From a virus: a stretch of 64,000 bases of DNA. The DNA lies in IMG/VR virus record IMGVR_UViG_3300034082_001419, positions 1 to 64,000 of that record; one strand, 5' to 3'. Numbering within the stretch: the stretch's first letter is position 1; every line of letters begins with the position of its first letter. This document shows positions 1 through 64,000 of the stretch, piece by piece. The translations under genes were made by a program, and so were the position numbers. The notes under the pieces are model-generated. The model ran no database searches. It had not been told where the DNA came from and worked only from the letters and a program-made list of their open reading frames with translations.

Positions 1-24
1 TTAAATGATTTAATAAAGTAAAAA

Positions 25-750
25 ATGGAAGGATTGGTATTGCCCACTAAGAAAGTGAGCGCAACAAGAGTTAATCCAAAAAGATTGTTAATTTACTCTA
101 AGCCAAAGACAGGTAAAACTACCGCTTTTGCAGGTTTAGAAGGTAATTTAATAATTGATTTGGAAAATGGGACTGATTATGTAGATGCAATGAAAGTAAA
201 AGCTAATAGTCTTAAAGAATTATTAGCAGTTGGTAAAGCAGTAGAAGAAGCAGGTAAACCTTATAGGGTTATCACTATTGATACTGTAACTGCATTGGAA
301 GAAATGGTTATGCCTTTAGCTGTTAAAAAGTATAAAGCTACTCCAATGGGTAAAAGTTATGATGGAGACAACGTAATTACTTTACCAAATGGTGCTGGTT
401 ATTTATACATAAGAGAAGCATTCTTTGATGTTTTGAATTATGTAGATACATTAGCTGAACATATTATTCTATCAGGTCACATCAAAGACAAACAAGTTGA
501 TGATAAGGGTGAAATGGTAATGGCAGCTAATATTGATTTAACTGGTAAGATTAAGTCTTTAATCTGTGCAAATTCAGATGCAATTGGTTATATGTTTAGA
601 AAGGGTAACAAGGTTATGTTAAACTTTAAGACTAATGAAGAAACTACTTGTGGTGCAAGACCAGAGCATTTAAGAAATGCAGAGATAGTGATTAGTGAAA
701 TTAATGATAAAGGTGATATAGTTACTCACTGGGATGAAGTTTATAAATAA
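25..750 (+). CDS. Sak4-like RecA-fold ATPase (phage nucleotide-binding protein, AAA_24)
   Basis: A 241-residue P-loop ATPase. The Walker A motif (K-P-K-T-G-K-T-T) lies at residues 26-33 and a Walker B strand ending in Asp86 (V-I-T-I-D) follows. Size and layout fit the single-domain RecA-like phage family (AAA_24/Sak4), which acts with a single-strand-binding protein in homologous recombination or replication-fork repair. The next gene is SSB-like, which supports that pairing. The start is ATG at 25 after an A-rich leader with no Shine-Dalgarno motif. The family is well supported; the recombination role is inferred from relatives. Confidence 0.8.
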   Translation: MEGLVLPTKKVSATRVNPKRLLIYSKPKTGKTTAFAGLEGNLIIDLENGTDYVDAMKVKANSLKELLAVGKAVEEAGKPYRVITIDTVTALEEMVMPLAVKKYKATPMGKSYDGDNVITLPNGAGYLYIREAFFDVLNYVDTLAEHIILSGHIKDKQVDDKGEMVMAANIDLTGKIKSLICANSDAIGYMFRKGNKVMLNFKTNEETTCGARPEHLRNAEIVISEINDKGDIVTHWDEVYK

Positions 751-775
751 TTAATAATATAAAAAATAAGAAAAG

Positions 776-1462
776 ATGGCAATAGGAACTAAAGACGTAG
801 TAGCAGGTGGTAACGGATTACCAAAAACAATTAGCCCAGGAAATCATAAATTAAAAATCAATAGCTTAATGGCTGAAGACTTTAAGTTTATTCCTGGTGC
901 AATACAGATTATCTTGAATGTAGAAACTGAACCTCTTGAAGGATTTGAAGGTTTTATGATCAACAAAGATATGCCAGAAGCAGGTCATTATAAAGGTCAA
1001 ATTGGTAGAGTAAAAGCTGGTCAGTATGCATTTGCTGATGGTACTACTAAATCAGGTGTACAAATCTATAGAGATAACTCTATATTAGTATTCTTGAAAT
1101 CAATTTGTACTACATTAGATATGTTAGCATGGTTTGATGAGCAAGATAACAAACATGATACTATTGAAGATTTTATTCTTGCATTTAATGAGTCAGCTCC
1201 ATTTAAAGATAAATTTATGGACTTCTGTGTAGCAGGAAAAGAATATGAAGGTAAAACAGGTTATACAAATTATGACTTATATTTGCCAAAATCTTCAAAA
1301 GATGGTTTTGCATTTGCTAAACTTGGTTCAGGTAAAAACTTATTATATTCTGAAGCACTACATCTTAAAAAACTTGAAGCTAAAAAAGTAGACTCATTTG
1401 GTTCAGGTGAGGATGACTTTGCAGTACCTAACAAGGTAGCTTCTGACTTTGATTTAGACTAA
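776..1462 (+). CDS. Probable single-stranded DNA-binding protein
   Basis: A 228-residue protein with a beta-rich N-terminal part and a low-complexity linker. Its very acidic tip ends S-D-F-D-L-D, resembling the acidic protein-docking tail of bacterial SSBs. It lies 25 bases after the Sak4-like ATPase and is followed by a terminator, so the two form a likely recombination pair. No OB-fold motif can be proven by eye, so the call rests on the tail, the size and the neighbour. An ATPase-associated accessory protein is the alternative. Confidence 0.55.
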   Translation: MAIGTKDVVAGGNGLPKTISPGNHKLKINSLMAEDFKFIPGAIQIILNVETEPLEGFEGFMINKDMPEAGHYKGQIGRVKAGQYAFADGTTKSGVQIYRDNSILVFLKSICTTLDMLAWFDEQDNKHDTIEDFILAFNESAPFKDKFMDFCVAGKEYEGKTGYTNYDLYLPKSSKDGFAFAKLGSGKNLLYSEALHLKKLEAKKVDSFGSGEDDFAVPNKVASDFDLD

Positions 1463-1471
1463 CAATAGTTT

Positions 1472-1502
1472 AAAAGGGAGTCAGACAAAGGCTCCCTTTT
1501 TT
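1472..1502 (+). terminator. Rho-independent terminator after the SSB-like gene
   Basis: A perfect 9-bp stem (AAAAGGGAG at 1472-1480 with CTCCCTTTT at 1492-1500) has an 11-base loop and runs into T residues. It ends the Sak4/SSB transcript just before the primase gene. Confidence 0.8.
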
Positions 1503-1518
1503 ATTAAAGTTAATAATT

Positions 1519-2505
1519 ATGATTTCAACAAAGAAAAATGCTATATCAATAGGTAATGTTCCTGTCACATGGATATATGAACATTACTTAAATCTTACTG
1601 AAAAATTAGATGGTCAACAGATTAAAGTAAAATCTGCATTTAAGACTGAAAAGACGCCATCAATGTATGTATATGTTGATGCCAACACAATGACTTATAA
1701 GTATAAAGATTTTTCATCTGGAATACAAGGAGATTCAATATCCCTTATTGAACATATGTTTAATCTTGATAGAAGACTTGCTACATTTAAAATAATAGAT
1801 GATTACAAAGCATATATAGATTTTAATAAATCATATAGTGCTCCTGAAATCAAAAGTTATGAGAATTATAAAGTATGTGACTATACTATAAGACACTGGA
1901 GTAATTTTGATCAAAAGTATTGGGGTGATTATCACATTGGTTCAAAAATGTTAGATGCTTACAATGTATCTCCCTTGGAGTATTATAAGTTATCAAGAAA
2001 TGAACCAGATGGTAGTGTATCTGAAATTACAATTACAGGATTTAACTTGTATGGTTATTTTAAAAATGATGGTACACTATATAAGATTTATCAGCCAAAA
2101 ATATTAAACAGAAAGTTTTTAAAGATGGCTAATTATATCCAAGGTTCTGAGCAATTAACATTGACTAAAGATTATTTGGTTATTACATCATCACTTAAAG
2201 ATGTAATGGCTTTTAATAAGCTTGGTTTTAACAATGTTGAGTGTATAGCACCAGATAGTGAGAATACTATTATAAAAGAAACCAGTATTGAAAAACTAAA
2301 GAGTAAGTATAAAAGTATATGTGTATTGTTTGACAATGATGATGCCGGTAAAATGGCTATGGAAAAATATAAAGAAAGATATGGTTTATCCTATATAGTT
2401 CTTGATATGGAAAAAGATGTATCAGACTCTATTAAAGCACATGGACTGCAAAAAGTAAAAGAAGAATTATTTCCATTATTAAAAAAAGCAATACATGAAA
2501 GGTGA
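1519..2505 (+). CDS. DnaG-type primase with TOPRIM domain
   Basis: A 328-residue protein. The N-terminal part (about 30-80) has the primase-like series K-x-K-S-x-F-x-x-E-K-T-P-S followed by K-D-F-S-S-G-x-x-G-D, with no full zinc-finger cysteine set. The C-terminal half is a TOPRIM domain with L-F-D-N-D-D-A-G, metal-binding Asp272 and Asp274, after an S-S-L-K-D segment where the catalytic Glu strand is expected. It would make RNA primers for the phage fork. It is much shorter than cellular DnaG and has no helicase-binding domain. It overlaps the next gene by 11 bases. Confidence 0.72.
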   Translation: MISTKKNAISIGNVPVTWIYEHYLNLTEKLDGQQIKVKSAFKTEKTPSMYVYVDANTMTYKYKDFSSGIQGDSISLIEHMFNLDRRLATFKIIDDYKAYIDFNKSYSAPEIKSYENYKVCDYTIRHWSNFDQKYWGDYHIGSKMLDAYNVSPLEYYKLSRNEPDGSVSEITITGFNLYGYFKNDGTLYKIYQPKILNRKFLKMANYIQGSEQLTLTKDYLVITSSLKDVMAFNKLGFNNVECIAPDSENTIIKETSIEKLKSKYKSICVLFDNDDAGKMAMEKYKERYGLSYIVLDMEKDVSDSIKAHGLQKVKEELFPLLKKAIHER

Positions 2506-2728
2506 AATTAAAATTGGGTTTAAATTCAAAAAGGATAATCCTGGTGAATTTACTAAAAAGGTAAACATTGATGGTATAACACCATTACATATTGCATCAG
2601 CTGTAACTACTCTTATAGAGATATTAGAAAAGTATGCAGATGATGATGATCAAAGAAAAATATTAGAATTATTGAATAATAATGCAGGATTTGCTGGTGT
2701 TAAGATTATACCAAAAGGTGATGCATAA
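2495..2728 (+). CDS. Hypothetical protein, 77 aa
   Basis: Not recognised. A small protein overlapping the primase stop, which implies translational coupling. It has an N-terminal beta-like stretch rich in Lys/Phe, one long central helix and an acidic D-D-D-D-x-x segment. Context suggests a replication accessory, but nothing in the sequence fixes a role. Confidence 0.6.
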   Translation: MKGEIKIGFKFKKDNPGEFTKKVNIDGITPLHIASAVTTLIEILEKYADDDDQRKILELLNNNAGFAGVKIIPKGDA

Positions 2729-2739
2729 AAATTAAGATT

Positions 2740-3165
2740 ATGAGTTGGATACATAAAGGAAAAGTGTTTACAGAATCTGATATTCCTGAAGGAGCAATTG
2801 GTTTTGTATATCATATGTCAGTAATATTAAATGGTAATAGCTATGCATATATTGGTAAGAAGAACTTTTTTGCTAATATCAAGAAACCTATGGGTAAAAA
2901 AGCATTAGCTCAAACTACTGATAAAAGACTAAAGAAATACACTAGGGTTACTAAACCTAACTTTATGGCTTACCATAGTAGTAATCAACAATTAAAAGAA
3001 GCTCATAAAGCTGGATGTAAAATTAAAAGGGAAATTCTAATGATTTGCTACTCAGCAACAGAATTGACTTATCAAGAAGTAAAGCATCAATTTAAATATG
3101 AAGTGCTTGAAAAAGAGGAATTCCTTAATGGGAATATACTTGGTAAATTTTATAAGTTTAAATAA
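2740..3165 (+). CDS. Free-standing GIY-YIG-like nuclease
   Basis: A 141-residue protein with a GIY-YIG-type layout. G-F-V-Y-H-M-S near residue 22 takes the GIY strand, Y-A-Y-I-G-K-K-N-F-F (about 36-45) takes the YIG strand, Y-H-S-S-N-Q-Q-L follows, and a C-terminal Glu/Gln helix pair (E-V-K-H-Q-F) may hold the metal-binding Glu. The arrangement resembles the short Seg-like/phage GIY-YIG nucleases with no extra DNA-binding repeat. A NUMOD-like protein is encoded directly downstream. Function could be homing, host DNA cleavage or repair. Confidence 0.6.
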   Translation: MSWIHKGKVFTESDIPEGAIGFVYHMSVILNGNSYAYIGKKNFFANIKKPMGKKALAQTTDKRLKKYTRVTKPNFMAYHSSNQQLKEAHKAGCKIKREILMICYSATELTYQEVKHQFKYEVLEKEEFLNGNILGKFYKFK

Positions 3166-3174
3166 TAAAAAGTT

Positions 3175-3570
3175 ATGAAAATAGCAATGTACGACCTTGA
3201 AGGTCATTTATTAGAAGTATTAGAAGCAGAAACATATCAAGGAATCATTGATCTATTGCCTGTAAAATCAAGTATTAAAAGTACTGCTTCTATACAACAA
3301 GCCACAAGAGGAGAAATTAATTTTTGTGGAGGCTATCAATTTAGAGAAGTTTTTACTAAAAAACCTTTACAAAAAATTGGAAGTTGTATTGATTTAAAAA
3401 AAGCAGTAGAAAAACAAGTGCAAAAATATTATAAAGGAGTATACATTTGTACCTATAAAAATATAGAAGAAGCTGCTTTTATAAATAACATATTGCGTGA
3501 TAATATTGGTAAATGTGCTAGAGGAATAAGAGCTACAGCAGGTGGTTTTGAATGGAAATTTGTAGTATAA
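3175..3570 (+). CDS. Stand-alone NUMOD1-like DNA-binding protein
   Basis: A 131-residue protein whose start (M-Y-D-L-E-G-H-L-L-E-V) plus a following S-I-Q-Q-A-T-R-G and C-G-G-Y-Q-F-R segment match the DNA-binding repeat normally found C-terminal to homing nucleases. A second weaker copy lies in the C-terminal half (I-E-E-A-A-F-I-N-N, then A-T-A-G-G-F-E-W-K-F). No nuclease motif is present. It follows the GIY-YIG nuclease by 9 bases, so the two may be separated parts of one homing enzyme or an independent regulator. Confidence 0.5.
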   Translation: MKIAMYDLEGHLLEVLEAETYQGIIDLLPVKSSIKSTASIQQATRGEINFCGGYQFREVFTKKPLQKIGSCIDLKKAVEKQVQKYYKGVYICTYKNIEEAAFINNILRDNIGKCARGIRATAGGFEWKFVV

Positions 3571-3582
3571 AATAAAAAAGTT

Positions 3583-3975
3583 ATGGCTGAAAATGTATTA
3601 GAAAAAATAATGATTGGTTTAGTAAATGCAGGTATTAAAAAGGTATCTGTAAATTATGATGGTGGTGGAGATAGTGGAGCTATTGAGTCTATAAGAATAA
3701 CAACTGATCCAGATGTTGACTTTGACCAATTACAAAGTTGGGAAGGTGGAACTGATTTAAATGATTATAACTCAGAGTTATATTCATTGCTTGAAGATTA
3801 CTGTCAAGAGATGTTATTGAATGACATTGAAGACTGGTGGAACAATGATGGTGGCTTTGGATATGTAAATATTGATGTAGAAGAAGGTACATATGAAATT
3901 CAAAATAGCATAAGAGTTACTGATTATGAAGAGTTTAATCATTATGGTAACTTGTTTGAGAAAAATAAGAGATAG
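3583..3975 (+). CDS. DUF6878-like hypothetical protein
   Basis: A 130-residue acidic protein. The opening helix is followed by V-N-Y-D-G-G-G-D-S-G-A-I-E-S-I, and the C-terminal half has D-W-W-N-N-D-G-G-F-G followed by short strands. This pattern resembles the DUF6878 family of phage and plasmid proteins of unknown function. The assignment is from memory of the motif pattern only. The TAG stop touches the next start (TAGATG). Confidence 0.5.
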   Translation: MAENVLEKIMIGLVNAGIKKVSVNYDGGGDSGAIESIRITTDPDVDFDQLQSWEGGTDLNDYNSELYSLLEDYCQEMLLNDIEDWWNNDGGFGYVNIDVEEGTYEIQNSIRVTDYEEFNHYGNLFEKNKR

Positions 3976-4128
3976 ATGATGCATGACAATTATAAAATTA
4001 AATTTGGAAAGCATAAACATAAAAAGTTAAAAGATGTACCCTTTGATTATTTAAAATGGTTGGCAGGTCAAGAGTTTTGTCCAAGTCAGGTAAAGAAATA
4101 TATTAAAGAGCATGAAAATTTTATTTAA
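3976..4128 (+). CDS. DUF3820-like small protein, 50 aa
   Basis: A 50-residue ORF beginning with ATGATG directly after the previous stop codon. The sequence F-G-K-H-K-H-K-K-L-K-D-V-P-F-D-Y-L-K-W-L is the hallmark of the DUF3820 family, sometimes annotated as a putative quorum-sensing-regulated virulence factor. In phages such domains sit near replication genes and may bind nucleic acid; the role is unproven. Confidence 0.7.
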   Translation: MMHDNYKIKFGKHKHKKLKDVPFDYLKWLAGQEFCPSQVKKYIKEHENFI

Positions 4129-4139
4129 ATAAGAATAAT

Positions 4140-4487
4140 ATGGCACATCCTTTAGAGCATTGTAAGTCCTCAGTAAGAAAATGGGGTGGTAGACAGGTTG
4201 ATTATCAAGCTATTCATGAGTGGCTAGATGAAACTAAGGCTTGGGTTGGTCACAGTATGCATAGAATGTTCCGTCACCATAGTGAAGGTATATTTGAATG
4301 TGAGAAAGTATTTGGATCAAGCTTTATCAACTTTGATGGTAAGACTGTATATACAAGATATGTTGCTGAACAACATGTAAAAGAAGATTGTAATGGATAT
4401 ATTCCTACAGCAAAGGAATGGGTTAAGATGATTGAATCTGGAAAACCTGAGTTATGGGCTATAAAAACTTTAAAAATAGAAGACTAA
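4140..4487 (+). CDS. DUF6915-like protein
   Basis: A 115-residue protein with a histidine-rich pattern: H-P-L-E-H near the start, D-Y-Q-A-I-H-E-W-L-D-E, then H-R-M-F-R-H-H-S-E-G-I-F-E-C-E and Y-V-A-E-Q-H-V-K-E-D. These conserved His/Glu/Asp positions match the DUF6915 family of phage proteins. Several are arranged as if to bind a metal. No activity is known to me. The stop overlaps the next start (TAATG). Confidence 0.65.
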   Translation: MAHPLEHCKSSVRKWGGRQVDYQAIHEWLDETKAWVGHSMHRMFRHHSEGIFECEKVFGSSFINFDGKTVYTRYVAEQHVKEDCNGYIPTAKEWVKMIESGKPELWAIKTLKIED

Positions 4488-4822
4488 TGGAAGAAGTAAA
4501 AGAAATTAAACTAGAGAATGAGAGAATCAAAGTGGTTTTCACAAATGAGGCAAATCCAGATGAGCCAAGTTTACAAGTAGAATTTATTTGTGTAAGGAAT
4601 AGTGAAGGTGTAAAAGAAACTCAAGTATTGATAGATCCATCTGTTTTTAACAGAGAGCCATCATTTATGGGTGAATTATATATGAATACATTTGATTCTT
4701 TAGCAACTGTAAGAGAAATATTTGATAGAGGTGATCTATATGAAGGTGTACGTACAATAACTATAGAACAATACAAGCAGTATTTGATAAAAGTAAGAGG
4801 TGTTGATCCAAAAAATTTATAA
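4487..4822 (+). CDS. Hypothetical protein, 111 aa
   Basis: Not recognised. The preferred start is ATG 4487, which overlaps the previous stop as TAATG; an in-frame ATG at 4454 would need a 34-base overlap. The protein is acidic and beta-rich (residues 1-50) with a mixed C-terminal part. Tight coupling to both neighbours indicates one operon. Confidence 0.6.
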   Translation: MEEVKEIKLENERIKVVFTNEANPDEPSLQVEFICVRNSEGVKETQVLIDPSVFNREPSFMGELYMNTFDSLATVREIFDRGDLYEGVRTITIEQYKQYLIKVRGVDPKNL

Positions 4823-4828
4823 AGACTG

Positions 4829-4990
4829 ATGGAAAATCAATTTGATATATCTGATGATATTTTAAGAGAAATGGCTGAAAAGTATATGATTGAAGAAAGC
4901 TATGGTGAACCTCAACCGGATTTATACGTAGGTTTTTTAGCTGGTTTTAAAGCAGCAATCAAATTAATAAGTAATAAAATAGAAGATTGA
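4829..4990 (+). CDS. Hypothetical small protein, 53 aa
   Basis: A short ORF of acidic, helical composition (M-E-N-Q-F-D-I-S at the start, G-F-L-A-G-F-K-A-A-I in the C-terminal helix). It fills an otherwise empty gap, starts 7 bases after the preceding stop and ends in TGATG, which overlaps the next start. That arrangement supports it being real. Function unknown. Confidence 0.6.
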   Translation: MENQFDISDDILREMAEKYMIEESYGEPQPDLYVGFLAGFKAAIKLISNKIED

Positions 4991-5400
4991 TGGAAAAGGT
5001 AGTACTGACAAAAGAGAGTGTAAGAAGTATAATGGATATGTATGCATCAACTGATAAAGATAATTGGTTAGTTGCAAATGAGATAGTAAATAACTGTGAT
5101 ATTGAGAAATCTAAAGCATGGTTAGTTTTATTATATGCAGAAAGTAATAAAGATAATAATTATTGGGAAGAAAATATACCTAATGTTATTGATGTTATAA
5201 GAGGTATGGGTATTTATAGTGAATATAAACCTACAGTTAATAATGTTTTGACAACATTAATTAATTTAACTGCTGAATCTGATGTAGTAGATATGTTTTT
5301 ACAATTACATGTTGAGACATTAAAGAAAAGTATGAAAAGTTGGGGTTATCCCGTAGATAAATTAAACTATTCAATAACATTAAAGGATGGCAAAGAGTAG
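4990..5400 (+). CDS. Hypothetical protein, 136 aa
   Basis: Not recognised. ATG 4990 overlaps the previous TGA and is preferred to the TTG one codon upstream. The protein is mainly helical and acidic in its first half (M-D-M-Y-A-S-T-D-K-D-N-W), with repeated Asn/Asp. It overlaps the start of the metallopeptidase/VWA gene by 14 bases, so it may belong functionally with the VWA/MoxR pair. Confidence 0.55.
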   Translation: MEKVVLTKESVRSIMDMYASTDKDNWLVANEIVNNCDIEKSKAWLVLLYAESNKDNNYWEENIPNVIDVIRGMGIYSEYKPTVNNVLTTLINLTAESDVVDMFLQLHVETLKKSMKSWGYPVDKLNYSITLKDGKE

Positions 5401-5613
5401 AGAAGATAGTTTAGCAAAAACCAGTAAAGATTTGATGTTGAAGGAGCCCTATTACGGGTTCTTTTTAATTATGTTGAATAAGGTTTGGGATAATAAAAGA
5501 GTTCCAACTGCTGGTGTAAGTAAGCATAATATCAATTATCAGCTTACTATTAATGAAAATTTCTGGACTGGATTAAGTGATGATCATAAGCATGGTTTAT
5601 TAAAACATGAGCT
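5387..5613 (+). CDS. Exon 1 of metallopeptidase-like/VWA protein (DUF2201 type)
   Basis: The first 227 bases of a gene interrupted by a group I intron. Joined to exon 2 (6723-7698) it encodes 400 residues. The exon stops within the third codon of the zinc-binding motif: C-A-T-G-A-G-C-T here plus C-T-T-G-C-A-T there gives H74-E-L-L-H78 followed by I-A-F-G-H. Unspliced reading gives a dead-end 77-residue product ending at TAG 5618-5620. The N-terminal region is the helical part of a DUF2201-like peptidase domain. Confidence 0.8.
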
Positions 5614-6722
5614 CAACTAGGGCTCCTCATGCAGTAATGTATGTGTAAAATGTCTTAAATTGACGGGGACTCCCTAAAGCTCTATCTACTAAGCATGCAC
5701 CGTGAGGTAGTATGTGGCTGAATTAATTACTCAGGTATAGTAAAAAAGATAGAGATGTCCAAATGGGAAATCCGCAGCCAAATTTCTTGGTTATATGGTT
5801 TATTTTTGGTATATTGTAGTATAAATACTTACATATATGAAAATAGAATTAGAACAAAAAGTAATTGATTATTATGTTACTGATAAATTATCAGGTAAAA
5901 AGATTGCAAGCATATTACGAGTAAATGTAAAAACTGTATTTGCAATTTTAAAAAGAAATAATATAAAATCAAGAACTTTGTCTGAATCAGCAATGAAATA
6001 TACTTGTCAAGATGACTTTTTTAATGTAATTGATACAGAAAAAAAAGCATATTGGTTAGGTGTTCTTTTTGCTGATGGTAATATTACAAAAAAAGCAAGT
6101 AAATCAGGACAAATAATTTTTTCATCAAAAGATAAAGATTGGGTAGAACAATTTTTATTAGATGTTGGATCAAATAATTCTCCTAATTGTGAATATCAAA
6201 AAGTATTTAAAAAATATATATGGAAAGCTCAAATAACATCAGCTCAAATGTATAATGATTTAAATAATTTAGGATGTACACCAGCTAAAACTAAAACAAT
6301 AAGAATACCTATACTAGAGGATGAATTAGTTCATCATTTTATTAGAGGTTATTTTGACGGTGATGGTACAGTTGGAGCTTACAAAAACTTAAAAAATAGT
6401 GATTGGAAAATCCTAAAATCAGGTTTTTGTTCAGGCTCAAAAGAATTTATGATTGACTTATTAAAAATATTACCAGTAAAAAATAAAACTATTAAGCAAA
6501 GCAATGAGTGTTATGTTACACAGCATTCTTTGCATGATACACTTAATTTATATAACTTTATGTATAAAAATCATACATTATGTTTAAATAGAAAAAGACA
6601 AGTTTTTATTGATTACTTAGACACATATGTACCAAGAAAGAGGTTCAACGACTACAATAGACCATCCCTAGTGGATGAAGGTATAGTCTGATCTCATGTG
6701 AAAGCATGAGTTAACAAAAATG
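5614..6722 (+). ncRNA. Group I self-splicing intron in the metallopeptidase/VWA gene
   Basis: A 1109-base intron. P1 forms between exon GAGCT (5609-5613) and intron GGCTC (5621-5625), closing a 7-base loop and giving the U-G wobble at the 5' splice site. The last intron base is G6722. The core includes an A-T-C-C-G-C-A-G-C-C segment near 5771-5780 and P7 (GACTA 6650-6654 with TAGTC 6684-6688). A P9 hairpin with a GAAA tetraloop lies at 6693-6710. Removal restores an open frame and an exact H-E-x-x-H motif. Bases 5621-5836 have no gene and are ribozyme core. Confidence 0.9.
5837..6691 (+). CDS. LAGLIDADG homing endonuclease within group I intron
   Basis: A 284-residue protein with an N-terminal helix-turn-helix (about 15-45), a first LAGLIDADG helix (Y-W-L-G-V-L-F-A-D-G, about 72-81) and a second (F-I-R-G-Y-F-D-G-D-G-T, about 168-178), so both catalytic acids are present. 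It would cut intronless copies of the host gene and drive intron homing. Its 3' end overlaps the ribozyme P7/P3 region (6640-6691): the last 15 or so codons double as conserved RNA core. Confidence 0.88.
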   Translation: MKIELEQKVIDYYVTDKLSGKKIASILRVNVKTVFAILKRNNIKSRTLSESAMKYTCQDDFFNVIDTEKKAYWLGVLFADGNITKKASKSGQIIFSSKDKDWVEQFLLDVGSNNSPNCEYQKVFKKYIWKAQITSAQMYNDLNNLGCTPAKTKTIRIPILEDELVHHFIRGYFDGDGTVGAYKNLKNSDWKILKSGFCSGSKEFMIDLLKILPVKNKTIKQSNECYVTQHSLHDTLNLYNFMYKNHTLCLNRKRQVFIDYLDTYVPRKRFNDYNRPSLVDEGIV

Positions 6723-7698
6723 CTTGCATATCGCATTTGGCCATCTTACTATGTATTTTAAGTTTAGTGATAAGAAGCTTGCTAATTACGCAATGGACAT
6801 GGAAATAAATCAATTCATTGATAATCAGTATCTTCCAGAAGGTGGTGTTAATATAGATGATTATCCTGATTTGAACTTAGATAGAAAGGCAGGTTGTAGA
6901 TATTATTATGAGAAACTACAACAAGCCAAAGAGAAGAAAGACAAAGGTGGTGAAGAAGGTACAAGTGGTGATGACAACTATGATAAAGTATGTGATCAAA
7001 TGGATTCCGGAGATGATATGGACTCTGATCATCCAACTTGGTCTGACTTTGAAGACATGACTGAAGCTGAACAGAAGCTAATTGAGAAGCAATTGAATAA
7101 GATTCTCAATGATGCTAAGGAAATGACTGAAAAGAAAAGAGGTAATGTTCCTGGAGAAATTGAGGGATTACTTGAAATGGAAGCAATCACAGCCCCTAAG
7201 TTTGATTGGAAAGGTTATATAAGAAGATTTACTGGTGTATCATCAAAAGTGTATACTAAAAAGATAAGGAGAAAAGAGAATAGAAGATATTCTGATAATC
7301 CTGGTCTAAAGATTAAAATGAAACAACATATGTTGTTGGCTATTGATACTTCAGGTTCTGTATGTGATAAAGAGTTGCATGAGTTCATGAATGAAATACA
7401 TCACATCTATAAGCAAGGAGTAGATATTACTATTATACAATGTGATACTGTTATAAGAAGTATTGAACCGTATAAAGGCAAAAATGAAATTAAGATATAT
7501 GGTAGAGGTGGGACTGAATTTACTCCCGTCCTTGAGTATTATAATGAAAATATAAGAAAGTTTACTAGCTTGGTATATTTCACTGATGGTGAATGTTATA
7601 CTGATGTTAAACCAAAAGCTCCTGTTTTATGGGTGCTGTCTGAACAATCCCATATGAATAATAGCCTTCCGGGAAAGGTGATAAAACTTGAGTTATAA
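6723..7698 (+). CDS. Exon 2 of metallopeptidase-like/VWA protein
   Basis: Continues the reading frame from 5613. The exon supplies the last part of H-E-L-L-H-I-A-F-G-H, then an acidic Asp/Glu/Lys-rich linker (about residues 125-195) and a C-terminal VWA-like domain with MIDAS residues D284-x-S286-G-S288, a G-G-T-E-F-T-P segment and Y-F-T-D-G. The layout (zincin-like half plus VWA half) resembles DUF2201 proteins. They are usually encoded with a MoxR AAA+ ATPase, as here 20 bases downstream; such pairs work as metal-dependent remodelling or chaperone complexes. The substrate in this phage is unknown. Confidence 0.8.
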
Positions 7699-7718
7699 AT
7701 TAAAAAAAATTAAAAAAG

Positions 7719-7937
7719 ATGAGTCAGATTCAATTAAATGCAGATGAGTTAAAAAACTTTATTAAACATATTATTAAAAACAATGAGATACTTCAACAAA
7801 CTGGTAAGATGCCTACAGCACTAGCTGTTGTTGGTGAAGCCGGTTTAGGTAAAACATCATCTATAATGCAAGTCGGTGAAGAATTAGATTTAGATGTTGT
7901 TAAGTTAAATTTATCACAAATTGAAGAATTAGGGGAT
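7719..7937 (+). CDS. Exon 1 of MoxR-type AAA+ ATPase
   Basis: The first 73 codons of the MoxR-like ATPase, with the Walker A motif G39-E-A-G-L-G-K-T46. Translation without splicing stops at TAA 7938-7940, the first three intron bases. Exon 1 ends GGGGAT and exon 2 starts TTAGTT, so splicing reads E-L-G-D-L-V-G-F without a shift. Confidence 0.85.
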
Positions 7938-7953
7938 TAAGATTTAGTTTTCT

Positions 7954-7974
7954 ACAAATATATTTGTATATTTG
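7954..7974 (+). promoter_or_regulatory. Palindrome and tandem TATATTTG before the intron endonuclease
   Basis: ACAAATATATTTGT (7954-7967) is a perfect 14-base palindrome. Overlapping it, TATATTTG occurs twice in tandem (7959-7966 and 7967-7974), matching the Bacteroidota -7 promoter consensus TAnnTTTG. They end 3 bases before ATG 7978. This could be an intron-internal promoter giving a near-leaderless mRNA, or a hairpin limiting translation of the endonuclease. No convincing -33 element was seen. Confidence 0.35.
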
Positions 7975-7977
7975 TAT

Positions 7978-8727
7978 ATGAAAACATCAATTCTTCAATT
8001 AAGTGCAAAAGAACTTAGACATAAATCTGGTATATACATGTTATCATGTAATAATAGATTTTATGTAGGTAGTTCTAAAACTTTATATGACAGATTATTA
8101 GAGCATAGACAAAAACTTTTGAATAATAAACATTCAAATGATTTTATGCAAAAGGCTTTTAATAAACATGGCATAAATAGTTTTGAATATGAGATATTAG
8201 AATTTTGCTTGCCAGAAAACAGAATATTAAGAGAAAAATACTACATTGATACATTAAAACCTGATTTTAATTTACAATTAGACCCCATTAGCAGAACTCT
8301 TTCTTTATACAGTAGACAAAAATTATCCAAATCAATTCTTAAAGGTATTGATGAAGGTAAGTATAAAAACAAATTTGATTATTGTACTGTTGAAGTATAT
8401 GATTATTTTGGAAATTATATTAAGTCTTTTAAAGATAAAGATGAAGCTTCTGAAAAATTAAACATTACTAAAAAAGATGTCCAAAGATTGGCTGGTGGTT
8501 ATGTTAAAGGTTTAAGTAAAAATGGAATAAGGTTAAGATACTCTGATAGCAAAACCCAAATAAAAAAATTTAATGTTGATCCTAAATATTTAGGTAAACA
8601 TTTTGATTTTTATTGTGATGGTGTTGTTGCTTTCAATAGTGTAAAAGATGTATGGAAATTTTTATCTGAACAAGTATTATCAGGCAAAACAAATTTTAAT
8701 ATTGATATTAAATTAAAAACCAACTAG
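7978..8727 (+). CDS. GIY-YIG homing endonuclease within group I intron
   Basis: A 249-residue protein from ATG 7978 (a TTG two codons upstream is less likely). The N-terminal catalytic domain has G-I-Y (18-20), Y-V-G (29-31), an Arg-containing helix (Y-D-R-L-L-E-H-R) and a later Glu in R-E-K-Y-Y-I-D. A C-terminal NUMOD1-type DNA-binding repeat (V-Y-D-Y-F-G-N-Y-I-K-S-F, about 130-175) follows. It probably cleaves intronless MoxR genes. The stop TAG overlaps the first base of the P1 3' strand. Confidence 0.88.
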   Translation: MKTSILQLSAKELRHKSGIYMLSCNNRFYVGSSKTLYDRLLEHRQKLLNNKHSNDFMQKAFNKHGINSFEYEILEFCLPENRILREKYYIDTLKPDFNLQLDPISRTLSLYSRQKLSKSILKGIDEGKYKNKFDYCTVEVYDYFGNYIKSFKDKDEASEKLNITKKDVQRLAGGYVKGLSKNGIRLRYSDSKTQIKKFNVDPKYLGKHFDFYCDGVVAFNSVKDVWKFLSEQVLSGKTNFNIDIKLKTN

Positions 8728-8994
8728 GTCCCCTTTAAACTCTGTGAACTCATGGAACATCCTGGTAAGGACAATCATGAGCCAAGCTTTGTAGAAATAC
8801 ATTGAAGGTGCAACGACTAGGTGATGGAGTCTTAACAAGTGATGTTGAAGATGGTAAACACCCACGAGCGCAGAGCTACTCCTTATGTGTATCAACACTT
8901 AAAGGGAGTAGATGATATAGTCTGAACTGTAGTAATAATACAAGTCCGTAAACTACAGAATCTAAGGATAAAGAGCCTTAGAGATAACATAATG

Positions 8995-9951
8995 TTAGTT
9001 GGTTTTCCATTCAAAGAGTTTGAAATGGTAAGAGAAGATGGTATGAACAAATGGGTTCCTGAAACAATTATGGATACATATATCAAAAACAGATATAAGC
9101 CAACAGGAAGAAATAGAATGAATTATGCAGCTCCAGAATGGATTGAAGGTAAAACTAAAGGTGGTATTTTATTGCTAGATGACTGGAATAGAGCTGATTT
9201 ACGCTTCATACAAGCCTGTATGGAATTAATTGATAGACAGACTTATGTATCTTGGAAATTACCAAAAGGATGGACAATATTGTTAAGTCAAAATCCTGAT
9301 AATGGAGACTATTCAGTTACTGCACAAGATATTGCTCAAACAACAAGATATATTACAGTTGAAATGAAATTTGATGTTAATACTTGGGCTAAGTGGGCTG
9401 AAGGATTTGGAATTGATGGCCGTGGAATAAATTTTATTTTAATGAATCCTGAACTTGTAACACAAAATGTTAATCCAAGAGCTATTACTACTTTCTTTAA
9501 TGCTATTAGCTCTATTGAAAAGTTTGAAGAGCAGTTACCATTAATCCAAATGATTGGTGAAGGTTCTGTTGGAGCTGAGTTCTCTAGTATGTTTACTATG
9601 TTTATTAATAACAAGATGGATAAGATTATTTCTCCTCAAGATATTATGACTAATACAAGTGAAGCATATGTAGTAGGAGCATTAAATGGTGCGGTAGGTA
9701 CAGGAGATGATTTTAGAGCTGATATTAGTAGTATAATTACTACCAGATTAATCAATTATTCATTAAAGCATGCATCTGAGCATGCAGTTAGTGATGCAAT
9801 GATTAACCGTTTGGTTAAATTGACTACAGATTGTGAAGCTTTCACAACTGACCTTAAATATTACATGGTAAAAGAGATTCTTGCAGGTAACAAACCTAAG
9901 TTTGCTAGACTAATGCAGAATGCTAATGTAATTAAAATGGCAGTTAAATAG
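8995..9951 (+). CDS. Exon 2 of MoxR-type AAA+ ATPase
   Basis: Completes a 391-residue protein. It supplies Walker B (G-G-I-L-L-L-D-D-W-N-R-A-D, Asp135 and Asp136 in the spliced protein), a sensor-1-like L-S-Q-N-P segment and the C-terminal helical lid. The ATG at 8992 belongs to the intron and is not a real start. MoxR ATPases act as hexameric remodelling machines with VWA-domain partners, here the gene just upstream. Both genes carrying introns suggests both are conserved enough to be good homing sites. Confidence 0.85.
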   Translation, partial: LVGFPFKEFEMVREDGMNKWVPETIMDTYIKNRYKPTGRNRMNYAAPEWIEGKTKGGILLLDDWNRADLRFIQACMELIDRQTYVSWKLPKGWTILLSQNPDNGDYSVTAQDIAQTTRYITVEMKFDVNTWAKWAEGFGIDGRGINFILMNPELVTQNVNPRAITTFFNAISSIEKFEEQLPLIQMIGEGSVGAEFSSMFTMFINNKMDKIISPQDIMTNTSEAYVVGALNGAVGTGDDFRADISSIITTRLINYSLKHASEHAVSDAMINRLVKLTTDCEAFTTDLKYYMVKEILAGNKPKFARLMQNANVIKMAVK

Positions 9952-9961
9952 ATATTAACAT

Positions 9962-9985
9962 AAAGCGGTGTAAAAAGCCGCTTTT
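9962..9985 (+). terminator. Rho-independent terminator after the MoxR gene
   Basis: A 7-bp stem, AAAGCGG (9962-9968) with CCGCTTT (9978-9984), then T residues. It separates the VWA/MoxR operon from the next gene. Confidence 0.65.
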
Positions 9986-9996
9986 AATTTAAAAAT

Positions 9997-11307
9997 ATGG
10001 AAAATACATTAATAATAAAACTACAGATTTCAAACTCTGATTACTATGATAATCATGATTTATCTTTACTTGATATTAATACAGAAGTTGATTTACAATA
10101 TGCTACATTTAACAGTGTAAGAACCTTGTTTCCTGTAACAACAGGTTATGAACCAACTACAGGTGATAAATTATTTTTTGCTAAAAGTGTAAATATACCT
10201 CGTGTAAAGCTTAAAAATCTTACAAAAGATTATAAAATAAAAGCTACAACAAAGATTGAAGAGGCAAGTGCAGTATTTATTTCAGATAATACTACTGCAA
10301 AATATACAGAAGCACGTTGGCATTATAATGTAAAAACTGAAAAGTTTAAAGAGTTTTTTCAAGGTGCAGTTGATGGTGGTTATATTGATGATTATTATGC
10401 AAATAAAGTAAATACAGCATTAGAGTTCTATGAAAATGAATATATTGCTATTGAATATAATACTAAAAGTATATTAGAAGATGTTCATATTCCTTTTAGA
10501 TTAACTGAAGGTGTAAGTTTTTCATCTCAAAGATTGCAATATATTAGTGATGAGTATGTTAGTTCATATAAAGACATGCTTAACTTTACTGGGCCAATAT
10601 ATGATGAATCTGAATTACTAAAGTATTTAAATGGTAGTGATGCATTAGCTATTGAAGAGAACATGTATGAAAGTTTATGTGAGATGTTTGATAGCTCAGA
10701 TAGAGATAATCATACATTAGCTATGGAGATAATGGCTAATTCACAGTTTGAAGATAGTATTTTATATTTAAGTTTATTGTTTAATAACTACTATAATAGA
10801 ATACAAGACTCAAGGAGTAAAAGCCATGTGAATTTTAAATCTTTACTTGCATTAATGGATATCAGAAGCAATTATTTTCATTTAGATATAGATCAAATAA
10901 TTGAGAGATTGAAAAAGCATGGTAAGTTGACTAAAGAAAATGTTGACATAATACTAAAGAAACTAGGAGACAAAATCATTAATGGTGGTGACTCAACGTA
11001 TTTTAAAATTAAAACAATTACAATGACTGAAGAGATGTTGGCTGTTTTGAATTTAAACTATGAGTATTCATTACATGGTGATTTTACACCACAATCTCCT
11101 GAGATTGAAGAAGAAGTTGTAGAAGAAATAGTATCTCTAGAAGAAGAAGCTGTTACTGCAACTGTAGAAGAAGAGATTGTTGAAGAAGTGGTAGAAACAA
11201 TTGAAGAAGTTGTTGAAGAAGTAGTTAACACACCTACAAGAGAGTTAATAGACTTTGACAATGTAATAGTAGAACCTAAAACAAATAATGATGGGTATTT
11301 CTTATAA
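9997..11307 (+). CDS. Hypothetical protein with acidic Val/Glu-rich tail, 436 aa
   Basis: Not recognised. The N-terminal 360 residues are mixed alpha/beta without clear motifs. Residues about 368-410 are a run of E-E-x-V-V-E-E units, a highly acidic, probably disordered or helical stretch, before a short conserved-looking end. It overlaps the following nuclease gene by 20 bases. An acidic tail next to recombination and replication proteins suggests a protein-protein or DNA-mimic role, but that is only inference. Confidence 0.6.
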   Translation: MENTLIIKLQISNSDYYDNHDLSLLDINTEVDLQYATFNSVRTLFPVTTGYEPTTGDKLFFAKSVNIPRVKLKNLTKDYKIKATTKIEEASAVFISDNTTAKYTEARWHYNVKTEKFKEFFQGAVDGGYIDDYYANKVNTALEFYENEYIAIEYNTKSILEDVHIPFRLTEGVSFSSQRLQYISDEYVSSYKDMLNFTGPIYDESELLKYLNGSDALAIEENMYESLCEMFDSSDRDNHTLAMEIMANSQFEDSILYLSLLFNNYYNRIQDSRSKSHVNFKSLLALMDIRSNYFHLDIDQIIERLKKHGKLTKENVDIILKKLGDKIINGGDSTYFKIKTITMTEEMLAVLNLNYEYSLHGDFTPQSPEIEEEVVEEIVSLEEEAVTATVEEEIVEEVVETIEEVVEEVVNTPTRELIDFDNVIVEPKTNNDGYFL

Positions 11308-12298
11308 TGAAGAATTAAATCAATTTTATAAAAGTGACTTTTATTTTAGTTACTCAAGTATAAATAAGCTGTTGTATTCACCAGCAGCTTTTTATAGACA
11401 CTATATCTTAAATCAAAGAGAAGATATGGTTGATGCTCATTTAGTAGCCGGGAAAGTAGTGCATTGTTTACTACTTGAACCAGAAAAGTTCAATGATGAA
11501 TTTATTGTAATACCAAGTAATTTACCAAAAGATAATAATAGATTACTTGTAGATGAAGTCTTTAAGGTTTTTCAATCACAACCTGATACAGATTTGACAT
11601 TAGCAGATTTTCCTGATTCAATAATTAGTGTACTTGTTGGTATTAATTTACACCAGTCATTGAAAACTGATGAAGGTAGAATTGCAAAGATGGTGACTGA
11701 ACAGAATACACAGTACTTTGAATTTTTAAAAGTAAAACAAGGTAAGACTATTGTAGATCAAACTACATTAGACACAGCAAAAGAATCTGTAGAGTTATTA
11801 AGAAACCATGAGACTGTAAGAAGTTTAATGCAACTTGATAATGATAAAGATGAAAATGTAAAAATATATAATGAAGAAGGAGTACAGATAAAATCAAGCA
11901 AGTATAAGTTTGGATTTAAAGGTATCTTAGATAATGTAGTAATGGACTATAATACTAAGACTTTGTTCATTAATGATTTAAAAACAACTGGTAAGGCTAT
12001 TCAAGACTTTCCAGACTCAGTGCAATATTATAAGTATTGGATACAGGCCGTCATGTATAAACAGTTGAGTTTGGGTAAATATCTTAGAGAATTACCAGAC
12101 GCAGCTGAATGGAAGGTTGTAATTACTTTTATTGTGATTGATAGAGCTAATTTAATTTACCCATTTCAGGTATCACCAGAAACATTAAAAGTATGGGAAG
12201 AAAACTTTAAAGATATATTGAATGTAGTAGACTATCATTATAGCAATAAAGATTTTAGTTTACCATATGAATTAGCAACCGGTAAAATTAAATTGTAG
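11288..12298 (+). CDS. PD-(D/E)XK nuclease, RecE/DUF3799-like
   Basis: A 336-residue protein. The N-terminal S-Y-S-S-I-N-K-L-L-Y-S-P-A-A-F-Y segment is typical of RecE/Cas4-like DUF3799 nucleases that degrade DNA ends. The catalytic signature is Asp215 (G-I-L-D-N-V-V), then Asp230-Leu-Lys232 in I-N-D-L-K-T-T. With the Sak4-like ATPase and SSB-like protein at the window start it could form a phage recombination system that resects ends. The start overlaps the previous gene; a second ATG follows immediately. Confidence 0.78.
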   Translation: MMGISYNEELNQFYKSDFYFSYSSINKLLYSPAAFYRHYILNQREDMVDAHLVAGKVVHCLLLEPEKFNDEFIVIPSNLPKDNNRLLVDEVFKVFQSQPDTDLTLADFPDSIISVLVGINLHQSLKTDEGRIAKMVTEQNTQYFEFLKVKQGKTIVDQTTLDTAKESVELLRNHETVRSLMQLDNDKDENVKIYNEEGVQIKSSKYKFGFKGILDNVVMDYNTKTLFINDLKTTGKAIQDFPDSVQYYKYWIQAVMYKQLSLGKYLRELPDAAEWKVVITFIVIDRANLIYPFQVSPETLKVWEENFKDILNVVDYHYSNKDFSLPYELATGKIKL

Positions 12299-12302
12299 AA
12301 TT

Positions 12303-12869
12303 ATGAGTATTGATGCGCTTTATAAGAATTATTTTCAAAAATCTAAGATATTTGTCTATCCGCTCTTAGGTATAAAAAAGGGTGTAAGTGTTACTCCAGT
12401 CCAAACTTATTTTGGCTGGAATGACTATGTAACACCCGAGGATATGAAACTAGTTGCTGTATATCATGAGAGAACTGATCAAGATTACATCAACTTTGAA
12501 AAAAATGTATTACTGAAACATAATCGGCTGAGTGATTACATTAAACTAAATGACACTGAAGTATTATATACATTTGATTTTTCTGATATGGAGTCAGATT
12601 GGATGCATTTAATTAATGGTAGATATAGTAAGATGAATCCTACAGTAAAGCGCAAAATAAGGGACCATTTTGATAAGAATGGGAGTAATTACATGTATAT
12701 GGATAGTTTCTTGTTTCCTGAAAAGTATTTCAATATTTATTCTGAGTTATTAGGAGTAGATGAGGAAGTATTAAAAAATGTAGGGGAACTATGTACTACA
12801 CCAGACATGGAAAAAGAAATATTAATGGTTGCTGTAAAAGAGTTGCAGGATCCAAAAATAAATATGTAA
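12303..12869 (+). CDS. Hypothetical protein, 188 aa
   Basis: Not recognised. Begins 4 bases after the nuclease stop. A mixed alpha/beta protein with several aromatic residues (Y-F-G-W-N-D-Y, W-M-H-L-I-N-G-R-Y) and no cysteine cluster or membrane segment. Co-transcription with the RecE-like nuclease and the polymerase suggests a DNA-metabolism accessory. Confidence 0.6.
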   Translation: MSIDALYKNYFQKSKIFVYPLLGIKKGVSVTPVQTYFGWNDYVTPEDMKLVAVYHERTDQDYINFEKNVLLKHNRLSDYIKLNDTEVLYTFDFSDMESDWMHLINGRYSKMNPTVKRKIRDHFDKNGSNYMYMDSFLFPEKYFNIYSELLGVDEEVLKNVGELCTTPDMEKEILMVAVKELQDPKINM

Positions 12870-12891
12870 TTTGTAAAATAAATAAAATAAT

Positions 12892-13278
12892 ATGACAGGA
12901 GAAAACACAATGACATTGATCAGTTCAGAATGGAATGGTCACAGTACTTTTAGAATGATACCAGTATCTAATGATGCACCGTATGTAGAATGTATTTATG
13001 ATTTAACTTCAGGGTTATTTGTAATCATTGGTAAGGTAACTAAGACAAGTTTGCATATGTTACCAAAATTAGATGAGAATGGTGATCCAATGGGTACACA
13101 AGCAATGAGAGCAAATGGTAGAAATGTTAAAGAAGAGAGAATCTCTAGTGAAACATTTCAAGAGTATTATTTGGATGACAAAACTGATATTAAAAACTTA
13201 ATTAACTACTTAGGTGTTAACTCTAAAGATTTTGATTTTCAGACTACATTAGATAAAGCAGTTGTAGCTGCAAAATAA
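12892..13278 (+). CDS. Hypothetical protein, 128 aa
   Basis: Not recognised. The second Met (residue 7, ATG 12910) is an alternative start. It is beta-rich at first (F-R-M-I-P-V, then V-E-C-I-Y-D-L) with a helical C-terminal end. A likely terminator follows directly, so it closes a three-gene transcript. Confidence 0.6.
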   Translation: MTGENTMTLISSEWNGHSTFRMIPVSNDAPYVECIYDLTSGLFVIIGKVTKTSLHMLPKLDENGDPMGTQAMRANGRNVKEERISSETFQEYYLDDKTDIKNLINYLGVNSKDFDFQTTLDKAVVAAK

Positions 13279-13288
13279 TTTAATAAGT

Positions 13289-13321
13289 CACAGAGTGTCA
13301 TCCGTGATGCTCTGTGCTTTT
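13289..13321 (+). terminator. Probable terminator before the DNA polymerase gene
   Basis: A stem of CACAGAG (13289-13295) and CTCTGTG (13310-13316) with further pairing inside, followed by a short run of four T. The weak T tract makes it less certain than the other terminators. Confidence 0.5.
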
Positions 13322-13358
13322 AACTAAATAGGGGAAACAGCTTAACTGAATATGGATT

Positions 13359-15359
13359 ATGGGAGAAATTACTAAGACCCACTGGGTTATGGATTATGAA
13401 ACAATGCAAAATTGTTTTATTGCATGTTTTGAAAGTATAAAAACTGATGAGAGACATGTATTTGTAATGCATGATTTACAGAATGACTGGGATGAATACA
13501 TTGAGTTTCTAAAGAGAAACATACTCTATAATGAATGGCATGTATCTTATAATGGTTTAGGATTTGATGGTCAGATAACTGAGTATATATTACAGAATGC
13601 TGGTAGTCTATCTTTCATGGCTGGATCTGAAATTGCTGAATGGGTTTATAGTAAAGCTCAATATGTGATTAATAAGCAAGGATCTGGTGAGTTTCTAGAT
13701 TTTTATGAAAAGACTATGAGCATCAAGCAAGTAGATGTATTCAAGTTAAATCATTGGGATAATCCTGCTAAGAGATCAAGTTTAAAATGGATACAGTATA
13801 GTATGGATTGGCCAAGTATCCAAGATATGCCTTTACACCATACTACCAAAGTGACCACATTTGAGCAAATTAACATGATAGTTGATTATTGTTGGAATGA
13901 TGTTGTGTCAACTAAGCAGATAATGCGCCTAAGTAAAAATCAAATTGCATTAAGAAAAACATTGACAGAGGAATATAATATTCCTTTATTTAGTGCTTCA
14001 GAACCAAGAATTAGTAAAGAGTTATTCTTACATTTCTTGAGTGAGAGTACTGGAATTAAAAAATATGATTTAAGACAGTTGAGAACTAAGAGAGAAAGCA
14101 TTCCTGTAAAGGATATTATTCTTGATTATGTAAAGTTTGAGACTGCAACCTTTCAAAAGCTATTATCAGTATTTAATGATATTGTTGTATATCCAGAACA
14201 TACAAAAGGAGGCTTCAAGTATTCTATAAACTATAAAGGTGTTAAAACTGATTTTGGTTTAGGTGGTATTCATGGTGCAAAGACAAGTGGTATCTATAAG
14301 TCTAATGAAGATATGATGATAATGTCAAGTGATGTTGTCAGTTATTATCCAAATCTAGCTATTAGAAATAACTGGGCTCCTGCACATTTACCTAAAGTAG
14401 AATTCTGTGAGCTGTATGAATGGTTCTTTAATGAGAGAAAGAAGATAAGTAAGAAAGATGTAAGAAATTATGTATATAAGATTATTCTTAATTCAACTTA
14501 TGGATTAAGTAATGATGCAAATAGTTTTCTGTATGATCCAGAATTTACTATGAGAATAACTATTAATGGTCAGTTAAGTCTTTGTATGTTATATGAGATG
14601 ATAATTGAAGAGATACCTAATGCAGTACCATTAATGCAAAATACAGATGGTTTAGAGACTATCATACCAAGAGAATATCAGGAAAAATATTTGGAGATAT
14701 GTGCTAGATGGGAAAAGATTACAAGTCTTCAACTAGAGCATGATACTTATAGTAAAATGATCATAGGTGATGTAAATAATTATATTGCTGTACATGATTA
14801 TAAACTTGTTGATGAAGATAGATATAATGAAATGAAACAAGAGAATCCACATTATCTTTTTAAAGAAGGGAATGGTACTTTCTATTATGCTGCTACTAAG
14901 TGTAAAGGTAGATTTGAGTTTAATAATCTGGCCTTGCATAAGAATAAAAGTTTCTTAATTATTCCTAGAACTATATATAACTATTTTGTACATGGTGCGG
15001 CACCAGAGGATTATCTGAAAACTCAAAATAATATCTTTGATTATTGTGGAGGTGTTAAGATAAAAGGTGACTGGTCATTTCAAGAAGAAAAAGTAGAGAA
15101 TGGTGAATATCAAGTATCAAAGCTCCAGCAAACAATCAGATATTATATATCTGAGAGAGGGAGCAAGATAGTTAAAAAGAATAACACAGATGGAAGACAA
15201 ATACAAGTTCAAAGTGGTAAGTGGATGCAGACTGTTTTTATTAACTATGTAGAGAAACCATTTGAAGAGTATTTAGTCAATCCCAAGTTTTATCTAGAAA
15301 AGATAAATAAAGAGATTAAACAGTTAGAACCAATTATTAATCAGTTAAAATTATTTTAA
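13359..15359 (+). CDS. Family B DNA polymerase
   Basis: A 666-residue replicative polymerase. The 3'-5' exonuclease domain shows D12-Y-E14, N-G-L-G-F-D and Y-C-W-N-D. The polymerase domain shows motif A (D325-V-V-S-Y-Y-P), motif B (K374-x3-N378-S-T-Y-G382) and motif C in the form M-Q-N-T-D430-G. In motif C the first Asp of the usual D-T-D is Asn, but the metal-binding Asp is kept, so activity is expected. It is short for the family, close to compact crAss-like PolB enzymes. Confidence 0.9.
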   Translation: MGEITKTHWVMDYETMQNCFIACFESIKTDERHVFVMHDLQNDWDEYIEFLKRNILYNEWHVSYNGLGFDGQITEYILQNAGSLSFMAGSEIAEWVYSKAQYVINKQGSGEFLDFYEKTMSIKQVDVFKLNHWDNPAKRSSLKWIQYSMDWPSIQDMPLHHTTKVTTFEQINMIVDYCWNDVVSTKQIMRLSKNQIALRKTLTEEYNIPLFSASEPRISKELFLHFLSESTGIKKYDLRQLRTKRESIPVKDIILDYVKFETATFQKLLSVFNDIVVYPEHTKGGFKYSINYKGVKTDFGLGGIHGAKTSGIYKSNEDMMIMSSDVVSYYPNLAIRNNWAPAHLPKVEFCELYEWFFNERKKISKKDVRNYVYKIILNSTYGLSNDANSFLYDPEFTMRITINGQLSLCMLYEMIIEEIPNAVPLMQNTDGLETIIPREYQEKYLEICARWEKITSLQLEHDTYSKMIIGDVNNYIAVHDYKLVDEDRYNEMKQENPHYLFKEGNGTFYYAATKCKGRFEFNNLALHKNKSFLIIPRTIYNYFVHGAAPEDYLKTQNNIFDYCGGVKIKGDWSFQEEKVENGEYQVSKLQQTIRYYISERGSKIVKKNNTDGRQIQVQSGKWMQTVFINYVEKPFEEYLVNPKFYLEKINKEIKQLEPIINQLKLF

Positions 15360-15360
15360 G

Positions 15361-16512
15361 ATGGCCGTAAGAACACAAAATTGTACAAAAGAATACTTAA
15401 CTAGTATTCCATTACCAACTCATGCAGATAGCTATACAGTTATCTCGCATGAATTTGTCATTAATCATGCTAAAGAACAGTTAGAGTTCTATGGTTTTGA
15501 GATTGAGAAAGAAGCATATAAAGCTAATGCAGATGGATCTATTGCTCAAGGTATTTACTATTTAAACTATGCAAAAGATCCTGAAGTTGGGATGATGTTT
15601 GCCTGGTCTAATAGTTATAACAAGCAAATGAGATTTAAGTGTGCTATTGGTGGTTATGTTTTCATATGTATGAATGGTGTAGTAACCGGAGATATGGGCT
15701 CATGGGGAAGAAAGCATCTTGGAACTGCAGATGTTGAAACAGTTAAAACTATCATTGATCAAATCAGTAATGCTAATGTGTACTTTGATAGAATTGTCAA
15801 TGATAAAGACATAATGAAAAAGATTACTCTTAGTGAAAGAAAACAAGCAGAAATGTTAGGTGTATTATTTGCTGAGTATGAGATACTTACAACTGAGCAA
15901 ATGTCAACTGTTAAACAACAAATGGATAAACCAAGTTATGATTATAACTGTGAAGTAAATTCATTATGGGCATTTTATAATCATGTTACTTATGCTTTAA
16001 AGAAAGCTCATCCAAGAAACTGGATGGATGACCAGAGAAAGTTTCATTGGTATATTGCAATAGAGTTTGATTTAGTTAACTTTACTGAGGATATTGAATT
16101 AGAAGAAGTTGATCCATTAGCATTAAACTATGGTGAACCTGAGAATCAGTTAAATATTCTTACTGAGATAGAAAGAGTTGAAGAAAATACAGGATTTAGT
16201 CAACTTGCACAAGATGCTCATGATTTTGAAGAGTTCATAGCAAATGAGATGCGTGAATCAATTATATATGAAGATCCAGCAGGTAATACTTTTGAAGTAC
16301 CGTTACTTGAAGTTGAGCCAGAATCTGAATTAGTTTTACCAACTACTGATCAGATTATCTTTGAAGGACTTAGAGCTGCAGATGAAGCTAAAGTTAAAGC
16401 AATAGTTGAAGTAGAAGAGGTTAAAGCTACTGAAACTAAGGTAGTTGATGACTTTGACTTTAATTTTGATGACACTAAAGAAGATACATTAGGAGGAGAA
16501 TTCTTCCTATAA
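15361..16512 (+). CDS. DUF932-like protein
   Basis: A 383-residue protein starting one base after the polymerase stop. The central region (about 75-130) has W-S-N-S-Y-N-K-Q-M-R-F-K-C-A-I-G-G-Y-V-F-I-C-M-N-G-V, the pattern of DUF932 proteins found on phages and plasmids. The last 130 residues are an acidic, low-complexity tail ending E-E-F-F-L, reminiscent of SSB-type or sliding-clamp docking tips. Its coupling to DNA polymerase suggests a replication role that is not experimentally known to me. Confidence 0.6.
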   Translation: MAVRTQNCTKEYLTSIPLPTHADSYTVISHEFVINHAKEQLEFYGFEIEKEAYKANADGSIAQGIYYLNYAKDPEVGMMFAWSNSYNKQMRFKCAIGGYVFICMNGVVTGDMGSWGRKHLGTADVETVKTIIDQISNANVYFDRIVNDKDIMKKITLSERKQAEMLGVLFAEYEILTTEQMSTVKQQMDKPSYDYNCEVNSLWAFYNHVTYALKKAHPRNWMDDQRKFHWYIAIEFDLVNFTEDIELEEVDPLALNYGEPENQLNILTEIERVEENTGFSQLAQDAHDFEEFIANEMRESIIYEDPAGNTFEVPLLEVEPESELVLPTTDQIIFEGLRAADEAKVKAIVEVEEVKATETKVVDDFDFNFDDTKEDTLGGEFFL

Positions 16513-16556
16513 AGACACTTGCTCCAAGGGAGTATAGTTAAACAAATATATCAATC

Positions 16557-16587
16557 AAGGGATGCAGAAATGTATCCCTTTTTTTTA
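16557..16587 (+). terminator. Rho-independent terminator after the DUF932-like gene
   Basis: A 7-bp stem AAGGGAT (16557-16563) with ATCCCTT (16574-16580) and eight T residues (16579-16586). Confidence 0.8.
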
Positions 16588-16607
16588 TCTTTACAAAAAT
16601 TAAAATT

Positions 16608-17006
16608 ATGAAAATACAGTTAGAGGCAGTAAAGAATTTCCATGAGGGATTTCAACAAATAAATGGTACTGAGCCATTATTAATAAGTCATGATGAAGTT
16701 CAATTAAGACATAGACTTATGGCTGAAGAGAATGATGAGTATATTCAAGCAGCTTTAGAAGGTACTGCAAGTGCAGATCAAAGACTGGTAGGTATTGCTG
16801 ATGCATTGGGTGATCAACTCTATATTTTGTGCGGTACCATATTGAAACATGGAATGCAAAATATTATAGAAGATGTGTTTGCTGAGATCCACAGTTCTAA
16901 TATGAGTAAATTAGACTCAGATGGTAAACCATTATTAAGAGAGGATGGTAAAATCCTTAAAGGACCTGGTTATTTTAAACCAAATCTTAAACAATTCATT
17001 AAATAA
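16608..17006 (+). CDS. MazG-like nucleotide pyrophosphohydrolase
   Basis: A 132-residue all-alpha NTP-PPase-type protein. It has acidic helices E-E-N-D-E-Y (about 40-45) and D-A-L-G-D-Q-L-Y (about 65-72), typical Mg2+-binding residues, followed by H-S-S-N-M-S-K-L and G-P-G-Y-F-K-P, features of the phage MazG/HisE-like group. It would hydrolyse dNTPs or alarmones to keep the nucleotide pool or stress response in the phage's favour. The stop codon overlaps the next start. Confidence 0.8.
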   Translation: MKIQLEAVKNFHEGFQQINGTEPLLISHDEVQLRHRLMAEENDEYIQAALEGTASADQRLVGIADALGDQLYILCGTILKHGMQNIIEDVFAEIHSSNMSKLDSDGKPLLREDGKILKGPGYFKPNLKQFIK

Positions 17007-17221
17007 TGGAGGCAATATTAAAATTTGATCTACCTGAAGAGGCAGATGACTTTGATAGTGCAGTTAATGGTTATAAGTTCAAACTTATACTATGGGATAT
17101 GGATCAACACTTAAGATCAATTGCCAAGTATAGTGAGGATGGTGAAAAAGCTGAGATAGCACAAGAATTAAGGGATAAACTACGTGAGTATTTTTCAGAA
17201 TATAATGTATCAATAGAATGA
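17006..17221 (+). CDS. Conserved small phage protein, 71 aa
   Basis: A 71-residue protein of a type common beside phage nucleotide-metabolism genes: a beta start (A-I-L-K-F-D-L-P-E) and then helices with W-D-M-D-Q-H-L-R and L-R-D-K-L-R-E. Function unknown. Overlapping start and stop codons on both sides (TAATGG and ATGA) indicate translational coupling. Confidence 0.65.
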   Translation: MEAILKFDLPEEADDFDSAVNGYKFKLILWDMDQHLRSIAKYSEDGEKAEIAQELRDKLREYFSEYNVSIE

Positions 17222-17373
17222 AAGCAAAATATAATAAGAAGACAGTTTATGTAAAGCGTATATCAAGTGATGGTGAATATGCTTTAGTAAGTTATGATAA
17301 AAGTAAACTTACAGGTTTATTTAAAGTAAACTTACCAGATTTAGAAGAGTTAAATATTAAAAGTTTAAAATAA
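17218..17373 (+). CDS. Hypothetical small protein, 51 aa
   Basis: Starts within the previous stop (ATGA) and ends just before the convergent terminator. Basic N-terminus (M-K-A-K-Y-N-K-K) followed by beta-strand-like V-Y-V-K-R-I and Y-A-L-V-S-Y. Last gene of the left block. Function unknown. Confidence 0.6.
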   Translation: MKAKYNKKTVYVKRISSDGEYALVSYDKSKLTGLFKVNLPDLEELNIKSLK

Positions 17374-17377
17374 TTAA

Positions 17378-17409
17378 GGGAGAGCCACTACGGTTCTCCC
17401 TTTTTTTTT
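17378..17409 (+). terminator. Terminator at the junction of the two convergent blocks
   Basis: GGGAGAGCC (17378-17386) pairs with GGTTCTCCC (17392-17400), one G-U pair, loop ACTAC, followed by nine T. It ends the + strand block; the - strand side has a poorer T run, so it may act weakly in both directions. Confidence 0.85.
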
Positions 17410-17544
17410 CTACTTTCCTTGACCTCTGTAACCTTTTTTATATAACTTAGATTTTTTCAGTTTTGATGTACCATTTTTAGAATGTATACCTGGTCTTGAT
17501 ACTTTTGCTGAAGCTCCTGCGCCTCCTGTTGTTTTACCTGTCAT
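17410..17544 (-). CDS. Small basic Gly/Lys-rich protein, 44 aa
   Basis: A 44-residue ORF in the gap between the terminator and the 1106-residue gene. It starts with T-G-K-T-T-G-G-A-G-A-S and ends with a Lys-rich segment (K-L-K-K-S-K-L-Y-K-K-G-Y-R-G). It is the last gene of the late block and lies 5 bases past the preceding stop. High charge suggests nucleic-acid binding or packaging with the giant virion proteins; this is inference. Confidence 0.5.
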   Translation of the reverse strand: MTGKTTGGAGASAKVSRPGIHSKNGTSKLKKSKLYKKGYRGQGK

Positions 17545-17549
17545 TGTAT

Positions 17550-20500
17550 TTATTTTAATATTGTTGCATTAAATGATTTAACTGCAGCTGCAGGATCAAA
17601 GTTATAACCAGAGAAACCCATTAGTTTTAAAAAGTATGCCCAAGATTTATTATCACCTTTATTCCACACACCTTCATTTCTTTGATAGTTTAACTTTTCA
17701 GGATCCCATGTTAAGAAAAACTGATTAATAAATTTTGTCATTCTTTCAATTGAACTTACCATTGCAGTAGGAGATTTAACAGTACGATATGCATCAGGAG
17801 GAGATAAGTATGATGCTGTCTCAGAATTCATTCTTGTTATCTCATATAACATAAAATTGTATGCATAAGTATCATCATCATCATCACCAAACATTTTTGT
17901 TAAAATAAGTATCATTGCTGACGTACCTAGTATAATTGCTGCTTCAGCTAATGTTCTTTTAATTTGTGCTTTTTCAAATGGAGTATAAGTTGCCCAGTTT
18001 TTTAAAACATTTAATTTCATTTTAAATAAATCTTTCATCATTGTATGGTAAAATGTCATATAATACCCTTCAACTGCACTACCTAACTCTTGATCAGCTT
18101 GTAATCCTCCCCATCTTCTTTTATATCCCGGTATAAGATGTTTTCTATACATTAATACTAATCTACCTACTGAATACCTTTGTGCTGTACCTTTATCAAA
18201 TTCATTATAAACCCCATGTAATTTCTTACTTATAGCATGCATTCTATTTTGTAAGTCAAGTCTTTTAGTATTTGTAAAATCTGTATGTTGTTCAATTTCT
18301 TTTACTCCATATTTAGTATATGCATCAAGTAATGATATTTCTTCACCAGATACATTATCTTTTACTTTAGTAGCATTCATTAAAGCAAACATTCCTGATA
18401 CTTGTATTTCATGTTCACCAAAGTGCTGATTAAAGAATAATGTATCTGTTCTCATTAACTTAGCAAATGTACTTGGTGATACATTTCTACCATATTGATC
18501 TTTAAAGTTACCTTGCATTGGATCATATAGTCTTATCAATCTACCAACTAATGATTGTGGTGTTGTTTTACCAAAGTCAGATAAAAAGTTTACTAAATTT
18601 TTTGCATAGTATGCTTTACCTATTCTTAAATCTTTTCTGCTGAAAAACTCAGCTGAGTTTGCTTCAATAATTAATTGGATATTACCTTGTAAGTTATTTG
18701 CTACACCTTTTAGTAAATCCGCTGCAATACTTGTTAAAGCAGAATAACCCATTAATCCATTTGTAATCTTAGCAGCTGAGAATCCAAATATTTCTTGAGC
18801 TTTTTGAGTTTCATTGAAAACAATCATATCAATAAAAGCATCTACATGTTTTTCAGCATAACTTTCACCACTTTTTTTGATAAAAGACTTAATACCTAAT
18901 TTATTTGCAAAAGCATCAAGTTTAGCAACCCCTTTAGAATTTGTTTCAGCAACATCTCTATCACCAATAATTACTTTAAAAAGATTTATTTCTGACTCAA
19001 TATTATTTAATGCTTCATATCTATTTGCCATTGAACTAAAAAGTAATACTGATCTTACTAAATCTGTACTTACTTCATCAGCATCCATATCTTGAGTATA
19101 ATAAACTGGTAAGAATTTTTTATCACCTTCAGAGAAATCTGCAATACCAAATCTAGTATCATCTGCTCTTATTGAAGTTGCATCTTTCCATGTATCTTTT
19201 AATACACCTTTGACATCTCTTCTTTCTTTAAGTTCTTTATGAATTGATGGTAATATGTATCCTCTCTTTTGTGCATCAGGTAATTTCTCTTGTGCTGTAA
19301 GATAAAGATTTAATAGATATTGATGATACTCCCCTTTTGCATTTTTAGGTTTATCATTACTATCATATAAATCTGTCCATTTACTATTAATATAATCTTT
19401 GGAAGGTTCACTGAACTCTCTCATGTATACTTTTGTACCATCATTTTTAATAAGTAAAACAGATTTGTGCCACTCATCATATTCTTTCTCTGTTAATACA
19501 CCTGCAGTTTTAAGTTTATCTTTTTCTGCAATAATTTTATCTATCTCTTCATCACTTTTCTTTTGAGCATTTTTAGCATACCACTCAGCCATGATAGTTT
19601 TTTTATTTGCATCATGGTTTGCTTTAGCTTTTAACTCTTCTCTTGTAGGATTTTCACTTAATATTGGTCCTTGCCATGCATCACGTTCAGCAGTATGATA
19701 TTTACTCATATCATATTTTTGAACAAAGGCTTTTCTCTTAGCCATAACCTTATTACCTTGTTTATCTTTACTATGAACCATTAAATCTTCATAGATACCT
19801 TCATTAAACTTAGCAGGATTATCTCTATTTGCAGCAGTAGCAGCATTATATTTATCAAACTCTTTACCAGCAATTTCTAATATATCATCATCTTTTAATC
19901 TTGCACCTTCTAATTCAGTTTTAATTACTCTTGCAAACAAACCTAAAGAAGCATCTTTAGAAGATATTAGTGGGCTAAACCAAAAATCAAGCATACCTTC
20001 ATCTTCAGATGCAAATTTTAATAGATCTTCCATTGACTCTTGAGTAAGTGTAAAAGACTGAAATTTTCTTATTCTATTAGTAAGTCTTTCTATCTCTTTC
20101 TCATTAGGTTTTGTTGAGTTTTTTGCTTCAACAAGTTTTTTCATTAATGCTTCAGTTTCTTCTTCAACTTGTTTATCAATACTTAATGATTTATAATTAA
20201 GTAAAAATGAGGCCATTAAAGGAATACCATTTTGAATATATTTTTGTTTAACAGTGTCTCTTAATTCAACAGCTTCTTTTAACATTTTTTTAATTGACTT
20301 TGTATCACCTTCCTGTACTTCATTTGATTCAGAAGAAAAATAATTATAAATGTCTTTTTTACTAATCTCATCTAATATATTATAACCATTAACAAATGTA
20401 TTAATAGCTGTTAACTCTTTAATAATATTCTTTTTAAACTCTGGTGTACCATCATCAACTTTATTAATAGTGGCTTGCATTCTTTTATAAATATCTTGAG

Positions 20501-20870
20501 ACTTATTATAAGTGTCTTTAATAAACATTGTAATTGCATCAATGCCATCTAAAACCTCAAACTCTTTAATAAGATTTTCTTGTTTTTTCTCTTTATATGA
20601 TTGATTAGGTATTTTTTGTTTTTTAAGTGCATCTAGTTGATTTCTTAAATAAACTCTAATATCATCAACCATTTTTGATATATCATCTTTTTTTTCTTCA
20701 GGTTTTAATCCTTCAAGTTCTTCTGGTATATAGTTTATTTCTTCATTTAATATATAACCATTTTCTGGATCATACCACTCTTCATAAGCTTTTTGCTCAT
20801 TTCCATTACTTTTTTCTAGTAAATCAATCCATTGTTTACTAGTTTTAATTGGGCAGCTTATTCTTAACAT
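17550..20870 (-). CDS. Large late protein of the RNA-polymerase block, 1106 aa
   Basis: Not assignable to a named family. The first 550 residues are Lys/Glu-rich and mostly helical, probably coiled coil. The C-terminal half is more hydrophobic and includes one convincing membrane-like segment (about 970-988, A-A-I-I-L-G-T-S-A-M-I-L-I-L) followed by D-D-D-D-D. It lies at the end of the giant-protein cluster with the RNA polymerase gene, the position where crAss-like phages encode cargo proteins carried in the virion. It may help deliver the polymerase across the envelope. It overlaps the upstream 244-residue gene by 7 bases. Confidence 0.6.
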   Translation of the reverse strand: MLRISCPIKTSKQWIDLLEKSNGNEQKAYEEWYDPENGYILNEEINYIPEELEGLKPEEKKDDISKMVDDIRVYLRNQLDALKKQKIPNQSYKEKKQENLIKEFEVLDGIDAITMFIKDTYNKSQDIYKRMQATINKVDDGTPEFKKNIIKELTAINTFVNGYNILDEISKKDIYNYFSSESNEVQEGDTKSIKKMLKEAVELRDTVKQKYIQNGIPLMASFLLNYKSLSIDKQVEEETEALMKKLVEAKNSTKPNEKEIERLTNRIRKFQSFTLTQESMEDLLKFASEDEGMLDFWFSPLISSKDASLGLFARVIKTELEGARLKDDDILEIAGKEFDKYNAATAANRDNPAKFNEGIYEDLMVHSKDKQGNKVMAKRKAFVQKYDMSKYHTAERDAWQGPILSENPTREELKAKANHDANKKTIMAEWYAKNAQKKSDEEIDKIIAEKDKLKTAGVLTEKEYDEWHKSVLLIKNDGTKVYMREFSEPSKDYINSKWTDLYDSNDKPKNAKGEYHQYLLNLYLTAQEKLPDAQKRGYILPSIHKELKERRDVKGVLKDTWKDATSIRADDTRFGIADFSEGDKKFLPVYYTQDMDADEVSTDLVRSVLLFSSMANRYEALNNIESEINLFKVIIGDRDVAETNSKGVAKLDAFANKLGIKSFIKKSGESYAEKHVDAFIDMIVFNETQKAQEIFGFSAAKITNGLMGYSALTSIAADLLKGVANNLQGNIQLIIEANSAEFFSRKDLRIGKAYYAKNLVNFLSDFGKTTPQSLVGRLIRLYDPMQGNFKDQYGRNVSPSTFAKLMRTDTLFFNQHFGEHEIQVSGMFALMNATKVKDNVSGEEISLLDAYTKYGVKEIEQHTDFTNTKRLDLQNRMHAISKKLHGVYNEFDKGTAQRYSVGRLVLMYRKHLIPGYKRRWGGLQADQELGSAVEGYYMTFYHTMMKDLFKMKLNVLKNWATYTPFEKAQIKRTLAEAAIILGTSAMILILTKMFGDDDDDTYAYNFMLYEITRMNSETASYLSPPDAYRTVKSPTAMVSSIERMTKFINQFFLTWDPEKLNYQRNEGVWNKGDNKSWAYFLKLMGFSGYNFDPAAAVKSFNATILK

Positions 20871-21598
20871 ATGTTTTTTAATATTTTACCTATTATATTA
20901 TTTAATTCTAATTCAGTAGTTATTCTACCTAGATCATCAAAGATATCATTTATATCAATACCTTTTTCAGCAAGTAATGCCTCAGTATATGGATGCATCA
21001 TTGTATTTCTTACAAAATCATCATATACTTTATTATCATAAGGTACTAAAGATTCTATTGGTTCTACAATTTGCATTGTATCTAGATTAAGGTATCTCTG
21101 TAAAATAAAATTATTACTTGGATCAATTAGATCATATGTACCATTATCATTTAATATTGCTTTTGTACCCTTTATTAAAATAACTTTAGGTTTAGAACCA
21201 GTTTTTTCTAATTCATTTTTATATGCAGTTTGAATAGCATATTCTTCTTCTACTTCTTCAGTTTCACTTACTATTGTTTCTGGATTTGGCTCAAATAACT
21301 CATCAACTTCTTTAGTTTCTTCAATGCTTGTATCTAGTTCACTACTAAGTTCATCATCTAGTTGATTTTGCAACTCTAATGCTTCAGTTACTACTTCTTC
21401 AAATACTCTATCAGATATATCAACTTTAGCTATGTTATCACCAAATTTTTCAACTTTAGATAAGTTACTCCAGCGGTCATTTATCTCTGATGACCGCTTT
21501 TGAGCTTCTTTATATGAATGTGTTGCATCTCTGTATCCTCCTAGTATTTTATCAATACTATTATTTAATTCTTCTTTTATTGCTATTATGCAGGCCAT
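20864..21598 (-). CDS. Hypothetical late protein, 244 aa
   Basis: Not recognised. A helical N-terminal half (E-E-L-N-N-S-I-D-K-I-L), an acidic middle (S-E-L-D-T-S-I-E-E-T-K-E-V-D-E) and a mixed C-terminal part. It sits between the polymerase and the 1106-residue protein with overlap on one side and 18 bases on the other, so it is probably another member of the packaged complex. Confidence 0.55.
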   Translation of the reverse strand: MACIIAIKEELNNSIDKILGGYRDATHSYKEAQKRSSEINDRWSNLSKVEKFGDNIAKVDISDRVFEEVVTEALELQNQLDDELSSELDTSIEETKEVDELFEPNPETIVSETEEVEEEYAIQTAYKNELEKTGSKPKVILIKGTKAILNDNGTYDLIDPSNNFILQRYLNLDTMQIVEPIESLVPYDNKVYDDFVRNTMMHPYTEALLAEKGIDINDIFDDLGRITTELELNNIIGKILKNIC

Positions 21599-21616
21599 AG
21601 TATTAATATTTTTTAA

Positions 21617-24600
21617 TTAGCAAGATTTTTTATATGGTGTTGCTCTATCTAATATAATTTGTTTAGTTTCAGTATTATTAACTGATTCTTTACCTAAATT
21701 AGTTTTTCCTGAACCAAGTATTGTATTATCTGAAAGTATATAATAATTAGAATTGTTAAAGTTAGACATTCTTAGTGTACCATCTTGTAATTCCTTTCTA
21801 ATATTTACTTTATTCATAATAGTTTTATCAGTCAACTCATCACCATTTGCAAAGAACATTTTTCCATCAGGTTTAATAGTAAATGTATATTGATTAATGC
21901 TTATTAATCTATCTTCTACTTTTTCTACTACAACTTCACTTGTCTGTCCATCTGGTACATCTTCAATTACTGGAGCTTGTCTTTTTGCAACTGTTTGTAT
22001 TTTTTCAAGTGCAGGTAAATTTGGATAAATCTTTTTAAGTTCAGCATGTAGTAGAGTTGATAGTTCCTTTCTATTTTTTTCCCATCTGTTTAAATCAAAC
22101 TCAGGCGTACCATATATAGTATTTAGATCTCTGAATTGTTTTTCTACAAGTAGTATTAAATCTTTCATTTTATCAGAGCTCTCAGTAAGAACAGTATCAA
22201 GTACATCTTTACTAACTCTATAATTATTTAGTAAATCCTCAATTTTAATAAATAATGAATTAAATTTACTAGCAGGTATGACTGCTTTAAGTTTTTCATA
22301 AGGTATTTTATAATTATAATCAAGTACTTCACCTACTGGAGTTTCTTCTTGAGCAGGTCTTGTTGCAATAGGTCCTACAATATAATTATTTACATTAGGA
22401 TCATTAGCAATCATCATACGTGCTATCATATTAAATGTAGCAGTATTCATTCCATTTTGGATAAACTTTCTTGATGCTGGTTCAACTATTTCAAAATATG
22501 TAGTATCAGGAAGAACATAACTAAGGCCATATTTAGTATTACCTACTCCATTTTGTAAAATAGACATAAGTGGTAATGTTTTGAACATATCAGATATCTC
22601 TTTATTCTTAACTGGATCTTTTACTTTGATTACATTATCATCAGCAAGATCAATTAAGTTTTGGTGATATGCACTAGCTAATTCACCTTTTACTACAGCT
22701 TTATTATTTAAAGTTAAAACAGATATTTGACTCTTGAATTTTTTAGTTACAGGATCAAATATATTAACAGGTACATCTGTTATTTGTTCTAATACAGAGT
22801 ATAATTCTTTTAAGTGAGTATTTTCACTTAGCATACTCATAAAGTTAGTTACAAATTCTTGATGATCTAGTGATGTTAATGACTCTGGTACGCCAGGATA
22901 AGACTCACCTCTAGTTACTATTTGGTTTAATTTATTTTGGTATATAAAATTAACCAGGGCATTCTTATATGAGGATATAAAATTAGTTACACCTTCAGCA
23001 CCTTCGCCAAATTTAGCAGGAACATTGTTATTTTTAAGGTAATCAAGTAAATAATCAGATACTCTCTTATCATCAGTTAATGGAAATAATGGTTCAACTA
23101 AATCTTCAGTAAGTGTATTATCAAAGAAAGATCCAAGTATAGATTGATTTCTTAGTTTACCTACTAAATCTGTCTCTACTTTAGATGACTCAGCTAACAT
23201 ATCTAATCCAAGACGTTTTTGCATTATCTCTTGAATAGTTTTTGAAGTAGTAGTATCTGGATTTGATTGTCTTTTAAGATCAGCAATACCCTTTATCTGT
23301 TTTTCAAATTCTAAGTAATGTAAGAATGCTGCAATTGCCATTGGACTTGACATATCATTATTTTCAACTATATCTTCTAATTCAGATAGGTTAAATTTAT
23401 CAATACCTTCAGTTGCTGCTAAAGCTACATCTTTATAGTTTGCATTTGATAATGGGTGATAAAACTCATCTGTAGGATCAGCAATTATCTCTTTAAGACC
23501 TTTTGCTATTCTATCTTTATTTGCTTTGTATATAATGTCACTAATATCAGTTTGTCTTAAAGTAGCTTGAAGAGCATTGTATTTTGCACTTTCATCTATA
23601 CCAGTTATTTTTCCTATAAGATTAGCATATGCACTATCATATAATCTTTGTTGATTTGCATATTCTTTTACTAAAGGTTGAGATACAAAGTATATTGCTT
23701 CTCTCTTTGGTACACCAGCTTTAAGTAAGTTTAATAACATTGGTACTATTTCTTTATTAGCTTGAATAAAGAATATCCATGCATCTTTCTCAACATCTAC
23801 AGATCCATTCATCAAGTGTGAAATTAAATCTGCAATCTTATCTTGACCATCTTCACTGTTAATACCTGATAAAGAAATTCTACCATCATCCATTTTATTA
23901 TGAGAAAGTAATAATCTCATTTCATAATTTACATTTGGATCCTCTTCATATTTTTTAGTTTTTTTATTTTTTATTAAACCTTTATATGTTTTTGGAAGAG
24001 CAGCACCTAATGATGTATATAATGGATTTAATGCATTCTCAAGTGCAATAATACCTAATACATCTTTACCAACCATGTTAGCCTCATGCTTATGTAAGTT
24101 ATAACCTACTTCTAATACATTTGTAGGGCTAATAGATTTATATCTACTGTATTCTGGTAGTAAATTTACTAAGTCATCAGCTATATCTTTCATCAAGTAA
24201 GTATCATTAGGTCTTACTAATGTAGCATAGTTATCAGGTAGTTGTAATATACCTCTGATAGAATCAATTAATCTATTTTCTAAAGCCGCTTTTTGTAACT
24301 TGATTAATCTTGTTATATCAGCTTTATCACCTTTCTTTTTAGCTTCAGCAATAAGTTTATCTAAAGCTTCAGTATCTATACTTGACTCAATATAATTACC
24401 TGATGCATCTATATTAGGCATGAAAGTAGTAAGCTTATCAACGTCAAAATCGGCACCTGACTTAGCTACTATTTCTGATGGAGGAATAATGATATTACCT
24501 GCAGCTGGATCCAAGAAATGATATACTTCCATAAACTCCATAGAGTTTAATCCTTGTACTGGGATCCTCACAGCTGTCATAGTGATTGCTTTACGGTTAT

Positions 24601-27600
24601 TACCTTTATTCAACCACTCATCATTCTTGATCATGTCATTTAATCTAACTATTGTACCAATAACTTCTCCGTCATTGTGTTTAAGATTTAAAAGATTATT
24701 AAAGTCACCTTGTAATGCAATAGCAACTTTCATTGCAGTTGTATTACCTGAAACAGATGCAACATTAGGTTTTTTACCATCAATAATTGCTTCTAAATAA
24801 TCTATTTCAATTCTTAAGTTATTTTTGTTAGTATCAGTATAGTATTTTGCTTGATCTGCTAATACTTCTTTTTTATTTTTAAGAGTTTCACTAAGTTTTT
24901 CTTTGCTGTAATCTTTATACTTATTATTAAGATCAATAGACTCTGGATAATAAAATGGTAAGTTATTACTACCTAAGTATTTTTCTATTTCTGCAGTTTG
25001 TGCTTTATCAAATTTAAAACCTGAATCCCACAATCCATTAGACATAGCACTTGCTACTTGTACTAATGCTTCTCCTTTTACTTTTTGTTTTACTATTCTT
25101 TTCTCAACAAGAGATGTAATCATTTTTTCAATGTCTCCTGAAAGTAAGTGTAATGATAAATCTTTTGTAATCTTGTTGTTTGTACCAACTTGAATATAAT
25201 CAATTAAGTGCTCTGGTATTTCTTTTCTTTCAAGTTCTCTTTGAACTACATCCATAAATTTAGATACATCACCACTTACATATTTACCATTTACTTTTTC
25301 ATACCCAATTTCTTCAAGTAATTCTTTTTTAAGAATATCAGTATAATCATCAACAGCTTTTTCATATGCTTTAACATATGATGTATAATCTGAATTTACT
25401 ATTTTACCTTTTTCATATAAACCTTCAAGTATAAGTTTTCTCAACTGAGTTGCAAATACTGTTTTAGATTTATATTTATCTGGTACTGCAGTAACATTCT
25501 TAAGATTCTCTAAATAGATTGTATTTGGAGTAAATTGTATATCTGATTTTAATGTTTTTTCAACACCAGCGTCATCATAAATTTTATCAGCAGCAGCTTT
25601 CCCATCTTCATCTACTTGAGAAGTAACACTACCAACTTTAGATCCTGTTTGAAATGTAAAGTACTGTATGTTATTTTTCATCATTTGATGGTGTAAAGAC
25701 TCTAAGTCAGAACCTTTAAACACAGATGGTATCAATGGCATCAATGCAAACTTATGCATTGCATTAACTGGTAATGTTGTGTTAGCTAAATGACCAAAGT
25801 GTTGTAATTTATATACAGGAAAGAAGTGAGTAATGTCTTCAGCTTTAACTGGTTTATTATTAACTATGTCCTGAAATAATCTTTCTTGATCTGCTGACCA
25901 ACTTTTTTCAGTTAATTTTAAAGTACGGTAAGCATCAAAAGTAATAAAACCTTGACCATCACCTTCTTCCATACCTGAATAAGCTTTTAATTCTTTCTTT
26001 AATCTTTTATCAATTTCTGATTGAGCTAATCCTCTTTTAGCATAGTCATCTCTTAATGCTTTTTCAATATGGTTAACATAGATTGAATTTCTTTTTATAT
26101 CTTGAGCAATTGTAGTATTATAAGTACCATTATAGTTAAAAACATTATAATCAGGTCCAAATTCTGATAAAGTAGCAAGTTTAGCACCATATGATGTACT
26201 TGCAATTAAATCACTGTTAATGAACATTTGAGTATATACATCAGTCATAAAACCTCTACCACCTGAAGTAGAACCTGTATTTCTTTTATGCATTTCTTGT
26301 TTTGCATGATTATATTGTACTATATCACCATATATTAAACTAGCTGTTTCAAAATTATGAATCCATGCATTCATAGTGTGCGCCTTAATAAGCATTTGCT
26401 CTTCATCTTCAGTAGATAACTCAAATTTTTTCAACTTATTATGTAAAGCAGGGTCTATCCATTTAGATTTTTGAAAATCTTTTTGGTTAACATAAGTCTG
26501 ATCATTAAAGTATTTAGTTACTTGCTTAGTAATATCTTCCTTTAACTTAGGATCTGACTCTAAATAATCAATAAGATTACCGTCTTTTACTTTATCAATT
26601 ATTTCATTTTTAGTTTTATCTGTTAATACATTATCAAATGCAGTGAAAAACTCACCAGCCATTCCAATAACTGTTTTACCATCAGCAGATTTAATCTCTC
26701 TATTATAACCTACATACTTTTTATACTCATCTCTATTAGATCTGATTTTTTGTATTCTGATTAACTCAGCTTGTATATAACCTAAAAAGATATTATCTAC
26801 TGCAAACTGATCTGCATTTCCATTAGGAGCAAATTGATCAATATCTACATATAGTTTAAGCTTAGATGACTTCATACCAAATGAAGAAGACTTAGATGCA
26901 TGTCTCATAAATTCTTGAAAACCTGATTTTAACATCATGTTTAATTCTTGAATATATTTACTATGAACATCTAAAGATGTTGTATTTGCACCATCTCCAG
27001 TATCTACCATTTGTGTACCAGATACCATTACAAGGTCTAACTTAGCATTTCTTCTTCTATCCCATGTACCTTCTTGAGCTTCAAATATACTTCTTAGTAA
27101 CTGTGACTGTTCTGTAAATCCATTAATAGTTGGGTTTAAGTAACGCATGTATTTATACTTAGGTTCAAGCCATAAATCTCTACCATTAGATACAGTATTA
27201 ATAGCATCAACAATAAGTGATACTGTGTTATCTTCAATGAACTCATTAACAAGATTCTTCTCAGCATTTAATACACTGAAACTAGCATAGTTTGTACCAA
27301 ATTTACTTTGTAGTCTAGCTAAGTTTTGCATTACTGTTTTTTCACTTTCAACCTTTTTATATATGCCTTCAGGTATTTTACCATATAATGCATCTACTGG
27401 GTTTGCTAAGAACTTATTAATAAATTCTTTTTGATCTTTAGTTGCTTTAGGATCTTTTTGTAATTTATGAATTGCTTTTGTAATATCAAGTAAATAAGGT
27501 ATACCATATTTTTTTGTATTGTTACCTAATTCATCTTTTATACTTTTTAAATCTTGTAAGTCTATACCTAGTGCATTAGCAAAAGCAATTTGTTTTTGTG

Positions 27601-30600
27601 TTGTATCCACATTAGGGAATTCGCTTACTACTTTATCAATTTTTAATACAGATTTATTATCATCAGTTTTACTAATATATTGAGTTTCTGCAGATGAATT
27701 AAAATCACTTTTAAATTTATTTATAATGTTTTTAAACTCAATTGATGCATCAGTTACTTCAGATTTATAACCACCAGTTTCAGCATCCTTATCAACAGTT
27801 AATTGAACATATCTTAACTGAGTCTTTTTAAAGTCTTGCCAGAATGCAGCTTTGATATTAAACTCCTCAATAGTATCAATTGTTCTTGGATTTGGTATTT
27901 TAGTATTAATAAGTTGACGTAACTCAGGATACAATTCTGCACCTGCAACAAGTTTATCATACATTATAGATGGATCTTTTTCACCACCAATTACTTTAGT
28001 AACTATATTCCATGTTTTACTGAAATCAGCAAGCTCAGGAAAACCTAATGGTCCTGTTACTGTATTACCATCAACTTGTTTAAATAAACTTTTTATAATA
28101 TAAAGAGTTTCTTTCTCAGCTAATTGTAGTAAAGATTTTTCACCTACTTCATTTTTTGATACTGCTTCAGATGAATCAACATTTTCTGGTGCACTAACAT
28201 CAGAATCTAATTCTCCCTCTTCCTCAGATATCTCAATATATTTTTGTTTGATTAAATCAAATGTACTATTGTCTTTATGAAATGTAAGTGCAGCATCCCA
28301 ATTATCTAGTGCTGCATTAATGATTCTTATTTTATCATTTAATACTGCTCTTTTATTAAAGTCTTCATCAGGAGTATTATCTAATTCAGCATTAAAGTTT
28401 TCAAGTTTTTTTTCAAATTCTTTTTTTACTTCTTTATATGCAATTGCTCTAGCTTTATCATTTGCTAAAATATAAATAGTACCTGATTTATTTGACTTAA
28501 TAAGATTACCTGCTGCATCTTTAACATTGTTTACACGGGCTTCTTCTCTTTTATTATATACCTGATCAATAAATACAGACAAAGCTGAGTCAAGTTGATT
28601 AGATACTTTAAGACTATCTTGGTAATTTAATACTAATTCTTTTGTCTCTGTATTTACAACTCCTCTAGCTCTGTTTAGTTTATTAAACATTGCATTATCA
28701 ACAAGTGGAGTATACTTGTTTAAAAGTTTAGGATTTTTACTTGCAAAAAATAGTTTCTCAAATAACTCATCTTTAGTATTACGTTTACCAAATAATGCTT
28801 TAATAAAGTTCCAGATTTTTCTGAATAAACTATTTCTTGTTGGTCCATCTTTTATAGTTTTAGGATCTTTTGCATAATCTCTAAAGTCTTCAGCAAGTAT
28901 TTCTTCTACTTCAAGTGGAGAAAGATCATAGTTATTTAATCTTTTTCTTGTCTCAGCATATAACTTAGTCTTTTCATTCTTAGTTAAATATAACTGAGAG
29001 AATGCATGCCAAGATTCATGATATAAATCTACAGCAGAACTACCAGTAGCAGTATCTAATTGTATTGCTGTATCTTCTAATCTTTTACCTGCTATAATAA
29101 ATCTTGCATAAACATCAGAGTTAACAATATTAGCTATGTGCTCAAGTTTAATTAGCTTAGATAATGGAGATGTAGACCACCATTCTTTTGCAGCATCAAT
29201 CTCTTCTTGAGTTACATTATTTGGTAACTTACTAGATCTAGGTAACATAGATAATAAATCATCAATACCTGTATTATCTTCAGTTGTGATTACATCTTTT
29301 GGACTTGTAAATTCTTTATCAGCTTTTACAGTATTTTCTATTTTTTCTTCTTTAGTTTTTTCTTTTTTAACAGCAGTGTAATCAGTTTCACTTACTTGAC
29401 CAATCTTTTTATTGTTTGAATCATATATTGATACTATATTAGTAATCTCAGGAGATATATCACTAACTATAAATGTTAGAGGATCACCTGACTTTATATT
29501 TTTTGTTGATATACCCTTTTCATATCTACCTTCTATAATTACACCATCAATTGTCATTAAAAATGTAGCATCAGTAAGAGACTTGCCACTTAATATAGTA
29601 CCAGATAGTTTGTCATTTACTTTAAGTTTTGCAACTAATTCAGCTTTTCTTATAGCAATACGTGATGTTACATCAGCATTAACTTCTTTTTCAGATTGTC
29701 TAAGACTTTCTATAAAATCATTTGAGACTTGAAATATAAAGTATGGGTTAGTTGTTTCACCTTTTTTAGTAACCGCTTTCTCTGATGTACCAGTAATTTT
29801 TAAGTTTAAATTATAAAGAAATTTTCTATAAGATTGTGCTTCAAGTTTCTTACTTGTAATGTTATATGTATAAAATGGTTTTTCACCAGTTAATAAGGAT
29901 TCATTAAAATTTAAATTAGTAGCAAATGTTTTATCACCACCATCTAATATTGTCTCTTTAAGTAAACTATCAATAATAATTTCTTCAGCATTTTTATCAG
30001 TTAAAATTAATTCTTCAGTAGTTTTAGATACATCAGGATTTGTTCTATATAATATTTTTAATGTATCTGTAGTTTCATTATAGTTTACAAATAGTTTTCT
30101 TCTTTGTGTTGTAATTGCATTTGATGAAAACTGTAAATAAAAATCATTTTTTTGTCTATTAGATAATTTAGGATCTAATAATACAGCTGCAATTTGCTCA
30201 ATATATTCTTTACCTAAGTTAGGTCTATCAATTTTATAAAACACATCACCAATATATACAGCAGCCATTGAGTTTTTATCACCAGCTAATATCTGAATTT
30301 TCATATCTTGATATGGTACTTTAAACTCAGTCAATAATGATTCAAGTGTTGTTGATTCACCAATACTAAATATATCTGCAATACCAGCACTAACTCCTGA
30401 TATATCTAATAGTATACTCTTATCACCAGCACGTACTTTATCTCTTAATGTTTTTAATTCAGTGAAAGCTTCTTGTTGTTGTTTCTCAACTGACTCAAGC
30501 ATTTTTTCATATGTAGTACCTTGTGTTTTTATCCAAGATTCAACACTCATTTTAACTTTATTTGCAGCTCTTTCAATTAAATCTGTAGGAGATAGTATTC

Positions 30601-31540
30601 TATCTTCTTCACCATATATATCTGTTACTCTTAGTTTATCAGAACCTTCAACATTTCTTACATCTCTTAAGAATTGATATACTGGCTTACCACCATTTTC
30701 TTTAGACAATATAGAACCTTCTTCATCAAAATGTAATGTGTTTCCATACTCATCTGATAAAACTAATACAACAATATCTTTAGCTTGAGTAACATTTGGT
30801 TTAGCAGTACCTTTATCTACCATACTATTACTTCTAATAATATGTGCAACAGTAGTTGGATCTAATGTCTCTTCACCATTAAGACTTGATAACATTTTAG
30901 GTCTAAGTTTAATAACTCTACCTCCATATGTTAATGGACTTAGTGCAGTATCCTGTTTACCTTCTAATCTTATTCTTCTTATTGTTTTATATATTCTAAA
31001 CTTGTTAGGGTCCTTTTTCTCTTTACCAAGTTTATCTTTATCATCAGGAGTTCTTGGCTCAAGTTCTTGCATAGTGGATGAAAAGGCATCACTTGCTTGC
31101 CATCTAAATGGATCATTGATAATCTCATCTAATTCTTCATCAGTAACAGTAGCAGGATCATTAATAATATTTTTTTGAATATCAATTTTAACCATTAAGT
31201 CTTCTATAGTAGCTGTTGGTCTAAAATAATTTAGTGTTTTAAGTAAACCGTTTTCAGTATCTCTAAACTCATCAATCAATTTTTGATTAGCATCTAAAGA
31301 AAAATCAAGACCTGTTAATGCATCTTGATCTCTAGCTTCTTTCATAAGAGTAGGTACAATTTGTAAAAAAGTAGATGCAACATTAACATCTTTTTTCTTT
31401 TGTATCTTCTCAAATAAATTAGTCATGAAAGGCTTAGGGTCAAAAGTAGTACCAGCTTCTTTTGCAAGTAACATCTCTTTATATATAGCCTTGTATAAGT
31501 TTTCAACTTGTGCTTCTTTTAAGGAACAGTTTAATTTCAT
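21617..31540 (-). CDS. Giant virion protein: zincin-like metalloprotease plus crAss/YonO-type RNA polymerase
   Basis: A 3307-residue multidomain protein. A zincin motif H841-E-S-W-H845 is followed about 25-30 residues later by E-E-I-L-A-E-D-F, a likely third ligand. The RNA polymerase part has R-I-P-V-Q-G-L-N-S-M-E-F and then K-S-G-A-D2364-F-D2366-V-D2368, the metal-binding D-x-D-x-D loop of YonO/crAss two-barrel RNA polymerases (related to cellular beta-prime). In crAss-like phages such enzymes are virion-packaged and transcribe early genes after injection. The protease could trim the polyprotein or an entry barrier. Other regions are helical and unassigned. Confidence 0.82.
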   Translation of the reverse strand: MKLNCSLKEAQVENLYKAIYKEMLLAKEAGTTFDPKPFMTNLFEKIQKKKDVNVASTFLQIVPTLMKEARDQDALTGLDFSLDANQKLIDEFRDTENGLLKTLNYFRPTATIEDLMVKIDIQKNIINDPATVTDEELDEIINDPFRWQASDAFSSTMQELEPRTPDDKDKLGKEKKDPNKFRIYKTIRRIRLEGKQDTALSPLTYGGRVIKLRPKMLSSLNGEETLDPTTVAHIIRSNSMVDKGTAKPNVTQAKDIVVLVLSDEYGNTLHFDEEGSILSKENGGKPVYQFLRDVRNVEGSDKLRVTDIYGEEDRILSPTDLIERAANKVKMSVESWIKTQGTTYEKMLESVEKQQQEAFTELKTLRDKVRAGDKSILLDISGVSAGIADIFSIGESTTLESLLTEFKVPYQDMKIQILAGDKNSMAAVYIGDVFYKIDRPNLGKEYIEQIAAVLLDPKLSNRQKNDFYLQFSSNAITTQRRKLFVNYNETTDTLKILYRTNPDVSKTTEELILTDKNAEEIIIDSLLKETILDGGDKTFATNLNFNESLLTGEKPFYTYNITSKKLEAQSYRKFLYNLNLKITGTSEKAVTKKGETTNPYFIFQVSNDFIESLRQSEKEVNADVTSRIAIRKAELVAKLKVNDKLSGTILSGKSLTDATFLMTIDGVIIEGRYEKGISTKNIKSGDPLTFIVSDISPEITNIVSIYDSNNKKIGQVSETDYTAVKKEKTKEEKIENTVKADKEFTSPKDVITTEDNTGIDDLLSMLPRSSKLPNNVTQEEIDAAKEWWSTSPLSKLIKLEHIANIVNSDVYARFIIAGKRLEDTAIQLDTATGSSAVDLYHESWHAFSQLYLTKNEKTKLYAETRKRLNNYDLSPLEVEEILAEDFRDYAKDPKTIKDGPTRNSLFRKIWNFIKALFGKRNTKDELFEKLFFASKNPKLLNKYTPLVDNAMFNKLNRARGVVNTETKELVLNYQDSLKVSNQLDSALSVFIDQVYNKREEARVNNVKDAAGNLIKSNKSGTIYILANDKARAIAYKEVKKEFEKKLENFNAELDNTPDEDFNKRAVLNDKIRIINAALDNWDAALTFHKDNSTFDLIKQKYIEISEEEGELDSDVSAPENVDSSEAVSKNEVGEKSLLQLAEKETLYIIKSLFKQVDGNTVTGPLGFPELADFSKTWNIVTKVIGGEKDPSIMYDKLVAGAELYPELRQLINTKIPNPRTIDTIEEFNIKAAFWQDFKKTQLRYVQLTVDKDAETGGYKSEVTDASIEFKNIINKFKSDFNSSAETQYISKTDDNKSVLKIDKVVSEFPNVDTTQKQIAFANALGIDLQDLKSIKDELGNNTKKYGIPYLLDITKAIHKLQKDPKATKDQKEFINKFLANPVDALYGKIPEGIYKKVESEKTVMQNLARLQSKFGTNYASFSVLNAEKNLVNEFIEDNTVSLIVDAINTVSNGRDLWLEPKYKYMRYLNPTINGFTEQSQLLRSIFEAQEGTWDRRRNAKLDLVMVSGTQMVDTGDGANTTSLDVHSKYIQELNMMLKSGFQEFMRHASKSSSFGMKSSKLKLYVDIDQFAPNGNADQFAVDNIFLGYIQAELIRIQKIRSNRDEYKKYVGYNREIKSADGKTVIGMAGEFFTAFDNVLTDKTKNEIIDKVKDGNLIDYLESDPKLKEDITKQVTKYFNDQTYVNQKDFQKSKWIDPALHNKLKKFELSTEDEEQMLIKAHTMNAWIHNFETASLIYGDIVQYNHAKQEMHKRNTGSTSGGRGFMTDVYTQMFINSDLIASTSYGAKLATLSEFGPDYNVFNYNGTYNTTIAQDIKRNSIYVNHIEKALRDDYAKRGLAQSEIDKRLKKELKAYSGMEEGDGQGFITFDAYRTLKLTEKSWSADQERLFQDIVNNKPVKAEDITHFFPVYKLQHFGHLANTTLPVNAMHKFALMPLIPSVFKGSDLESLHHQMMKNNIQYFTFQTGSKVGSVTSQVDEDGKAAADKIYDDAGVEKTLKSDIQFTPNTIYLENLKNVTAVPDKYKSKTVFATQLRKLILEGLYEKGKIVNSDYTSYVKAYEKAVDDYTDILKKELLEEIGYEKVNGKYVSGDVSKFMDVVQRELERKEIPEHLIDYIQVGTNNKITKDLSLHLLSGDIEKMITSLVEKRIVKQKVKGEALVQVASAMSNGLWDSGFKFDKAQTAEIEKYLGSNNLPFYYPESIDLNNKYKDYSKEKLSETLKNKKEVLADQAKYYTDTNKNNLRIEIDYLEAIIDGKKPNVASVSGNTTAMKVAIALQGDFNNLLNLKHNDGEVIGTIVRLNDMIKNDEWLNKGNNRKAITMTAVRIPVQGLNSMEFMEVYHFLDPAAGNIIIPPSEIVAKSGADFDVDKLTTFMPNIDASGNYIESSIDTEALDKLIAEAKKKGDKADITRLIKLQKAALENRLIDSIRGILQLPDNYATLVRPNDTYLMKDIADDLVNLLPEYSRYKSISPTNVLEVGYNLHKHEANMVGKDVLGIIALENALNPLYTSLGAALPKTYKGLIKNKKTKKYEEDPNVNYEMRLLLSHNKMDDGRISLSGINSEDGQDKIADLISHLMNGSVDVEKDAWIFFIQANKEIVPMLLNLLKAGVPKREAIYFVSQPLVKEYANQQRLYDSAYANLIGKITGIDESAKYNALQATLRQTDISDIIYKANKDRIAKGLKEIIADPTDEFYHPLSNANYKDVALAATEGIDKFNLSELEDIVENNDMSSPMAIAAFLHYLEFEKQIKGIADLKRQSNPDTTTSKTIQEIMQKRLGLDMLAESSKVETDLVGKLRNQSILGSFFDNTLTEDLVEPLFPLTDDKRVSDYLLDYLKNNNVPAKFGEGAEGVTNFISSYKNALVNFIYQNKLNQIVTRGESYPGVPESLTSLDHQEFVTNFMSMLSENTHLKELYSVLEQITDVPVNIFDPVTKKFKSQISVLTLNNKAVVKGELASAYHQNLIDLADDNVIKVKDPVKNKEISDMFKTLPLMSILQNGVGNTKYGLSYVLPDTTYFEIVEPASRKFIQNGMNTATFNMIARMMIANDPNVNNYIVGPIATRPAQEETPVGEVLDYNYKIPYEKLKAVIPASKFNSLFIKIEDLLNNYRVSKDVLDTVLTESSDKMKDLILLVEKQFRDLNTIYGTPEFDLNRWEKNRKELSTLLHAELKKIYPNLPALEKIQTVAKRQAPVIEDVPDGQTSEVVVEKVEDRLISINQYTFTIKPDGKMFFANGDELTDKTIMNKVNIRKELQDGTLRMSNFNNSNYYILSDNTILGSGKTNLGKESVNNTETKQIILDRATPYKKSC

Positions 31541-31544
31541 AGTA

Positions 31545-34500
31545 TTAACAATCTAAATCATTTAATAAATCCTTGTAAATATCAGCTAATGTTTTATTAT
31601 CAGCTTTTGTTTGTGCTTTTGTTATAGCATCATCACTTTTAATAAAGTTTTTTACAACTTTACTTGACTCTGCTATTATGTTTTTATCTATTGCATCAAG
31701 CTTTTTATCTGCTTTTTCAGCAGTTTTTGCTTTCTCAATAGGTTTAGTAGTAATATGTTTATCTAACTCAGACAAAGATACGGTTTTTTGTCTTTTGTTA
31801 TATGTAAATACTATACCATCTTTTTCTTTATTATATCCTTTTACAGTAACTTCAGCACCTACATCAGCAAAAACATCATCTTCATTTTTACCAAAGATTG
31901 TATCTTTAACAATTACTTTATCACCACTTTTAAGTTCAAGTTGAGATACCTTTGTAACTGGTTTTTCTTCTTCAACAATTGTAGGTGTTTCTTCAGTAGC
32001 AGTTTCTTTTTTAGTAAACACCTCAATTGGAATACCTTCTTGAAGTATTTTTGTTAAGTCTTCTTTAGAAAGCTGTCTGTAGAATTCAGATTTATAACCA
32101 AGTATACCTAGTTTAGTTTTATCTTCATCACTTAATTTTACTTCAGTAGCTACTTTAAGACCAGGTTCAGCAATCTTAATTTTTTCATCAATTTTAGACT
32201 TAATCTTATTAAAGTCAGGATCAAGTTTGAAATACCACTTATCAAGACCAAGTAATTCTTTACGTGATGGCTGATTTACAGAAGAAATTTTATACTCTTT
32301 TGTATTTATTGTTATCTCAATAGGCATGATGTTTATTTCAGCATCAAGTCCTGTCATCTTTTTCAACAATCTAGCATAAGTATATTGTTGCAAAGTGTAG
32401 TCTTCAATTTTATTTAACCCTGATTCAGTTTTTTCTACAAAACCAGTCCATTTTTCTTGAGTACCAGTTTTAAAATCAATTATTTGTAATTTACCTTTTG
32501 CATCAATTAATAGTAAATCAATCTCACCAGCTATACCAGTTTCTTCATCAAATACTTTAATGTTATTAGCTAATACATATAATTCACCTGAATCTATTTT
32601 TTGTTTTAATGGTCTAATAAAACTATCTGCTCCAAATAATTCATCATAAGCTTCTCTAGAAATCTCTGACTCATCAAACTCTGGTACTTCACCAGGGGTA
32701 AAGAATTTTCTTAATTGGACATCTACATAGTTACCGGCTTTTCTAGTATATTCATATGCATTATCTGCTATGTATTTTTGTATTACAAGTAATAATTCTT
32801 TTTTATTTTTAAATGCTGTACCGTCTTCACTTACTAATAAATCATTTAAGTACTCTCTAAGATTATCTGATGATGAATTAACACCATCAATAGTATCTTT
32901 TGTATATCCAAATCTTGATTCTTTAGTTAAAGTAGCATCTAATTCATTTATAAAATCATCAATACTAATTTTATTAAAACCAATTTTATTAATTGTATCA
33001 TCAAATGCATTAGCAATTATAGTTCTACCATTATATTTAAATAAACTTGTTTTAAAGTCTTGTAAGAAATTAGTTACTCTTTTTAATTCAGTACCATTGA
33101 CCTCATAAAAATTCTCATTTTTCTTCTTAATCTTTTTCTGTTCAGCAATTAATTTTTCACCTAAAGTCTTAATGATCTCTTGTACTTCTGGAGTAAACTC
33201 TTTTTTCTTACGTGATGCAATTAATTTTTCAAACTTGTTGATTAAAGTAGAAATACTCTCTTTTTTAACCACCTCATTTTCAGCATCTCTTTGTAATTTT
33301 AATTGATCAGCTAATGCACTTAATTTTTCAGTAGCATATTTTGAAGTATTAACAGTTTTTTTACCAAGTTGAAAATCAAATTCATCAATCTCACCTGACT
33401 TTTCTTTATTAACTTCCTCTTCATTTTTTGTATTATAAGTATCAATGATATCTTTTGCAATAGGATTTTTTAATATAAAATTAGAAAACATTATCTCAAT
33501 GTCTTCATCTTCTAAATCTAGTGTATCAGTTGCTGATCCCTCTTCAGATTCATTATAGGCATCTTGTAATTGCTTATATAAATCTTTAGGTAATTGATCA
33601 AGAGGTGTATTAATAGAATATAATTTTAACTCATTGGTATCTTTATCAACATTATACTTAGCAATTACTTCTTGTTTAAGCTTGTTATATTTTTCATTAA
33701 TAACTTTTACTTGTTCTGGATCTGGTTTAAGTTCAAGTTTATAAGTAGTAAATTGAGAGAATGTAGCTTTAACATCTTTAATAGATATTATATCACCATT
33801 TTTATCATCATTTCTTAAACCTTCTTCAGAACTGTATAAAGTAATTATATTACCATTTTCAGCATCAGTAATATCTACAAATTCACCTAATGCAACTTCA
33901 ACAGCAACATCTTTGATTGTTAAACCATCTTTTTTAACTGTAGTACCTTTAGTTTTTACTACAATTGTTTCTAGTCCATCAATCTCACTTTTTTCAGCAG
34001 CATTGAGTTTATCAATTTGTATTTGTAACTTTTCATCAAGTGACTCTTTGGTTACATTATTTTCTCTTAATGTTTTTGCTTGGAATAATAAGAAGAATAA
34101 ACTTTTATATCTATCACTACCAATTGGAATAACTTGTTTAGTTGTCTCATCAAAAAACTCTTTAGGTGGTACACCATTTTCCATAAAGTCTTGAAACTGC
34201 TCAAGGTCAATGAAAACATTCATATCAGCTAATCTATTTAATATCTCATTATTTTCAAGTGCTGACATTTGTTTATTAACCATATCAACATAATAATCAG
34301 ATCTATTATTATATAGGTTAGTCATCCAAGTTTTAGTCTTATTAACATTATCCATGAATCCTTGTGGATCATGTAATAAATTAATTTGTTCAACAAGTCT
34401 TTTAGATTCTTTAGATAATTCATAATAGTCTTTAAGCGTTACAAAACTATCATCTATATCAGTATCAAATATATATGATGAATCAATACCATTTGTATTT

Positions 34501-37292
34501 TTTAAATAGTTTTTATATGATATTTCTAATTTAGAATCTAATAGTCTTTTACCTGTTTCTGCATCAAGTATGTGTTCAATTTCTGAATCTGTTAATTCTG
34601 CACCAAATGCTTCTTTAAATTGTGATTGATTTGCATTTAATATTTGTACTTTTTCTTCATCAGTTAAATTCTCAAGATTGTTTTTCTTTTTTATCTCCTC
34701 AAATACTGCTTCAGCAATTTTAACTTTAGGAGCTCTTGACTCATATTGATCATGTGCATCAGCAAATTCTTCAAGTGCAGCAACTCTTTTTTGTTTTTTA
34801 ATTAAGTCTGCTTTAGATCTTGAATCAGTTGCAAGTTTTAAACCTTCTATTTCTGAGTTAAGTAAATCTACTTCATTACCTATATTAGATGGATCCAATA
34901 TAAAATTCATGTCTAACTGAGACATGTTTTTCATTGAAGGGTTATTTAAAATACTACCAGAGATATCTGTCATTCTCTTAGTAGTATTCATAAATGCATG
35001 ATTATTAAAAACGTAAGCTTGTACCCCGTTTCTCCAAGCACTATGAAACATATCTGCATCTTCATATTCAGGAGTACCTTCTTTATAATTACTTAAATCA
35101 ACAGGATTCTGAAATCTGTCATTTGCATAATTAAAAGCTTTTTCTACTGAGTCAACATTAGCTAGTATACTATCAATTTTTTCTTGTTGATTAGCACCTG
35201 CACCTTTTTCAAAACCAAATGCCTCCTCATATTCTTCTTGAGTTAAGTCTTTAAATGATGCAATATGATCTTTAAAGTAGTTAAGTGTATCAGTATTTAA
35301 TGCTGTTGATACTTGAGTAACAAATGCTTTACTTAGTTCATCTTTTGCTTTTTTAGTATCTGCATCATCAGTATCTGTAACAACATTATTTTGTGTACCA
35401 TAATTAAATATTCTTGAGTTAAAGAATTGTGATGGGGTATTATATAATGCTGTTAACTGTGCAGCTACATCTTTACCATGTTTTTCTCTTGTTGTTTTAT
35501 ACTCTTGATATTTTTCTTTATTAAAAGTATTATTATATCCATAGTCTAAACCACCTTTTACAGCATTTAATCCTCCTGAAAAAATACCCATTAATAAACC
35601 AGAAGAAAATGTTTCAAAACCTTGAGCTGAGAATTGATTTTTTACACCATCATACATTAATGAACTAAGTCCTCTATTGTATAAGTGTGCTCCTAATTCT
35701 TTATTCTTATATGCATCCATATAATACTTCTCATTAGCTGCAGAAATTACATCTTGTAAACTTTCTTGTAAACCTTCTACTAAGTTACCTTTAAGATATT
35801 TACCTACTATTTTAGCAGAAGTTAATACTGGAGCTTTTTTAAATCCTTTAAGTGAATTTTTAAATGAGTCTTCAATATAATTAAATGTACCAGTAGCAAC
35901 CTTTTTACCTTCACCAAATGTTTTTTCAAGTACAACTTTACCACCTTTCATAGTGTATACATCATCAATCTTAGATTGTAATGCTCTTTTAGATACACCA
36001 GACTTTAATAAATTAGGAAGAACAACTTTATTTGATACAAGAATTAAAGCAGTATTCCACATCAATGTGTTCATACCTGCTTCTTTTGCAATTTTAGTCA
36101 TTCTGTATTGCTCATCATCATTTGGTGCTCTTTTATTCTTTAAATAAAATGCATCATAAGCTTTATCATATACAGCATTATCAGTCATACCACCTTCAAG
36201 ACGGGCTTCAGCTAATGCCATATTAATATTTCTTACATCTCTAAATAAACCTCCAGCAGTTTTACTTGTACTTTGTGCTAATCTAGCAAAGCCAGTTAAG
36301 TTATCAGCATTTTTACCAATACCAATAGCGGCATCAAATGTATTTTCAAATGGATTTAAAAACTTACCTATCTTACTTGCACCAATATTTTCTGCTGCTT
36401 TCCACATTTTTCTAGCACCATTGATATTATTTGCTTCTTTAAGTGTAGTATTAACAGCTTTATAACCATCCATTGCTAAGCCAATTGCATCACCAACTTT
36501 ACCAAGTTTTCTAGCATTATTTGCTGTAGCTGCAAATAAAGAACCACCACCAGTTAATGGAGCAAGTAACATTCCTGCACCTTCTTCTAATATTGACTCA
36601 GCAATAATACCTGCTGTATATGTAAAACTCATTGCAGTATTACTAAAGAATGCTCCCATTCCTTTTTTAGATGACTGTCCTATAGCTGCTGCATTCTCAT
36701 ATGCTCTTGCATCTTCAGTATCAGCACTAAAATCACCTTGCATCATTTTTACTAAACTCTTAGGACCAGCAACAAAACCTCTAGCAAATAATGGTACAAA
36801 TGAGTTTTTCATCATTCTTGTAAAGTCATCACCTACTGTAGTATGAGCATTGTACATTGCTTCATTATCTCTTAGTGGAGAGAAACCTATTTCATCAAAT
36901 TTCTTTTGACCATATGCAGCATATCTTTTATAAAAAGAGTTACCTGAAGGTCCAGCATTATAAGCATTTACTTTAGCATATTGATTTCTGTCTTTATTAG
37001 CAGCAATATGCATTTTAAAACTTTGACCAAGTGCATCACCTATTTCATCTGCAGATAACTTTTTTCTAGGATTTCTTGAACTTGGTATTCCTGGTGCATG
37101 ACCTGTTATTGCATCTTGAATAGGATAATTAGGATTAGTAGATGTTAATGGTGGAGTAACAGGAAAAAAATTTATTTTATTATCTTTTAATGTGTCACCT
37201 TCAAATGGAGATAAGCTTTTAGAATTAATAGCTGGTGCATTAATACGACCAAATTCTGGCCCTAGTGGATCTAATGAGTTATTGTTTTCCAT
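31545..37292 (-). CDS. Large virion protein with PD-(D/E)XK nuclease domain, 1915 aa
   Basis: The N-terminal part has a conserved-looking F-Y-K-R-Y...I-G-F-S-P-L-R-D-N-E segment (about 125-160) and a Gly/Ala-rich hydrophobic stretch (about 215-260) that may insert in membranes. The middle is long helical/coiled coil. Near the C-terminus a PD-(D/E)XK nuclease shows G-E1590-I-D1592 then I-I-D1606-F-K1608-T-G and a Q-Q-Y-T-Y-A helix, Cas4/RecB-like. An SH3/KOW-like barrel (about 1775-1840) follows. The gene ends 4 bases before the polymerase gene. Role inferred: packaged cargo that could degrade or process DNA on entry. Confidence 0.65.
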   Translation of the reverse strand: MENNNSLDPLGPEFGRINAPAINSKSLSPFEGDTLKDNKINFFPVTPPLTSTNPNYPIQDAITGHAPGIPSSRNPRKKLSADEIGDALGQSFKMHIAANKDRNQYAKVNAYNAGPSGNSFYKRYAAYGQKKFDEIGFSPLRDNEAMYNAHTTVGDDFTRMMKNSFVPLFARGFVAGPKSLVKMMQGDFSADTEDARAYENAAAIGQSSKKGMGAFFSNTAMSFTYTAGIIAESILEEGAGMLLAPLTGGGSLFAATANNARKLGKVGDAIGLAMDGYKAVNTTLKEANNINGARKMWKAAENIGASKIGKFLNPFENTFDAAIGIGKNADNLTGFARLAQSTSKTAGGLFRDVRNINMALAEARLEGGMTDNAVYDKAYDAFYLKNKRAPNDDEQYRMTKIAKEAGMNTLMWNTALILVSNKVVLPNLLKSGVSKRALQSKIDDVYTMKGGKVVLEKTFGEGKKVATGTFNYIEDSFKNSLKGFKKAPVLTSAKIVGKYLKGNLVEGLQESLQDVISAANEKYYMDAYKNKELGAHLYNRGLSSLMYDGVKNQFSAQGFETFSSGLLMGIFSGGLNAVKGGLDYGYNNTFNKEKYQEYKTTREKHGKDVAAQLTALYNTPSQFFNSRIFNYGTQNNVVTDTDDADTKKAKDELSKAFVTQVSTALNTDTLNYFKDHIASFKDLTQEEYEEAFGFEKGAGANQQEKIDSILANVDSVEKAFNYANDRFQNPVDLSNYKEGTPEYEDADMFHSAWRNGVQAYVFNNHAFMNTTKRMTDISGSILNNPSMKNMSQLDMNFILDPSNIGNEVDLLNSEIEGLKLATDSRSKADLIKKQKRVAALEEFADAHDQYESRAPKVKIAEAVFEEIKKKNNLENLTDEEKVQILNANQSQFKEAFGAELTDSEIEHILDAETGKRLLDSKLEISYKNYLKNTNGIDSSYIFDTDIDDSFVTLKDYYELSKESKRLVEQINLLHDPQGFMDNVNKTKTWMTNLYNNRSDYYVDMVNKQMSALENNEILNRLADMNVFIDLEQFQDFMENGVPPKEFFDETTKQVIPIGSDRYKSLFFLLFQAKTLRENNVTKESLDEKLQIQIDKLNAAEKSEIDGLETIVVKTKGTTVKKDGLTIKDVAVEVALGEFVDITDAENGNIITLYSSEEGLRNDDKNGDIISIKDVKATFSQFTTYKLELKPDPEQVKVINEKYNKLKQEVIAKYNVDKDTNELKLYSINTPLDQLPKDLYKQLQDAYNESEEGSATDTLDLEDEDIEIMFSNFILKNPIAKDIIDTYNTKNEEEVNKEKSGEIDEFDFQLGKKTVNTSKYATEKLSALADQLKLQRDAENEVVKKESISTLINKFEKLIASRKKKEFTPEVQEIIKTLGEKLIAEQKKIKKKNENFYEVNGTELKRVTNFLQDFKTSLFKYNGRTIIANAFDDTINKIGFNKISIDDFINELDATLTKESRFGYTKDTIDGVNSSSDNLREYLNDLLVSEDGTAFKNKKELLLVIQKYIADNAYEYTRKAGNYVDVQLRKFFTPGEVPEFDESEISREAYDELFGADSFIRPLKQKIDSGELYVLANNIKVFDEETGIAGEIDLLLIDAKGKLQIIDFKTGTQEKWTGFVEKTESGLNKIEDYTLQQYTYARLLKKMTGLDAEINIMPIEITINTKEYKISSVNQPSRKELLGLDKWYFKLDPDFNKIKSKIDEKIKIAEPGLKVATEVKLSDEDKTKLGILGYKSEFYRQLSKEDLTKILQEGIPIEVFTKKETATEETPTIVEEEKPVTKVSQLELKSGDKVIVKDTIFGKNEDDVFADVGAEVTVKGYNKEKDGIVFTYNKRQKTVSLSELDKHITTKPIEKAKTAEKADKKLDAIDKNIIAESSKVVKNFIKSDDAITKAQTKADNKTLADIYKDLLNDLDC

Positions 37293-40234
37293 TATCTATT
37301 ACTATTAAAGATTTCATTATTAGAATTAGTAGTTGTTTGCCAATATAAAGGAGCTTCTGCTCTTATATTTTCAAGATCTTGTCCTGTAGATACTTGATCA
37401 CTAACTGTTTTTAAAATATATTTATTCTTTTGTGGATCCCATTGTTTAAAGTTTATTTCATATCTATATCCACCCAAAATATTATCTTTTTCAAATTTAA
37501 TATTATTCATATGACTATCATCAGTTGGATCATTAAGTACAACTGGTTCTTTGCTGTAATTAACATGTGCTTGAAATGGAGTAGTTTTTGTTGCTTCATA
37601 TATACTATTATTCCATTTATTTTCATCAGCCGTCATTGATATACCATTTTCAGCAATGTATCTAGCCAACTTTGGACTTATAGTGCCAGCACCTCTTTTA
37701 TAAGTTTTACCTTCACCTGATTCAGTATATGTATGTTTCTTCAACCATTCAGAATCTGGATAAATAATCATTGCTCCTTTACCAGCTTTATTTTGTGCTA
37801 GTGGTTGTGCAGCAAGTCTGAATCCTCTAAATTTTCCACCTGGTTCAGATGTCTCTTTAAACATTTCTTGTAATAATGCTTTACCTTCTTTGTTTCTTTT
37901 TGCACCTGATATTGTAGGACCAACAAATGATACATCAACATCAGCATCAAAATCAAGATTATTTATATCTCTTTTAAAACCTTCATATCCAAATGAACCA
38001 ACTGAAGTTCTATCATCTGGATAAACAGTAAGCCCATGTTCACCTATAGTAGTTAAACCTGCATCTTTAGCTTGACCAACTGCTGTTAATTGTGGTGGTA
38101 AAGAAGTAAATTTTACACCAGTAGATCCATATGCTTTATGTATTGCTGTTTTAAGTTCATCATACAAATCAGGTACATTTTTTTTAACTGTTTGAGGTCT
38201 AGTATCTTGAATATCATATACATTTAATATAGCTGGTTTATTTGAAGCAATTAAATCATGAATATTTGTTAAGCCTGTTACTGTTCTACCTATCTTTTTT
38301 GCAAATTCAGCTTTACTTAATAATGAACCCTTATCATCATACATTTTTTCAACATAATTTTTTAAATCTTTGTCAATTGTTTTTTTAACATGATCTACAA
38401 CAGCTTTTTGAGATCCTCTTCTCCAATCATGTAAATCAGATACGTATGTATAATAATCATTTAATTCATTATTATACCTGCTCATTTGTTGACCAACTGC
38501 ATCAAATCCTTTTACGCCTTTATCATAATTCTGCTTAATAATTTGTTGAAAACCATTTGTAATTTGTTTTAACTTAGAAGAACCTAATGTTTTTGTAATA
38601 AGTTTATATGGATCAGATTGTAATTGTTCATTTAATTTATCTGCAGTCATGCCTGAATTACGGAATATAGTTTTTAAGTCATCATTAGATAATTTACCTT
38701 GTTTTTGTAAATCTCTAATAGATGTAAGCATATTTGTAACATATGGTACTACTTTATCAGTAACTTGAGTACTTGTATATTTAGCTGATTGCTCACTTAA
38801 ATTTACAATATCAGCTGATGCACCTTTACCTTTAAATCTTGTAGTAAGTAAGTTAGCTTCATCTTTTTGTACTGCTTGACCATAATAAGGGCTGTTTGGA
38901 TCATTATCTCTTTCCCAACCACCTGTTGCAATTCTTTCTTTATCAATTTCTGTTTGACGTGCAATGTTTGCTGCTCTTTCTCTACCAGCATTGGCAGAAG
39001 CAACTTCTTGCATTCTATATTGATGAGCCATTGCTTGTACAGCAAATGGATTAGCATTTATATCTTGTTTAGCATTACTATATGCAAATACATTTGCGGC
39101 TTCACCTAAATCTTTTTGCATTAATCTAGATGCCATACCAGCATCAACTTTATATCTTAATGATTCAATATCACCATAAGGATTTTCAAATCCTGTACTT
39201 GTTGATAATGTACCAGATTTTTCAGATAATGATTTTACTGTATTATCAGTATTTGTTAATACTGCATTATTTATTTCTTTTGCTTGTTTTAGTCTTGATA
39301 AGTAATCATTAGAACCTGGTGTTGAATTATTATCTTCTATAGCTTTTTCAACATCACTAGCTTTTTTATTATAAACTTTATTGTTTTGTTCAAGTTTTAC
39401 TAATCTTGCTTCATTTTCAGCTTTAAGCATTTTATAACTCTCAGTAAGATAACTCATTTCAGCAGCATTATTATCTCCACCAAATTGAGCAGCATTTGAA
39501 TATGCATAATCTTTTCTATTTACATATGCTTGAGTTTTATAAACATCCATTACTGCAGGATCAGATCCAAGTGTTGCTTCAAATAAATGAGATAGTTTTG
39601 GTATTAATTGCTCACCATTTTTAGTCTTAACAATCCATTTACCGTCAGGACTAAAATCAACAGTTTCAACAGATAATCCAGCATCTTTAGCAATCTTTTG
39701 AGCTTTTTCCATTACATTTACATAAGGAGTATAGCTAACATTTTGCATATTCATTGTTTGCTCAAGTGAAGAGTTTTTAAATTCTTCAGTCATGTAATCA
39801 ATTGCTTTTACACCATCAGCCCAGTATTGTGATCTTTGTTTTTCATCTCTGTTATTTTTCAAACCCATCCCGTATTCTCTTTGACTATTTTTATTTTTAG
39901 TCCAAGCCATATCTTTCATAAGATGTTTATCTTCATAGAATGGTTTAAATACCTGTTGAGCTTGAGTAACATTTTGTTCAAGTGATAAATCTAAACCGGA
40001 AACACGTTTAAGATTAAAATCAATAGATTTAATTAATTCATCTTTTTTCTTAAGATTATCACCATGTGTTAAGTCAGCATAAAAATATTGACCATATACA
40101 TTGCTTAATGCTTTATAGTTTGTATCATATTGATTTTGTTTAGTCTGCAAAGCATTTGCATAAAAGTTTAAATCAGGTTGAAATGGTTGAAACTGAGGTA
40201 TATAATCGGTCACGCCCTGGATGTAAGTCGCCAT
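37292..40234 (-). CDS. Conserved large late protein, 980 aa
   Basis: The N-terminus (V-T-D-Y-I-P-Q-F-Q-P-F-Q-P-D-L-N-F-Y-A) resembles, from memory, a protein that recurs in crAss-like and related Bacteroidota phages next to the giant proteins. The rest is mostly helical with Gln/Lys/Asn-rich coiled-coil regions (about 260-330 and 410-450) and no enzyme motif that I can see. The stop overlaps the start of the 1915-residue gene at base 37292. Likely an internal virion or cargo protein. Confidence 0.6.
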   Translation of the reverse strand: MATYIQGVTDYIPQFQPFQPDLNFYANALQTKQNQYDTNYKALSNVYGQYFYADLTHGDNLKKKDELIKSIDFNLKRVSGLDLSLEQNVTQAQQVFKPFYEDKHLMKDMAWTKNKNSQREYGMGLKNNRDEKQRSQYWADGVKAIDYMTEEFKNSSLEQTMNMQNVSYTPYVNVMEKAQKIAKDAGLSVETVDFSPDGKWIVKTKNGEQLIPKLSHLFEATLGSDPAVMDVYKTQAYVNRKDYAYSNAAQFGGDNNAAEMSYLTESYKMLKAENEARLVKLEQNNKVYNKKASDVEKAIEDNNSTPGSNDYLSRLKQAKEINNAVLTNTDNTVKSLSEKSGTLSTSTGFENPYGDIESLRYKVDAGMASRLMQKDLGEAANVFAYSNAKQDINANPFAVQAMAHQYRMQEVASANAGRERAANIARQTEIDKERIATGGWERDNDPNSPYYGQAVQKDEANLLTTRFKGKGASADIVNLSEQSAKYTSTQVTDKVVPYVTNMLTSIRDLQKQGKLSNDDLKTIFRNSGMTADKLNEQLQSDPYKLITKTLGSSKLKQITNGFQQIIKQNYDKGVKGFDAVGQQMSRYNNELNDYYTYVSDLHDWRRGSQKAVVDHVKKTIDKDLKNYVEKMYDDKGSLLSKAEFAKKIGRTVTGLTNIHDLIASNKPAILNVYDIQDTRPQTVKKNVPDLYDELKTAIHKAYGSTGVKFTSLPPQLTAVGQAKDAGLTTIGEHGLTVYPDDRTSVGSFGYEGFKRDINNLDFDADVDVSFVGPTISGAKRNKEGKALLQEMFKETSEPGGKFRGFRLAAQPLAQNKAGKGAMIIYPDSEWLKKHTYTESGEGKTYKRGAGTISPKLARYIAENGISMTADENKWNNSIYEATKTTPFQAHVNYSKEPVVLNDPTDDSHMNNIKFEKDNILGGYRYEINFKQWDPQKNKYILKTVSDQVSTGQDLENIRAEAPLYWQTTTNSNNEIFNSNR

Positions 40235-40278
40235 AATATTAATGTTTGTCTATACTGTAAATATATTAAAATTTTATA

Positions 40279-40310
40279 AGTTTACTAAACTTAAAAAGTT
40301 TAGGTAAACT
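40279..40310 (-). terminator. Hairpin overlapping the end of the 883-residue gene
   Basis: AGTTTAC (40279-40285) pairs with GTAAACT (40304-40310) and inner AAACTT (40287-40292) with AAGTTT (40296-40301). Read on the - strand it includes the stop codon and is followed by an A/T-rich run without a long T tract. It may be a weak terminator or an RNA-processing or stability element between the 883- and 980-residue genes. Confidence 0.45.
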
Positions 40311-42951
40311 GGAAAGGGAATACATTTGAACCCATTACATAAGCCATTTGAACTGCTCCACCTTTTTTACTTTTTTTCCCAACACCACCATACATATCGG
40401 GCATACCAGTACTTCCTGAACTACCTTGTTGCTGCATATAATTATCAATCATTTTAGCTTGTACTCTTTCTGGTAAACCACTTGCATTAACTTTATTTGC
40501 ATATGTTAATAGATCTTCATTATATGTTGGAGGAATACCCTCTTTACCTTTAGTAAAATGCATTCTACCACCACTTCTTGGATCTACTGCATACTGAGGA
40601 TACATTTGATTCATTGCATCTGTTTGCATCATATTAGTAACTCCAGTATTGTATGCTTGACCAAGATTATGTCTTAATGCACGTTTAGTATTTTTAAACT
40701 GTTGATTAGCAATTACATTTTGATCATATAACTGTTTATTCTGTGCTTGATTAAATCTTTGTGCTTCATTCATTATTTGAGCATTATTACCTTCAAACTG
40801 ATTAGCAACACCAACATTTTGATTATTGTATCTTGAAAGTGTATCAGCTGCTTGTTTTGCACCTTGTCCTTGGATAGATGCTGATCTAGCAGATAATGCT
40901 TGTGGTCCTGTAAACTGAGCTAATGCTTGATTAGCAATATTAGCTTGTTCAGATTGTTGAGCTAATTCTCTTGTAGGATCATAAAATGTAGGAGTCATTA
41001 ACTCAGGTTCATATCTTGCTGCCCATGGTAAAGCTTTTTGTACATCAAAATAATCAGTAGCAGCAAGTCCCATATTTACTTTATCTTGTAACCACCATTC
41101 AGGATTTCTTTGATAAGGAGCTTCAGGTATTTCTTCTTGACCTGCTGCTGGTTGTTCAACAGGTCTACCTTCAACATCAGTTTCTACAAATTCACTTTCT
41201 GCAGGTTTATTATAACTTGATAATTGTTCTCCAGTAGTATTTGTATATGCTCTATCAATTGGAGATATTCTAGCATTTGCTTGCTTTATTTCATCAGCAA
41301 CTCCAGTTTCATAACCTTTCCAATTAGCTAATGCAGCTTGTTCTTCTTTTGTAAGCTTTTCTTTATTAGTTAATGCATCTGTAAAACCTTGAAATGTTGC
41401 TTGTTCTAATGCAGTATTATCTAATGGAATACCAACTTTATTAAATGCTTTATTTAAATCAGTTATATCACTTGATTTATACTTGTCATACATTTGTTTT
41501 GCTTCAGTAAGTTTTATTGGTTCACCATTATCATTTAATACTTTTTTAGCAACCATTTGTTCAGGAGTTAATAATTTACCTGTTGGAGCATCTTCAAAGT
41601 ATCTTGCTTTTATACCGTAAGCTTGTAATGCCATATTTCTTTTTTGATGTTTAGCAAATGCATCTCTTATTTCCTCATCTTTAAAATCTTTTTTACTAAA
41701 GTCTTCATAAGTTTTACTTGTTTTACCAGATTTACCTTTGTATTTAGATACATCTTTAATTGCTGCTCTTGTATAATTACCAAGTACTTTTGTAAACTCA
41801 GGCGTATTGATAGATTTATTCATATCTCTAAACTGAGAAGCAATTTCTTGAGAATCATTCCATGTAGATTTTAAATCTTCTCCTGTATATGGATCAACAG
41901 CTTTAGTTTTTTGAGTCAATTTTTTATATTTACCATCTGGCATTACAATATAAACTGGTTTCTTACCTGCTTTAGCAAACTGTTCATTTCTTGCAGTAGA
42001 ATATTCTTCTTCAGTTTTATAATCTCCTCTGTTAATTACAACTGCACCTTCTGGAATATCATATTTTACTTCACCTTTACTTTGGTATCTAGTTAATGAA
42101 CCACCATTTCTATATAATTGATCTCCAGAAAAGTTTCTTGGTGAATTATAATCTCCAGTCATCATACCATATTGAGCCATTGGAGGCATTTCCATTGCTT
42201 CTTCTTGTGGATTCTGCATACCTGGACCTTGCTCCATCATTTCTTCTTCAGGAGATTGTTCACCCATACCTTGATTCTCATATGGATTATTCATTGCTTG
42301 ATTATTAATCTGAGCTTGTGGTTTAGCTTTTTGAGGTATCAAGTCTTCTTCTTTTATACCCATTTGTTGCATATATGGTTGAGCAACTTCTGGTATACCT
42401 TGTGGAAAACCTTTTTTACTTTCTTGAGCTAAAGCTAATGCACCTAGTTTAAGATTAATATTCTTAATCATTAACTCAGCAGTCTTTTTATCTACCTTAT
42501 CTGAGTTAGGATCTTCTAATATAGTTCTATACTTATTGATATCATATGGTTTTGCTAATTCAGCAGGAGTATATGAACCAGATTTTTTACCAAATTTTGT
42601 AAGTATCTCAGGATCACTAATCTTCATGGCAGCAGTATCACTGAAGATAAATGTACCGTCAGGCAAATTTAATGCAGTTCCACCTTTACTATGTCTCTTA
42701 CCTCCAATAAGCATATGCTCAGTAAATCCATCACCATTGATATCACCAAATGCAGATTCACCTTTTTCAGCTTCTAGATTTGCTTCATCTCTTGGAACTT
42801 CTTTTAAATATCTAGTATTTTCAAGATGTCTTGATGCAGCATTCATATCAGCTCCACCAAAACTTATTACTTGCTTATTTAAATTGTTACCTGTAAAACC
42901 TCCCGTTTTAGCTTGTGGTAATCCTTTAGTTATTTTTACTTTAAAGTACAT
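40300..42951 (-). CDS. Gly-Gly-motif virion protein, 883 aa
   Basis: Opens with K-G-L-P-Q-A-K-T-G-G-F and then a domain with G-D-I-N-G-D-G, G-G-K-R-H-S-K-G-G-T and L-N-L-P-D-G-T-F-I-F (about 70-115), seen in structural proteins of Bacteroidota phages. The middle is acidic/Gln-rich (about 215-265, many Met/Pro/Gln/Glu) and the C-terminal third is a Gln/Asn/Ala helical region. A lone R-A-L-R-H-N-L-G segment precedes a G-rich end. No enzyme motif seen. Together with the next two genes it forms a family of Gly-Gly-punctuated late proteins. Confidence 0.55.
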   Translation of the reverse strand: MYFKVKITKGLPQAKTGGFTGNNLNKQVISFGGADMNAASRHLENTRYLKEVPRDEANLEAEKGESAFGDINGDGFTEHMLIGGKRHSKGGTALNLPDGTFIFSDTAAMKISDPEILTKFGKKSGSYTPAELAKPYDINKYRTILEDPNSDKVDKKTAELMIKNINLKLGALALAQESKKGFPQGIPEVAQPYMQQMGIKEEDLIPQKAKPQAQINNQAMNNPYENQGMGEQSPEEEMMEQGPGMQNPQEEAMEMPPMAQYGMMTGDYNSPRNFSGDQLYRNGGSLTRYQSKGEVKYDIPEGAVVINRGDYKTEEEYSTARNEQFAKAGKKPVYIVMPDGKYKKLTQKTKAVDPYTGEDLKSTWNDSQEIASQFRDMNKSINTPEFTKVLGNYTRAAIKDVSKYKGKSGKTSKTYEDFSKKDFKDEEIRDAFAKHQKRNMALQAYGIKARYFEDAPTGKLLTPEQMVAKKVLNDNGEPIKLTEAKQMYDKYKSSDITDLNKAFNKVGIPLDNTALEQATFQGFTDALTNKEKLTKEEQAALANWKGYETGVADEIKQANARISPIDRAYTNTTGEQLSSYNKPAESEFVETDVEGRPVEQPAAGQEEIPEAPYQRNPEWWLQDKVNMGLAATDYFDVQKALPWAARYEPELMTPTFYDPTRELAQQSEQANIANQALAQFTGPQALSARSASIQGQGAKQAADTLSRYNNQNVGVANQFEGNNAQIMNEAQRFNQAQNKQLYDQNVIANQQFKNTKRALRHNLGQAYNTGVTNMMQTDAMNQMYPQYAVDPRSGGRMHFTKGKEGIPPTYNEDLLTYANKVNASGLPERVQAKMIDNYMQQQGSSGSTGMPDMYGGVGKKSKKGGAVQMAYVMGSNVFPFQFT

Positions 42952-42960
42952 AATACAAAA

Positions 42961-45402
42961 TTATAAATATTCTAATTCTCCTCCATTAGCAATGAAGTCA
43001 TCTATTTCTTCTTGAGTCATATATTGAACATCCTCATCTTCATCTGCAGTACTTCCACCAGTAGCATAAATACCACCACCATATTTAACAACTGCATTAG
43101 AACCCATTTGATCTGGTCTAAATAAACCAGAGTTAGGATCATAATTACCTTTCTTTTTTATATTGCTTACTCCATAATTAGCTTCGGCAGAAGTTGTATT
43201 AGCAAGTAATTGATTCTCTTGTTTTCTTGCATTAATTTTATCAGCAAAATCTAATCCTGCTTTTAATCCATAACCTAGAACTTGACCAGCATCAGATACA
43301 TTTTTACCTAAATTACTTCTATCTCTTTTAAGTAAGTAATCTTGAGAATATGCTGTATCATCAGTTTTGGTAGCTTCATCAACCAACCCATTATCAGCAT
43401 ATTCACCTTTATTATTCATTATTACACCAGGTTTTTCACCTGTTAATGGATTTTTATAACTTTCATCCATTGTTCCAGGAACTTTTATGTCTGCTGTACC
43501 TTCACCAATACTAAAATTTGGATTTCTTTTTTTAATTACTTTACCAGTAAAGTCAACTGTATCACCTTTGTAATCTTTTTTAGTACCTAATGGATTAGCA
43601 TTTGGATCAAATACATTAGTTTGAGCACCCATTTGAGCTCTGTACAGTTCTGGTACGGCAATGTCACCTCCATATGCATATTGAGTATAATTAATTGGGC
43701 CACCGTATTCTTTATAAGCAGGTCCTTGACGTTTAATTAAAAAATCTTGATATGTATTATCAGCATCTGATGCATTTGAATTATTACCTATTAATGCTTC
43801 AATTTTTTTTGCTGCATTTATTTGATTTTGATTTTCTGGAGTATTAATTAATTCAGGTTTAGTATTTGAATCTGGTATATCTTCATTATTAAATGGTTTA
43901 TATGCAGGCATTTTTTGTTGTATTCTTTTAACTTCTTCTGGATCATTAAATTTATCAACATTATTATTACCTAAAAATCTATTTAATTTAGCATCATCTC
44001 TTGATTCTCTTCTTTGTGCTCTTGCATTCATTGGAGGATAATACGGCATATCACTAGTAGGTGCTGTAGCAGAACTTGTAGGTTGTGAATCAGCAGGTAT
44101 TTCAGGTATCATTCCTGATCTAGTCATATTTGCTCCCCATTGTTTAATACCTGGTATACCTGATCTCATCATCCAATCAGCAACTGGTTGTCTTTTACCT
44201 GTAATATTATCTGGTCCTGCATATTCCCCTGGTACAGGTGGTGTTTTTACTCCTATTGTATTTGTTTTTTCTTCACCTAGTGTTGTTTTACCTGTTGGAG
44301 CTACTGATGGAGTACCGTTATAGTTTACAGTATATGCTTTTGGTCTACCAAATATCCCTCTCTTAGTTACATTAACACTTGTTACTTGTCTACCTGCAAG
44401 ATTAGGAGCTACTGCTCTTTGACCTGTAGCCGTATAATATGGTGAGTTAACTGCTTGAGCATATTGTCTACCTGATCTGCGGGGCATTCTAAAACCACCA
44501 TTTTGATATTGTTCCTGATTAAAATCTATATCAGAATCTTGATACATTTCATCAGCAGATTCATTATCTCCTCCACCTATGAATTTATATAAACCAGCAT
44601 CAGTATCTGTAAAACCACCAAATTGTCTTTCTGGAGCATCATTTTGAATATTCTGATCTTGTGAAAAAATATGTCTTGTATCTTCACCGTATAGTCCTAA
44701 ATGATGATAAGGGTTTTCAAAATCTATTTGTTCTTGTTGTATACCACCTTCTTGAAATGCTCCTACCTGTGGTGCACCATAAGCAGAATTATATTCATCT
44801 TCAGCTTCTTGTTTCATTGCAGCTTCCTGAGCTGTATTTCTAACTGCACCTAAGAATCCTTTTACATGTGATTCTCTACCATTAAGTACATCATCAGCAC
44901 CTGGAGAAGGTGTATCACCACCTTGAGCCATTTTAGCAAACTTAGTATACTGTTTAATAAAACTTCTTTTACTTAAGTTAGTACCACCTTGTCTCATATA
45001 TGTAGCTTCATCTTCTGGAGTATCTTCAGTATCTTCAGGATTTACTTCAACATTATACATTGCTGCTTGTTGTTGCTGTCTTGCTTGTTCTTCAGCAGCT
45101 TGTTGTTCTTCAAGTAAAGCTTGCTCTTCATCTGAATTAGCTTGTTCTTGTTCTGCAGCAACTTGAGTTTCTTCATCTAATTGAGAAGCATCTTCTAAAC
45201 CTAAGTTGTCACTTACATATGAAATATAATCATCAGCTATACTATCTTCAATACCTGCTTGTGAAAGTTCTGCTTTAAGTGAATCCGTATCACCATCAAA
45301 GTCATCAGCTGACATTCTTTGTGATATATAATCAACAATCTGTTCCTGAGTAGGTTGGTTAGTTTGACCACCTGGTTTATATACTCTTACTCTCTTTTTC
45401 AT
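42961..45402 (-). CDS. Gly-Gly-motif virion protein, 813 aa
   Basis: A low-complexity late protein punctuated by short G-G sites (V-Y-K-P-G-G-Q, M-R-Q-G-G-T, F-Q-E-G-G-I, Q-N-G-G-F, Y-A-Y-G-G-D, Y-A-T-G-G-S) in Gln/Glu/Asp-rich disordered sequence. It ends with an acidic module, D-E-D-V-Q-Y-M-T-Q-E-E-I-x2-F-I, also found twice in the next gene product. An R-A-Q-M-G motif (about 590) matches K-A-Q-T-G in that protein and Q-A-K-T-G in the 883-residue one. Probably a structural or cargo-docking protein. Confidence 0.55.
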   Translation of the reverse strand: MKKRVRVYKPGGQTNQPTQEQIVDYISQRMSADDFDGDTDSLKAELSQAGIEDSIADDYISYVSDNLGLEDASQLDEETQVAAEQEQANSDEEQALLEEQQAAEEQARQQQQAAMYNVEVNPEDTEDTPEDEATYMRQGGTNLSKRSFIKQYTKFAKMAQGGDTPSPGADDVLNGRESHVKGFLGAVRNTAQEAAMKQEAEDEYNSAYGAPQVGAFQEGGIQQEQIDFENPYHHLGLYGEDTRHIFSQDQNIQNDAPERQFGGFTDTDAGLYKFIGGGDNESADEMYQDSDIDFNQEQYQNGGFRMPRRSGRQYAQAVNSPYYTATGQRAVAPNLAGRQVTSVNVTKRGIFGRPKAYTVNYNGTPSVAPTGKTTLGEEKTNTIGVKTPPVPGEYAGPDNITGKRQPVADWMMRSGIPGIKQWGANMTRSGMIPEIPADSQPTSSATAPTSDMPYYPPMNARAQRRESRDDAKLNRFLGNNNVDKFNDPEEVKRIQQKMPAYKPFNNEDIPDSNTKPELINTPENQNQINAAKKIEALIGNNSNASDADNTYQDFLIKRQGPAYKEYGGPINYTQYAYGGDIAVPELYRAQMGAQTNVFDPNANPLGTKKDYKGDTVDFTGKVIKKRNPNFSIGEGTADIKVPGTMDESYKNPLTGEKPGVIMNNKGEYADNGLVDEATKTDDTAYSQDYLLKRDRSNLGKNVSDAGQVLGYGLKAGLDFADKINARKQENQLLANTTSAEANYGVSNIKKKGNYDPNSGLFRPDQMGSNAVVKYGGGIYATGGSTADEDEDVQYMTQEEIDDFIANGGELEYL

Positions 45403-45462
45403 ATAATATGTAATATATATTAAATATAATAATTTTTGGTTTACTCAATAAACATTAAAAGT

Positions 45463-47640
45463 TTAATCAAGTTCTTCAACAGTATAACCAGCTTTTCTTA
45501 ATAATTCAATTGTATGATCATCTAACTCATCTTCCCAGGCTTCAGTTATACCACCTTGTTCATATGCTTTTTTACCAAAATTAAAGTTTCCTGATTTTAA
45601 TCTCTGTAACTCATTAAATTGTCTTTCAGTTACTAAACCATTTTGATTTTTAACTGATCCAATCAAGTCTTTATAAAACTTTTTATTTGTAGGTGAAAGA
45701 GCTTTACTATCAAATGTACCTAAAAGTTGAGTATAATAGTCAGGATTTTTTATTTCATATTTTGACATATTCATACTTCCTAGACCTGCTTGTACAGGAG
45801 CATTTGTTGTAGATTGGGTAGGAATTTTTTTATATCCCTGTAACCAATGTTGTTTATAAATATTAACATTAGGATCATTAAATAAAACAGGTTTATTGCC
45901 TGGTGTTGTAATTTCATAGCCAAAATTTTCCATTGGAGATACACCATGAGTATCAAAATTTGGCATATTATGAGAATTAGTTACTTCAACCATGTGTGGA
46001 CCTTCAAATTTATTCCAGTTCCATACCCTATTATTTTTTTCACCAGCAAATGATGTCTTATCAATTACTTCTTGAGGAAACTTATATTTTCTAGCATCAA
46101 ATGGAACACCTTGACTATAATATGTTTCTTCAAATGCTTTATTGCTAAAACTTGGATCATATATATCTACTTGATTACTTCTAAATACACCTGATTTTTT
46201 TGCATCTTCTAAACCTTTTTTACCTAACATTCTATATGCTGATTCAGGATTTGGTTTAAATGCGTATGGATTTATTTTATATGCATTAGACAATAAACCT
46301 GTTTCTGTTCCTAATGTTTTACCTAAATACCTAACACCTGGTTTTATTCCTAATCTAACTGCATCATCAAGTAATCCTGAACCTGGTGCAAATCTTAATG
46401 CTTCTAACGCTGCATCACCATATTTACCTCTGTAAGCATTTCTTACAACTTTATCACCTGCATCTAAAAGATTTAATGAACTATTTATTGTATTACCAAC
46501 AAGATTTCTACCTTGAACTACACCTGGATCAATACCAGCCATACGCATCTCATTAATATTATGAGGCATGTTTTCCGCACCTCCACCTGATATTGCATAT
46601 TCTGCTGCAGTCATTGGATTAGTAACATATTCCCATGCTCTATTTGAATTACTTTGTTCAGGTGTTGCTTGCATCATATCAGGACCAGGTCTATCTTGTT
46701 GACCTACCCCTGCAAATGACCATTGTTGATTAGCAACATTTTCTAAATCTGCATTAGTAACTGGTATACCTTTTTCTTTACCAAAATCTTTTAGTTTTTG
46801 TTGTTCAGTAATAATTTTATCTTGTGTTTTTTCATATTTAGATTTATCAGTAACTTTAAAATTTTTATCAAAAGCTTGTTGTGCTTGTTTTTGTTTTGCA
46901 GTAAGTTGAACTTTTTTCTTTTCAACTGGTGTAGAACTCCAACCTGTATTAGATTGAGCATCTTGATCTCTTATATCTCTATTAAATGTTTTTACTGTTT
47001 TACCAGTTTGTGCTTTAACTAGTTCATGTTGTACATAGCCTCCTATTTCATATTCAGGTTCTTCATCTACTTCATAACCTGCTTCTTTATATGCTTGTAT
47101 CTCTTCATCAGTAAGATCCATATATTCATCTTCATTTTCCCCACCGTCTTCTTTAGTAGGTAGATTAAAACCATAGTTTAATTCATAGTGACTTAATGGA
47201 TTTGGATTAAGATTAATTAGGCCTAGTTTAGAACCACCTGATTTAAACTTTGAGTTAGGGTCAAATATCTTACTCTTTTTATTTTTAAACAATTTATTCT
47301 TAGTGAATAGTTTATTAGTAGCAGATATATTACTAGAGTACTTCTTGCTTTGAAGAGTACCACCTTTTCTTACCATTGGTGTTTCATCTACATAATCTGC
47401 ATCAGGAAAATTATAATCTTGACCAGGTTGCATCATAGAACCAGGACCAACATTAGGTTGAGCCCATACAGGATAATTAACTCCTTCCATAGTTATATCA
47501 TTACCAGGTATTCTAGTCTTTTGTCCTGGATATTTCCACTGACCTGCAGGATCAGTTATTATGTCTCTTGGTTTACCCGGTGCTTTTGCTTTACCTAATT
47601 CTGATACAGCTTTAGATAATACTTTTTTATTAAATCCCAT
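45463..47640 (-). CDS. Gly-Gly-motif virion protein with possible ART-like region, 725 aa
   Basis: The N-terminal part (D-I-T-M-E-G-V-N-Y-P-V, P-G-Q-D-Y-N-F-P) resembles conserved starts of Bacteroidota phage late proteins. It has two copies of an acidic module, T-D-E-E-I-x2-Y-K-E-A-G-Y (about 175-200) and T-I-E-L-L-R-K-A-G-Y-T-V at the C-terminus. Residues about 465-600 (A-Y-R-M-L-G-K-K-G-L-E-D-A-K-K-S-G, later Y-Y-S-Q-G-V-P-F-D-A-R) recall the start of ADP-ribosyltransferase-like toxin domains. That reading is weak. It starts at the base where the tail gene ends (overlap of one base). Confidence 0.5.
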   Translation of the reverse strand: MGFNKKVLSKAVSELGKAKAPGKPRDIITDPAGQWKYPGQKTRIPGNDITMEGVNYPVWAQPNVGPGSMMQPGQDYNFPDADYVDETPMVRKGGTLQSKKYSSNISATNKLFTKNKLFKNKKSKIFDPNSKFKSGGSKLGLINLNPNPLSHYELNYGFNLPTKEDGGENEDEYMDLTDEEIQAYKEAGYEVDEEPEYEIGGYVQHELVKAQTGKTVKTFNRDIRDQDAQSNTGWSSTPVEKKKVQLTAKQKQAQQAFDKNFKVTDKSKYEKTQDKIITEQQKLKDFGKEKGIPVTNADLENVANQQWSFAGVGQQDRPGPDMMQATPEQSNSNRAWEYVTNPMTAAEYAISGGGAENMPHNINEMRMAGIDPGVVQGRNLVGNTINSSLNLLDAGDKVVRNAYRGKYGDAALEALRFAPGSGLLDDAVRLGIKPGVRYLGKTLGTETGLLSNAYKINPYAFKPNPESAYRMLGKKGLEDAKKSGVFRSNQVDIYDPSFSNKAFEETYYSQGVPFDARKYKFPQEVIDKTSFAGEKNNRVWNWNKFEGPHMVEVTNSHNMPNFDTHGVSPMENFGYEITTPGNKPVLFNDPNVNIYKQHWLQGYKKIPTQSTTNAPVQAGLGSMNMSKYEIKNPDYYTQLLGTFDSKALSPTNKKFYKDLIGSVKNQNGLVTERQFNELQRLKSGNFNFGKKAYEQGGITEAWEDELDDHTIELLRKAGYTVEELD

Positions 47641-50600
47641 TATCTGAGTGATATTTGATTTTTACTATTACTAATTTTAACTATCATATTTACATCTTGA
47701 GAATTAGCTTTGCTCAAATATAAGAAATTTAAATAGTGTCTGAATTTTTTTCTCTCAAGTTGATTCTTAGCATAATCTAAGTTAGTAGTATTTAATGTTT
47801 TAATATAACCATTAGACTGAGTATTCCATATTACTTCTTGAGTATATATACCAGCAAGAACTGTTGTACCTGGAACTACTGCACCGGTAGGTGGGTATGA
47901 TGAACCATTTGGAAACTCACCTCTATTTTTAGTTATATCCCAGAATTGATTAAATCTGTATTTGTTTTCCTCTTTAGAGAATAGTACATCAATAGATCCC
48001 GGATTAACTTTAGGATATGTATTAGCAAGTGTAATATTATTTTTAGGGAATATATTAAGATTTAAATATCCAGATACTTGTTCAGAATTATATACTACTG
48101 CTTTATCAAAGTTATAATCAAGTACATGATACTGATCAATACAATTTATTGGACTATTTTTATAACATTCAAGAATATACTCCATTGATTTAAGAGTAGT
48201 AATTGTTTGTCCTGTTATTAATGGTATCTCAACCTCAAATGGATGCTGAACACCATAGAAATTACAATAACTATTACATGCTACATTATGTTTCCATAAT
48301 CTACCTTCTTTAGTTGTCATAAAAAATTGTCTTGCAGGTAACACAAAATCTGGATGCCAGTCATGATATGAAATCCAATAATTACTTTTAGGATCAAAAC
48401 TTGCTGTCCATGATGCATTTTCAAATATAAGAGGATCACCTAACTCAATTCTTGCTTGACCATTAACTAAAAAGTAATCACCATATCTATCATATGTTAC
48501 AATAGTACCTGGAGCTAAATCATTTCTTAATTTATAATCTTTTTTACAGAAATAGATAACTCCGTTATAATTATCATATACTGCTTGTGTACCAATACCA
48601 GCAACAGGATTATCAGTATGTGGATAATCAGGAAAATCTTCAGTAAGTTTATATGGTAAAAATAAACTGAACCACCATTTCATACCTTGTTGAGATATTT
48701 CTTTTAGACCTCCTTCAAATGCAAACACTCTTCCTTGATTTTGAGATATATAATACATACCTGCTGGAGTAGCAATTACACCAAACTTATTTTGAGAAGA
48801 ACCATATTCATACTCTACATCAGATATTGTTACATTTTGAGGAGGATTAGCAAATAAACCACCATCACCAATAGTAATTTTAGTACCTAAGTCTGTTTCA
48901 AGAGTATCAGTACCTTGATATATTAATGGACTAGAATTTTGGAATGTAATAAACATACCAGTTTTAGCATATGGTTTTATACTTGTAATTCTATTTTTAA
49001 ATTCTTTATAGTTATTAACTAGATAAACAAACCATGAATCTTTAGATGACTCATTTTGTTGAGGTAGTGAGTAAACAACTCTATCAGGATAGTAAGTATA
49101 ACATAACTGAGATACAATAGGATTATAATATCTTGATTGTAAATTACCTTGAGAGAAATATTGAGTAAATACTTTAGATATACTTAATGAATAATCATAT
49201 GCATAATAGTTTCCTCTTGCAATTGTATCAGGATTCATATTAAACATTGCTGGTAAATTAGTATAGGTATTACGGTCATAGTGTTGTTCATATACTGCAG
49301 TACCAGGTTCTCTAAAGTCTACTAATACATCTGACTCAACAAAGAAATCTCTTACTGAAGAATTAGCTAAATAGAAATACGCTTCTTTAGCACCAAATAC
49401 TCCAGGGTATGTGTCTAGACCACCATCTGGTGTATCATTATTATAATTCCATTTTCTACCACTATTTCTATAATAATCTAAATCATAAAAATCTGTAGGT
49501 TTAAACCCGTTACCAGGAGTTGGATTTGTCCAGTTAGCAGGAGTTAAGTCACTACTATCATATAGTTCACTGTTAACCCAAAATCTTGGTTCAGCAATCA
49601 TATGTCTTAAAATATAATTATATTCATATCCATCTGGTTGATCATAAAGCCAGTCATAGAAAAAGAACATATTATTTTTTTCTGTATATCTATTTACATA
49701 TGTATCACCACCAAAAAATACTGGTGACTGTTGTATCGCTCTAAGTCTTATTTCTACAGTTCTTAAACCAACCGGTGTACTTATTGAACAAAAGAAAGGA
49801 CTTCTTGTTATTACTGTATTTACACCATTATAATTTAATTTTTGTTCTGATGGTGTAATTGGTATTTGTTTAATTGAATCAAGTTGACCATATTGATTTC
49901 TTAGTCTTACTTTAATTCCTCCATAATGACTTGCTATAGATAAATTAAATGGGTTAGATTTACCGTCAGTCATATTAACTGGTAAACCTCCTGCTTGTAT
50001 TGCTGTTCCTAATGTTACTAATGATTTATCTGCATTTGGACCGATAATATAATCTGGACCATTGTCAACTTTAGTTGTGCTACCAGATGATGTTCTTAAT
50101 GTAACTGATGTTTGTCTTTTAAGATTATTGATAATATAATTTATACCACTAAAAGATTTAACATTTTGTATATTATTTTTTAAATAAAAACTGTCTTCAA
50201 TATTAAATCTTTGTACTTGAGATGTATTAGGTACATCAAAACCACTATAAAAACCTTCTGCAATTGATTGTAAAGCAAATTGTCTATACGGTAATAAAGC
50301 ATAAATTAATCTTAAAGTTGTGTTTGCACCATCTAAAAAATAAAAAAGTGATTGAGGTAAACCATATAAAACACCTAATGCACCAGCATATGCAAGTTTT
50401 GGTACTTCTCTTTGATATTCATTTGCTATACCAATTGTTGCATTAGTAGCTCCTAAAGCATTTACAGTACTGATATATGTAGCATTTATTGAAGACAAAA
50501 CTGGATTAATACCAAATGTAAAAGCATCAGCAAGAGTTCCTACACCTGAAACAAGATAAGCTTTCATAGCTGTGTTATATGCAGCTTGAGCAACTGCAAC

Positions 50601-52946
50601 AGCGGCAGCACCACCTGTAGCAACACCATAAGCAACACCAAATGAATCACTAGCACCTGTACCAGGAACAGGTTTACCCAGTGTAGTAGTCATTTTACCT
50701 ACATTTTGTATAATAACTTCAATGATACCACCAATAAACATTGCAAATACTGTAACATCTGCTAATAATTTAAATCTTGGATGTTTATCAGGTTCTTCAA
50801 AATATTGTACTGATGTACCTGTTAGACTACCATATAGTTTTAGTTCAGTAACAGATAAAAATGGATTTCTGAAATTAGTATCTGGTGAGTGAAAAGTTAC
50901 CATATTAGTTGGTAGTGTCTGAGGAGCATCTTTTGGCAATCTAATATATGGATCATTATTTCCTGCTACGTGTCCACCTAATGATGCTGATAGTGGTTCA
51001 ATAGTATTAAATGGATAGTTAGGATATAAACCTATTCTACCAGCTGCTGCATTACCTTTAATTTCATAAGTACGCAAATTATTAAGCATACCTTTAGCAA
51101 TGATGCTTCTATTACCTTCTCTTGATCCTCTTAGTATTTCATAACCTACTATACCTGGTATATCATTACCATCATTATCTTTTGGTAAAATAATATTATT
51201 AAATGTAACACCCATTAGTCTAATTGCTTGACCACCATCTCTATAATGATTTGTCAACTTAGAACCAGAAGTTATATTATCAGGAAACTTATGATGTCTA
51301 ATTGGTTTACCACATAAATCAAAAGGAGATGTTCCACCAGGCGGTGGAGGTGGAACTCCACTCCAACATTGAGATGAAGCATCCCATATATCATGTCTAT
51401 TATCTGGATACTTTTCAGTTGACTCCCAGTAACCCATTCTTCCTTGAGCAACTACAATACCTCCATCAGGTAAAACTGTACCAGGTGCTCCAGTTTGAGT
51501 AGCCGTATTATATACTTCAAAATATCTATCATCTGGACTTAAAGAATTTAAATCTGCTGTAAGTTGTGTTTCTGATATTCCATTGAATGTACCTGCAACT
51601 CTACCTGGTATATGATATGAAGATGTTTTATCTCCTGTATTATATACCCATCTTATAAAGAATGTATATACTTCATCTCTTAAGTAACTTGTATTACTTC
51701 CTCCTTGTACATAATAATCAGATGTATATTCAACTGAACTCCATAAAGCTTGAATTTGATTAGCTAATGGTTGATAGTTAAAGTCAAATCTAGATCTTGG
51801 AGCTATTCTTAGTAAATAATTATTAACCTCAGTCATTTGATCTGATGTTTCATATACTAAGTTTCTTATTGGAATTTGTTCAATAGGTACAGTTATTAAA
51901 TCATCTTTGATTTGATCTAAATGTACTACTGATGTATTTGTAGAATATAAACCAATTCTTTTAGCAACAGCACCTTGATTAATTATTTGTACTACTACTA
52001 ATTCAAATTCATCAAAATGTACATTATCTGCATTAATAAAAATATCAATACAACTTGCAACATCATCAACATTCCAAAGTGGTTGTGTGTTACTTGGTGA
52101 AAAATAATCTGTAACTTTTTGACCTTTAATAGTATAAGCAATAACAGCAAAGTAAGATCCATTTCTTAATACACCACCTCCAACTCCTGGTTTAATTTCA
52201 ATTGTTGGTGATGACATTAATCTTGCAAGTCTTATATCTTCACAGTTTAATATTGTTGTATCTTCACATGTTATACAATCATTTGGTCCTGGACAACCTG
52301 CAGGCCATACATCTGGTATTGTTTGTTGACAACCTGAATCAGTATGACATAATTGTTTCCATTGTACACCTGGCCATTGCATAGTCATACCACTAACAGA
52401 ACTACCATATTTATTGTTTCCAATCCATTGATAATCAGCACTTGGCCATAAATCATTATCACCAATATTTAAATATCTATCTGGATTTAGACCATCTGCA
52501 AAATATACTCCCCATGAGCAATCTTCTTTTTCTCTTGAAGCACCAGTAATTAAATTTCTTTTATCAAAGTTTAAACAATCATCTTGTACAATTATCCTAT
52601 ATGTACAAGTATCTTCTTCAAATAATCCTATTTCATGTCCAGTAGGTAAACCAACACCACTTGTTGGATATGCAACTGTAAATAAAATCCATTTATCAGA
52701 ATATAAATGCATTGTTCCAATAATATATTTTTTACCAGGCAATGTTGCTCCAGCTTCACCACACTCTACATTTGATGTTTCATTAGATAGTGTTCCAATA
52801 TTTCCTTCAAGTGTATTGTTTACAGCATTACGGGCATGTGTCCACATACCTTCAGCAACAAATGTAGGATCTGAATCTTTATTTAATCCCTTTACAAAAG
52901 TGTTTGTTTTATTCTGTGATGTATCTTGTATATTTTTCTTTGCCAT
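47640..52946 (-). CDS. Tail hub/nozzle-like protein, 1768 aa (tail stabilisation type)
   Basis: A very large, beta-rich late protein. The start region, K-T-N-T-F-V-K-G-L-N-K-D-S-D-P (about 14-28) then E-G-M-W-T-H-A-R-N-A-V-N-N, has the form seen in crAss-like tail stabilisation proteins, which are compared to P22 gp10/T7 gp12. It contains a Gly/Ala-rich hydrophobic stretch (about 735-860), perhaps internal helices of a hub, and several Cys in the first 230 residues. It is followed by the Gly-Gly proteins and preceded by two tail ring/tube candidates. Identity rests on size, order and the N-terminal pattern. Confidence 0.55.
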   Translation of the reverse strand: MAKKNIQDTSQNKTNTFVKGLNKDSDPTFVAEGMWTHARNAVNNTLEGNIGTLSNETSNVECGEAGATLPGKKYIIGTMHLYSDKWILFTVAYPTSGVGLPTGHEIGLFEEDTCTYRIIVQDDCLNFDKRNLITGASREKEDCSWGVYFADGLNPDRYLNIGDNDLWPSADYQWIGNNKYGSSVSGMTMQWPGVQWKQLCHTDSGCQQTIPDVWPAGCPGPNDCITCEDTTILNCEDIRLARLMSSPTIEIKPGVGGGVLRNGSYFAVIAYTIKGQKVTDYFSPSNTQPLWNVDDVASCIDIFINADNVHFDEFELVVVQIINQGAVAKRIGLYSTNTSVVHLDQIKDDLITVPIEQIPIRNLVYETSDQMTEVNNYLLRIAPRSRFDFNYQPLANQIQALWSSVEYTSDYYVQGGSNTSYLRDEVYTFFIRWVYNTGDKTSSYHIPGRVAGTFNGISETQLTADLNSLSPDDRYFEVYNTATQTGAPGTVLPDGGIVVAQGRMGYWESTEKYPDNRHDIWDASSQCWSGVPPPPPGGTSPFDLCGKPIRHHKFPDNITSGSKLTNHYRDGGQAIRLMGVTFNNIILPKDNDGNDIPGIVGYEILRGSREGNRSIIAKGMLNNLRTYEIKGNAAAGRIGLYPNYPFNTIEPLSASLGGHVAGNNDPYIRLPKDAPQTLPTNMVTFHSPDTNFRNPFLSVTELKLYGSLTGTSVQYFEEPDKHPRFKLLADVTVFAMFIGGIIEVIIQNVGKMTTTLGKPVPGTGASDSFGVAYGVATGGAAAVAVAQAAYNTAMKAYLVSGVGTLADAFTFGINPVLSSINATYISTVNALGATNATIGIANEYQREVPKLAYAGALGVLYGLPQSLFYFLDGANTTLRLIYALLPYRQFALQSIAEGFYSGFDVPNTSQVQRFNIEDSFYLKNNIQNVKSFSGINYIINNLKRQTSVTLRTSSGSTTKVDNGPDYIIGPNADKSLVTLGTAIQAGGLPVNMTDGKSNPFNLSIASHYGGIKVRLRNQYGQLDSIKQIPITPSEQKLNYNGVNTVITRSPFFCSISTPVGLRTVEIRLRAIQQSPVFFGGDTYVNRYTEKNNMFFFYDWLYDQPDGYEYNYILRHMIAEPRFWVNSELYDSSDLTPANWTNPTPGNGFKPTDFYDLDYYRNSGRKWNYNNDTPDGGLDTYPGVFGAKEAYFYLANSSVRDFFVESDVLVDFREPGTAVYEQHYDRNTYTNLPAMFNMNPDTIARGNYYAYDYSLSISKVFTQYFSQGNLQSRYYNPIVSQLCYTYYPDRVVYSLPQQNESSKDSWFVYLVNNYKEFKNRITSIKPYAKTGMFITFQNSSPLIYQGTDTLETDLGTKITIGDGGLFANPPQNVTISDVEYEYGSSQNKFGVIATPAGMYYISQNQGRVFAFEGGLKEISQQGMKWWFSLFLPYKLTEDFPDYPHTDNPVAGIGTQAVYDNYNGVIYFCKKDYKLRNDLAPGTIVTYDRYGDYFLVNGQARIELGDPLIFENASWTASFDPKSNYWISYHDWHPDFVLPARQFFMTTKEGRLWKHNVACNSYCNFYGVQHPFEVEIPLITGQTITTLKSMEYILECYKNSPINCIDQYHVLDYNFDKAVVYNSEQVSGYLNLNIFPKNNITLANTYPKVNPGSIDVLFSKEENKYRFNQFWDITKNRGEFPNGSSYPPTGAVVPGTTVLAGIYTQEVIWNTQSNGYIKTLNTTNLDYAKNQLERKKFRHYLNFLYLSKANSQDVNMIVKISNSKNQISLR

Positions 52947-52957
52947 AATATAAAGTA

Positions 52958-53974
52958 TTATAATAAACGCATGCTGTTATAGTTATAACTCTTAAACATG
53001 TCATAGTATTTAGCATATTGTGCTCTTCTGTTAGCCATCCATAAACCTTTCATTTCTGCAAAGTTTGGAGTATTAACAATTGATAAGGCATAGTTTCTTG
53101 CAACCTTAAGTCTTTGTTCTATAAGTTGTAACTTTTGAGATACATCTTCACCATTAAGATACAAGTTCTCAAATATTCTTTGTTTCATTGCATACTCATA
53201 GTATTCATTTATCTCATCATGATCAGGAACTAATAAGTTACCATCAGCATCTTCAAGTGCTCCTTGATAATTAAGATATATTTTACCGCATTCAAATGTA
53301 GTATGTAAGAATCCGTTTTTAATCCATGCTTCATTAGCTGCATTAATATATAAATTAGGACAATCACATTCAATTTCTTGAGATGCTTTAAATCTTAATG
53401 GTATTAAAGCTTCATATGTTCTTGTTTCACCTGTAGGCATAATTTGAATTAACTCAAATTGATCTCCTTTACAGTTAGAAAATACTCTAGGTCTTATACA
53501 AGTATCACCAAATGGATTAAGTGGATCATATCCTGGTACAACAACAGGGGAACAATCAGGAACATGTCCTTGACAAGCTACTGTATGATTACATGGATTA
53601 GCATTACATGTTGAACAGTTAACCGTTGGAGGAGCACATACATCTACTGAACCAGGTACTTCTACATATGGTACTTCCATTGTAGTTGTACCACCACTTC
53701 TATATCCTACTTGTTGTTTAAATGACCCACATATAGAACCAAAGTTCATAGTAAAGAAATCATCAGGTAGTTTTATCTTATGATGTTCTACCTCAAGAAT
53801 AACTTCTTTAGTCATATTAATTCTAAGACCTAAATCATATGTTACTCTCTTAGCAACTTTAATTAGTTGTTGAGGCTCTATCATATTTTCAAGAGCATAT
53901 GTATTTAAATCAATTGTAACATCTTCCAGTAACTGGTCAAATGTTCTAAACTTGAGTGTATAGTTAAAGTCCAT
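52958..53974 (-). CDS. Tail structural protein (ring/tubular type), 338 aa
   Basis: Starts with a helical segment (F-R-T-F-D-Q-L-L-E-D-V) and has a Cys-rich central insertion (C-A-P-P-T-V-N-C-S-T-C-N-A-N-P-C, about 110-135) that may bind a metal or form disulfides. Gene position between the 223-residue protein and the 1768-residue hub matches tail ring/tube genes of crAss-like phages. Overlaps the upstream gene by one base (53974). Not identified by any catalytic motif. Confidence 0.5.
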   Translation of the reverse strand: MDFNYTLKFRTFDQLLEDVTIDLNTYALENMIEPQQLIKVAKRVTYDLGLRINMTKEVILEVEHHKIKLPDDFFTMNFGSICGSFKQQVGYRSGGTTTMEVPYVEVPGSVDVCAPPTVNCSTCNANPCNHTVACQGHVPDCSPVVVPGYDPLNPFGDTCIRPRVFSNCKGDQFELIQIMPTGETRTYEALIPLRFKASQEIECDCPNLYINAANEAWIKNGFLHTTFECGKIYLNYQGALEDADGNLLVPDHDEINEYYEYAMKQRIFENLYLNGEDVSQKLQLIEQRLKVARNYALSIVNTPNFAEMKGLWMANRRAQYAKYYDMFKSYNYNSMRLL

Positions 53975-54645
53975 TATCTTAATGAGTTTTGACTATCATC
54001 AGGACCATTAGTAGGTACATTGATAGACATAGTTAATTCTTTTAATACATATTGTTCAATCTCCCCAAATAAATAATCTGGAAAAGGTAACTGATCATCA
54101 TTTCTAAATCTACACTCTTCTGTAGTATCACATGTAAAACCAGATATTGGATCTTCAAATACACCTTCAACTTTAATTGCTTCCCATTGTACATTAGGCA
54201 TATATAAGTAACCATTCAAATACCAAAAATATTTTCTAGTATTATATTTAAAACTTGTAACTTTAGTCATAGAAGAATAAGTACCTGGATCAGTTCTGAA
54301 TAACTCAACTGATGTATCTAATGAAGATACTGTACGTATAAGTGGTCCATTAATACCATCAAAAAACCTAGGTAGTTTTTCTTTAGTTCTTTTAATATAG
54401 CATCCAGATGTAATACCAACACATCCTGCTTCAACTTTATCTACATCCATTAACTCAACATAAGTCAATGTAGAAAATATTGAACTTATTTTCATTAACC
54501 TATTCTGGTTATCTTCTCTTTTTAATAAAGACTTACCATATTTAGATATTGCAAAATATATAGTTCTATCAGTTAAGAATGGATCTTCTTTAACTGCTTT
54601 AAGAGCATTTCTTACTCTTGATATTGCTTCACCAATTGTTGTCAT
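53974..54645 (-). CDS. Tail tubular/head-tail connector-like protein, 223 aa
   Basis: A 223-residue late protein with a helical N-terminus (T-T-I-G-E-A-I-S-R-V-R-N-A-L-K) followed by beta-rich sequence, the layout of T7 gp11/P22 gp4-type tail tube or connector proteins. It sits after the IHF-like gene and before the larger tail proteins, as in crAss-like gene order. Start and stop overlap neighbours by 1-4 bases. The assignment is from layout and order only. Confidence 0.5.
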   Translation of the reverse strand: MTTIGEAISRVRNALKAVKEDPFLTDRTIYFAISKYGKSLLKREDNQNRLMKISSIFSTLTYVELMDVDKVEAGCVGITSGCYIKRTKEKLPRFFDGINGPLIRTVSSLDTSVELFRTDPGTYSSMTKVTSFKYNTRKYFWYLNGYLYMPNVQWEAIKVEGVFEDPISGFTCDTTEECRFRNDDQLPFPDYLFGEIEQYVLKELTMSINVPTNGPDDSQNSLR

Positions 54646-55229
54646 ATATCAAATTCATTATATGTTTTTAACTTATCTTTTTCTAAACCTTTAAAGTAAT
54701 CTTTTTGTCTAGATGCTGTAAACATTTTACGTATCTTCTTCATTGGTTCAACATGTATGTATATTGGCCAATTGGTTGAGTATGTTTTTGCTACTGATCT
54801 TTTAAATGTCCTACATCCTGTAAATGCCCAACACTCTCTATTAAGAAAATTATATTTTGTAGCATAGTTAGTATAAAATATTTTAGCTAATTTATTATCA
54901 GTTTCCCAGTTTGAGTTTGTAACTATAACACCATATTTCTTTGACTTACCAAAATCAATATTTCTTTTCTTACTTGTTTGGCATGTCCCAATAAATATAT
55001 TACCTAATCCTTCTGGCAACTGTACACCGTCTCTACTATCAATTACAGTTTCACAAAAAAGAGTATGAAAGTTAATGCATATTTTTCTTAAATCTTTATT
55101 AGCAATGTCTTTGTACTTAGGGTACTTTCTTCTAAATGCATTATAGAATTTAGTATCTAGAATGTGATGTACATCTTGTCTAAATCTTTTACCTTTTACA
55201 TCAGGTCCTTTAAATACTTTACTTTCCAT
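54642..55229 (-). CDS. IHF/HU-like structural protein, 195 aa
   Basis: Contains an HU/IHF-like helix-strand unit (D-L-R-K-I-C-I-N-F-H-T-L-F-C-E-T-V) followed by the conserved turn L-P-E-G-L-G-N-I-F-I-G (about 72-85), then a long basic extension with N-W-E-T-D-N-K-L-A-K-I-F-Y-T-N-Y. IHF-like proteins in the tail module are a recognised feature of crAss-like phages. It is the first gene downstream of a promoter-like element and probably the first of the tail operon. DNA binding is inferred. Confidence 0.65.
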   Translation of the reverse strand: MESKVFKGPDVKGKRFRQDVHHILDTKFYNAFRRKYPKYKDIANKDLRKICINFHTLFCETVIDSRDGVQLPEGLGNIFIGTCQTSKKRNIDFGKSKKYGVIVTNSNWETDNKLAKIFYTNYATKYNFLNRECWAFTGCRTFKRSVAKTYSTNWPIYIHVEPMKKIRKMFTASRQKDYFKGLEKDKLKTYNEFDI

Positions 55230-55285
55230 ATCTTATATATTAATATACTAAAATTTTCAGACTTATAAAAGAATACAAGTCAAAA

Positions 55286-55293
55286 CAAATATA
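55286..55293 (-). promoter_or_regulatory. Possible Bacteroidota-type -7 element for the tail operon
   Basis: TATATTTG on the - strand matches the TAnnTTTG -7 box used by Bacteroidota sigma factors. It lies between the upstream terminator and the ATG at 55229, leaving a leader of about 55-60 bases. No clear -33 element was found. Confidence 0.35.
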
Positions 55294-55310
55294 GCACTTA
55301 TAAGTTACAT

Positions 55311-55347
55311 AAAAAAAATAACCCCGGTAATGAGCACATACCGGGGT
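55311..55347 (-). terminator. Strong terminator after the FISUMP receptor-binding-type gene
   Basis: A perfect 9-bp stem (ACCCCGGTA 55321-55329 with TACCGGGGT 55339-55347), loop of nine, followed on the - strand by TATTTTTTTT. It lies about 42 bases beyond the stop at 55389 and ends the fibre operon. Retroelement target genes often have a hairpin shortly after the variable region, but this one is simplest as a terminator. Confidence 0.85.
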
Positions 55348-55388
55348 CTTGTTGTCAGCCACAGAAACCAACAAACTGCGACATATTT

Positions 55389-57224
55389 TTAGTCTTGTAT
55401 TAATCTTACTGAATACCCATTTCTCTTATTGATGAGGTTTCTGTAAGCATTGCCATCGTTGTAGAACAAGTTGCGGCTCCAAGCATAGTTCGTATTGTCC
55501 TCCGTAGAACTCCACCAGTAACCGTTGTCGCCAATGTTGTTATTATTTCCATTAAATCCGTTGCGGAACCCGCCAGGAAGACCAGTAAATAAAGACGTAT
55601 TAGTTGCTCCTATATTTGGTGTTTGCCAATGAGTAAATCCTGTTTCTTTCATTGCTCCTCCAGCTGCTGCATTTCCTCCTAAAGTTGTAGTTAAAGTTGT
55701 CCATTCAGTATCTGAAGGTACATGGTAACCTGCTGGTGCCAATCCACCATTTGCTGTATTATTAACAGCATACCAGTTATACAATTTACCATAAACAGGT
55801 CCATTTGCTGAATCATTATTATACCAACACCACGCTCCTGTAGTTAAACCAGCCCATCCTGTTGGATCTGTTACTTCTGGAATTAATGTACCATCTCTAT
55901 ATCTATCAACATTTAAGTTACAACTTGTCCAAACTTGAGTTCCTATAGTAACATCTAGGCATGTTTCTTGTATAAATCTAACTGACAACCCAGCTCTCTT
56001 AAAGCCGCTGCCTCTGGAAGCATTGCCATTGGTGAAGTTCAAGACGCGGCCCCAAGCATTGTAGGCATCGTTCTCTGTAGAACTCCACCAGTAACCGTAG
56101 TAACCCATGAAGTTGTAAGTTCCACCGTAGTCGCGTTGACCGCCCGGAAGACCAGTAAATAATGAAGAATTAGTAGCATATAAATTAGGTGCATCCCAAT
56201 GACAAAAACCTTCTTCTTTCATCTTGCCTCCAGCTACAATTTCTCCACCTAGATAGTCGGTAAGAATTGTCCACTCAGCATCTGTTGGCACTTTCCATCC
56301 AGCAGGTGCAATACCTCCATTTGTAGTATTATTAATTGCATGCCAATTATAAAGTTTACCATATGTAGTTTCTGTAGAAGGATCATTATTATAATAGCAC
56401 CATGCTCCTGTTGTTAATGCTGACCAAGCATTATTATTCTCAACATATGGGATAAGTATACCATCTCTATATGTAGATACTGTTGCATTACACCTAGTCC
56501 AAACTTGAGTACCAATTGGAATATTTTGTTCTACACAATCTGGACATGGATCTATTGTATCTTCTATTAATCTTACAGAGCATCCAGTACGTTTAATGTT
56601 ATCACCACCACCAAAGAGACCATTGTAGTTGACCAAGAACATAGCCCTAGCAAAACCTGGATAAATATCATCTTCTGTAGTAGTCCACCAGATACCGTTT
56701 TCGCCAATGTAGTTGTAAGGCCCAAGCTGATCACGTTGTCCACCGGGAAGAGCTGTAAATAATGATGTGTTAGTTGCATCAGTATTAGGATTTATCCAAT
56801 GACAAAAACCTTCTTCTTTCATCTTGCCTCCAGCAATAAGACCTCCTCCTAAATTATCTCTTAGAACTAACCATTCAGCTTCAGAAGGAACATGATAGCC
56901 TGTTGGAGCAAGTTGTTTTCTTAATAAGGGATCAAGTAATGATGCTTCATCATAAATTCCTACTACTGCATACCAGTTGTATAACTTACCATATATGGCA
57001 TCATTAGCGGGATTATTATCATAATGACACCAAGCACCTGTTGTTGCTATTTCCCACTGATAATCATCAGTTATTTCAGGTATAACTGTTACACCATCTG
57101 AATATGTAGTTACATCTAAATTACATCCTGTCCATACTTGTCCATAAATATCTATATTATTTGGATCACAATTAGGACAATTATCTCTCCTTGTTCTATA
57201 TATATCTTTTTTAAAACTCCACAT
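55389..57224 (-). CDS. Triple FISUMP (C-type-lectin-like) surface protein with variable regions, 611 aa
   Basis: Three tandem copies of the Fibrobacter-succinogenes-major-paralogous domain (about 25-225, 235-425 and 430-611). Each has Q-V-W-T-x-C-N, G-A-W-C-x-Y, Y-G-K-L-Y-N-W, an H-V-P-S or K-V-P-T segment with E-W, L-F-T-x-L-P-G-G and W-W-S/T-S/T-T-E, ending in S-V-R-L/F-I. The fold presents hypervariable surface loops and is a common retroelement target. The third copy is Asn-rich in its end segment. It lies among fibre genes, so it is probably a host-binding adhesin. No enzyme activity is expected. Confidence 0.85.
   Translation of the reverse strand: MWSFKKDIYRTRRDNCPNCDPNNIDIYGQVWTGCNLDVTTYSDGVTVIPEITDDYQWEIATTGAWCHYDNNPANDAIYGKLYNWYAVVGIYDEASLLDPLLRKQLAPTGYHVPSEAEWLVLRDNLGGGLIAGGKMKEEGFCHWINPNTDATNTSLFTALPGGQRDQLGPYNYIGENGIWWTTTEDDIYPGFARAMFLVNYNGLFGGGDNIKRTGCSVRLIEDTIDPCPDCVEQNIPIGTQVWTRCNATVSTYRDGILIPYVENNNAWSALTTGAWCYYNNDPSTETTYGKLYNWHAINNTTNGGIAPAGWKVPTDAEWTILTDYLGGEIVAGGKMKEEGFCHWDAPNLYATNSSLFTGLPGGQRDYGGTYNFMGYYGYWWSSTENDAYNAWGRVLNFTNGNASRGSGFKRAGLSVRFIQETCLDVTIGTQVWTSCNLNVDRYRDGTLIPEVTDPTGWAGLTTGAWCWYNNDSANGPVYGKLYNWYAVNNTANGGLAPAGYHVPSDTEWTTLTTTLGGNAAAGGAMKETGFTHWQTPNIGATNTSLFTGLPGGFRNGFNGNNNNIGDNGYWWSSTEDNTNYAWSRNLFYNDGNAYRNLINKRNGYSVRLIQD
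55392..55584 (-). repeat. Variable region 3 (template-like, Asn-rich)
   Basis: The C-terminal segment of FISUMP domain 3 (about residues 547-610). By eye it is more G/C-rich than the flanking sequence and unusually rich in AAC/AAT codons. It aligns with variable region 2 and differs from it mainly at first and second codon positions. Confidence 0.6.
55975..56148 (-). repeat. Variable region 2
   Basis: The corresponding segment of FISUMP domain 2 (about residues 360-416). It shares T-A-C-T-G-G-T-G-G-A-G-T-T-C-T-A-C with region 3, and most of the remaining codons differ in a way that fits independent change from shared AAY codons. Confidence 0.55.
56565..56745 (-). repeat. Variable region 1 (diverged)
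   Basis: The matching segment of FISUMP domain 1 (about residues 161-222). It keeps the same protein pattern (G-G-Q-R-D, W-W-T-T-T-E, K-R-T-G-C-S-V-R) but also differs at third codon positions, suggesting an older copy no longer matching the same template. Confidence 0.4.
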
Positions 57225-57226
57225 AT

Positions 57227-58021
57227 TTATACTTTTGTATTACCCAATAAATAATAGATAGATGATGTAGCTCCTTGTTCTAAATAAGCTTGATCATATT
57301 GACCTTTAATTTTATATCCAGTAATTGCATTATTTAATACTACACCTCCTGTAGTTATAAATGTAACATCAGCTGTTCCATCTTGAATAAAGCCTACTTG
57401 TAGTTTAGCTGATAATCCAGTTGGTACGGTAATAGAAATTGGAGTTGCACCGTTAGTTATTATTATTGAGTAACCATCATCAGCACTTGTAAGTAAATAG
57501 TTAGTTGAAATAAACTTTTGTTTTGTATCACAACAAGCTGAAAGATCATTTACAGTTGTTTGTAAAGTAGTTACATCTCCTTGTAAAGTTGTTATATCAC
57601 CTTGTATTGCAGTTACATCAGTTTGTAATGTTGTTACTGCACCTTGTAATGTTAATATTTGCCCATTAATTGTAACTATTTGTCCTTGTATAGTTACAAT
57701 TTGTCCTTGTATTGTAACAATATTACCTTCAATAGTAGTAAGTCTACCATTAATGATAAGTAATTGTGCATTAATAAAGTTAGTTAATGTAACAAGTCTT
57801 TGACAAAAATAAGTAACAATACCTTCTAATGCATCTACAATAGAATCTCCTTGAGAGACAACAGTATCATTACCACATTTGATATCATCAATTGTTAATA
57901 CCATACATTGTGCATCAAATACTTCAGCACATGGTTCTGGATTAGGACATTCTGGTGGAGTTGGACATGGTGGTAAAGATGGATAAGCATCATCACAACC
58001 ACAATTTATACAAGTATTCAT
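57227..58021 (-). CDS. Heptad-repeat fibre/stalk protein, 264 aa
   Basis: Cys- and Pro-rich N-terminus (C-I-N-C-G-C-D-D, P-P-C-P-T-P-P-E-C-P), a short helical domain, then eight to nine copies of a 7-residue repeat of the type T-I-Q-G-Q-I-V / T-L-Q-G-D-V-T (about 95-155), the pattern of a trimeric coiled-coil or stalk. The DNA repeats with a 21-base period (57560-57740 on the + strand). The end is a globular beta domain (S-T-N-Y-L-L-T-S-A-D-D). Likely a fibre or spike between the adhesin and the virion. Confidence 0.65.
   Translation of the reverse strand: MNTCINCGCDDAYPSLPPCPTPPECPNPEPCAEVFDAQCMVLTIDDIKCGNDTVVSQGDSIVDALEGIVTYFCQRLVTLTNFINAQLLIINGRLTTIEGNIVTIQGQIVTIQGQIVTINGQILTLQGAVTTLQTDVTAIQGDITTLQGDVTTLQTTVNDLSACCDTKQKFISTNYLLTSADDGYSIIITNGATPISITVPTGLSAKLQVGFIQDGTADVTFITTGGVVLNNAITGYKIKGQYDQAYLEQGATSSIYYLLGNTKV
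57540..57760 (-). repeat. 21-base repeat tract encoding heptads
   Basis: A tandem series of 21-base units (7 codons each) inside the stalk gene, with related copies such as TTGTAATGTTG and TTGTATAGTTAC (read on the + strand). Unequal recombination here could lengthen or shorten the stalk. Confidence 0.6.
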
Positions 58022-58044
58022 AGTATTTTATTATTAATTTTTAA

Positions 58045-59622
58045 TTAAAAAGCTCTTAGTGCACGTACTGCACAAGATGTTGTAGATTTATTAGTATAAC
58101 TTGTAGTTCCAAAGTCAAATGATTTTGTAATAGCTTCTGAAGCATTAAATTCTGTACTTGACCAATAAAGTTCATTTGCTGCAAGTACATCATAACCACC
58201 TACGGCATCTAATATTTTATTTACAATTGGTGCTACATTAAATAAATAGTTTAATTCCCATATAGCTGGTAAATACCAGTCTGTGAAACCACCATAAGTA
58301 TATATATCTGCTAATCCTGCTGCATATGTTCCAACTGCAGGTGCCCCTGTTTGTGCTACAATTGCATTAGTATTTGATAAACCATTATATCTATTTTTTG
58401 CACCAACACCTGGTACAGTTGTAGAATCATATGCGGGTATTGCCCATTCAATACCATAACTTAAATTAAAAAGTGAAGCAATTAATCCTTTTTCTATACC
58501 TGCTTCTTTCCATACTGCTATTACTATACCACCACCATATAGTTCACCTATATAATGTGTGAATGCTCCAGGCACTGTTACATCAACAGTAACATCACCA
58601 ACACCTGTTGTAGGAGTTAATGTTACATTTGTTCCAGCAATAATTTTTGTAACACCTCCATTAACCAATGGACTTGCTGGTGTTCCTAATCCTGTTATAG
58701 TTGTACCATCAACTGATATTTTAACTATTGGATTTAATGGATCTGTATTATCTGTGTTTAATCCTGTTACTGATCTTACAGTAGGCGCATTTCTTAAGTC
58801 TTTAACACAAGCCCATAAGTTATTTATTGTACCTGCAATTGTTGCTGTTGGTGTTGTCCATAAACCAGCGTACTGTGCAGACATTTGTGCAGCAGGATTA
58901 ACTTTTGATAAATCAGTTGCAGCTACTGTTTGATTAGAAACTGCTGTAGATAATGCTCCTGTATTTCCTGTTGCTGCAACAAATGGAAACCAAATTTGAT
59001 TTACATATGAATCAATAACAACATTAATAGGTTGTGTACTTCCTGCAGCTAATATTGGTACAGAAGGTAACTCATATGCCATTACCATTGTAGGTGTAGT
59101 ATATGAAGGAGGTGGTGTAGTTTCTAAATCAGTTACTCTTACATCTAGATTATCAATTTGATTTTGTTGTAATGTTATTGTAGTTACTAATGTACATATT
59201 CTTGTACCTATAGTAGTTACATAATTTGTTAAATTCATAGTTGTAACTCCACCTGTTACAAAACACGGAGCAACCTCAACAAAACAATCTGTAGGACAAC
59301 CTGATGATGGTACTGGTGGAGTTGCACCTCCTCCTGAACTTGGTGTTCCATTATCTAACTCACATACTTTAACAATTAAAAAATTAATTAAATCTGTAAA
59401 GTTTTGTGGAGAACAATTAGCTAAACTAAAACATGTAAGATCATATGCTGTAATATTTAATGTATCAAGTATTGTACATATTTCTAATGCAATTTTTTCA
59501 ACTACATCTGTAATATTATCTCCTTTACATAAATTAATACATTGTAAATCTGGTCCACCCCAAATTACACAATTTGAAGATGTAGGGCTACATGGAGAAT
59601 TATCAAAGTTTAATGGTTTCAT
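58045..59622 (-). CDS. Fibre-like protein with DUF1566 (Lcl) C-terminal domain, 525 aa
   Basis: N-terminal Cys-containing segments (C-S-P-T-S-S-N-C, C-I-N-L-C-K-G-D-N-I-T-D-V-V-E-K-I-A) similar to the start region of the stalk protein, then a Thr/Val/Gly-rich beta region. The C-terminal domain (about 350-525) has W-Y-L-P-A-I-W-E-L-N-Y-L and L-Y-W-S-S-T-E-F-N...C-A-V-R-A-L-R-A-F, the DUF1566/Lcl signature, a C-type-lectin-like fold related to FISUMP. No variable-region codon pattern is visible here. Probably a second host-surface or polysaccharide-binding fibre. Confidence 0.65.
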   Translation of the reverse strand: MKPLNFDNSPCSPTSSNCVIWGGPDLQCINLCKGDNITDVVEKIALEICTILDTLNITAYDLTCFSLANCSPQNFTDLINFLIVKVCELDNGTPSSGGGATPPVPSSGCPTDCFVEVAPCFVTGGVTTMNLTNYVTTIGTRICTLVTTITLQQNQIDNLDVRVTDLETTPPPSYTTPTMVMAYELPSVPILAAGSTQPINVVIDSYVNQIWFPFVAATGNTGALSTAVSNQTVAATDLSKVNPAAQMSAQYAGLWTTPTATIAGTINNLWACVKDLRNAPTVRSVTGLNTDNTDPLNPIVKISVDGTTITGLGTPASPLVNGGVTKIIAGTNVTLTPTTGVGDVTVDVTVPGAFTHYIGELYGGGIVIAVWKEAGIEKGLIASLFNLSYGIEWAIPAYDSTTVPGVGAKNRYNGLSNTNAIVAQTGAPAVGTYAAGLADIYTYGGFTDWYLPAIWELNYLFNVAPIVNKILDAVGGYDVLAANELYWSSTEFNASEAITKSFDFGTTSYTNKSTTSCAVRALRAF

Positions 59623-59656
59623 ATCTTTTGTATATATTATAATATAAGTATTTTAA

Positions 59657-60694
59657 TTAAGAATTACAACCACATCCGCAATTTGTAGTCTGCTGACATG
59701 AGTTATTATTACATCCACATCCACAATCAGTACTATCTTGACAACAGTCACTAAATGGTTTACATATGTAATCAGGATTATTTATTGCTTGAAGTTCTAA
59801 TAATTGATATTTTATATCAAGTCTGTATAGTTCTTCTTCATCACAACATGGTGCAATACCATATCTTTGAGCTATTACATCTTTATAAAGTATTTCAGAA
59901 TATGCACAAGCAATTCTTTCATAGTATTGAGTTGTACATGCAGGAGAATTATAACCTGGTCTTATACTTTTAAATGCTACACCTGATGGGCATTTACCAT
60001 CTATACATGGTCCATCATTTGTATATATTTTTGGTAAAGTCCATCCTATTGGGTATATCCATTTTAATACACAATACTTTCTACTTATTGTATTAGCACC
60101 AAGTGTTATATCTTGAATAACATTATCACAATCTTCATATTGAAATACTTGTGTTGTTGTACTATTATTTGTTATGGTGCTACAGAAGCAAACTGTATTA
60201 GTTGTGCAGACTTCACATGTAGCAAATTCACTAGCTATTATTACTAAATCATCAGATGAATTAATATTAGTTGTTGATACTGACCAGCATGTATCTGGAT
60301 AAAATGTAAGTTTAACTATTGAAGATAAATATGCTGATACATTAGTTGTAGTATATATACTTGGTCTTACACCATCACAATCAGTTAATTTATATCTTGG
60401 TGCAGCACACTCAACACAATTAGGATAGTTGTTTTGTAAGGTAACTGTAACTGTTGACGGAACATTACTGGTAAATACAGTAAGATTAAAACAACCTGGG
60501 TATTCATCTACTGTAATTGTTTTTCCAGCATATGCAGATAAATTTACTGAAGTATAAATTATTAATGGATTTGAAGCATTACATGATTCAAGTCTATAAT
60601 ATAACGGTGGTAAACACGCAGCACAATTTGGAAATGTTTCTGTTACTGTTGTTGGTACGTAACCAGTTTCAAAGCTAGGTTCAGGAAACTCCAT
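59657..60694 (-). CDS. Cysteine-rich repeat virion protein, 345 aa
   Basis: Two to three tandem modules of about 55-60 residues, each with C-x2-C, Y-x-L/Y-x-L-E-S-C, I-Y, N-V/L-S-A-Y and a closing P-G-C-F or P-D-T-C-W (about 18-160). After a middle region it ends with two tight Cys clusters, D-C-G-C-G-C-N and N-C-G-C-G-C-N-S. The same module type occurs in the adjacent 282-residue protein. Probably a capsid decoration or tail component stabilised by metal or disulfides. Not matched to a named family. Confidence 0.55.
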   Translation of the reverse strand: MEFPEPSFETGYVPTTVTETFPNCAACLPPLYYRLESCNASNPLIIYTSVNLSAYAGKTITVDEYPGCFNLTVFTSNVPSTVTVTLQNNYPNCVECAAPRYKLTDCDGVRPSIYTTTNVSAYLSSIVKLTFYPDTCWSVSTTNINSSDDLVIIASEFATCEVCTTNTVCFCSTITNNSTTTQVFQYEDCDNVIQDITLGANTISRKYCVLKWIYPIGWTLPKIYTNDGPCIDGKCPSGVAFKSIRPGYNSPACTTQYYERIACAYSEILYKDVIAQRYGIAPCCDEEELYRLDIKYQLLELQAINNPDYICKPFSDCCQDSTDCGCGCNNNSCQQTTNCGCGCNS

Positions 60695-60715
60695 AATATT
60701 TATTTTTTTTAATTT

Positions 60716-61564
60716 TTAAGCTCTATTATAAACAAACTGAACAATTGTCCAACAAGCACCTGGATACTCAGCAAGTTTAACAGTTTGATCTAATGCATAT
60801 GGAAATGCTAACTCTTGATCTTCTGATTGTATTTTAACTCCAGTTACACAATTAGTTAATTCATATGTATAGTAACAAGGAATATCACCATCACAAAAAA
60901 GATTATTAGTAAAAATCTGATAATCAGTTCCCGTAACTGATGGATATGAACTTGAACAAATTACAGCTGGTGCATCAGTAGTTGTAAACTCACTATAGCC
61001 ATCAAAATATGTTATAACACCTGTTCCAGTAACTGTATAACAAATTGGTTCACATTGGTCACAATATGCATCACCATCAATTATTACAGTAGTAAGATCA
61101 CCAACAGTTTCTGGTACAACTGTAACATACCAACATGGATTTGGTTCCAAGTAAGTATATGCTAATTGATTAATATAGTTTATACAATCTGGACATTCTT
61201 GATAATCAGTATATATTACATCACTATTTATACAATTAACTAATTTATATTTATACTGTGAACAACTACTACATGTATTATAATAACCTTCACTTGCTTG
61301 AGCAATTTGAGCATTAGTTATTGCATTTGGATAATAACCTTCTCCTACTGCTTGCCAACAATACGGAGATATATTACCATTAATGTTTAACTTGTAAACT
61401 TTATTAAATGTATAAGTTAATACTGGTTGTATTATTCTATAAACAGTATTTACTGTTGGATCACAAGATACAAAATACACAACAGTTGAACCAGCATAAT
61501 CTTCTAAATCAAAATCAAAATTGAGAAATCTTTCTCTTTCACCTGTATATAAATCTAATCTCAT
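60716..61564 (-). CDS. Cysteine-rich repeat virion protein, 282 aa
   Basis: Contains copies of the module seen in the 345-residue neighbour (C-S-S-C-x-Q-Y-K-Y-K-L-V-N-C, then N-P-C-W-Y-V; and C-Y-Y-T-Y-E-L-T-N-C, then P-G-A-C-W-T-I at the C-terminus). Beta-rich with no helices of note. The start codon overlaps the stop of the small zinc-ribbon gene (ATGA). Adjacent paralogous modules suggest duplication and a shared structural role. Confidence 0.55.
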   Translation of the reverse strand: MRLDLYTGERERFLNFDFDLEDYAGSTVVYFVSCDPTVNTVYRIIQPVLTYTFNKVYKLNINGNISPYCWQAVGEGYYPNAITNAQIAQASEGYYNTCSSCSQYKYKLVNCINSDVIYTDYQECPDCINYINQLAYTYLEPNPCWYVTVVPETVGDLTTVIIDGDAYCDQCEPICYTVTGTGVITYFDGYSEFTTTDAPAVICSSSYPSVTGTDYQIFTNNLFCDGDIPCYYTYELTNCVTGVKIQSEDQELAFPYALDQTVKLAEYPGACWTIVQFVYNRA

Positions 61565-61698
61565 GGTTTCTTTGGTTGTTGTTTAAGTTTAACTTCATAA
61601 GCTGAAATACAATTTGAACACACTTGTGCTTTATTGGATGCTACTCTTTTTTGACATCCACATGATAATCTTATTTTGCAGTTTGGACAGTTTGCCAT
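61561..61698 (-). CDS. Small zinc-ribbon-like protein, 45 aa
   Basis: A 45-residue ORF with C-P-N-C (4-7), C-G-C (13-15) and C-S-N-C (27-30), spaced like two halves of a zinc ribbon, then a Lys-rich tail. Its TGA overlaps the next ATG as ATGA, which supports translation. Possibly a structural or transcription-linked adaptor; function unknown. Confidence 0.6.
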   Translation of the reverse strand: MANCPNCKIRLSCGCQKRVASNKAQVCSNCISAYEVKLKQQPKKP

Positions 61699-61717
61699 CT
61701 TGTTGGTTTTTAATGGG

Positions 61718-62260
61718 TTAACAATTTTTACATTCAATTTTTTTCATAATCTTTAAAGCATAATTGTAAAGTGACATACCATGATTTGGTTCATGACAAA
61801 ATTCAACTTTTGCTTTTGCAGCATCTAAATACATTTTAGCTGTCTTTAAGATTTCAAGTTTCTTTTTAATATTTGCTGGCGGCTCACACGCAGCAAGATC
61901 TAATTTACATAAAATATTATTATAAATATTTAATGCTTTAGTAATTCTTAAATGATTGTACTCAACAAATACCTGATCATTTGGAGCTACACTATATTTA
62001 ATAGCATATACACCATCAGGTAAATCACTTAATGTATCTCCACATCCTTGTGATTGTAATTGTAAATCACATGCCGTTAATATTGTATTTGCTCCTGGTA
62101 CAGTAGTAAGTTGTGTAGAATAATTAAATCCCGGCACTGTTACATTTAATGCAGGACAAGATACATTAATTGAATCTGAGTATACACTTGTATCAAGTAC
62201 AGACATAATGCATGTATTTAATACAGTTGGTATTTCTAAACTTAATATATGATGTGCCAT
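61718..62260 (-). CDS. Conserved head-proximal late protein, 180 aa
   Basis: A beta-rich N-terminal half (L-E-I-P-T-V-L-N-T-C-I-M, P-D-G-V-Y-A-I-K-Y-S-V-A-P-N-D) and a helical C-terminal half (L-C-K-L-D-L-A-A-C-E, M-Y-L-D-A-A-K-A-K-V-E-F-C-H) with Cys pairs. The motif style and position, just after the probable capsid gene, fit a small conserved protein of Bacteroidota phages, perhaps a neck or decoration component. No enzyme motif is present. Confidence 0.55.
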   Translation of the reverse strand: MAHHILSLEIPTVLNTCIMSVLDTSVYSDSINVSCPALNVTVPGFNYSTQLTTVPGANTILTACDLQLQSQGCGDTLSDLPDGVYAIKYSVAPNDQVFVEYNHLRITKALNIYNNILCKLDLAACEPPANIKKKLEILKTAKMYLDAAKAKVEFCHEPNHGMSLYNYALKIMKKIECKNC

Positions 62261-62267
62261 AATAATT

Positions 62268-62306
62268 TATAAAAAAAGGGAGGGAAAACTAGTTCACCTC
62301 CCTTTG
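62268..62306 (-). terminator. Strong terminator after the probable major capsid gene
   Basis: A 9-bp stem (AAAGGGAGG 62275-62283 with CCTCCCTTT 62297-62305) followed on the - strand by at least seven T. It lies about 25 bases after the stop of the 437-residue gene and would give it a short stable transcript. Confidence 0.85.
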
Positions 62307-62330
62307 TTAGTAATATAATTTTACTTATCC

Positions 62331-63644
62331 TTAAGGAGCAGGAGCAAGTGGAATACGTGGAGTACATGCTGTAACTGCATCAATAACTTCTAATTCAGCA
62401 CAATCATTACAATTAGATAACCAGTTTGTAACAAAGTTTTCAAATTGATTATCAACACCATCAGTAATAATTTCTAATAAGTATTGCTCATTATCAAATG
62501 TACTTGTAGGGTTATTGAAACGTGGAACTGAGTGTTGTAAATAGTATCTTGTGTAGAAAGAATTTCTATCAATAGTATTTAAGATTTCATTTCCTTGTGT
62601 GATCTCTCTTATTCTTAAATCAGAATGGAAGAAGTTTTGTCTGTATCTTTCTGATAAGATTACATCTCTTGCAACTGACTCACCTAGACCCATTGCTTGT
62701 AAACCTTCACATTCAGTAACTACACATAATCCTTCAAATTCACATGGAGCACCAGCATAATCAACTAAAGAAGCATACAATTTAACTGGCTCTTTTTCAT
62801 AGAAATCAGAAGTTTGGAATGTACAGTCATCAAAACTAGTTCCAACATACGCACCATACAAAGTAATACCTGCGTATTGACCTACTGTGTGTCCTGGAGA
62901 TACATAGTTATCCCAAGTACCACCAATTGAATATCCAGCTGGAGCAACTAAACCTGATACATTAGTTCCTGGTGCATACCAAATTGAATTATCTTCTGCA
63001 GTAACTACTGGTAATACAAACGGAGAGATTACAGTTTTAGCTGAATTAACAATTGTATTTGGTAAACTAACACCAACAATATTTTGAGCCCATTGGATCA
63101 TTACTAAAGTACCATCAACTGGAACTGGAGCAATAGAACCTGCTGGACAACATCCTGTGTAAGCTTCAACAGTTAAGTAAGCATTGTGATTTAAAAATCT
63201 TAATGCAGGAGAACCTTTAACGTCAATACGTAAAGAATAAGTCTCATCACATAAAAATTCTTTTTCACATGAACCACCAGCTAAAGCGTTAAATGGAGTG
63301 TATCCAATATTGATTACATTTTGTTGAGCAGCGTTTGGATCAACTCTGTAAAATCTATTTACATACTTAGGATTAATAAGTTTAGATTTATTAGACTCTT
63401 GGTATCCACCGTGAGATCCAATTTTATCTTTAGTATATAAAGATCCTGAAGCAAGAATTAATGGGCAACAACTTCCCTCCATAGGACCACTTGTACTTAC
63501 TAATTCCCAAGTTTTAGGATCAACAAATGCAAACTGACCAGTTGCTAAAATGTTACCTGGTGTCCCTAATTGACCGTTTGCTAGGTCTGTGAAACCTTGT
63601 GTTCCAACGAAAGCCTTTTGAAAGGCATGATTAAAATAAGCCAT
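62331..63644 (-). CDS. Probable major capsid protein (or other abundant virion protein), 437 aa
   Basis: A 437-residue late protein with a short helical start (A-Y-F-N-H-A-F-Q-K-A-F-V-G-T-Q-G-F), a mixed alpha/beta body and an unusual number of Cys (C-C-P-L, G-C-C-P-A-G). Codon use is slightly more G/C-rich than the neighbours, a sign of high expression, and a strong terminator follows immediately. Size and location next to the head-proximal genes fit an HK97-fold capsid protein of crAss-like phages. The fold cannot be proven by eye. Confidence 0.5.
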   Translation of the reverse strand: MAYFNHAFQKAFVGTQGFTDLANGQLGTPGNILATGQFAFVDPKTWELVSTSGPMEGSCCPLILASGSLYTKDKIGSHGGYQESNKSKLINPKYVNRFYRVDPNAAQQNVINIGYTPFNALAGGSCEKEFLCDETYSLRIDVKGSPALRFLNHNAYLTVEAYTGCCPAGSIAPVPVDGTLVMIQWAQNIVGVSLPNTIVNSAKTVISPFVLPVVTAEDNSIWYAPGTNVSGLVAPAGYSIGGTWDNYVSPGHTVGQYAGITLYGAYVGTSFDDCTFQTSDFYEKEPVKLYASLVDYAGAPCEFEGLCVVTECEGLQAMGLGESVARDVILSERYRQNFFHSDLRIREITQGNEILNTIDRNSFYTRYYLQHSVPRFNNPTSTFDNEQYLLEIITDGVDNQFENFVTNWLSNCNDCAELEVIDAVTACTPRIPLAPAP

Positions 63645-63684
63645 GATTTTTTTAATTTTAATTTATAAACATATATATAATATA

Positions 63685-63703
63685 CTAAAACATTTTGTTT
63701 TAG
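63685..63703 (-). other. Palindromic hairpin in the leader of the probable capsid gene
   Basis: CTAAAAC (63685-63691) is the exact inverse of GTTTTAG (63697-63703), loop of five. It lies between the stop of the partial gene and the probable capsid start and is followed by a TA-rich tract. Could be a weak terminator or an mRNA-stabilising leader; no T tract follows. Confidence 0.4.
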
Positions 63704-63708
63704 CAAAA

Positions 63709-64000
63709 TTATTTTAAAAATAATAATTTGTACTTAGTTGAATTAATAGCATCTTTAATAAGATCTAAATTATTTACTATTTCTGAATAAGGTAGTTTAC
63801 CTTGTAATTTATTTATCATTGCATAAATATCTCTAAGATAATTTACACCATCTGCTACAGTGTCAAGAGTTCTTGGAGCAACATCTTTACAAGCTAAGAT
63901 TTTTTCAGAAACACCTTGATAACCTTCTATAAGAGTATCAGCATGTCCAGGTAGACCATCATAAAAATCTCCTATTGCTATATGTGCAGCATAAGATCCT
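63709..64000 (-). CDS. DUF5856-like protein, C-terminal part (runs off the window)
   Basis: The last 96 codons of a gene whose start lies beyond the window. The sequence G-S-Y-A-A-H-I-A-I-G-D-F-Y-D-G-L-P with a following E-G-Y-Q-G matches the ferritin-like/DUF5856 pattern, helical with paired acidic and His residues, found in tailed-phage late regions. The start and any N-terminal domain cannot be judged from this window. Confidence 0.6.
   Translation of the reverse strand, partial: GSYAAHIAIGDFYDGLPGHADTLIEGYQGVSEKILACKDVAPRTLDTVADGVNYLRDIYAMINKLQGKLPYSEIVNNLDLIKDAINSTKYKLLFLK

Follow-up and report, generated by a model that had tools for sequence, protein, structure and literature searches.

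Phages of the order Crassvirales infect Bacteroidota (PMC10136315), and diversity-generating retroelements (DGRs) have been described in cis in crAssphage LMMB (PMC7290462) and in Zeta crAss-like phages (PMC12386605). DGR action in trans has been reported within one genome, in Thiohalocapsa PB-PSB1 (PMC10907252) and on the remote targets of Trichodesmium (PMC8867640), and also in laboratory two-plasmid set-ups (PMC12875486). Homing in the Bordetella phage BPP-1 requires a 3' homing site (IMH) and a hairpin, and a donor supplied in trans works in this system in the laboratory (PMC3240598). A hairpin downstream of the variable region (VR) is not strictly required (PMC12875486). DGR surveys seek a reverse transcriptase (RT) adjoining the repeat, and one survey required the RT within 1 kb (PMC8144416); therefore, such surveys cannot detect phage targets that were written from a different genome. 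In the searchable open-access literature, we found no virus target that had been matched with a template of cellular origin. The crAss-like phage described here is a DGR target without the machine.

A crAss-like phage and its FISUMP gene

The window analyzed is a 64-kb stretch of a phage record of 121,494 bp (121.5 kb). Since the 127-bp ends of this record are identical, we consider the assembly to be closed. The genome encodes the crassvirus major capsid, muzzle, and ring proteins, which places the phage in Crassvirales; hallmark profiles of this order were matched by PF23898 (E=3.5e-32), PF25731 (E=1e-30), and PF24228 (E=8e-11). INPHARED phages did not include a close relative.

The target gene (55389..57224, minus strand) encodes a protein of 611 aa with three FISUMP domains (Fib_succ_major, PF09603; Pfam E=6e-106). 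It is located in the crAss-like tail/fibre gene cluster, with the muzzle protein (47640-52946) and the ring protein (52958-53974) as neighbors. Domain 3 (55392..55961, minus strand) was modeled by AlphaFold with a mean pLDDT of 97.7, and the top PDB matches in a fold search with this model were C-type-lectin-like, but not significant (E>0.7). Two written variable regions are present on the same strand: VR3 (55404..55577; 120-nt core 55416-55535) and VR2 (55977..56147; 120-nt core 55989-56108). Domain 1 contains a degraded copy, VR1 (56571..56747, minus strand), which the original prediction had not mentioned. VR1 is probably an older write that has since decayed; its GC content at third codon positions (GC3) of ~0.36 and its mismatches to the template (39/71 at A, 32/100 at non-A) fit an old, decaying write.

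Two further genes of this phage were noted. The C-terminus of a 525-aa neighbor (window 58045-59622, minus strand) matches Lcl_C slightly below the Pfam cut-off, and this gene does not show a GC3 spike. Lcl_C was formerly named DUF1566 and is another domain that DGRs target. A DnaB-like helicase gene has an intein carrying an HNH endonuclease (L003:15970-17805; genome 118970-120805).

The codon signature of a DGR had been claimed for two of the FISUMP repeats, with pairs derived from AAY codons among fixed codons and only a few exceptions. We aligned the FISUMP domains codon by codon, taking 54 codons as the VR and 127 as the rest of the domain. The signature was real; the pairs, the fixed codons, and the few rule-breakers had been listed accurately, and the coordinates given for the variable repeats were correct. 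Domains 2 and 3 differed at 21, 16, and 10 first, second, and third codon positions, respectively, within the VR and at 37, 25, and 56 outside it. Third positions were, thus, spared in the VR as had been proposed (10/54 versus 56/127 outside, p=0.001). The 120-nt cores of VR2 and VR3 differed at 30 bases (16, 10, and 4 at codon positions 1, 2, and 3). When scored on an independently found template, the core of which consists of 54 A and 66 non-A positions, 27 of these 30 differences fell on adenines and 3 on the other bases (Fisher p=6e-9). We concluded that the signature is a genuine DGR product and that this phage fibre gene underwent DGR-type adenine mutagenesis. Gene conversion between VR2 and VR3 was ruled out by the same 27 differences because conversion would have homogenized the adenine positions too.

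The original prediction also had not noted that no 54-codon stretch of the genome is richer in GC3 than VR2 and VR3 (0.61), which rank as its top two; the genome mean is 0.149. GC3 was 0.59-0.63 in VR2 and VR3, 0.625 in the template, and 0.12-0.14 in the domain flanks. The flanks have settled at the composition of the phage, unlike VR2 and VR3. Since the flanks are phage-like and the VRs template-like, we consider the VRs to have been written after the domains became resident in phage DNA. In a comparison of phage domain 3 with the bacterial domain, third positions differed by 57% in the flank and by 11% in the VR; across the phage-bacterium comparisons, the difference ranged over 48-57% in the flank and 11-17% in the VR. 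This contrast excluded the capture of whole domains from bacteria because the flank and the VR would then have aged together, which they did not. Ordinary drift or selection does not yield such a pattern of GC3 and codon positions.

The bacterial template

The all-AAY template that had been predicted exists, with Avd and RT adjoining it, on the chromosome of a freshwater bacterium. A degenerate all-asparagine template pattern was found in 13 bacterial contigs, mostly of Flavobacteriales and other Bacteroidota. The best match to the phage, by a wide margin within its bacterial family, was the L095/L130 template on a 28.5-kb contig of a 2.9-Mb MAG, the NCBI label of which ('Chryseobacterium gleum') was not relied on. 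This contig contains the RT (9359-10672; RVT_1 E=2e-23), the template core (10684-10803), bAvd (10944-11339; E=1e-15), and a collagen-FISUMP surface protein with a VR (11516-13267). It is a complete, textbook DGR with target, Avd, template, and RT. Since genes for LptD, an iron-sulphur/CCG-domain protein, and spermidine synthase are present on the same contig, we regard this DGR as chromosomal.

Against the 120-nt template core, VR3 had mismatches at 16/54 A and 2/66 non-A positions (Fisher p=4e-5) and VR2 at 27/54 and 5/66 (Fisher p=1e-7). The VR of the bacterium itself had 22/54 and 1/66. Related crAss-like contigs, which are partial, as are all of the phages with written VRs other than the present one, gave similar counts at A and non-A positions, respectively: 21 and 3 in L018, 25 and 4 in L010, 21 and 4 in L005, and 16 and 5 in L008. 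No RT was found in these four contigs. At this locus, L010 and L018 are sister phages; they differed from each other at 29/54 A and 1/66 non-A positions. Changes at template adenines comprised A>G (55), A>T (53), and A>C (18). A template core inferred from the phage VRs alone was identical to the bacterial template at 116/120 bases, and three of the four differences stem from the inference rule. The identity between L010 and L021 was 77-79% just upstream of the VR, 53% inside it, and 93-94% just downstream. Since identity falls inside the VR alone, only a template-sized tract was replaced; the exchanged tract in L018/L006 is likewise of approximately the length of the template.

Three more distant phage contigs (L022, L024, and L083) have VRs of a second template type, with GGAGGGTATCGC at the start and TCATCAGAG or TCGTCAGAG instead of TCTACGGAG. 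No template for this second type was found.

VR genes on contigs without an RT are common in the family of L130, including in MAGs that sometimes lack an RT. Therefore, the DGRs of this family seem to act in trans already. Flavobacteriales MAGs G307, G405, G406, and G475 have several FISUMP genes per genome (L273, L238, L243, L236, L235, L237, L275, and L277). Their VRs match one template family, lie on contigs without a DGR RT, and share a near-identical 3' homing site among the dispersed targets. A full RT of the template's family was not found in these four MAGs.

Cassette searches and the 3' homing site

No RT was found by Pfam (RVT_1) in the closed phage genome, and tblastn with the bacterial DGR RT and Avd did not match it. 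A search with an HMM built on ten DGR RTs, in which filters were switched off and stop codons were read through, did not reveal a cryptic or recoded RT in this genome. A template repeat was also absent from it; blastn (word 7) and an adenine-tolerant scan matched only the VRs. The template and RT anticipated for the complete genome or its host were, thus, both missing from the phage; they were present on a Flavobacteriales chromosome, to which no link from this phage was found. The DGR reading stands for an adenine-mutagenized fibre gene, but not for an ordinary phage DGR because the closed genome has neither template nor RT.

Of 114 additional records from this or similar phages, many of them longer than 85 kb, 113 also lacked an RT; two records in this set are counted twice. 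The majority of one batch had no FISUMP gene at the fetched locus and, therefore, inform on the lineage and not on the gene. The sole RT-bearing record, L086 (IMGVR 3300002552_000056), is an 11-kb viral-catalogue contig of a different kind with a FISUMP VR, an Avd-like protein, a template, and an RT in cis (6914-9206). The detection of this cis DGR and of the bacterial RTs served as positive controls for the RT search. The exact inferred-template pattern did not match any viral contig, and a looser, degenerate pattern matched only L086 among 2.9 million viral contigs.

All but one of the closest phages by the neighboring gene (92-98%) lacked a detectable FISUMP gene at the locus. In the exception, L155 (duplicate record L156), which is the closest relative at the locus, the VRs are unwritten, with a GC3 of 0.18. 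A near-identical phage pair differing only in the VR was, therefore, not found among these phages. Neither CRISPR nor other evidence linked the phage to a host; when 20 kb of its DNA were compared with 240 genomes of the template's family, the strong matches were confined to the FISUMP gene.

The 3' end of bacterial VRs of the template's family is conserved as GG(G/C)TTGTCTGTTAGGTGCCTCAGGGATTAA or a close variant. Phage VRs contain at most the first 14 nt of this homing site (GGGTTCTCTGTTAG or nearly), followed by their own LIKD-type end, and their 3' ends read GGGTTCTCTGTTAGA... The homing-site-like end of VR3 in this phage (55405..55418, minus strand) is eroded to GGGTATTCAGTAAG, versus GGGTTCTCTGTTAG in the template and the bacterial VR, and the bacterial continuation GTGTTTGAGGGATT is absent after it. 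This phage has retained 10-11 of the 14 nt, whereas its relatives share ~14 nt, and the 3' half of the site is absent. Hence, a 3' homing site shared with the template was not found here. Since the 14-mer is degraded and the 3' half missing, the IMH and hairpin of BPP-1-type homing are not fully represented. VR2 and VR3 may no longer be DGR targets because even the 14-nt stretch has eroded; L018 and L008 are better candidates for activity than this phage.

A hairpin with a T-run (ACCCCGGTA/TACCGGGGT) is located 3' of the FISUMP gene (55311..55347, minus strand), approximately 57 nt after VR3. It looks like an ordinary intrinsic terminator from its sequence. VR2 lies inside the gene, and we saw no classical hairpin after it. 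A shared motif, GTTTGTTGGTTT, was noted 3' of the FISUMP gene (window 55350-55385; also in L010 and L018), ahead of a GC-rich terminator-like stretch. It did not match Rfam, and no Rfam match was obtained anywhere within the 64-kb window.

Origin of the variable regions and comparison with known systems

We consider it probable that VR2 and VR3 arose through writing in trans, with the DGR belonging either to the bacterial host or to a co-resident element. During infection, template RNA, RT, and Avd would be supplied in trans and lead to mutagenic retrohoming into the phage FISUMP gene. Adenine-mutated cDNA of the bacterial template would then replace the matching tract of the FISUMP domains, and the surface of the tail-fibre protein would be varied, with each domain core offering as many as 20 AAY codons. 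As the source of the machinery, we favor a DGR on the chromosome of an L130-like Flavobacteriales host over a co-resident element that carries the same template family. The chances that the host's own DGR performed the writing are roughly even, and the MAG carrying the template may differ from the actual host species. We infer that a bacterial machine acts on phage DNA, that an L130-like lineage is the host, and that the variation alters receptor binding. These results suggest a phage that relies on a borrowed bacterial mutator for the variation of its host-binding protein.

Other origins were weighed. Homologous recombination over short tracts, or gene conversion, may have brought already-written VR DNA from FISUMP genes of bacteria into the phage, in which case retrohoming never occurred in phage DNA. 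The bacterial genomes of the family offer many VR-bearing FISUMP genes that are ~70% similar to the phage gene at the DNA level, VR2 shares the 5' edge TCATTATTTACTGGTCTTCCG with several bacterial VRs, and the phage lacks an intact bacterial homing site. However, we regard such capture as unlikely because six or more distinct writes from a single template are needed, two of them within this gene, the exchanged tract equals the template length in L010/L021 and similarly in L018/L006, and whole domains are excluded by their third positions. An even less probable origin is the recent loss of a template and RT that an ancestor possessed, which would make the VRs relics. RT is missing from 113 of the 114 further phage records, many of them >85 kb, the pattern that matches the 13 bacterial templates retrieved only the different contig L086 from the viral contigs, and the related phages all match a bacterial template; these findings argue against loss, whereas the eroded homing site of this phage, the cis DGRs of some crAss-like phages, and reports of incomplete cassettes (PMC7290462, PMC12386605) are consistent with it.

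The exposed loops of receptor binders evolve rapidly, and ordinary positive selection on such residues, with codon bias producing the pattern, would not involve a DGR at all. This is hardly credible for VR2 and VR3, in which the third bases are conserved and rich in GC even though the GC3 of the genome is 0.15, the differences are located at the adenines of an independently found template, and the same pattern recurs in other phages. The template matches and the adenine restriction of the VR2/VR3 differences refute this reading.

Writing in trans, if true, means that the mutable part of the phage host range depends on the last-infected bacterium, that a bacterial mutator serves its own parasite, and that targeted mutation may operate in many phages currently believed to be without it. 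Such targets could be sought cheaply with adenine-masked bacterial templates combined with a scan of AT-rich phages for local spikes of GC3. The broader proposal, that an environmental clade of crAss-like phages without a mutator of its own diversifies its tail fibres via the chromosomal DGR of Flavobacteriales hosts, is evenly balanced in our estimation; it would imply that mutagenic retrohoming can start from a template on a bacterial chromosome and end in the genome of a virus.

The locus resembles cis-DGR Crassvirales in the adenine-mutated VRs of tail-fibre genes, the C-terminal variable domain, and the Bacteroidota-infecting order. However, those phages encode an RT and, where complete, a template, whereas the present closed genome has neither, its FISUMP domain occurs in three copies, and its template is bacterial. 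The DGRs of Thiohalocapsa and Trichodesmium also have VRs distant from the RT and template, with the non-adenine match as the criterion for action in trans. In contrast, their target and template share one genome, while a virus target and a bacterial-chromosome template are involved here, and the non-A match is imperfect (61-64/66). The BPP-1 DGR (PMC3240598) similarly mutagenizes adenines in the gene for a phage receptor-binding protein, but its cassette is in cis with IMH and a hairpin, whereas the bacterial homing site is only half present here. The FISUMP-target DGRs of the human microbiome have the same variable domain family, and target contigs without an RT were expected and searched for in that study; however, neither a complete phage genome nor a template from another organism was involved (PMC4159848).
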